Below, in pieces: positions 1-27,383 of a stretch of 27,383 bases of DNA. The notes under the pieces are model-generated. The model saw only the letters and a program-made list of their open reading frames with translations. It did not search any database and had not been told where the DNA came from. The DNA lies in NCBI GenBank assembly GCA_937888775.1, contig CALAQT010000270.1:1-27383 (forward strand), read 5' to 3'. Made by a program: the position numbers and the translations under genes. The DNA comes from an uncultured Actinomycetes bacterium (GTDB lineage: Bacteria > Actinomycetota > Thermoleophilia > Solirubrobacterales > Solirubrobacteraceae). How positions within the stretch are numbered: the first letter of the stretch is position 1; every line of letters begins with the position of its first letter.

Positions 1-369
1 GTGTTCTTCTTCGCGATGATCTTCGCGATCTCGATGGACTACACGATGTTCCTGCTCTCCTCCGCCAAGGAGCACTGGGACCACACCCACAAGGCCAAGG
101 ACGCGATGGTCAACGGGATCGCGCACTCAGGCCGCGTGATCTTCGCCGCCGCCGCGGTCATGGTCGCCGTGTTCTTCACGTTCGCGATCTCCGGCCCGCT
201 GCCGCCGAAGGAGATGGGGATCATCCTCGGCGTCGCCGTGCTGCTCGACGCGGCACTCGTCCGCCTGCTGCTGCTCCCCGTCCTGCTGCGCCTGATGGGC
301 ACCCGTGCCTGGTATCTGCCGCGCTGGGCGCGTCGCATCCTCCCCGACGTGCGCTTCGGGCACTCCTGA
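1..369 (+). CDS. MMPL/RND-family transporter, C-terminal fragment (5' end outside window)
   Basis: This is the last 122 residues of a large polytopic transporter of the MMPL (RND superfamily) type, which moves lipids or hydrophobic compounds across the inner membrane using the proton gradient. The segment SMDYTMFLLSSAKEH (residues 11-25) matches the family's conserved motif in which a membrane Asp-Tyr pair precedes a loop. Two hydrophobic stretches follow (about 46-64 and 72-99), ending in the typical LLDAALVRLLLLPVLLRL helix and a short basic cytoplasmic tail. The GTG at base 1 is only the window edge; family members are usually 700 residues or more, so the gene starts upstream. The next gene begins about 20 bases downstream on the same strand. 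Substrate cannot be inferred. Confidence 0.85.
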   Translation: MFFFAMIFAISMDYTMFLLSSAKEHWDHTHKAKDAMVNGIAHSGRVIFAAAAVMVAVFFTFAISGPLPPKEMGIILGVAVLLDAALVRLLLLPVLLRLMGTRAWYLPRWARRILPDVRFGHS

Positions 370-391
370 ATCCATGCACCGGCGAGAAGCC

Positions 392-967
392 ATGGAGTGG
401 GATGCGGGCAAGGCTCCCATGCTCGAGGCGCCGGAGCGCGAGCGCGACATGCCAGCCGGGCAGGTCGCCGACCTACTCGCGCTCACCGGCAGCGAGACGG
501 TCATCGACTACGGCGCGGGGACCGGACGGCTCGCGCTCGCCGTCGCAGAGCGACTCGGCCCGGAAGGCAGCGTCATCGCGATCGAGGACAGCAGCGAGAT
601 GTTCCAGCTGCTGTCCCAGCGGCTTGCCGACGTTCCCGGCGCCCAGCCGATGCTCACCGAGGGCGACCGTGTGCCGCTCCCCGACCAGCAGGCCGATCGG
701 ATCCTCGCCGTTGACGTCCTGCACCACATGCGTCCCGAAGCCCTGGCTGAGATGCGCCGCCTGCTCAGCCCCGAGGGCCAGCTGCTGCTGATCGACTGGG
801 ACCGCGGGCATCCCCGCGAAGACGGGCCGCCCGCGGATGTGCTGCTCACTGCGGACGGGGCCATCCAGGAGCTGGCCGCGGCCGGCCTGACGGCGCACCG
901 AGTGGGCGCCGCATTCGCTGACCGCTACACGCTGTGCGCGACCGCGACGCCCGGACCGGGCGGCTGA
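392..967 (+). CDS. class I SAM-dependent methyltransferase
   Basis: A 191-residue Rossmann-fold methyltransferase. The SAM-binding glycine loop VIDYGAGTGRLA is at residues 37-48, the acidic ribose-binding position (AIED) lies about 20 residues later, and AVDVLHHM (106-113) is the post-II/motif IV region of the Methyltransf_11/25 type. LLSPEGQLLLIDW (124-136) is the usual strand 5 region. The ATG at 392 is preceded by GGCGAGAAG; an in-frame ATG at 374 is an alternative that adds six residues. It sits between the MMPL tail and a rhodanese gene that begins only a few bases after its stop, so it is probably co-transcribed. The substrate is unknown; the neighbouring sulfur genes make a small thiol or metalloid compound conceivable but unproven. 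Confidence 0.85.
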   Translation: MEWDAGKAPMLEAPERERDMPAGQVADLLALTGSETVIDYGAGTGRLALAVAERLGPEGSVIAIEDSSEMFQLLSQRLADVPGAQPMLTEGDRVPLPDQQADRILAVDVLHHMRPEALAEMRRLLSPEGQLLLIDWDRGHPREDGPPADVLLTADGAIQELAAAGLTAHRVGAAFADRYTLCATATPGPGG

Positions 968-972
968 CCGTC

Positions 973-1347
973 GTGCTGTTCGCGCGCAAGATAGGGACGC
1001 TCCCGCCGACCGAGGCATGGGAGGCGCACCACCGCAACGAGCTGGTGCTCGTTGACGTCCGCGAGCGACCGGAGTGGCGATCCGGGGTGGTAACCGGCGC
1101 GCTACGGATCCCGCTGCACGAGCTCTCTCGCCGGATCGGCGAGCTACCGCGCGAGAAGACCGTCGCTTTCCTCTGCCGCTCAGGGCACCGCAGCCTGCTG
1201 GCCGCGCGCCAGGCGCGGCGAGGTGGCATCGACGTGGTGAGCATCAGCGGCGGCATGCTCGCCTGGGGCGACGCCGGCCTGCCCACCTCGACTCCGACCG
1301 CCACGGAAGATAGCCGGCCGCGCCACCACCATCGCTCCGCACGCTGA
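973..1347 (+). CDS. rhodanese-domain sulfurtransferase
   Basis: A 124-residue single rhodanese domain. LVLVDVRERPEW (residues 25-36) is the CH2A-like N-terminal signature and CRSGHRS (68-74) is the active-site loop, with Cys68 the expected persulfide carrier. The six-residue loop indicates a sulfurtransferase rather than a Cdc25-type phosphatase. GGMLAWGDAGLP (93-104) is the classical C-terminal signature. I chose the GTG at 973, just after the methyltransferase stop; a start at 934, overlapping that gene, is possible. The tail is His/Arg-rich (RPRHHHRSAR). It lies upstream of an OsmC-like gene and a second rhodanese, suggesting a persulfide or thiosulfate handling cluster in the cytoplasm. 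Confidence 0.85.
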   Translation: MLFARKIGTLPPTEAWEAHHRNELVLVDVRERPEWRSGVVTGALRIPLHELSRRIGELPREKTVAFLCRSGHRSLLAARQARRGGIDVVSISGGMLAWGDAGLPTSTPTATEDSRPRHHHRSAR

Positions 1348-1356
1348 AAGGAAGCC

Positions 1357-1887
1357 ATGCACAACGTCAATATCGAGGCACTCGAGCAGACCGTCGCGAA
1401 GGCCAAGCAGGACCCGGGTGTCATGGTCCAGAGCCTCGCCTTCGACGGGGATTGGCAGACCCGCCCGGGCGCGGCGCAGTTCCGTGCCGACATCCCCATG
1501 CCGGGCGGCGGGACGGTTGTATTCGAGGCTGACTACCCGCCGCCGATGGGCGGCTCCGGCGCGGCGCCCAACCCGCTCGCATATTGCTTCTGGGGCGGCC
1601 TGGCATGCTACGCCATGACATATGCCCAAGAGGCCGCGCGCGCGGGCACAGAGCTGCGGTCGCTGCACGCCCGAATCGAGACACAGCTCGACATGAGCCG
1701 CGCGCTCGGCGCAAGCGAGAACCCTCCGGTCGAGCGCATCGACTGGTACCTGGACGTCGACGCCGACGCTTCACCCGAACAGCTGGAGGCGATCAGGCAG
1801 ATTGCCGACGACCGATGCCCGGGGGCGTGGTGCCTGCGCAATCCGCTGGAGCTCCACACACACCTGAACGCCGCCGCGACGGCATGA
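1357..1887 (+). CDS. OsmC/Ohr-family thiol protein
   Basis: A 176-residue OsmC-like protein. The segment APNPLAYCFWGGLACYAMTYA (about residues 70-90) matches the family's central helix with a redox Cys, and a second cysteine cluster DDRCPGAWCL (151-160) matches the OsmC C-terminal Cys-Pro position. There are four cysteines in total (77, 84, 154, 159), two per site, more than the usual single pair. OsmC/Ohr proteins reduce organic hydroperoxides or act on sulfane-sulfur substrates. The ATG is preceded by a strong Shine-Dalgarno AAAGGAAG. The gene lies between two rhodaneses and its stop overlaps the next start (ATGA at 1884-1887), which supports translational coupling and a role with persulfides. 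Confidence 0.85.
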   Translation: MHNVNIEALEQTVAKAKQDPGVMVQSLAFDGDWQTRPGAAQFRADIPMPGGGTVVFEADYPPPMGGSGAAPNPLAYCFWGGLACYAMTYAQEAARAGTELRSLHARIETQLDMSRALGASENPPVERIDWYLDVDADASPEQLEAIRQIADDRCPGAWCLRNPLELHTHLNAAATA

Positions 1888-2354
1888 CCATGCCCGCCAC
1901 GCTCCACATAGAGCGGCTGGCGCGGCGCGAGGAGACGCTGATGGTGCCGCGGCCCGTGCCGAACCAGCCGGGTCTGCTTACGGTCGACGCCACGTGGGGC
2001 ACGATCTCGCCGATGCAGCTCTCCCCGGGAGTGCGCACTGTGGGGGAGCTCGAGGTGATCGAGCAGATCAAGGCCGGCCTGCAGCTCGTGGACACGCGCC
2101 TGGAGCACTTCTACCGGCAGGGCACCATTCCGAGTGCTCGCAACGTGCCCCGCGAGTTGATCACGGACTCGATTGGCAGCCTCGACCCTGACCTGGCCAC
2201 GGTCTTCTTCTGCAACGGCCCGCAGTGCGCCGCGACTCCGGCCTCCATCCGCGTGCTGCTCGCAGCCGGTTATCCAGCCGCGGCGATCCTCTACTACCGT
2301 GGCGGCATCCACGACTGGATGACGTTGGGGCTGCCCCTCGAGGTCCCGTCGTGA
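1884..2354 (+). CDS. rhodanese-domain protein with CNGPQC loop
   Basis: A 156-residue protein. After about 50 residues of non-rhodanese leader (Pro-rich around 21-30), the domain starts near LQLVDTRLEHFYRQGTIPSARNVP (67-89, the rhodanese CH2A region) and carries the active-site loop CNGPQC (110-115). Cys110 is the expected catalytic residue and a second Cys ends the loop. YYRGGIHDWMTLGLPLE (137-153) is the C-terminal signature. The start ATG overlaps the OsmC stop, so translation is probably coupled. No further gene follows on this strand for about 680 bases, so this is likely the end of the operon. Confidence 0.85.
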   Translation: MTMPATLHIERLARREETLMVPRPVPNQPGLLTVDATWGTISPMQLSPGVRTVGELEVIEQIKAGLQLVDTRLEHFYRQGTIPSARNVPRELITDSIGSLDPDLATVFFCNGPQCAATPASIRVLLAAGYPAAAILYYRGGIHDWMTLGLPLEVPS

Positions 2355-3031
2355 CTCGATGATGAAGCGGGCACGGGAGTGGGCGGAGGAGCCTACGACC
2401 TACCCGCCGCGAAGAACCGTGCCGTCGCCAAGCCCGGTCACGTAGCCGGGTCCTGCGCGGCTCCGAGGGGGATCCGCGCGTGCGGGAAGACCTCGGTCTC
2501 GCAACGCAACTACCGAGCGACCCGGAAGCGGGAGATGAGACACGCCCCCGGGTCGCCAGTCGCTCTCCCCCCACGCAACGGCGTGTACATCTCGTGCGAG
2601 GCAGTTGGCTGCTCAGCCAAGATACAACGGGGCCATCCGCTTGTACAGACCGCGTGCTACCCGGCGATGTGTCCTGCAGCGCTACCAGGTCCTGTTCTGC
2701 CAGCCGCCGCCTTCCGCGCCGGTTTTGCCAGTCGGGGTGCATTCGCGTTTCATCACTCCAGCAGAGGTCCCCTTGACCGTGAAGGAGTGACCTGCGGTCA
2801 TTGAGCTGGCGGTGACTTCGTAGCCATCACCGGATTCGATTTCTTTCGCCGCGCCGACGTAGGCGTTGTTGTTACCAGCGGCTGTCTGGATCGCGGGCTC
2901 GCATTGCCTGAGCACTCTCGGTTCGAGGCCCGCGTAGCTGTCCGCGTGGTCCGTCGGGTAGGTCGCCGCGTACGGTCGGGAGCCCGAGCCGTAGGACAAT
3001 CGCGAAGGCGAGCAGCGCATACAGTCTGCAC
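2355..3031. other. gene-poor stretch between the sulfur operon and the SCO1 gene
   Basis: No intact gene is recognised in these 677 bases. The only protein-like signal is the minus-strand pilin-like remnant listed separately (2682-3041). Reading frames on the plus strand (for example 2379-2804) have no family resemblance and look like chance openings in GC-rich DNA. No tRNA, terminator or insertion-sequence end was recognised. The part around 2740-2900 looks richer in A/T at synonymous positions than the flanking genes, consistent with decayed or foreign DNA. Confidence 0.5.
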
Positions 3032-3041
3032 GTGCCTCGGC
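2682..3041 (-). pseudogene. type IV pilin-like C-terminal remnant
   Basis: The minus-strand frame ending at the TAG at 2682-2684 encodes a C-terminal domain like that of actinobacterial type IV pilin-like proteins: YAGLEPRVLRQCEPAI, then NNNAYVGAAKEI, GYEVTASSM, HSFTVK and KRECTPTGKTGAEGGGW. The run of Tyr-x-Val-Thr-Ala-Ser-Ser, then Phe-Thr-Val, then Arg-x-Cys-Thr near the end is characteristic. What is missing is the N-terminal half: no prepilin peptidase site (GFTLxE) or hydrophobic helix is in frame, and a stop closes the frame just above 3041. The upstream DNA is occupied by the oppositely oriented SCO1 gene. I therefore read it as a truncated, decayed pilin gene, not an expressed protein. 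Confidence 0.5.
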
Positions 3042-3649
3042 TTATGACCCTCACAATCACCGCGCTCGCGTGCCTAGCGATAGTCGCGTGCGGCAGCTCC
3101 CAGACGCAGACGGGATCGATTGCTTCGCTGTCCAACCTGGACGTGAAACTCCCGGCGCCGGCACAGCTCCGCGCTGCGACTCCACAGTTCCAGCTCCGGA
3201 ACTCCACCGGCAAGCTCGTCCGCCTCTCCCGGTTCAGGGGAAAGGCAGTGCTGCTGACGTTCATCTACGACCACTGTCCCGACACCTGTCCGCTGATCGT
3301 CGCCAACCTGCACAACGCGCTTCTGAAGCTCGGCTCGGCGGCCAGCCGGCTACAGATCATCGCCGTCTCGGTCGACCCCACGGGCGATACTCCGGCCACC
3401 GTCAAGACCTTCCTCGCGGCGCACGAAATGACGGGCCGCATGGAGTACCTGCTCGGATCCCTCAGGGAACTGGCCCCAGTCTGGAAGGCCTACGGCGTGG
3501 AGGTCCAGGGCTCCCCGGCAACACGCGAGGTCGGCCACTCCGCCTTTCTCTACGGAATCACCGGGAGCGGGTCGGTGGCGGTGGTCTATCCACCGGGGTT
3601 CGACCCGGCATGGGTCGCGCACGACGCACCGCTGCTGGCCAGTCGCTGA
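3032..3649 (+). CDS. SCO1/SenC-family copper-binding lipoprotein
   Basis: A 205-residue SCO1/SenC protein, an extracytoplasmic thioredoxin-fold protein that delivers copper to the CuA site of cytochrome c oxidase or acts as a thiol/copper redox sensor. The signal peptide ends in a lipobox IVAC with lipid-anchor Cys20. The metal site is complete: CPDTC (Cys82 and Cys86) in FIYDHCPDTCP and the distal His169 in VGHSAFLY. AVSVDPTGDTP (111-121) is the family's conserved strand. The start is GTG 3032, with ATG 3044 as an alternative; neither has a strong ribosome-binding site. It stands alone on the plus strand, convergent with lgt, whose product would be required to lipidate it. Confidence 0.93.
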   Translation: MPRLMTLTITALACLAIVACGSSQTQTGSIASLSNLDVKLPAPAQLRAATPQFQLRNSTGKLVRLSRFRGKAVLLTFIYDHCPDTCPLIVANLHNALLKLGSAASRLQIIAVSVDPTGDTPATVKTFLAAHEMTGRMEYLLGSLRELAPVWKAYGVEVQGSPATREVGHSAFLYGITGSGSVAVVYPPGFDPAWVAHDAPLLASR

Positions 3650-3663
3650 GCTGAACGGAGCAC

Positions 3664-3677
3664 GCAAGCTGGCTTGC
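3664..3677. terminator. possible short bidirectional hairpin between convergent genes
   Basis: GCAAG-CTGG-CTTGC forms a five-base-pair stem with a four-base loop in the 74-base gap between the convergent SCO1 gene and lgt. No T-run follows on either strand, so function as a terminator is only a guess from position. Confidence 0.25.
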
Positions 3678-3723
3678 AGCGAGCTTGGGCGAGGGCCAAG
3701 GCCCGCCGTCACGGAGGGACCGG

Positions 3724-4692
3724 TTATGTATCGACTGTTCGGTGTGGAGCGGCAAGCGAAGGTGGGGCTACCAGCGACAGCCCCTGGTTGCGCTGGGTGG
3801 TGGTGCCCGTCGTTTGGCCGCAGCCGGTGAGGGCAAGCAGCCCACCCGTGGCGAGCAGCGCACCTCCGCGCCGCATCGACCCCGAGGTCGGAGCCTCTCC
3901 GCCGCCACGCTGGATGCGCACGAACCAGGCAAGGCCGGCGAGGCACAGGACGCTTGCGACGTAGAGATTCAGGCGCAGGCCGAGGATGTAGTGCGCAGGA
4001 TCCACGCGGAGCAGCTCCTCGCCGATCCGGGCGAAGGAATATCCGGCGACGTACAACGCGAAGAGGCCCGGCGGGCGTATCGAGCGATGCCGCCCCAGCC
4101 AAACGAGCGCGGCCGCCAGCAGCAGATTCCAGATCAGCTCGTATAGGAAGGTCGGATGGAACGTCGCGTATTGAAGGTAGCCGGCGGGGCGGTGCGCGGG
4201 GGAGATCTCGAGGCCCCACGGCAGCGTGGTGGGGCCGCCGAAGAGCTCCTGGTTGAAGTAGTTGCCGACCCTGCCGATCGCCTGTGCCACCAGCAGCGCA
4301 GGCGCGGCGGCATCCAGGAAGACCGGGATGTTCGCCCCGCGGCGGCGAAGCACCCACATCCCAGCCAGCGTGCCGGCCGCGATACCACCCCAGATACCGA
4401 GGCCGCCTTTCCACACGGCCAGCGGTCCCCACCAGTGCGGCGGCACTTCGCTCCAGCTCGTCGCGAGGAAGTACAGGCGACCGCCGATCACCCCGGCCGG
4501 GAACCCCCACAGCGCGACCTCATAGACAAGCTCGCGATTACCGCCCTTGGCCTCCCAGCGGCGTACCGTGATCACGATCGCGGCCGCCACGGCGAGGACA
4601 TACGCCAGGCCATAGGCATGGACGAACAGGGGGCCGACGCTGAACCCGTTACTCGGCGGGCTCGGCAGGAACCCGAGCGTCACGCCGCTCAT
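3724..4692 (-). CDS. lgt: prolipoprotein diacylglyceryl transferase, with a C-terminal lipobox-like tail
   Basis: Lgt transfers diacylglycerol from phosphatidylglycerol to the lipobox cysteine of prolipoproteins in the inner membrane. The 322-residue product has the family signature GRVGNYFNQELFGG, then TTLPWGLEI (140-163), the conserved VHAYGLAY (24-31), WKGGLGIWGG (94-103, the form usual in actinobacteria) and about seven hydrophobic helices. The ATG at 4692 overlaps the TGA of the upstream methyltransferase. The enzyme should end near residue 265; here a further 50-residue segment begins at Met273 and reads like a lipoprotein signal: MRRGGALLATGG, then LLALTGC with the Cys at 291, and a Thr/Gln-rich tail. 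This may be a fused lipoprotein, an extra helix, or a small gene lying in frame. The window encodes three lipobox lipoproteins that could be substrates (3032, 25090 and 26454 starts). Confidence 0.92.
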   Translation of the reverse strand: MSGVTLGFLPSPPSNGFSVGPLFVHAYGLAYVLAVAAAIVITVRRWEAKGGNRELVYEVALWGFPAGVIGGRLYFLATSWSEVPPHWWGPLAVWKGGLGIWGGIAAGTLAGMWVLRRRGANIPVFLDAAAPALLVAQAIGRVGNYFNQELFGGPTTLPWGLEISPAHRPAGYLQYATFHPTFLYELIWNLLLAAALVWLGRHRSIRPPGLFALYVAGYSFARIGEELLRVDPAHYILGLRLNLYVASVLCLAGLAWFVRIQRGGGEAPTSGSMRRGGALLATGGLLALTGCGQTTGTTTQRNQGLSLVAPPSLAAPHRTVDT

Positions 4693-5330
4693 GCCGCAGG
4701 GCGGGTGGCGGCTCCGAGGATGTGCGGTATGGCGGGCGTCAGCGGGCTCGGCTTGAAGGCGATCCGCTCCTGGCGATCGACCCGGAATCCGGCGCGCCGG
4801 ATCGCCGCGCCGGTATCCCGTGCGCAATGGCAGCCGCCGGCCAGGAACGGGTAGACCGTCGCGTCGAGTACCCGCTGGACGCGGGCGGTCCCAGGGCTCA
4901 GGGCGACCACGTGCTCGTAGAAGCGCAGCTCACCGCCCGGCCGCAGCACGCGGAGGATCTCCGCCAGCGCCGCGTCCTGGTCGGGGACCGAGCAGAGGAC
5001 GAGCGAGGCCACGGCGACGTCGAACTCGCCGTCCTGGGCGGGCAGGGCTTCGGCGAGTCCTGGGGCGACCTGTACCCTCACGGTCGTTCTGCTCGCGGCC
5101 TGCCGGGCGAGCTCGCGCAGGTGCGGCTCGGGCTCCACAGCGACCACCTCGCTGACCTCAGACGGGTAGTAGGCGAAGTTCAGGCCGTGTCCGGCGCCGA
5201 CCTCGATGACGCGACCCTGAAGGCCCGCCAGCAACGCCTGGCGGTGCTCGGTGCCGCCGCCCCTCTCGGCTGCGCGCGCGATGTGCGGGTAGACGCGGGA
5301 GAAGACCGGGTGCTGGGTTGCGCGGGGCAT
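4689..5330 (-). CDS. class I SAM-dependent methyltransferase (UbiE/Methyltransf_11 type)
   Basis: A 213-residue methyltransferase. HPVFSRVYP (7-15) is the common N-terminus of this UbiE-like subgroup. The SAM loop VIEVGAGHGLNF is at 41-52, the acidic ribose contact is AVEPEPH (64-70), FDVAVASLVLCSVPD (103-117) covers motif II/III and ILRVLRPGGELRFYEHV (125-141) the post-III region. A GGCHCARDT segment (165-173) adds a Cys-x-Cys in the substrate-side C-terminal part, a pattern I associate with members of this subgroup. The start ATG at 5330 lies 19 bases after the SHOCT gene's stop at 5350; longer frames overlap that gene. The TGA overlaps the lgt ATG, so the two are probably translationally coupled. 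Substrate unknown. Confidence 0.85.
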   Translation of the reverse strand: MPRATQHPVFSRVYPHIARAAERGGGTEHRQALLAGLQGRVIEVGAGHGLNFAYYPSEVSEVVAVEPEPHLRELARQAASRTTVRVQVAPGLAEALPAQDGEFDVAVASLVLCSVPDQDAALAEILRVLRPGGELRFYEHVVALSPGTARVQRVLDATVYPFLAGGCHCARDTGAAIRRAGFRVDRQERIAFKPSPLTPAIPHILGAATRPAA

Positions 5331-5349
5331 GGCGTCGATCGCTTCGCGG

Positions 5350-5637
5350 CTAGCTCGTGGCCTGATGCCGGCCCGCTCCGGGCAGTTGTCCGCCGGGAGG
5401 TTGTGCGAGGACCTTGCGCACACGCTCGTACTCCTCGACGTCGATCTCGCCGGCCGCCAGGCGCCGGTCGAGGATCTCCTTGGCCGACGGGCCCGCGGTG
5501 ATCTCGCGGTGCTGCTGGCGACCGCGCCAGTCCTGCACCAGCCAGATGATGAACGCGAAGATCAGCCCCCAGATGACGATGTTCCCGAGGACCATGAAGA
5601 CCCAGCCGCCGGTGTTCATGTGGTCATGCCAGAACAT
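5350..5637 (-). CDS. SHOCT-domain small membrane protein
   Basis: A 95-residue protein with a Met/His/Trp-rich N-terminus (MFWHDHMNTGGW), one transmembrane helix (about 13-34) and a C-terminal SHOCT motif, AKEILDRRLAAGEIDVEEYERV (52-73), the short helical oligomerisation domain of about 30 residues. The ATG at 5637 is set by an excellent ribosome-binding site (GAGAGGAGG) inside the upstream gene; the GTG at 5661 is less likely. It overlaps the preceding SHOCT gene by 14 bases. It closely resembles the protein at 22311-22595 in both N-terminal composition and SHOCT sequence. Function unknown; the N-terminal His/Met cluster could bind copper, which is inference. Confidence 0.8.
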   Translation of the reverse strand: MFWHDHMNTGGWVFMVLGNIVIWGLIFAFIIWLVQDWRGRQQHREITAGPSAKEILDRRLAAGEIDVEEYERVRKVLAQPPGGQLPGAGRHQATS

Positions 5638-5908
5638 CGGCGCTCGCCTCCTCTCGCTCACCGGCGAGGATCCGGCGGGTCTCCTCGCGCTGCTCGACGG
5701 TGATCTCGCCAGCGGCCAGTCGCCGGTCGAGCAGGTGCAGCGCCGAGTCCTCCTCGGACGGAGCTTCTGGGCGCGTGTGCTCTTTGCCGGCGAGCGTCGT
5801 GCCGAGCCACAGCAGCAGCGCAGCGAACACGAGCAGGCCGACTGCCATCAAGAACCAGTCAGTGGTGTCCATTTGCATGTTGGTGGCGGCCAGCGTCAGG
5901 GCGTTCAT
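5624..5908 (-). CDS. SHOCT-domain small membrane protein
   Basis: A 94-residue protein with a single transmembrane segment (about 18-40), a charged linker and a SHOCT motif, ALHLLDRRLAAGEITVEQRE (56-75). The start ATG at 5908 is preceded by CTGGAGGCATGAC, a good ribosome-binding site. It overlaps the following SHOCT gene by 14 bases, suggesting coupled translation and perhaps a heteromeric pair. The N-terminal segment includes Met-Gln-Met but lacks the His cluster of its neighbour. Function unknown. Confidence 0.8.
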   Translation of the reverse strand: MNALTLAATNMQMDTTDWFLMAVGLLVFAALLLWLGTTLAGKEHTRPEAPSEEDSALHLLDRRLAAGEITVEQREETRRILAGEREEASADVLA

Positions 5909-5981
5909 GTCATGCCTCCAGGCTCAGGGCGACCCGCGTGGACGCCTCGGTCGTTGATGGGGTTCGCTTCATCATCACTAG

Positions 5982-6185
5982 TCACATCATCCGCATCATC
6001 ATCGCCATCATCACCGTGCACATGATCGCGATGAAGATGAACCCGGCGCCGACGACGCCAGTGGCGACGAGGACGATCGCGATCACGAGCATCGGGATGC
6101 AGCAGGCGATCATCATCCAGCTGTGACCGCCCTTGCCGCCGCCCTGCTCCTGCTGCGGGGTCTGTGGGGTGTCGAGATTGTTCAT
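5982..6185 (-). CDS. small Cys/Met-rich membrane protein
   Basis: A 67-residue protein. A polar Gln/Gly-rich N-terminus ends in HSWMM, followed by a hydrophobic helix containing ACCIPM (27-32) and a second very hydrophobic helix ending in CTVMMAMMMRMM. The arrangement His-Ser-Trp-Met-Met...Cys-Cys...Met-Met resembles small metal-associated membrane proteins (DUF2933-like), but I am not certain of the family. The ATG at 6185 overlaps the TGA of the DUF2892-like gene. The Cys pair and terminal Met cluster would suit Cu(I) binding in the membrane; this is inference. Confidence 0.7.
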   Translation of the reverse strand: MNNLDTPQTPQQEQGGGKGGHSWMMIACCIPMLVIAIVLVATGVVGAGFIFIAIMCTVMMAMMMRMM

Positions 6186-6421
6186 GCCGGGCCTCTCAGT
6201 GAAGACGGGACGTGGCCGAGGCGCTTGTAGAGCGGGCAGTGGCCGAGCGCCCCGGTGATGACCAGGTCGAGCCCGGCGAGGACGAGCAGCACCTCGAGCA
6301 CGATTGCCAGCGTTCCGGCCGCTGCTGCGAGCAGCACCACGCCGACGACGGCGCCGACCAAGCCCAGGAAGATGCGTGCGAGACGCTCCGGTGGGGTGAT
6401 ATTGATGGTTGGTCGCTTCAT
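6182..6421 (-). CDS. DUF2892/YgaP-like small membrane protein
   Basis: A 79-residue protein with a polar start (MKRPTINITPPERLARIFLG), two closely spaced hydrophobic helices (about 18-38 and 40-58) and the terminal motif GHCPLYKRLG (61-70), matching the DUF2892 inner-membrane family in which a conserved Cys-Pro lies after the second helix. In some proteins this domain is fused to rhodaneses. The ATG at 6421 has a consensus ribosome-binding site (AAAGGAGCGATC). It is the first gene after the conserved promoter at 6444-6499, so it probably heads a six-gene operon running to lgt. A shortened relative lies at 22592-22708. Confidence 0.8.
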   Translation of the reverse strand: MKRPTINITPPERLARIFLGLVGAVVGVVLLAAAAGTLAIVLEVLLVLAGLDLVITGALGHCPLYKRLGHVPSSLRGPA

Positions 6422-6443
6422 GATCGCTCCTTTGCTTTCAACT

Positions 6444-6499
6444 TCAGTATCGCCGCGCGCAATGAAGATGGTGTGAAGGAGACCCGCCCATCCGGTGAA
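6444..6499 (-). promoter_or_regulatory. conserved promoter/operator, copy A: TTCA(C) direct repeats plus CGATACTGA
   Basis: Read on the minus strand: TTCAC, 15 bases, CCTTCAC, 4 bases, TCTTCA, 10 bases, CGATACTGA. The plus-strand TGAA cores start at 6463, 6474 and 6496, so spacings are 11 and 22 bp (one and two helical turns). The inferred -10 is GATACT (6451-6446), which puts the transcript start about 18 bases before the ATG at 6421, just upstream of its ribosome-binding site. Direct repeats in 11-bp phase upstream of a -10 with no good -35 are typical of sites activated by OmpR/PhoB-family regulators. Confidence 0.75.
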
Positions 6500-6534
6500 C
6501 ACCAATCGGGGCAGCGATGGCCGAGTCGGGAGCC

Positions 6535-6978
6535 TTAGTGGTGGTGGTCATAGTGTTCGCTGCCCGCCGCGTTGGAGGGCACGTTCTGGCCGGGCGTGGA
6601 CTTGCCCGTGCTGCTCGCTCCGCTCATCGCGGGACCGATGACAAAGGTCGAGATCGAGAAGGCGACCGCGAACAAGGCGAGCAGCGCGCTCGGGAGGCGC
6701 CAGTTGCCGCAACGGCGGTGCACGCGCAGCAGGAAGGGGATTGACGCGAGGAAGCCGAGCGCGCCGAACAGCAGCGCTCCCGCGGTCCCGGCGAGCAATG
6801 CCGCGCCCGCGAGCAGACCGGCGTGGTGCAGAACATGGGGTGCGAGTCCCAGCACGGCGGCCACCGCTGTGGATCGCAGCGCCGACGCGCGCTCGCGAAC
6901 GGTGAGCGGCGTCACCGGCTCTCCCGCGTCCGGGCTAGTGGGGGCCGTCACGGGCTTGGTGTCGCTGTTCGTGAACAT
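6535..6978 (-). CDS. membrane protein with His-rich C-terminus
   Basis: A 147-residue integral membrane protein: a polar N-terminus of about 35 residues, then hydrophobic helices around 38-57, 58-75 and 98-117, with a basic loop (LRVHRRCGNWR, 84-94) between helices. LGLAPHVLHHAGLL (43-56) places three histidines in the first helix and the protein ends in SEHYDHHH, a plausible metal-binding tail. The ATG at 6978 follows the end of the frameshifted methyltransferase by 13 bases; longer in-frame starts would run into that gene. I do not recognise a named family. Location after a cupredoxin gene in the same operon suggests a part in metal handling. Confidence 0.65.
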   Translation of the reverse strand: MFTNSDTKPVTAPTSPDAGEPVTPLTVRERASALRSTAVAAVLGLAPHVLHHAGLLAGAALLAGTAGALLFGALGFLASIPFLLRVHRRCGNWRLPSALLALFAVAFSISTFVIGPAMSGASSTGKSTPGQNVPSNAAGSEHYDHHH

Positions 6979-6991
6979 GCGGTCCGCCACA

Positions 6992-7683
6992 TCAGGGTCG
7001 TTGGGGGCGCGCGCCCACCTTGGCTGACCCGTGAGCTTGGTCGGCGGGAACCACGCTACCGCTGCGACGCCGCGCCGGAATGAAGCGGGGTGCTCGGGCC
7101 GCATACGTGTCCCACAGCCCGCCGAAGTGTGCTTTGACCTCGCGTTCCTCGCGGCTTGACAGGCGCCGGTAGGCGAGTGCCAGCACGGGGAACATCACAA
7201 GCGTCGGGATCGTCGGCCACTGCACCAGGAAGCCGAGCATGATCAGCAGGAGCCCGGAATACTGGGGGTGGCGGATGCGCGCATAGGGGCCCCGCCCACC
7301 GCGAGCTCGCCGGCCTGTTGGGCGGGCAGCAGCACACGCCAGGCGGCGCTGATGAGCAAGAAGCCGCCGAGGATCAGCACGTAGCTCGCGAGGTGGAAGG
7401 GGCTGAGGTGTGGGTCGCCCTGCCAGCCGATCAGGTCGTTCCACAGGTGTCCCGAGCTGTGGCCGAGGCCGAGCTTTGACCCGAGCGCGCCGGAGAGCAG
7501 GTAGATGGTCAGCGGGTAGCCGTACATCTCGCTGAACAGCGCGACGATGAACGCCGCGAAGCCTCCGAGCGCGCGCCAGTCGCGACGGTTGGCGGGGTGG
7601 AAGAAGCTGACGGCGAAGACGATCACCAGTAACGAGTCAAAGCCGGCGAGTGCCCAAAGCCCGTAGCCGTAGTCGCTGCTCAT
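6992..7683 (-). pseudogene. isoprenylcysteine carboxyl methyltransferase-like membrane protein, frameshifted
   Basis: Two overlapping frames together give one protein of about 230 residues. The N-terminal part (starting at ATG 7683) has helices and SEMYGYPLTIYLLSG; the C-terminal part has the PEMT/ICMT signature GPYARIRHPQYSGLLLIMLG, then SREEREVKAHFG and a final APRFIP. The first frame runs past the join into ASATPSIPGSC and stops at 7243. The break lies in the run GGGGCCCCGCCC at 7286-7297: one extra base there would read AVGGGPYARIRHPQ without interruption. So one G (minus strand) has been lost, by mutation or by sequencing error in a homopolymer. ICMT-like enzymes methylate thiols, amines or metalloid compounds at the membrane; the substrate here is unknown. 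The start overlaps the cupredoxin stop. Confidence 0.8.
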
Positions 7684-8099
7684 GCCGCCACCGCCTCACC
7701 GGTACGGGCGGCAGCATGCGCCTCGCCCGGATCGACAATCAGATTGCCGTGCAGCATGTTCATGCCGCAGCAGAAGCTGTGCGCACCCGGCTCGCTCGCC
7801 GGCAGGTCGACCGCGACCTCCTTGAACGGCGGGAGCCCGCAGCTGATCCCATAGTCGGGGAACACGACTCGCTCCGAGCACGGTGCCGTCTCCTCGCGGC
7901 GGAACAGGAGCCGGATCGGACGGTTCGGATCGACGTGGACCTCGTGGGGCTGATAGCCCTCGTTCACGCGGATACGCCGAACCTGTGCAGTGTCCTGGGC
8001 ACTCTCGGCCGGCGCTGCGCGGCGCGATGTGAATCGGCCCCATACGAACAAGCCGGCGAACAGGACTGCCGCGGAGATCAGCGACTCAAGCAGTCCCAT
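7680..8099 (-). CDS. membrane-anchored cupredoxin-like protein, paralogue 1
   Basis: A 139-residue protein with an N-terminal membrane anchor (about 5-21) and a cupredoxin_1-type domain (about 40-123). Key residues: Cys74 in RREETAPCSERVVFPD and the terminal loop FCCGMNMLHG (109-118) with Cys110/111, Met113, Met115 and His117, the expected copper ligand region. The conserved Arg-Arg-Glu-Glu-Thr and Phe-Pro-Asp strands match the protein at 18511-18888. Compared with that paralogue it has an additional Cys87, a doubled Cys and His117 in the loop, and a longer tail with HAAARTG. The ATG at 8099 has GGAGGCGAGG ahead and overlaps the preceding small gene by 14 bases. Probable role: extracytoplasmic copper binding or transfer. 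Confidence 0.85.
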   Translation of the reverse strand: MGLLESLISAAVLFAGLFVWGRFTSRRAAPAESAQDTAQVRRIRVNEGYQPHEVHVDPNRPIRLLFRREETAPCSERVVFPDYGISCGLPPFKEVAVDLPASEPGAHSFCCGMNMLHGNLIVDPGEAHAAARTGEAVAA

Positions 8100-8232
8100 C
8101 CTCGCCTCCTCCCGGCGTCGGCTGGTCCCTGCCGCCGCGGCCGCCGCCGCAGCCGCCGTGACCGCCGGGGCGCATGTGCATGAACAGCATCCACCCGATC
8201 AGAACCAGAAAGATCAGAGTTGAAAAGCTCAT
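8086..8232 (-). CDS. small Gly/His-rich membrane peptide
   Basis: A 48-residue product: one hydrophobic helix (MSFSTLIFLVLIGWMLFMHM), then HMRPGGHGGCGGGRGG and an acidic Gly-rich end. The MHM...GGHGGC segment is a plausible metal-binding patch right after the helix. The ATG at 8232 has a consensus AGGAGG ribosome-binding site; an in-frame ATG pair at 8271/8268 lies on top of the inferred -10 and transcript start and is unlikely to be used. It is the first gene after promoter copy B and overlaps the cupredoxin start by 14 bases. Confidence 0.7.
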   Translation of the reverse strand: MSFSTLIFLVLIGWMLFMHMRPGGHGGCGGGRGGRDQPTPGGGEDGTA

Positions 8233-8270
8233 TGCTGCCTCCTGAAACGGTCGACGATTGACTTGCATCA

Positions 8271-8326
8271 TCAGGATCGACCCGGGCCGTGAAGACGCCG
8301 TGAAGGCGGCCCGCCGATCCCGTGAA
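8271..8326 (-). promoter_or_regulatory. conserved promoter/operator, copy B: TTCAC direct repeats plus CGATCCTGA
   Basis: Same layout as copies A and C: minus-strand TTCAC, 15 bases, CCTTCAC, 4 bases, TCTTCA, 10 bases, CGATCCTGA. TGAA cores start at plus positions 8290, 8301 and 8323 (spacings 11 and 22). The sequence between the outer repeats is also close to copy A (a shared CCCGCC and ATCC on the plus strand). It lies about 40-95 bases upstream of the start at 8232 and downstream of the histidine kinase gene, so it gives the 8232-6535 genes their own promoter. Confidence 0.75.
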
Positions 8327-8358
8327 CGTCCCGGAGGCCCTAGCGGCCAGCGAGTCGG

Positions 8359-9699
8359 TCAGGCCGGTGTGGGCAGCGCGGGTAGGCTGACCGAGAAGCG
8401 TGAGCCCTCGCCGGGCGTGCTGTGCACGTCAATGCGGCCGTCGTGTGCGGCGACGAGCTCACGCACGATCGCCAAGCCGATTCCGGCGCCGCCGCTCTTG
8501 CGTGCTCGCGACTGCTCGCCGCGCCAGAAGCGCTCAAAGACGAACGGGAGATCCTCACCCGCGATCCCGATTCCCGTGTCTGTGACGTCCAGCACCGCCT
8601 CGCTGCCGCGCCGGCTCAGCGCGACGGTCGCCTTCCCGCCCGTATCGGTGTAGCGAAGTGCGTTGGAGAGCAGGTTGTCGATGATCTGCGCCAGCCTTCG
8701 GGGGTCGCCCAGCACCTCGGCCGGCTCGATCTGCTGCTCGAGCGCGATCGCCTTCGCGTCGAAGCGCTCGCGATAGACCGTGACACGCTCGGCGAGGAGT
8801 GTGGCGAGATCGACGGTCCGCTTCTCGAGCGTCAGGCCTGGCTGCTCGGCCTCTGCGAGCTTGCCGAGGTCATCGACGAGCTGCGCCAGGCGCAACGCCT
8901 CGTCGTGGATCGCGTCGAGGTTCGCGCGCTCGTCTCTCAGGACGCCGTCCTGGGCGGCCTCGATCCGCGAGACGATGCCCGCTAGTGGCGTTCGCAGCTC
9001 GTGGGCGATGTCCGCGGCGGCGGCGCGACGGATCTGCTCCTCGTGCTCGAGTGTCTCGGCCAGCCGGTTGAACGCGCGTCCGAGCGTGGCCGTCTCCGGC
9101 GCGCCCGCCGGCTGAACGCGCGCCTCGAGGTCGCCATGCTCGATGCGCCGCGCCGCGTCGGTGAGCTGGCGCAGCGGCCTGGCGAGCGTCATTGCCAGCA
9201 GCAGCGCGGCCAGGACCCCTGCGGCCAGCGCCGCCAGGGCGGCGATCAGGTGGAGCGTGTTCAGCCGCTGGCGGAGCTGGCGGTCCTCGCCGGTGAGCAC
9301 CTGGCCCTGCAGCGGCGTGAGCACGACGCTGCCCGCTTGGTGGCCGGCCGCGAACACGCCGGCGCGCGCCAGCGCCGCAGGGGAGTGAGCGACCGAGCCG
9401 CCCAGCAGCCGCCCGCCCTGGTCATAGACGGCCACCCGGTAGCCGCTGATCCCGGCGAGATGCCCGAGCTCGGCGAGCGTCTGCACGCTCCACTGGTCGT
9501 GCTGCTGCACGTAGAGTCCTGCGGCGAGCTGCGCGGTGTGGCCGGCCGCGGCGTGCAGCCGTTCGCGTGCGGCCTGGTCCAGACGGCTGTTCAGGCCGCT
9601 GTCGGCGAGCACCGTCGCAAGCGCCACCGACAGCAGCGCAACGGCAGCCAGCGCGAGCGCGAGGCGGCCGCGCAAGCCGACCCGCCTCCAGGCGCTCAT
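8359..9699 (-). CDS. two-component sensor histidine kinase
   Basis: A 446-residue HAMP-type sensor kinase. Helix 1 is about 12-33 and helix 2 about 151-172, enclosing an extracytoplasmic sensor of about 115 residues (containing HTAQLAAGLYVQQHDQW). The HAMP domain (about 173-225) is followed by the H-box ADIAHELRTPL with phospho-acceptor His233, the N-box NLLSNALRYTD, the G1 box DTGIGI (374-379), the F-box VFERFWRGE and the G2 box GAGIGLAIVREL. All catalytic motifs are intact. It resembles BaeS/CusS-like sensors in layout. Its ATG overlaps the stop of the response regulator, so the pair is translationally coupled. The sensor sequence does not reveal the ligand; neighbouring genes suggest copper or envelope thiol stress. 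Confidence 0.93.
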   Translation of the reverse strand: MSAWRRVGLRGRLALALAAVALLSVALATVLADSGLNSRLDQAARERLHAAAGHTAQLAAGLYVQQHDQWSVQTLAELGHLAGISGYRVAVYDQGGRLLGGSVAHSPAALARAGVFAAGHQAGSVVLTPLQGQVLTGEDRQLRQRLNTLHLIAALAALAAGVLAALLLAMTLARPLRQLTDAARRIEHGDLEARVQPAGAPETATLGRAFNRLAETLEHEEQIRRAAAADIAHELRTPLAGIVSRIEAAQDGVLRDERANLDAIHDEALRLAQLVDDLGKLAEAEQPGLTLEKRTVDLATLLAERVTVYRERFDAKAIALEQQIEPAEVLGDPRRLAQIIDNLLSNALRYTDTGGKATVALSRRGSEAVLDVTDTGIGIAGEDLPFVFERFWRGEQSRARKSGGAGIGLAIVRELVAAHDGRIDVHSTPGEGSRFSVSLPALPTPA

Positions 9700-10394
9700 T
9701 CGCGCTTGGCGGCGAGGCGGTAGCCGACGCCCTGCACCGTCTGGACGTAGCGCGGGTGGCGGTGGTCGGGCTCGATCTTGCGGCGCAGGTTCTTGACGTG
9801 CGCGTCGATCGTGCGCTCATAGCCCTCGAAGTCGTGGCCCTGGACGCGGTTGATCAGCTCGAAGCGGGAGTAGGCCCGTCCCGGATACTGGGCAAGAGCA
9901 CACAGCAGCTTGTACTCGCTCGCGGTCAGCTCGACCGGCTCGCCGCCGAGCAGCACCTCGTGGCGCACGCTGTCGATCTGCAGGCGTCCCTCATCGAAGC
10001 TTTGCTGCTCTACCAGCGGCATCTCCCCGCCGCTGCTGCGGCGCAGGATCGCCTTGATCCTCGCCACCAGCTCGCGAGGGCTGAACGGCTTGACGAGGTA
10101 GTCGTCGGCGCCTAGGGACAGTCCCGCGACGCGCTGATCCTCGCTGGACTTCGCGGTCAGCATCAGGATCGGCACGTCGGAGCGGCTGCGCACCTCCCTG
10201 CAGATCTCCTCGCCCGAGACATCGGGAAGCATCAGGTCGAGCACGATCAGCGCCGGGCGCTTGCTCAGCGCGAGCTCGAGCCCCTCGCGGCCGTCGCTGG
10301 CGCTGTAGACGATGAAGCCGTCGCGCTCGAGGTACGCACGAACGACCTCGTGGATCGAGGGCTCGTCGTCGACGATGAGGATCCGCTCGTTCAT
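9696..10394 (-). CDS. OmpR-family response regulator
   Basis: A 232-residue response regulator. Receiver domain residues 1-118 have the acidic pocket (Asp9, Asp10), phospho-acceptor Asp53 in VLDLMLPD, Thr80 and Lys102 (KPFSPREL). The C-terminal winged helix (about 130-230) has the OmpR/PhoB hallmarks: LTASEYKLLCALAQYPG, SRFELI, TIDAHVKNLRRKIE and the final YVQTVQGVGYRL. The ATG at 10394 is chosen because AGGTGA lies five bases before it; the GTG at 10403 is inside that site. Members bind direct repeats in tandem, which matches the 11-bp-phased TTCA(C) boxes at 6444, 8271 and 12432. It is the obvious candidate regulator of those boxes, though no sequence feature proves it. Confidence 0.93.
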   Translation of the reverse strand: MNERILIVDDEPSIHEVVRAYLERDGFIVYSASDGREGLELALSKRPALIVLDLMLPDVSGEEICREVRSRSDVPILMLTAKSSEDQRVAGLSLGADDYLVKPFSPRELVARIKAILRRSSGGEMPLVEQQSFDEGRLQIDSVRHEVLLGGEPVELTASEYKLLCALAQYPGRAYSRFELINRVQGHDFEGYERTIDAHVKNLRRKIEPDHRHPRYVQTVQGVGYRLAAKRE

Positions 10395-10498
10395 GCTCGT
10401 CACCTCGCGCGCTCAACCGTCCGACAGGCCCGCCGAACGTGCCCGTGGAGGGTATCCCGCGGTCGTGGCCGGCGTTGCTCGACTCGCCCGCACCGCCG

Positions 10499-10765
10499 TT
10501 AGGCCGCCGAGTTTGCTTGCGCCGCATCGAGAGTCCGCCGCAGGCGCTTGGCCGACAGCCGGCCGTAGGCGAGGACATTGCCGTCAGGCGCGAGCAGCAC
10601 AGGACGCAGCGGCGGGACCGTCAAGGCCAGGCGTCGCCCCTCCGGCGTGTCGGCTTGGACCTCGCACCAGTCGAGCTGCCGCTCAAGGACGAGAGCGTCG
10701 AGGACCGCCCGGGCGTGGTCGCAGAGATGGCATTCGGATGAAGTGAGCAACACAAGCCGGCCCAT
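10499..10765 (-). CDS. glutaredoxin-like thiol protein (DUF836 type)
   Basis: An 88-residue thioredoxin-fold protein with the redox motif CHLC (Cys12-Cys15) in TSSECHLCDHA, the usual DUF836/glutaredoxin-like N-terminus, and the cis-Pro loop VPPLRPVLL. No signal peptide, so it is cytoplasmic. The ATG at 10765 overlaps the stop of the thioredoxin-like gene, so the products are made together. It is likely an electron donor or thiol-disulfide exchanger for the CcdA/thioredoxin pair upstream, as inferred from the operon. A gap of 104 bases separates it from the response regulator gene; I see no clear terminator in it, so the regulator genes may belong to the same transcript. Confidence 0.82.
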   Translation of the reverse strand: MGRLVLLTSSECHLCDHARAVLDALVLERQLDWCEVQADTPEGRRLALTVPPLRPVLLAPDGNVLAYGRLSAKRLRRTLDAAQANSAA

Positions 10766-11433
10766 CAGGCCGCGCCCATGTCGCTCATCAGCTGCGCGGG
10801 CGCCACATACATTTCCGGATATGCGCGCTGCCAGAGCACCTTCGCTTGCGCGTCGAGAAGCACGAAGGCATGGCCGTCCTGACTGGGGTGTTCCATCCCG
10901 CCGCGGCCGAGCATCCCATAGGCGCGCGACATCTGCGTGTCGCTGTCGGCCAGCAGCGGTGTTCTCAGCCGGTACTGCGCGGCGACTTCGGAGAGCACGC
11001 TCGCCGGGTCGGTGGTGATCGACACCAGCTGGATGCCGGCGGCCCGCAGGGCGGCCGAGCTCTGCAGGTCGGCGGCCTGCACGAGACAGGCCTGGCAGGA
11101 GGCGCCCTCGGAGAAGAACAGCAGCGTCTTGTGACCGGCAAGGCTCCCGAGCGTCACCTCGCGCCCTGAGACGACATCACGCACGCGGAAGGAAGGCGCC
11201 GTGGCACCTGTGGCAAGCGAACGCGGGGCTCCCGTCGCGGCTGCGCCTGCGAGGCTCGCGCCTGTTCCGCCCCCCGTGCGGAGCACCGCGAGGCCACCGA
11301 CCGCGACTGCGATGACCAGCGCGCTGAGCGCGGTGTTGCGGACGCGGCGGCGGTGCTCGGCGCGCTCACGTGCGGCCTGTGCGGCGAGCCGCTGCGCGCG
11401 GCGCGCCTGCTTGTCGGGGCTTCGGCTAGCCAT
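10765..11433 (-). CDS. membrane-anchored thioredoxin/AhpC-TSA-like protein
   Basis: A 222-residue protein: a strongly basic, Ala/Arg-rich cytoplasmic start with coiled-coil character (1-32), one transmembrane helix (about 34-51), a linker, and an AhpC/TSA-thioredoxin domain (about 72-222). The active site is CQAC (Cys113, Cys116) in FFSEGASCQACLVQA; TTDPASVLSEV and the HAFVLLDAQAKVLW strand are family features. Topology places the domain outside the membrane, as in TlpA/ResA-like proteins that receive electrons from CcdA. The start is ATG 11433 (ATG 11436 adjacent) after AAAGGGAG. It overlaps the 3' end of the CcdA-like gene, which supports a functional pair. Confidence 0.87.
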   Translation of the reverse strand: MASRSPDKQARRAQRLAAQAARERAEHRRRVRNTALSALVIAVAVGGLAVLRTGGGTGASLAGAAATGAPRSLATGATAPSFRVRDVVSGREVTLGSLAGHKTLLFFSEGASCQACLVQAADLQSSAALRAAGIQLVSITTDPASVLSEVAAQYRLRTPLLADSDTQMSRAYGMLGRGGMEHPSQDGHAFVLLDAQAKVLWQRAYPEMYVAPAQLMSDMGAA

Positions 11434-12316
11434 CATGGGACTCCCTTTCGCGATCGGGGTCGGTGCTGAGAAGAGGTTGAGCAAGGACGGCTCTCGGGCC
11501 GCGCCGGAGCGCCCGCACCGTCAACGCTCCCGTGACGGCGAGCGCGAGCAGCACGAGTGCCCAGCCCGCGCCGAGGGAGATGTGCTCGACGAGCCAGTTC
11601 GCGCGCTGGCTGAGCCAGAGACCGAGAGCCCTCTGAACACCGGGGGCCTGCGTGGCCTTGCCGAGCAGCGCAAGCACGATCATCTGGACGCCGACCGCGA
11701 AGAACATCAGCGAGCTGATCAGCCGCAGGCGGGTCGTGCCGAGACGGCCGATGCTCACGTGCGGGTCACGCAAACGGCCGCGAAGCCGCCCGACGCCGAG
11801 GCCGATGAGCAGCAACGGGGTCACCAGCCCAAACAGGTAGATGCCACCCATCACCACGCCGCCGAGCCATGAGCCCGAGACTCCGGCGATCGCGAGAGCG
11901 CCGACGAGCACCGGCGCGCAGCACGACGTCACCGCCCCCGAGATAAGGCCCATCGAGTAGATGCCGGCCAGCCCGCCGCGATCGGAGGCGGCGAGGGCGG
12001 GGGGGTTCCACATCCAGCCGTTGAGCGTCGCCCAGCCGACGAGCAGCATCACCGCGCCACCGGCGAGAAACAGTACACCGTGCTGCGCGGAGATGACCGA
12101 CGCCAGGCCCGCCACGCCGATCGTCAAGGGCCAGACGATCGTCGCTACACCGGCGATGTAGACGGCGCTGAGCAGGACCATCCGCCAGCGGCGAGCGCCG
12201 GCGACGCTCGCCAGGTAGCTGGGCAGCATCACGAACGAGCAGCACGGCGCGAAGAACGCCACGAGGCCGGCCATGTAGGCGGCGAGCGCTGAGCCGGCGA
12301 GGAGAGCCTGACCCAT
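11426..12316 (-). CDS. CcdA/DsbD-like transmembrane thiol-electron transporter
   Basis: A 296-residue polytopic protein of the CcdA/DsbD family, which passes reducing power from cytoplasmic thioredoxin to extracytoplasmic thiol proteins. Two equivalent helices carry the expected cysteines: FFAPCCSFVMLPSY (21-34) and GAVTSCCAPVLVGA (127-140). Here each site has a Cys-Cys pair (25/26 and 132/133) where the classical family has one Cys-Pro each. About seven to eight helices are visible, and the tail is basic and polar. The ATG at 12316 lies two bases after the stop of a 35-codon upstream reading frame. The transcript probably begins at promoter copy C. Confidence 0.85.
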   Translation of the reverse strand: MGQALLAGSALAAYMAGLVAFFAPCCSFVMLPSYLASVAGARRWRMVLLSAVYIAGVATIVWPLTIGVAGLASVISAQHGVLFLAGGAVMLLVGWATLNGWMWNPPALAASDRGGLAGIYSMGLISGAVTSCCAPVLVGALAIAGVSGSWLGGVVMGGIYLFGLVTPLLLIGLGVGRLRGRLRDPHVSIGRLGTTRLRLISSLMFFAVGVQMIVLALLGKATQAPGVQRALGLWLSQRANWLVEHISLGAGWALVLLALAVTGALTVRALRRGPRAVLAQPLLSTDPDRERESHDG

Positions 12317-12318
12317 CG

Positions 12319-12426
12319 CTAGACCTCCGCTCGGGCAGAGCTCGGGCTCGTCGACGGTCCGCCCACTGCCAGTGAGCAGCCCTGGAGGCCTGGGACCCCG
12401 TGCTGTGCGATCGATACCTTCCTCAT
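12319..12426 (-). CDS. possible 35-codon leaderless upstream reading frame
   Basis: An ATG at 12426 opens a 35-residue frame (MRKVSIAQHGVPGLQGC at its start, Ser/Pro-rich end) that stops at 12319, two bases before the CcdA-like ATG. The ATG lies about eight bases downstream of the inferred -10 (GATATT, 12439-12434), close to where transcription should begin, so this could be a leaderless leader peptide coupled to the next gene. No homologue is recognised; it may also be plain 5' untranslated sequence. Confidence 0.35.
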   Translation of the reverse strand: MRKVSIAQHGVPGLQGCSLAVGGPSTSPSSARAEV

Positions 12427-12431
12427 CAAGG

Positions 12432-12487
12432 TCAATATCGGCGCGAGATTTGAAGATCGCGTGAAGGCGACGGGTGCTTCTCGTGAA
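12432..12487 (-). promoter_or_regulatory. conserved promoter/operator, copy C: TTCAC direct repeats plus CGATATTGA
   Basis: Third copy of the composite site: minus-strand TTCAC, 15 bases, CCTTCAC, 4 bases, TCTTCA, 10 bases, CGATATTGA. TGAA cores start at plus positions 12451, 12462 and 12484 (spacings 11 and 22). The -10 GATATT is the best of the three. The first repeat lies about 20 bases beyond the end of the ABC permease gene, so the site separates the copper-ATPase operon from the CcdA/two-component operon. If the response regulator binds here it would autoregulate. Confidence 0.75.
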
Positions 12488-12506
12488 AGCGGCGTCCGCG
12501 CGTGCC

Positions 12507-13253
12507 TCACGCCCTGGCGGCGACCGCCCGCGACAGCGCTATGTAGACCGCCAACCCGAGCGCCGCGCTCCAGCCGAGGGCGAGGAGCAGCGCTCCGCCG
12601 GCGTTGAACGTGTGCGAGAAGGCGCCATCCAGCAACACGCGCGTCGGGGCGTAGCCCGGAAGCAGAACAGCCCCTCGGGCGGGCGTGGCGTGGAACATCG
12701 AGCTCTGCACGACCCCGAGGTCCGTCATCACGAGGAACAGGATCAGGTACGTGGCCGGCAGCTTGTCGAGCAACGCCCCCGCGAGTGCGCCGATCGCGGC
12801 ATAGATCAGCCCAGTCAGAGCAAGCGCGCCGATCAGCAGCGGCCACGACGCGGGCGTGAAGAACACAGCGGTGACCGCAGCGGAGACGCTCACCACGAGC
12901 GCTGTCGCGGCCGCGAGCACTGCCAGCCGGGCGAGCACCGTCTCGCGAGGCTTGAAGCCGGCCAGGACGAGCCGGCGGTCGCCTTGGAGGGCGGACTGCA
13001 TCACGAAGACACCGACGAGGGCGGCGACGAAGGCGACGCTCATCTTGGCCATTTCCGGCCCGTGCAGCGCCTTCATCGTCGTGGTTATCCACTCTCCGCC
13101 GGGCAGGCCGATCTGTCGCGGCGTCGCCTGCGTCTCGGCGACGCTTTTCGTGATCACGTAAGCCGGGACGATCACGAGCAGGATCAGCACCAGCGGACGG
13201 CGACGCTGATCGCGGAACGCCATCGCCGTAGCCGTGAGCGTCCGCGCCGACAC
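12507..13253 (-). CDS. ABC-2-type transporter permease
   Basis: A 248-residue membrane protein with about six hydrophobic helices (for example LVLILLVIVPAYVI near the start, VLAAATALVVSVSAAVTAVFF in the middle and LLLALGWSAALGLAVYIAL at the end). It has the character of ABC-2 permeases such as drug or lipid exporters and NosY-like proteins. The GTG at 13253 lies two bases after the stop of the first permease gene; an alternative start is the ATG for MAFRDQ. It forms a transporter with the permease and ATPase encoded immediately upstream. Substrate unknown. It is the last gene of the csoR operon as I read it. Confidence 0.78.
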   Translation of the reverse strand: MSARTLTATAMAFRDQRRRPLVLILLVIVPAYVITKSVAETQATPRQIGLPGGEWITTTMKALHGPEMAKMSVAFVAALVGVFVMQSALQGDRRLVLAGFKPRETVLARLAVLAAATALVVSVSAAVTAVFFTPASWPLLIGALALTGLIYAAIGALAGALLDKLPATYLILFLVMTDLGVVQSSMFHATPARGAVLLPGYAPTRVLLDGAFSHTFNAGGALLLALGWSAALGLAVYIALSRAVAARA

Positions 13254-13255
13254 GA

Positions 13256-13972
13256 TCAGGACCTCGTTCGCGCGACGAGCCAGAACGCCCCCAGCGCGAC
13301 GAGCAGCGCGCCGAGCGCCACGCCCGCGACGCTGAGCCAGTCGGCCCCCGGCGATCCCTGCCCGCCGCCCGCGGCGATCAGCAGGTTGGCCGCATGGCGG
13401 GTGGGGGTGAAGAACGCGCCTACGCCCCCGGCGCTTGTCATCTGCGGACCGGAGAAAGCGTCGAGCGAGAAGATCAGGATCACCAGCAGCGATCCCTCCA
13501 GCGGCGCGCTGACCAGCGCACCTATCAGCGCGCCGATGCCGATGTAGATCGCCGCGAAGGCGAAGATAGCGACGGCCGCATGCAGGGGATGCCCGATGCC
13601 GCTGCGCAGCCACAGCGTCACGAACGCGATGGCGCTGACTGTCGTGCCGAGGACGAGCGCGGCTGAGATCCGCGAGAGTGCCACACGCCACGCGCCGAGA
13701 CCCGCGGCGGCCAGACGCCGGTCCGCGCCACGCGAGGAGGCGACCTGGAAGAAGGCGAGCGTCCCCGCGAGGAAGGCCGTCGCCCAGCCGGCGCTGATCG
13801 CGGTCGCCGACTGGCGCGCAAGCGTGCCGCCCAGCGCCTTTGAGAACTCGCCTAGCACGCTCGCGAAGATCAGGACGAAGAAGACGGGGATCACCACCAG
13901 CAGCGCGAGCGTCAGCGGGGCGCGCAGCTGCTCGCGCACGAAGCTGCCGCTCGTCACGGCGAACGCGCTCAT
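13256..13972 (-). CDS. ABC-2-type transporter permease
   Basis: A 238-residue membrane protein: an N-terminal helix with LALLVVIPVFFVLIFASVLG, several central helices including AVAIFAFAAIYIGIGALIGA, and a last helix GVALGALLVALGAFWLVA. This is the ABC-2 permease pattern. The ATG at 13972 overlaps the stop of the ATPase gene (ATGA), and the second permease follows two bases after its stop, so two different permease subunits with one ATPase are likely. FFTPTRHAANLL is the pre-helix segment common in this family. Confidence 0.8.
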   Translation of the reverse strand: MSAFAVTSGSFVREQLRAPLTLALLVVIPVFFVLIFASVLGEFSKALGGTLARQSATAISAGWATAFLAGTLAFFQVASSRGADRRLAAAGLGAWRVALSRISAALVLGTTVSAIAFVTLWLRSGIGHPLHAAVAIFAFAAIYIGIGALIGALVSAPLEGSLLVILIFSLDAFSGPQMTSAGGVGAFFTPTRHAANLLIAAGGGQGSPGADWLSVAGVALGALLVALGAFWLVARTRS

Positions 13973-14733
13973 GCCGCGACCGTCTTGCCGTCGCGCAACT
14001 CGTAGACGCGGTCAAGGCGCTCGCGCTCGGCGAGCAGGTGCGAGACGATCAGGATCCCCATGCCGTCGTCGCGGCGGCGCTCTGACATCTCCCAGAAGCG
14101 CACGTAGGTCTCCCAGTCAAAGCCCGAGTAGGGCTCATCGAGCAGCAGAAGATCGGGTTCGTGCATCAGTGCCAGCGCGAGGTTCAGCTTCTGGCGCGTC
14201 CCGCCGGAGAGCTCCTCGATGCGGTAGCCGCGGTAGCGCTCGAACTGCAACTCCTCAAGCAGCCCTCCGACCACCCGCTCGCGAGCCTGTTCATCGAGCT
14301 CGTACGCGCGGGCGAACAGCTCGAAGTGCTCATCGACGGTCAGCTTCTCCCACAGCATCGGTGTCTGCGGGCAATAGCCCAGCCGCCCGGGCTGCTCGAC
14401 GCTCCCGCCGTCTCGTGCCAGCAGGCCGACGACGATCCCCATCAGCGTGCTCTTGCCGGAGCCGTTCTCCCCGACCAGGCCGACCAGCTCACCTCGGCAG
14501 ACCATCAGGCTCGCGCCCTTCAGCACCTCGACCGTGCGCCGCCGCGGCCACACGCCGCGGTGAAAGGCCTTCTCTAGACCGCGCACTCGGAGCACGCTGT
14601 CGACGGCGCGCCCCCGACGCACAGACAGTCTCGCCTGTGGGTCTGCGGCGGAGCCGTCCACGTCGACGGCTCGATTGCGGGATGCATCAGCGGCATCGAG
14701 TGGATGGGGGTGCACGGGCAGTCCCTTGGGCAT
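13969..14733 (-). CDS. ABC transporter ATP-binding protein
   Basis: A 254-residue ATPase with all motifs: Walker A GENGSGKS (88-95), Q-loop Gln123 in CPQTPML, signature LSGGTRQKL (175-183), Walker B LLLLDEP (195-201) and H-loop His232 in VSHLL. The first 45 or so residues (HPHPLDAADASRNRAVDVDG...) are not part of the domain. The ATG at 14733 is preceded by GGAGCTGACAGC and directly follows the kinase gene's stop; the domain itself begins near VLRVRGLEKAF, where a GTG could serve as a shorter start. It energises the two downstream permeases. The ATPase-plus-permeases layout recalls NosF/NosY, but the substrate is not determined. Confidence 0.9.
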   Translation of the reverse strand: MPKGLPVHPHPLDAADASRNRAVDVDGSAADPQARLSVRRGRAVDSVLRVRGLEKAFHRGVWPRRRTVEVLKGASLMVCRGELVGLVGENGSGKSTLMGIVVGLLARDGGSVEQPGRLGYCPQTPMLWEKLTVDEHFELFARAYELDEQARERVVGGLLEELQFERYRGYRIEELSGGTRQKLNLALALMHEPDLLLLDEPYSGFDWETYVRFWEMSERRRDDGMGILIVSHLLAERERLDRVYELRDGKTVAA

Positions 14734-14737
14734 GCTG

Positions 14738-16357
14738 TCAGCTCCTGCTTCGTTGGTTGGCGTGCGCCGCACCGAAGCCAGCCATCGCTCCAGCGAGCAG
14801 CGCACCACCGGTCATGAGCCGTGAGCGGCGCCGAAGTGGGGCCGGCGCGTGCATGGCGGGCGATGGCGGTGGGTTGCTCAGCCGGGCCAGGAGTTCGGGA
14901 ATCAGATCCGGCAGATCAAGCGCGGCCTCCAGATACTCAAAGCGGTGCCTCTCAGCGGCCTCCTTCACACCCTGAGGGCTCAGCGAAAGCGCCTCGCGGA
15001 GCTTTGGCCTCACCGGCTCGAGCAGCTCACTGAAGGTCGTCGCGGGCTCGACCAGGCTCGTGGTGGCGTCGATGCCTATGAGCGCTCGCGCGACGAGCAT
15101 CAACTCGCGTGGGAAGATCACGCCGTGGCGCGCGCCAAGCGCGAGCTCTCGAAGCAGCAGCTGCGCCACAGAGCCACGCGAGCTGTCAGCTGCATACCAG
15201 TCCTCGACGACCTCCTCCAGGGCGTCGCGGAAGTGATCCGGGCTCGCTCCCGGCTCCAGCCGCGCCAGGCGCAACAGCTGATCAGCGACCGCATCGTAGT
15301 CCCCTGACACCAACGCCCAGACCATGTATGCGACGTGGCGGCGCTCGCGCGGGCGCAGCCGTCCGAACATCCCGAAGTCCAGGAAGCAAACGCGATTGCC
15401 TGTAAGGAACAGAAGGTTGCCTGGATGCGGATCGGCGTGGAAGAGCCCCAGGCCGAAGAGCTGCTCGACCATCGCCTCGGCACCTATCTCTATAAGCCGA
15501 TCGGGGTCAAGCCCCGCGGCGCGGAGCTCCGGGGCAGGCGCAGGCCGGGCGCCCTCGATGAGCTGCATCGTCAGCACTCGCGCCGTCGTGCGCTCCCGAT
15601 CGACCCAGGGAATCACGATCTGCTCGCTTTTGGCAAATGCCGCGCGCACTCGTAGTGCCGTGCGTGCCTCGATCCGGAAGTCCAGCTCGCGCCGCGTGCT
15701 CTCGGCAAGCTCGGCAATGGCAGCTACCGGGCGGAATCCGAGCGCCTGCGGGCAGCGGCGCTCCAAGCGCCGTGCGAGGAATGCGAGCAGCTCGAGGTCT
15801 CGCTCCATCTGCTCGGCGATCCCGGGGCGCTGTACCTTGACCGCGACTAGCCTGCCGTCCGGCAGCACTGCCCGGTGCACCTGCGAGAGAGAAGCAGCCG
15901 CGAACGGCTCGGGGTCAAACTCGGAGAAGATGCGGTCAAGGGGCCCATCGAGGTCCTCCTCGACGACCCGGCGTGCCTCCGAGCCCGGGAACGGTGCGAC
16001 GTGGTCATGCAGGACGCGCAAGGCGCGGGCGTACTCGAGTGGCACATAGTCCGGGCGCAGCGCCACGATCTGGCCGACCTTCACGAACGTCGGCCCCAGA
16101 CGTTCCAGCACCTGGCAGATCCGCTCCGGCAGCGGCCGACCCATATCGACATGATGCTGACATTGGCGCAGCCGCGTCGCGCAGAGCAGCCGGCAGCTCA
16201 CGGCAACGCAGCTTCGCAACCCGAGTGCCGCTACCAGCCACCCAAACCCACTCGACCACAGTACCGTCGCGATCTCGCAGACGCGCGCGAGCTGCGCCGG
16301 CAAACGCGACCAGCGTCTCATGCGAGCGGCCCAGCGCGCATCGGCGATTCGCGGCAC
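14738..16357 (-). CDS. ABC1/UbiB (AarF)-family atypical kinase
   Basis: A 539-residue member of the ABC1/ADCK/UbiB family, membrane-linked atypical kinases/ATPases acting in quinone or lipid metabolism. Motifs: the KxGQ motif FVKVGQIVALRPD (91-103), the Ala-rich loop AAASLSQVH (153-161) that replaces the usual kinase glycine loop, VAVKVQRPG with Lys174, the catalytic HADPHPGNLL (307-316) and LDFGMFG (326-332, metal-binding). The C-terminus ends in a single hydrophobic helix (RLMTGGALLAGAMAGFGAAHA). The start is GTG 16357; ATG 16321 is an alternative. It lies between ftsH and the ABC transporter genes, an unusual place in a copper operon. Confidence 0.9.
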   Translation of the reverse strand: MPRIADARWAARMRRWSRLPAQLARVCEIATVLWSSGFGWLVAALGLRSCVAVSCRLLCATRLRQCQHHVDMGRPLPERICQVLERLGPTFVKVGQIVALRPDYVPLEYARALRVLHDHVAPFPGSEARRVVEEDLDGPLDRIFSEFDPEPFAAASLSQVHRAVLPDGRLVAVKVQRPGIAEQMERDLELLAFLARRLERRCPQALGFRPVAAIAELAESTRRELDFRIEARTALRVRAAFAKSEQIVIPWVDRERTTARVLTMQLIEGARPAPAPELRAAGLDPDRLIEIGAEAMVEQLFGLGLFHADPHPGNLLFLTGNRVCFLDFGMFGRLRPRERRHVAYMVWALVSGDYDAVADQLLRLARLEPGASPDHFRDALEEVVEDWYAADSSRGSVAQLLLRELALGARHGVIFPRELMLVARALIGIDATTSLVEPATTFSELLEPVRPKLREALSLSPQGVKEAAERHRFEYLEAALDLPDLIPELLARLSNPPPSPAMHAPAPLRRRSRLMTGGALLAGAMAGFGAAHANQRSRS

Positions 16358-16425
16358 AGCAGGTCATCGAGAGCGACCGACCCAGCCGCTCTGCGACGCA
16401 GGTTCCTGCCTGCGCCCGGCATCGT

Positions 16426-18495
16426 CTAGACCCCCGTCGGTTCGGACCGGACGAGCACCTTCGCGTCTGCCGTCGGCGGCGCGGATAGCGCCTCATCGCG
16501 GTGTGTCGGCTGAAGGACGCCAGCGGCCTGATAGGCGTCGGGCTCATCCAGCGTCTCGTGCGCCAGCAGCGCAGCCGCGAGGCTGTCGAGCTGCTCGCGG
16601 TGCTCGCTGAGCGTTCGCAGCGCGCGCTCGTAAGACTCGTCGGTGATCCGCTTGACCTCCTCGTCGATCAGCTCGCGTGTACGCTCGGAGGTCGCGCTGT
16701 CAAAGCCTCCAAATGGCAGCTGCTGCTCGCCCGGTCCGGGTAGCACCGAGACGCGGCCGATCTTCTCCGACATGCCCCAGCGCCCGACCATTTGCCGGGC
16801 GAGGCGCGTTGCCTGCTCGAGGTCGGACTCGGCGCCGGTGGTGATCTCGCCGTAGATCAGCTCCTCTGCGGCGCTGCCGCCGAGCGCCCCGACGATCCGC
16901 CCGCAGAGGTAGCTCTGGCTGTAGCCGTAGCGGTCTGCATCTGGGCTCTGGAAGGTGACGCCGAGAGCGTGTCCGCGGGGGATGATCGAGACCTTGCGCA
17001 CGGGGTCGGCTCCCGGCTCGAGCATCCCCAGCAGCGCGTGCCCGGACTCGTGGTAGGCGGTACGCCTGCGGTCCGCGTCACTGAGCACGATTCGCCTGGC
17101 GGTGCCGAGCACGATCTTCTCCATCGCATCGCTGAAGTCGGCGCGCAGCACCTTCTCGTGATCCAGGCGGGCTGCGGTCAGCGCCGCCTCGTTGACGAGG
17201 TTGCGCAGGTCGGCGCCGACCATGCCCGGGGTGCTGCCCGCGAGCGCGCCCAGGTCGACGTCGTCCCCGAGCGGCACGTGGCGGGTGTGGACCTCCAGGA
17301 TCTTGCGTCGGCCGGCCTGGTCGGGCGGGCTGACCGCGACGCGACGGTCAAAGCGTCCGGGGCGTAGCAGCGCGGGGTCGAGGATCTCAGGGCGGTTGGT
17401 GGCCGCGACGACGATCACGCCCTCGGTTCCGCTGAATCCGTCCATCTCGGTCAGGATCTGGTTGAGCGTCTGCTCGCGCTCGTCGTTGCTGCCTCCCATT
17501 GCGCCCGCCCCGCGTACCCGCCCGATCGCGTCGAGCTCGTCGATGAAGATGATCGCCGGCGCGTCTTTCTTGGCCTGCTCGAACAGGTCCCGTACGCGGC
17601 TCGCGCCGACGCCGACGATCATCTCGACGAACTCCGATGCGGACAATGAGAAGAACGGCACGTCTGCCTCGCCGGCGACCGCCCGCGCCAGGAGTGTCTT
17701 GCCCGTCCCGGGCAGCCCGGTCAGCAGGACACCCCTGGGAATCATTCCGCCGAGACGCCGGTAGCGGTCGGGATCCTTCAGGAACCCGACGACCTCCGCG
17801 AGCTCGTCGGTCGCCTCGTCGATCCCGGCGACGTCGGCGAAGCTCGTCCGCTGTGATGAGGCGTCATAGCGCTTCGCCTTGGACTTCCCGAGACCGCCGA
17901 GCATTCCACCGCCTGCGCTCTTTGCCATGCGGCGCATCATCAGGACGAACAGCCCGACCAGGAGGATCGTGGGTCCGAAGCCGAGCAGCAGCGTCGAGAT
18001 GAGCGAGCTGCCCTTGTCGACCGGTTTTGCGTTGATCGTCACGTTCTTGCTAAGCAGCAGGCCAAGCAGCTGGTCATCGGCAAACGCCGGGCGCTCGGTC
18101 TTGAAGAGGTGCGTCACCTGCCCGCTCCTGCCCGCGGGATAGGTGATGGAGTGCCGGAAGCTGAAGTCGATCGTCTCGCCCTGCGAGCTGACCTCGGCGA
18201 CGTTGCCGGCCTGCGCCTGTGAGCGGAAGTAGCTGTAGGGGACGGTCAGCCGGGGATGCCCGCCCGAGGGGACAGACAGCGCGATGACCCAGTTGACCGT
18301 GAGCAGCGCGACCAGTACCAGCCAGAACACGTTTCCCCCGGGCGGGCGCCGCATGCCACGCGATGCTGCTGGAGTTGAATGCTCACCACGGGCTCCCTCC
18401 ACGCGCCACGGCGGCCGGGGGCGCGGGGGCGGCGTGTCAGCCTGGCGCTGCTGCGGCTCCGGTGAGGAGGTCGCCTGATCGGGCTCGGGACTCAT
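16426..18495 (-). CDS. ftsH: ATP-dependent zinc metalloprotease FtsH
   Basis: A 689-residue FtsH: two N-terminal helices (about 56-75 and 163-187) flanking an extracytoplasmic domain, an AAA module and a zinc protease. Seen motifs: Walker A GLPGTGKT (260-267), Walker [12 protein letters not shown] (315-325), the second region of homology [20 protein letters not shown], and the zinc site HESGH (482-486, usually HEAGH) with the downstream acidic ligand in [12 protein letters not shown]. The Leu in GLPGTGKT, where most FtsH proteins have Pro, is unusual but should keep the P-loop. The N-terminus is extended by about 50 Pro-rich residues. FtsH degrades misassembled membrane proteins. Being 15 bases after the cupredoxin gene it probably belongs to the csoR operon, perhaps as a second, stress-specific FtsH. 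Confidence 0.95.
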
Positions 18496-18510
18496 GCGCT
18501 CATCGCGATC

Positions 18511-18884
18511 TCAGCGCACGACGATCTTGCCGCGGAGCATGCCCATGCCACAGGTGAACTCATACTCGCCGGGCTGCTCGGGCGTGAACTCGACTGGGAT
18601 CGTCTCGCCCTCCGGGAGCTCGGCCTGGCGGTGAAAGTCAGGCAGCAGCACTTTCTCCGAGCAGGCGGCCGTCTCTTCGCGACGGAAGTTCAGGCGCACC
18701 GGCCTGCCGTGCTCGACGCTGATCACGTCCGGGGTGTAGGCGCCCTTGACGAGGATCAACGTCTCCTGGAAGCCGGATGAGCTCAGCGCGGCCTTCACGC
18801 CCCCGCCGCGCGGTGCCCAGAAGAACCACGCGATCAGTGCGATCAAGCCCGCGCCGGCGACGGTGACGATCAGCTCGGCCGCGC

Positions 18885-18888
<4 letters not shown>
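18511..18888 (-). CDS. membrane-anchored cupredoxin-like protein, paralogue 2
   Basis: A 125-residue protein with an N-terminal membrane helix (about 5-24) and a cupredoxin_1-type domain (about 38-125). [17 protein letters not shown] (69-85) with Cys76 and the loop [14 protein letters not shown] (111-124) with Cys113, Met115 and Met117 are the likely copper ligands. It shares these strands with the protein at 7680-8099. The ATG at 18888 overlaps the copA stop, so the protein is made together with the Cu(I) pump. A reasonable role, by inference, is to accept or sequester copper delivered by CopA outside the membrane. Confidence 0.88.
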
Positions 18889-21208
<2,320 letters not shown>

Positions 21209-21212
<4 letters not shown>

Positions 21213-21502
21213 CGTTTCACCAGCCGGCCGACCGCGCCCATCAGCTCGGTGACCTGCTCGTCGGGGTCCGACGATGTTGCCCCGTCGTTCTGCATGCAGA
21301 CGCGCGCGTGGCCGTCGAGCAGGCCCAGGGCGATCTTCTCGAGCGCCGCCTGGACCGCCGAGATCTGCGTCAAGACGTCGATGCAGTAGCGGTCCTCCTC
21401 GACCATCCGTGCGAGACCTCGCACCTGCCCCTCGACCCGCGTCAGGCGGCCAAGGAGCTGCTGCTTGGAAGCGGTGTAGCCGCGTGTCGGTTGCGTGCTC
21501 AT
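21209..21502 (-). CDS. csoR: CsoR-type copper-sensing repressor
   Basis: A 97-residue all-helical repressor of the CsoR/RcnR family. The Cu(I) ligand set Cys40-His65-Cys69 is intact: [17 protein letters not shown] and [10 protein letters not shown]. This Cys-His-Cys pattern distinguishes CsoR from persulfide sensors (Cys-Cys only) and from RcnR/FrmR. The N-terminal helix [18 protein letters not shown] is the family's DNA-facing helix. The ATG at 21502 is taken because the operator lies immediately upstream; longer frames would start inside or beyond it. Cu(I) binding should release the operator and induce csoR-copA and following genes. Confidence 0.95.
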
Positions 21503-21517
21503 GGCCACCAGTCTACA

Positions 21518-21534
21518 ATACCCCCTGGGGGTAT
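21518..21534. promoter_or_regulatory. CsoR-type operator, perfect palindrome
   Basis: ATACCCCC-T-GGGGGTAT is a perfect 8-1-8 inverted repeat 15 bases upstream of the csoR ATG. It matches the known G-tract/A-T flanked operators of CsoR/RcnR repressors. Sequences just downstream on the minus strand (TATTGT, TAGACT) could serve as a -10, so a bound repressor would block the promoter. The site lies 92 bases before the divergent cyclase-YHS gene and could affect it too. Confidence 0.85.
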
Positions 21535-21626
21535 TTGCCGCAGACGTGGACCGTAGAACGCCGCGGCCTGCCTCCACGAATAGGGGCGACTGCAGAACGC
21601 CCAGCCACTACGCTCGCCCCACCGCG

Positions 21627-22283
21627 ATGTACGCCCAAACCTTCCTGTTCGCCGATCTCGCGGGCTTCACCGCGCTGACTGAGGCGCACGGCGACGAACA
21701 AGCCGCCGATCTCGTCGCGGAGTTCTCGCGCGAGGCCGCGTCGCTGCTGCCGCGACACGCCGGCGAGCAAGTCAAGGCGATCGGTGACGCGCTGATGCTC
21801 AGGGTCCCCGGCGCGGGCGAGGCGATCAGGCTCGGGCTCGAGCTGACCGGCGAGATGATGCCGAATCACGGCTATCCGGCGATTCGCGTCGGCATGCACT
21901 ACGGCCCGGCGCTACGCCGCGGCAGGGACTGGTTCGGGGCGACGGTCAATCTCGCGGCACGCATCTCCGCACTCGCCGGCGGCGGCGAGGTCCTCCTCAG
22001 CGAGTCGACCCGCGACGCTGCCGGCTCGCTCGATGGTGTGCAGCTTCAGGACCGCGGCACTCGCAGGCTGCGCAACATCAGTCAGCCGGTTCGCCTGTTC
22101 GCCGCGGTGTCCCCGGATCGACCGCGTGATGAGGTCCCGATCGATCCGGTCTGCCGGATGGCCGTCGATCCGAACCGCTGCGCCGGCTCACTGATGCACG
22201 AGGGAGTGAGGTACCACTTCTGCTCCCTCGAGTGCGCCGCCCGCTTCGCCGCCTCGCCGGAGGCCTACCTCTCAGGCGCATGA
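21627..22283 (+). CDS. class III nucleotidyl cyclase fused to a YHS metal-binding domain
   Basis: A 218-residue two-domain protein. The N-terminal class III adenylate/guanylate cyclase domain (1-160) begins FLFADLAGFTALTEAHGD with metal-binding Asp10, then VKAIGDALML with Lys50 (adenine-type selectivity) and Asp54, and GATVNLAARIS with transition-state Asn108 and Arg112. All expected catalytic residues are therefore present. The C-terminal YHS domain (173-215) has DPVCRMAV, YHFCSLECAARF and the conserved Cys176, Cys199 and Cys203; YHS domains occur in copper and heavy-metal proteins. No membrane helix is seen, so it is cytoplasmic. The ATG at 21627 is chosen where homology starts. It is divergent from csoR, sharing the operator region, suggesting a metal-responsive cyclic-nucleotide signal (inference). 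Confidence 0.88.
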   Translation: MYAQTFLFADLAGFTALTEAHGDEQAADLVAEFSREAASLLPRHAGEQVKAIGDALMLRVPGAGEAIRLGLELTGEMMPNHGYPAIRVGMHYGPALRRGRDWFGATVNLAARISALAGGGEVLLSESTRDAAGSLDGVQLQDRGTRRLRNISQPVRLFAAVSPDRPRDEVPIDPVCRMAVDPNRCAGSLMHEGVRYHFCSLECAARFAASPEAYLSGA

Positions 22284-22285
22284 GC

Positions 22286-22302
22286 GCCGTCGAGCCGACG
22301 GC
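22286..22302. terminator. hairpin between convergent genes
   Basis: GCCGTCG-AGC-CGACGGC is a perfect seven-base-pair stem with a three-base loop, three bases after the stop of the cyclase-YHS gene and just beyond the 3' end of the convergent SHOCT gene. No T-run follows, as is common for actinobacterial terminators. Its position fits a bidirectional terminator. Confidence 0.5.
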
Positions 22303-22310
22303 CGACCTGC

Positions 22311-22595
22311 TCAGCCGGGGACGCCGGCCGCGCTCGAGGGGGCATGGTCGCCCCGAGCCGCCCGGGCGGCGAGCTTCTCGCGCAGCTGGTCGTACTCGTC
22401 GGAGGCGATGTCACCGCTCGCCAGGCGCCGGTCGAGGATCTCGCGAGCTGCGGCTTCCGGTGCAGGGCTGCCGCCGCCGCGGAGCTCCGAGAGCAGCCAA
22501 GCGAGCGTCCCGGCGATCAACGCGAGGATGATCAGCATGCCGAAGATCGAGAGGATCCATCCCCACGTGCTCATGTGGCTGCCCCAATGCATCAT
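22311..22595 (-). CDS. SHOCT-domain small membrane protein
   Basis: A 94-residue protein: a His/Met/Trp-rich N-terminus (MMHWGSHMSTWGW), one transmembrane helix (about 13-34) and a SHOCT motif, AREILDRRLASGDIASDEYDQL (50-71). The layout and composition match the protein at 5350-5637, so the two are duplicates. The ATG at 22595 (or 22592) follows CGGAGGTGAG and overlaps the stop of the shortened DUF2892-like frame, so the DUF2892-SHOCT order of the 6421-5350 region is repeated here. Function unknown. Confidence 0.8.
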   Translation of the reverse strand: MMHWGSHMSTWGWILSIFGMLIILALIAGTLAWLLSELRGGGSPAPEAAAREILDRRLASGDIASDEYDQLREKLAARAARGDHAPSSAAGVPG

Positions 22596-22708
22596 CGTCG
22601 CTCACCTCCGAGGTCACAGTCGGGCAGGCGCAGCATCACGCCGAGCGCGCCGGTCGCGATGCGGCCGACGCGCTGGACTGGCGTGATGTTGATGGCAGGT
22701 CCTTTCAT
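22592..22708 (-). pseudogene. shortened DUF2892-like frame
   Basis: This 38-codon frame starts MKGPAINITPVQRVGRIATG, closely matching the first 20 residues of the DUF2892-like protein at 6182-6421 (MKRPTINITPPERLARIFLG). It then goes straight to GVMLRLPDCDLGGERR, lacking both hydrophobic helices. An internal deletion is the simplest reading. It may still be translated, since its stop overlaps the SHOCT ATG and could support coupling. No strong ribosome-binding site precedes it. Confidence 0.6.
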
Positions 22709-22723
22709 CGGTTGCGTTTGAGA

Positions 22724-23392
22724 TCAGGAGGAGAGCGGTGTCTCTGCCATCGGCGGGGCTGTTCTTGTGGGCTCCTCGCGTTCGCGCCGGTGTCCGACCT
22801 CGGCTACGCGGTGCCACCAGGACACGCGCTTCTCGATGAGATAGTCAACGCTGAAGCGGCTCGCGCCGGCCTCGTAGTTGAGCGCCAGCAGCGCCAAGAA
22901 CACGACCGCATACATCACGGCAGCGCCGATGTCCGTCGAGGTCGCGTTGTACGGGCCGCCGAAACCCTCAGCGGTTCCCCAGATAGTGAGGCTGAACACC
23001 GCGCCGATGATGTAGATCGACTTGCGCGCGAAGCCGAAGATCAGCGAGAGGGCGATCACGGTCTCGATGACCGCGGTCGCGTAAGCAAAGAGCATCGCGT
23101 GCGGGTGCTGGAGGTTGATCCAGAAGTGGAACCAGTCGTGCATCCATCCGGCCTGGCCTTTTCCCTCTTCCATCACCATCCCCATGAACCCCTGGCGGAA
23201 GCCTGACTGCCACTTGAAACCGGCGTCGATGGCCCAGATCAGGCCGAATCCGATCCGCAGCCCGTCCCTCGCGCGAAAGTTTGCGCGGGCAAGCGTAAGG
23301 GCACGGCCGGCTTTGGAGCTTGCGTTGTGCAGGGGTCCGCTTCCTTCGCTCCTGGAGTGACGCGTTCGGGTAGTTGTGCTTGGGGCATTCAT
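22724..23392 (-). CDS. DoxX-like membrane protein
   Basis: A 222-residue membrane protein with four likely helices (about 43-60, 96-118, 122-140 and 155-173). RDGLRIGFGLIWAIDAGFKW and WGTAEGFGGPYNATSTDIG (138-156) match the DoxX/DoxD-like family, small quinone-linked membrane subunits. The cytoplasmic or external loop after helix 1 holds FRQGFMGMVMEEGKGQ and HDWFHFW, rich in Met and His. The C-terminus is basic and polar. The ATG at 23392 has an optimal ribosome-binding site (GGAGGACCTGCC). It is divergent from the Met-rich protein gene. In related clusters DoxX proteins link thiol or sulfur redox to respiration; here the role is unproven. Confidence 0.8.
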   Translation of the reverse strand: MNAPSTTTRTRHSRSEGSGPLHNASSKAGRALTLARANFRARDGLRIGFGLIWAIDAGFKWQSGFRQGFMGMVMEEGKGQAGWMHDWFHFWINLQHPHAMLFAYATAVIETVIALSLIFGFARKSIYIIGAVFSLTIWGTAEGFGGPYNATSTDIGAAVMYAVVFLALLALNYEAGASRFSVDYLIEKRVSWWHRVAEVGHRREREEPTRTAPPMAETPLSS

Positions 23393-23607
23393 GGCAGGTC
23401 CTCCGGTCCCGGTCACCTCTAAGGATTCTCTCATTTAGTGACGCAGTATCGACGGGCGCGGACCCGACGGCATCGGGGACTTCGGGCACTTCCGCTGCGG
23501 ACTTCTACGCGCCTGGCCGGGTGGTTCCCGACGTTGGCCGGCGCTCCCCGCTGCGCGAGGATGCGATCAATGCAACGCCAACGGATCGCTCGGCACAGGA
23601 GGCCACG
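23393..23607. promoter_or_regulatory. divergent intergenic region
   Basis: These 215 bases separate the DoxX-like gene (minus) from the Met-rich gene (plus) and should contain both promoters. A CGATACTGC on the minus strand (23451-23443) resembles the -10 of the conserved promoters, but no phased TTCAC repeats lie at the required distance. No palindromic operator was recognised. Confidence 0.35.
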
Positions 23608-24291
23608 ATGAACGAGTCCAGTAACGCCAACAGGCTTCTCCGTGCCCTACGAACGCTCACCGTGGCGTTCGCCCTCATGTTCGCGCTCGCAGCACCGGCT
23701 CTGGCATCGGTGACATCCGAGCAGCAGGAAGGCGCCCGAACCCTGAGCGCAGTTCACGAAGGCAAGCTGAAGACCAGCGGCCTCACCAGCACGCAGTACG
23801 AGCATGTCGGGGAGTACCTCATGGGTCAGGCGCTCGGCTCAACGGCCTCCCACGAACGGATGAACACGCTGATGGGCGAGATGATGGGATCGACGGCGGT
23901 CGATCAGATGCACGCCTACCTGGGCCAGCGCTACCTCGGCAACAACGCACAGATCCCGGGCCGCTACGCGCCGATGTACGGGCTGATGGGCATGATGACC
24001 GGCTACCGAAGCGGCTCGATCGCATCGATGATGAGTGGCTACCTCAACGCTCAGAGCCAAAGCACGGGCTCCTACGGAACCATGATGGGATCCGGCAACG
24101 GGAGCACGGGTTACTACGGAACCCAGGCATCCGCCAGCTCAAGCGACGGCTGGCCGACGGGCGCGATCGTCGCCACCGCTGTCCTCGCAGCACTCCTATT
24201 GGGAGGCCTGGTCGCGCTCGCCGTCCCGGCGTTGCGTCGCCGCAGCGGCCGGCCGCCGCGCGGCGGCCCAGCCAGCACACCCGCGCGCTGA
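23608..24291 (+). CDS. secreted Met-rich membrane-anchored protein
   Basis: A 227-residue protein with a signal peptide (basic start, hydrophobic 17-30, ALA cleavage near 33), an extracytoplasmic region and a C-terminal anchor helix (about 184-207) ending in a basic tail. The region 70-160 carries 14 methionines in short clusters: MNTLMGEMMG (85-94), MYGLMGMM (123-130), SMMSGY and TMMGSG. Such Met clusters are typical of extracytoplasmic Cu(I)-binding proteins, so a copper-buffering role is inferred; no named family is recognised. The ATG at 23608 has a strong ribosome-binding site (CAGGAGGCCACG). The linker after 145 is rich in Ser/Gly/Tyr/Thr. Confidence 0.82.
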   Translation: MNESSNANRLLRALRTLTVAFALMFALAAPALASVTSEQQEGARTLSAVHEGKLKTSGLTSTQYEHVGEYLMGQALGSTASHERMNTLMGEMMGSTAVDQMHAYLGQRYLGNNAQIPGRYAPMYGLMGMMTGYRSGSIASMMSGYLNAQSQSTGSYGTMMGSGNGSTGYYGTQASASSSDGWPTGAIVATAVLAALLLGGLVALAVPALRRRSGRPPRGGPASTPAR

Positions 24292-24343
24292 CGCTTGCTC
24301 GCGGCAGCCTGCCTGAAACGACCGCATCAAGGCCCACCGTTTC

Positions 24344-24364
24344 CTCAGCGGCCGACCGGCTGAG
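24344..24364. terminator. possible hairpin between convergent genes
   Basis: CTCAGC and GCTGAG flank a GC-rich loop that can pair further (GG with CC, one bulged G). It sits in the 85-base gap between the convergent Met-rich and His-rich genes. No T-run is seen. Confidence 0.35.
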
Positions 24365-24376
24365 TGGGCGAGCGCG

Positions 24377-25090
24377 TTAGCCGCCCGTGCCGGTTGACGG
24401 CGCCGGCGTGGGGCTTGTGCCCGTGCTCGTCGTGAAGCAGCTTTTTGCCTTCTTGCCCGACGGCGTGCTCGAGCAGCTCAGCGCAGAGCCGTTCTTGCTC
24501 TCCACGTCCTTGAGCAGGATCGTCGATGGTGCGTGCGGGAAGCTGCTTTCGGGTCCGTAGCCGATCACGATGCTGTCGTTGTTCTGGAGCACGTGCGCCG
24601 CGGGGTTCGTCAGCGGGCGGCCGTTCAGGTAGAAGTGCAGGTGGTTGCCGCCGTAGCCCTTGAGCGCGCCCAGCTGTTCGGGGCCGAACTTCACGCCCCA
24701 GACCATGAAGAAGTCGCCGAGCGTGAAGTTGAAGGGGTGGGCTGCCTCCATGTGGATGATGCCCGTGTGGTCGTGGGTGTGGAGGGGCGACTCGAGGTGT
24801 TTGGCCGGCTCCAGGCCGATGTTCGCCGCGAGCGGCACGAGCAGCCCGTTGGCGTAGATGTGCAGCAGCGCGTGGATGTGGAACTTCTCGCTGCCGCCCG
24901 GAGGCAGCCCGATTTGGCGCAGCCGCTGCGCGAGGTGTGCGTATTCCGCGGGCCACGGCGGCTGGCTCACCTGCAGGCCGGGCCCTGAGATCGTCTGGCC
25001 GGGGGGCGGTGCGGGGTCGCTCGAGCCGCATCCGGCGGCGACGAGGCCGGCCAGCGCGGCCAGGCAGGGGATTGACCTTCGTGTCCACAT
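24377..25090 (-). CDS. His-rich lipoprotein
   Basis: A 237-residue lipoprotein: signal peptide with lipobox VAAGC (Cys21), a short Pro-rich linker, and a domain (about 65-195) packed with histidines. FHIHALLHIYANG (70-82), SPLHTHDHTGIIHMEAAHPF (101-120) and GGNHLHFYLNG (147-157) together hold eleven His. The pattern HIHA...HTHD.TGIIH.E...FTLGDFF.VWG occurs in uncharacterised actinobacterial lipoproteins; a metal-binding role is probable from composition only. SIVIGYGPES is a conserved later strand. The C-terminus is a Ser/Thr/Pro-rich tail with two Cys (SALSC, KSCF). The ATG start is at 25090. Lgt in this window could modify it. Confidence 0.82.
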   Translation of the reverse strand: MWTRRSIPCLAALAGLVAAGCGSSDPAPPPGQTISGPGLQVSQPPWPAEYAHLAQRLRQIGLPPGGSEKFHIHALLHIYANGLLVPLAANIGLEPAKHLESPLHTHDHTGIIHMEAAHPFNFTLGDFFMVWGVKFGPEQLGALKGYGGNHLHFYLNGRPLTNPAAHVLQNNDSIVIGYGPESSFPHAPSTILLKDVESKNGSALSCSSTPSGKKAKSCFTTSTGTSPTPAPSTGTGG

Positions 25091-25498
25091 GTGCGCGCCG
25101 CAGCATACTCACAGGCACACGAAACTACGCGGGGCCAACCGGCTGTGACCGGCTGGCCTTGGTCACGCTCTCGGCGAGTCCGCCAGTCGCCGAAGACCGT
25201 CCGGCTACCCGCCGCTGGGTTCGATGCCGAACTCGCGCCCGGCGGCTTCGCGCCCGGCCACGGCAACGTGCAGGGCAGGCTGGTAGGCGGTGACGGGGCG
25301 CTGTCGTCCCAGCAGGCCGAACTCGCGTTCGGCAGCTTTCACGGCCGGGCCCTCGCCGGTCGTAGGATCGCGCCTCGCAGCGCCTTGAACCGAGCCGCGT
25401 GTGAGAGTTGCTCGGCGGTGAGGGGAGCTCGGCGCCCTACAGAGGACCGACATTCCCGCGACGCCGCGCGAACGCCGCGAACCGACAACCCAGCCGTC
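25091..25498. other. stretch without a recognised gene
   Basis: About 400 bases between the His-rich lipoprotein and the end of the tyrosinase remnant. Frames here show no family resemblance. The only structure noted is the imperfect direct repeat listed at 25226-25338. It could be the eroded remains of a gene or the upstream region of the lipoprotein gene. Confidence 0.4.
25226..25338. repeat. imperfect 23-bp direct repeat pair
   Basis: GCCGAACTCGCG followed by CCCGGCGGCTT at 25226-25248 recurs as GCCGAACTCGCG plus TTCGGCAGCTT at 25316-25338: 20 of 23 bases identical, 90 bases apart. Meaning unknown; it may reflect an internal duplication in a former coding sequence. Confidence 0.4.
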
Positions 25499-25951
25499 TC
25501 AGCCGTAGCTGTAGCCGAGCGCGCCGATGCTGAGAACGTCGCTGACCTTGCCGCTGATGATCGGCCCGCTGGGCTGGAGTGCGTCCCCGGCATTTGGCGG
25601 GTCACTGGCCTGCGGGCTCGCCTCCCACTGGGCCCACAGGCGGTCGATGTTGGCGTGGTGGAGGAAGAACAGTGGGTCGTTGGGCGAGCGGGCGGTGTCC
25701 ATGTCCCCGCCTACCGCGTTATGGACGTGGTTGTGAAGGGACTCGAGGTTGCTCTGAAACGGCGTGAACGGCGTGAGCTTCAGCACCTCATCCACGAGGC
25801 CCTGCGTCGGCAGCTGCGTCGCGTCGAACGTCCCGCGTTTCACGCTCCAGCGCTGAAGTACCGCCGGATCTGTGAGCGGGGCCGGGATCTCGCGGGCATT
25901 GACCCAGTCGCTCGCCGGCCCAAACGGTGCGCTACCTCGCGTGACGCGCGC
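25499..25951 (-). pseudogene. tyrosinase, C-terminal (CuB) remnant
   Basis: The frame encodes about 150 residues of a bacterial tyrosinase, a binuclear type-3 copper monooxygenase that oxidises phenols. It starts in ARVTRGSAPFGPASDW, continues with PFQSNLESLHNHVHNAVGGDM and contains the CuB site SPNDPLFFLHHANIDRLW, in which HNHVH and HHAN supply the three ligand histidines. The N-terminal half with the CuA histidines is absent; just upstream on the same strand is an unrelated lipoprotein gene in another frame, and no plausible start codon with a ribosome-binding site precedes the homology. I therefore call it a truncated pseudogene. The first in-frame GTG (25843) would give a 114-residue fragment without CuA, unlikely to be an active oxidase. 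Confidence 0.8.
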
Positions 25952-25971
25952 TTAGGCCAGCTCGCAACCCG

Positions 25972-26454
25972 CTACTGGACGGTGAGCGTTCCTTCCATTC
26001 CTGCCGCGCGGTGTCCCGGAACCGAGCAGTAGAACTTGTAGGTGCCGGGCTTGAGGTTCAGCGAGAGAGTCTTCGTCGCGCCCTGGAAGGTCGGTGTCGC
26101 GCCGAGGACCGCGCCCGAGGCAGAGGCGACCGTCATGTTGTGTTCCAGGGAGGACATGTTGGTGAAGCCGATCGAGACATTGCCCGCCTTGGCCGTCAGC
26201 GAGGCCTTGCTGTACTTCAGCTGGCCTTCGGGGTTTGCTTCGAGGCTCAACCCCTGCGCTCCGCTTGTGGCCGATGCCGGCGAGCTCGCGGTCGTCGGGG
26301 TGCTCGCCGCCACGCTTGGCTGCGAGGCGGATGAGCTGCTGCTGGTCGAGGAGCTGCCGCAACCGGCCAGAGCGAGCATGCCAACGGCCAGGGTGAGCAT
26401 CGAGAGCTTGGGTATCGATCGCGCGTTCGCTTCGCTTGCTGCCTTGATGGTCAC
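25972..26454 (-). CDS. plastocyanin/azurin-like blue copper lipoprotein
   Basis: A 160-residue lipoprotein: a signal peptide with lipobox LAGC (Cys32), a Ser/Thr/Ala-rich linker (33-66) and a type-1 copper domain (67-160). All four ligands are visible: His105 in SLEHNMTV, Cys143 in FYCSVPGH, His148 in the same loop and Met153 in AAGMEGTL. The spacing Cys-x4-His-x4-Met is that of plastocyanin/pseudoazurin proteins, which shuttle electrons outside the membrane. The start is GTG 26454, set by GGAGGACCTGAC. The same GGAGGACCTG leader precedes the DoxX-like gene. It lies upstream of the tyrosinase remnant on the same strand. Confidence 0.93.
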   Translation of the reverse strand: MTIKAASEANARSIPKLSMLTLAVGMLALAGCGSSSTSSSSSASQPSVAASTPTTASSPASATSGAQGLSLEANPEGQLKYSKASLTAKAGNVSIGFTNMSSLEHNMTVASASGAVLGATPTFQGATKTLSLNLKPGTYKFYCSVPGHRAAGMEGTLTVQ

Positions 26455-26525
26455 GTCAGGTCCTCCATCCGTCGGGGGTCATCATCACGGTCAGGACGCC
26501 AGCCGGTGCGGATCCTTCCCGATCG

Positions 26526-27080
26526 CTACGCATGCCGGCTCGCGGCGGGCACCGCGGAGTCGAGGTCGGCCATGTCACCGGCATGTTCGGGCAGATGGCG
26601 CCAGCGCACGATCCCCTGATCGTCGAGTGCGAAGGTCCCCGCCGACTGCCAGCGGGTTCCGTGGGGATGGCGGTTGCGGACTCCGCGGCGCGCCAGCCGT
26701 CCCACAGCGAGGAGTGACCGACGCCCGAGGAAGTGCCCGAGGCTCGTGCGCCCGAGCCCCCAGTCGGCGTACGCCCGACGGGACGGATCGCTCGCGACGC
26801 GCACGCCGTCGGTGCCGCCGACGGCGCTGCACCATCGCGCGGTCGCGGGCTCGGGCGCGTGGCTGACGGCGATCCACTGGACCTCCGGGTGGAGCGCCGC
26901 GCCCTCGCGCAGCAGCCGCATCGTCTGCTCCGCGAAGGGGCAGCCGGTGTGACGCAGGAACGCCACGACCGCCGGGCGCCCATCCTCGAGCGCCAGCGGC
27001 AGGCCGGGCGCACGGTCTCCGGGCCGGGGCGGCAGCCTGACCTGCTGCGCGCGCGGAGGAAGGAACGTTCGCGGGTCCAC
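26526..27080 (-). CDS. AhpC/TSA-family peroxiredoxin-like protein
   Basis: A 184-residue thioredoxin-fold protein of the AhpC/TSA type. RPGDRAPGLPL (19-29) is the conserved entry strand and VVAFLRHTGCPFAEQTMRLL (38-57) holds the likely peroxidatic Cys47. GTFALDDQGIVRWRHLPEHAGD near the C-terminus is the family's last strands. A second Cys is in ARWCSAVGG. No signal peptide is seen. The start GTG at 27080 lies 10 bases after the preceding methyltransferase stop; a TTG at 27125 would overlap that gene. Probable role: reduction of peroxides or thiol exchange in the cytoplasm. Confidence 0.8.
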   Translation of the reverse strand: MDPRTFLPPRAQQVRLPPRPGDRAPGLPLALEDGRPAVVAFLRHTGCPFAEQTMRLLREGAALHPEVQWIAVSHAPEPATARWCSAVGGTDGVRVASDPSRRAYADWGLGRTSLGHFLGRRSLLAVGRLARRGVRNRHPHGTRWQSAGTFALDDQGIVRWRHLPEHAGDMADLDSAVPAASRHA

Positions 27081-27090
27081 GACGCGGCCT

Positions 27091-27383
27091 CTAACGCGGC
27101 CTGCGGGCGGAGACGAACTGCGCAAGACCGGCTACGCGCTGCTCGACATCGGTCAGGCCGCGATCGCGCAGCGCCTGCGTGAGCTCGTCGCGCGCGAAGA
27201 TCCGCACGCCGCTGAGGGTCCGCACGACCGCGTTGCTCGCCTTGGCAGGCAGTGGGCCGCGGTGGCAGCTCGACAGCAGCGCCACGCGACCGCCCGGGGC
27301 AAGAACGCGCGCGATCTCGTCGAGTGCCCGCATCGGCTCCTGGATCAGGTACAGCGCGGCGAAGCAGCAGATCGCATCGAAGC
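27091..27383 (-). CDS. class I SAM methyltransferase, C-terminal fragment (5' end outside window)
   Basis: The minus-strand frame is open to the window edge and encodes the C-terminal half of a Methyltransf_11-type enzyme: FDAICCFAALYLIQEPMRAL (motif II/III region), EIARVLAPGGRVALLSSC (post-III strand) and a helix plus strand ending TDVEQRVAGLAQFVSARRPR. The SAM-binding loop lies outside. It is followed after 10 bases by the peroxiredoxin-like gene, so they may be co-transcribed. Confidence 0.85.
   Translation of the reverse strand, partial: FDAICCFAALYLIQEPMRALDEIARVLAPGGRVALLSSCHRGPLPAKASNAVVRTLSGVRIFARDELTQALRDRGLTDVEQRVAGLAQFVSARRPR

Follow-up and report, generated by a model that had tools for sequence, protein, structure and literature searches.

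The question raised by this locus is what reads the three near-identical sites that it carries on one strand, and for which genes. An earlier note had described three minus-strand sites of one architecture, and this was borne out by an exact search for TTCAC-N15-CCTTCAC-N4-TCTTCA, which matched exactly three times in the window (the whole 27,383-nt stretch of DNA analysed), always on the minus strand (6463-6499, 8290-8326 and 12451-12487), the number expected from 100 dinucleotide shuffles being 0. CGATnnTGA follows 10 nt past TCTTCA at all three sites (CGATACTGA, CGATCCTGA and CGATATTGA). The positions that had been given for the TGAA cores and their spacings of 11 and 22 bp were also correct, being read directly at site 1 and fixed by the match coordinates at sites 2 and 3.

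The shared repeat architecture therefore stands, but its description as a composite of three cores does not, since the 22-bp gap holds a full additional 11-bp unit, which makes the site a direct repeat of four 11-bp units, with TTCAC at columns 1 and 23 and TTCA at column 34 (Table 1). The window's copies of unit 2 are degenerate, most of all the one in operator 3, and the unit reads TTCAC or TTCAT in the relatives G285, G279 and G444. As the set of 57 sites used for the work on downstream genes was chosen partly on unit 2, counts for this unit were taken from a profile of 23 sites, from which a one-mismatch site in L147 (minus strand, 503), lacking A50 and T54, was omitted by hand.

Table 1. 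Features of the window, with the evidence for each
Feature	Coordinates	Strand	Evidence or remark
Promoter/operator 1	6446..6499	-	Exact pattern; profile score 54.9
Operator 1 units	6499-6489, 6488-6478 (degenerate), 6477-6467, 6466-6456	-	
Operator 1 -10, GATACT	6451-6446	-	ATG of downstream gene 24 nt after -10
Promoter/operator 2	8273..8326	-	Layout as operator 1; exact pattern; profile score 56.8
Operator 2 -10, GATCCT	8278-8273	-	
Operator 3	12434..12487	-	Layout as operator 1; exact pattern; profile score 44.0
Operator 3 -10, GATATT	12439-12434	-	
CcdA/DsbD-type membrane protein	11426..12316	-	PF02683, 26.3 bits (cut-off 27.1)
AhpC/TSA-type thioredoxin-like protein	10765..11436	-	PF00578
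Glutaredoxin-like protein (DUF836)	10499..10765	-	PF05768, 25.2 bits (cut-off 26)
Response regulator, RegX3/PhoB-like, proposed binder	9696..10394	-	Pfam Response_reg and Trans_reg_C; recognition helix, tree
Sensor histidine kinase (HAMP-HisKA-HATPase), presumed partner of the regulator	8359..9699	-	
Small Gly/His-rich peptide	8086..8232	-	First gene after operator 2; alignment
Cupredoxin-like protein	7680..8099	-	PF13473
Membrane protein, no family above cut-off	7243..7683	-	Homologs after sites in L147, L148, L150, L153
Membrane protein, no family	6535..7104	-	Homologs near relatives' sites
YgaP-like membrane protein	6182..6421	-	PF11127
Small His/Met/Cys-rich membrane peptide, ACC-x-PM core	5982..6185	-	Alignment

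A -10 hexamer, xAnnnT, with A and T positions of the sigma-70 type, lies exactly 11 nt beyond the last TTCA. The A and T were found at columns 50 and 54 in 15/15 exact sites from the window and from genomes with an ortholog of the response regulator (RR), the -10 having played no part in the selection of these sites. At the remaining offsets in columns 41 to 68, the pair occurred in 0 or 1 of the 15, except for five at 56/60. When the omitted L147 site is counted, A50/T54 is present in 23 of 24 sites. The units extend over the predicted -35 region, and their distance from the -10 is constant in the 15 exact sites; they are head-to-tail 11-nt direct repeats with a TTCAC/TGTCA-like core (unit 2 degenerate in the window), as in a PHO-box-type operator. 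An ORF start preceded by a Shine-Dalgarno sequence was located within 120 nt of the -10 at 27/38 sites, compared with 431/4000 random positions; gene calls in the relatives came from our own simple scripts and their starts may be wrong. The multi-genome comparison of sequences thus gives good support to the proposal that each site is an operator of the OmpR/PhoB type, phased and covering the -35 region, with a fixed -10 and a position upstream of genes.

Known PHO-box operators, among them the E. coli PhoB box, share this architecture, and the distance from core to -10 resembles that in the E. coli phoA promoter. In the available portions of two reports, the PHO box units bound by Streptomyces PhoP are likewise 11 nt long, stand head to tail and have TTCAC as their core (PMC6754071, PMC4415409), and the pitH2 operator, as described in the part available of a third, has four units of unequal conservation like those found here (PMC7866108). 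The window element differs from the PHO box in the base preceding most TTCA cores of the site profile, which is C instead of G, in a unit 2 with its own consensus (GGCAGA) in close relatives, and in its identified targets, which are envelope copper/redox and other genes and include no phosphate genes. For Bacillus subtilis YclJ, Ogura is said to have described TTCATA-type 11-bp direct repeats in 2010. These TTCAT-type repeats are like those of the window; YclJ comes from a different phylum, and its regulon, given as ykcBC and yngABC in the available part of the source, is unlike that of the window (PMC7961091).

The earlier note had named the RR of the window as the natural candidate for the regulator, and the comparison of genomes gives this good support as the likely one, through clade linkage, the recognition helix and the proximity of sites. 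Among 27 loci of the RR clade, 19 carry the element past the RR gene on the side where the kinase ends; among 105 other RR loci, 4 do so. The reversed-sequence control gave 0/27 and 1/105. The clade boundary of 262 bits was our own choice, set post hoc after viewing the list. A site was counted as 'behind the kinase' at 0.9-1.75 kb beyond the end of the RR, and the kinase itself was checked by homology at some of the loci. The 27 loci include L016 (Paenibacillus, no site) and exclude the window; loci with less than 300 nt behind the RR were dropped (clade rows L160, L161 and L232 and some others), and L233 and L228, from near relatives, were counted apart. Distant RRs, obtained by searching generic receiver peptides against genome contigs, served mainly as a control set. 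Outside the clade the four positives are L033, L042, the second RR of L149, and L238, whose helix is of the clade's type. Eight clade loci have no site behind the kinase. Among genomes lacking one there, G400, G402, G418, G480 and G013 carry sites elsewhere, and G500 and G512 have none at three or fewer mismatches. In the window, operator 2 lies directly behind the kinase gene, as the element does behind RR-kinase genes in relatives.

Scanning whole genomes with the -10 included, 35 sites were detected in 13 of 15 RR-ortholog genomes, 25 of them within 20 kb of the RR. Exact sites occurred in 7/15 RR-ortholog genomes against 9/284 others in the class (p 1.5e-6), and the phylum scan with the -10 gave 12/74 against 4/322 (p 8e-7), p values that are descriptive because the sequences are related and the clade boundary is post hoc. 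Reversed patterns had no match in either scan that included the -10.

The recognition helix of the window RR is GYERTIDAHVKNLRRKIE, and the form Y-E-R-[TA]-x-D-x-H-x-K-N-x-R is common to the clade, with only L016 lacking the Y. It is also present in more divergent RRs of the site-bearing genomes G001, G005, G038, G167, G188, G198 and G399, so the link of element to helix largely holds. The RR tree was built without L001, L160, L232 and RegX3, with labels assigned by our own rule and those of L262 and L264 by hand. RRs with a near-identical helix (A to S) in the Coriobacteriia-like group L240-L246 have no element behind the kinase. The label of that group rests on L002, a Coriobacteriaceae record grouping with it in the tree. 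No plasmid relative of the RR at 60% identity or more was found among the best 5000 plasmid records. Of the solved RRs, RegX3 of the mycobacterial SenX3-RegX3 system (2oqr) scored best by sequence.

CopRS/CusRS and BaeRS likewise exert two-component control of envelope or copper genes, and the best NCBIfam model of the window kinase is BaeS/SmeS (NF012163, 288.1 bits). This score is, however, well under the curated cut-off of 500, as is that of the RR for the heavy-metal model covering cztR/silR/copR (TIGR01387, 167.1 bits, cut-off 279.2). Against the PhoB equivalog TIGR02154, the RR scores 225.2 bits (cut-off 296.2). Streptomyces CutRS is, in the available part of its description, also an actinobacterial envelope two-component system and has a redox-related sensor (PMC12802291); a CutR-like site was rejected because its motif there, TAWATAAA, differs from the window element. 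Among 26 aligned kinases, the sensor region had neither a conserved Cys nor a conserved Met cluster, and copper sensing was not read from the kinase sequence. One sensor His is retained in the window kinase and its 11 close relatives.

Genes downstream of sites include cupredoxins, CcdA/redoxin proteins, YgaP-like proteins and unnamed His/Met/Cys-rich peptides. The YgaP-like gene is the first after operator 1 and has homologs after sites in L149, L152 and L213. Peptides resembling the Gly/His-rich one follow sites in four relatives (L148, L149, L151 and L155), a weak likeness judged visually. The His/Met/Cys-rich peptide had no Pfam hit and belongs to an ACC-x-PM group of seven aligned members. 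The CcdA/DsbD-type gene is the first after operator 3, whose position is matched in G600 (L146), where a site precedes CcdA, redoxin, glutaredoxin, RR and kinase genes as in the window. This gene order supports the suggested autoregulation, as against the gap of about 104 nt between the glutaredoxin gene and the RR in the window. In G005, G001 and G399, a site lies 517 to 880 nt upstream of a same-strand RR. The idea of an envelope copper/thiol regulon fares well for its targets, which fit copper/redox handling; copper or thiols are a putative signal, the sensor region having neither Cys nor a Met cluster conserved.

The sites could instead be ordinary PHO boxes of the genome's phosphate regulator (PhoB, PhoP or RegX3), with the adjacent RR incidental. 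TTCAC in 11-bp steps is indeed near the Streptomyces PhoP unit GtTCAccnnnn and PolR's GTTCACnnnnnGTTCaC, as given in the accessible part of PMC6754071, and one pstS promoter region, in G480 (L251), has two TTCAC units in 11-bp phase. However, none of 11 pstS-type loci in nine genomes (six of them above the family cut-off) had the composite at three or fewer mismatches when 700 nt upstream of each match were scanned, the best having four, and phosphate regulation was therefore set aside as the main reading. The families assigned to downstream genes, among the representatives examined, include no phosphate genes. The sites also follow the RR clade and its helix, in which KN stands in place of the KR of M. 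tuberculosis RegX3. We regard this explanation as unlikely.

It is quite improbable that the element is a long promoter recognised by some other, unlinked regulator or by an alternative sigma factor. Of the 16 genomes in which the class scan found a site, nine lack a close RR ortholog, and three of their nine exact sites have the -10; the other six do not, so some are chance matches. A four-unit site with the -10 in G444 adjoins an exo/endonuclease-phosphatase family gene, with neither RR nor kinase adjoining, and G285 has a complete site with the -10 behind a kinase and an RR of a different helix type. On the other side, the 11-bp phasing of four units suits a regulator rather than a sigma factor, the -10 carries the sigma-70 A and T, and the element is linked to RR genes; an ECF-type promoter was rejected because the TCTTCA-to-CGAT spacing is too short and the A/T pattern sigma-70-like. 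That three near-identical sites lie inside about 6 kb could also reflect repeat copies or a recent promoter duplication with no common regulator, which we consider very improbable: the flanks outside the element are alike only in part, and G600 and other genomes have sites at corresponding places with different variable bases, which largely refutes such an artefact.

It is therefore quite probable that the three sites are activator-dependent promoters of the PhoB/PHO-box kind, read by the linked RR with the kinase as its phosphate donor. Phosphorylated by the kinase, the RR would bind head to tail on the four units, unit 2 being weak. As the last two units cover the -35 region, the RR would stand in for a -35 element, recruiting RNA polymerase to the fixed -10 and thereby activating rather than repressing. 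The regulon would comprise three operons, of predicted extent, for cupredoxin, CcdA/redoxin, YgaP-like and small His/Met/Cys-rich membrane proteins, probably with the RR's own genes, and may respond to a copper/redox signal at the envelope.

From sequence comparison, the linked RR-kinase pair likely controls the element, for envelope copper/redox proteins, in what appears to be a previously undescribed regulon. More tentatively, and with somewhat less than an even chance, this could be an undescribed two-component system found across several groups of one phylum (helix YERTxDAHxKN), its operator travelling directly behind the kinase gene; in Thermoleophilia-like bacteria it would govern a compact envelope copper/redox stimulon whose members include two or more unnamed types of tiny membrane peptide rich in His/Met/Cys, with unit 2 changed to GGCAGA so as to form an intrinsic weak subsite. 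With a sequence rule of four phased units and a fixed -10, the regulon that an uncharacterised two-component system probably controls can be located in several groups of a phylum with few cultivated members. Now that a probable regulator has been named, together with its recognition helix and targets, the binding, the signal and the role of the tiny peptides become directly testable.

The pattern TTCAC-N15-CCTTCAC-N4-TCTTCA was found to have three exact matches in the 27,383-base window, each on the minus strand, where 100 shuffles give an expectation of none; CGATnnTGA lies at an equal distance in all three. These are the same three places that the earlier note had described as a local regulon, and its coordinates and spacings were correct. 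In a profile of 23 sites, the element is made up of four units of 11 bp that begin at columns 1, 12, 23 and 34. Units 1, 3 and 4 read TTCA(C), and unit 2 is mostly GGCAGA in the profiled relatives (C in column 14 in 23/23, A in column 15 in 18/23); in some distant genomes (G285, G279, G444, G318) unit 2 is TTCAC, TTCAT or TACAC.

The A at column 50 and the T at column 54 of the predicted -10 hexamer were invariant in 23/23 profile sites, neither column having been used in selection, with one further site, which had neither base, omitted by hand. A cleaner test comes from exact-core sites picked without any -10 criterion, as all 15 such sites in the window and the genomes with an ortholog of its RegX3/PhoB-like response regulator (RR) carried the pair, and other column offsets gave 0 or 1, except columns 56/60 with 5. 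Among exact-core sites of genomes without a close RR ortholog, 3/9 carried the pair and 6/9 had no -10. These two bases match the two key positions of the sigma-70 -10 hexamer, and the last core lies at the same distance from the -10 as in the E. coli phoA promoter. A transcript starting about 7 nt past the -10 would place units 3 and 4 over the -35 region, in the fashion of a PhoB box.

Named relatives of the RR include Solirubrobacteraceae and Thermoleophilia metagenome bins. By protein search, RR relatives at 1e-70 or better were present in 74 of 396 actinobacterial-phylum genomes; among 299 genomes from the class surrounding the best match, 15 had close orthologs (1e-95). The exact core TTCAC-N17-TTCAC-N6-TTCA gave 21 matches in 16 of the 299 class genomes (reversed control, 2 in 2), while the core with the -10 positions gave 19 in 16 of the 396 phylum genomes (control, 0). 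With a longer pattern and up to 3 mismatches, 35 sites were detected in 13 of the 15 ortholog genomes (control, 0), and none in G500 and G512. Twenty-five of these 35 were no more than 20 kb from the RR on the same contig, and in G178 (2.6 Mb) all eight sites clustered around it in a single stretch of about 28 kb.

Taking the window and the ortholog genomes together, 27 of 38 distinct sites had an ORF start preceded by a Shine-Dalgarno sequence within 120 nt of the -10, compared with 431 of 4000 random positions. A frequent location is directly behind the kinase gene, at times overlapping its end, where the site reads into a small peptide or cupredoxin. The site upstream of CcdA-redoxin-RR-kinase is common to the window and G600 (RR 84% identical), and a same-strand site lies 517 nt (G005), 785 nt (G001) or about 880 nt (G399) upstream of an RR.

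The Streptomyces PhoP unit, GtTCAccnnnn, and the PolR site, GTTCACnnnnnGTTCaC (PMC6754071), PHO boxes of two 11-nt units with species-specific cores (PMC4415409) and the four-unit pitH2 operators, two units of which are weaker (PMC7866108), have a like layout, so the architecture of the element is already known. Full-text searches of open-licence papers gave no description of the regulon among the matches listed. At 11 pstS-type loci (six over the family cut-off) in nine of the same genomes, no composite was found, the best candidate having 4 mismatches. Repeats such as GTAACA or GTTCACA occur in the same phase at a few of them (L251, L252, L259), so the phosphate box and the element are close kin. 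A gammaproteobacterial RR locus (L042) has phased CACG/TTCACG/TGACACG repeats roughly 1.4 kb past its RR gene, and their -10 is spaced as in the element (3 mismatches).

An element with up to 3 mismatches, including the -10, was located 0.9-1.75 kb past the RR end at 19/27 loci of the RR clade versus 4/105 other RR loci (Fisher p 3.6e-13, a descriptive value because the clade boundary was drawn post hoc, among related sequences); the reversed-sequence control gave 0/27 and 1/105. Of 28 rows marked with a nearby site in a tree built by a quick method (SH-aLRT only), 25 fall into a single 51-member RR group with a support of 98. The clade shares the recognition helix Y-E-R-[TA]-x-D-x-H-x-K-N-x-R, from which L016 differs solely by the missing Y, and the same helix occurs in the site-bearing genomes G038, G167, G188, G198 and G399, whose top RR shows 47-58% identity. 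Among solved structures, M. tuberculosis RegX3 scored best by sequence; it has KR in this helix whereas the window RR family has KN.

Other helices were read in G130, G285, G435, G444, G481, G560, G599 and G408 (two RR loci per genome), and G459 had no RR at 1e-45. In G285 (L126), a four-unit site with a -10 and TTCAC as unit 2 follows the genes for a kinase and for an RR with a different helix type, so a sister regulator may share the same operator there. The G444 site (L127; four units, unit 2 TTCAT, with a -10) follows an exo/endonuclease-phosphatase gene, neither RR nor kinase, and precedes genes for a secreted His-rich protein and SHOCT-like small proteins. In Coriobacteriia-like relatives, whose helix reads YERTIDSHVKN, the kinase is not followed by such a site. 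This counts against the RR assignment, as do the two ortholog genomes with no site and the six exact sites with no -10. On balance, this PHO-box-type promoter element is real and widely conserved and probably belongs to an RR-kinase system; the sequence comparisons make the window-linked RR the probable regulator of the predicted sites, as had been proposed.

Features of the window
Feature	Position	Strand	Remark
Element copies	6446..6499, 8273..8326, 12434..12487	-	
Response regulator	9696..10394	-	
Sensor histidine kinase	8359..9699	-	
Tiny membrane peptide, ACC-x-PM core	5982-6185		one of seven aligned members has ACS
Gly/His-rich tiny membrane peptide	8086-8232		
FtsH protease	16426-18495	-	over NCBIfam cut-off
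Second copper cluster	18511-21577	-	no matching site within the window
Genes with sulfur/copper theme	1-3649	+	putative

The second copper cluster encodes a cupredoxin-like protein, a CopA-type P-type ATPase and a small protein that we take to be CsoR-like; in G472 (L155) a cupredoxin, an ATPase and a homolog of this small protein are in one run behind a site. FtsH lies between these copper genes and the gene of a putative UbiB/ABC1-like kinase. The sulfur/copper theme also appears on the plus strand, in genes we take to encode an MMPL-like end and methyltransferase, rhodanese-like, OsmC-like and SCO1-like proteins.

A Pfam scan of representative downstream genes, some second or third behind the site, identified cupredoxin, YgaP-like membrane protein, multicopper oxidase, Fer4_5 iron-sulphur membrane protein, LGT, Usp, DUF2202, DUF2680, methyltransferase, DoxX, polyketide-cyclase-like, FAD-binding and VTT-domain families, with P-type ATPase downstream of 3-mismatch sites. 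Tiny membrane peptides of two kinds recur: one is Gly/His-rich, and the other, an unnamed family with the ACC(S)-x-PM core, comes in a short form of 40-43 aa and a long one of 67-87 aa (the window member, L147, L149, L150, L151, L152 and L213). Genes behind sites in distant genomes are more varied. The kinase sensor region has no conserved Cys and no conserved Met cluster, which leaves a copper or thiol stimulus at the level of a plausible proposal. In close relatives, the targets are most naturally read as serving copper/redox handling in the envelope.
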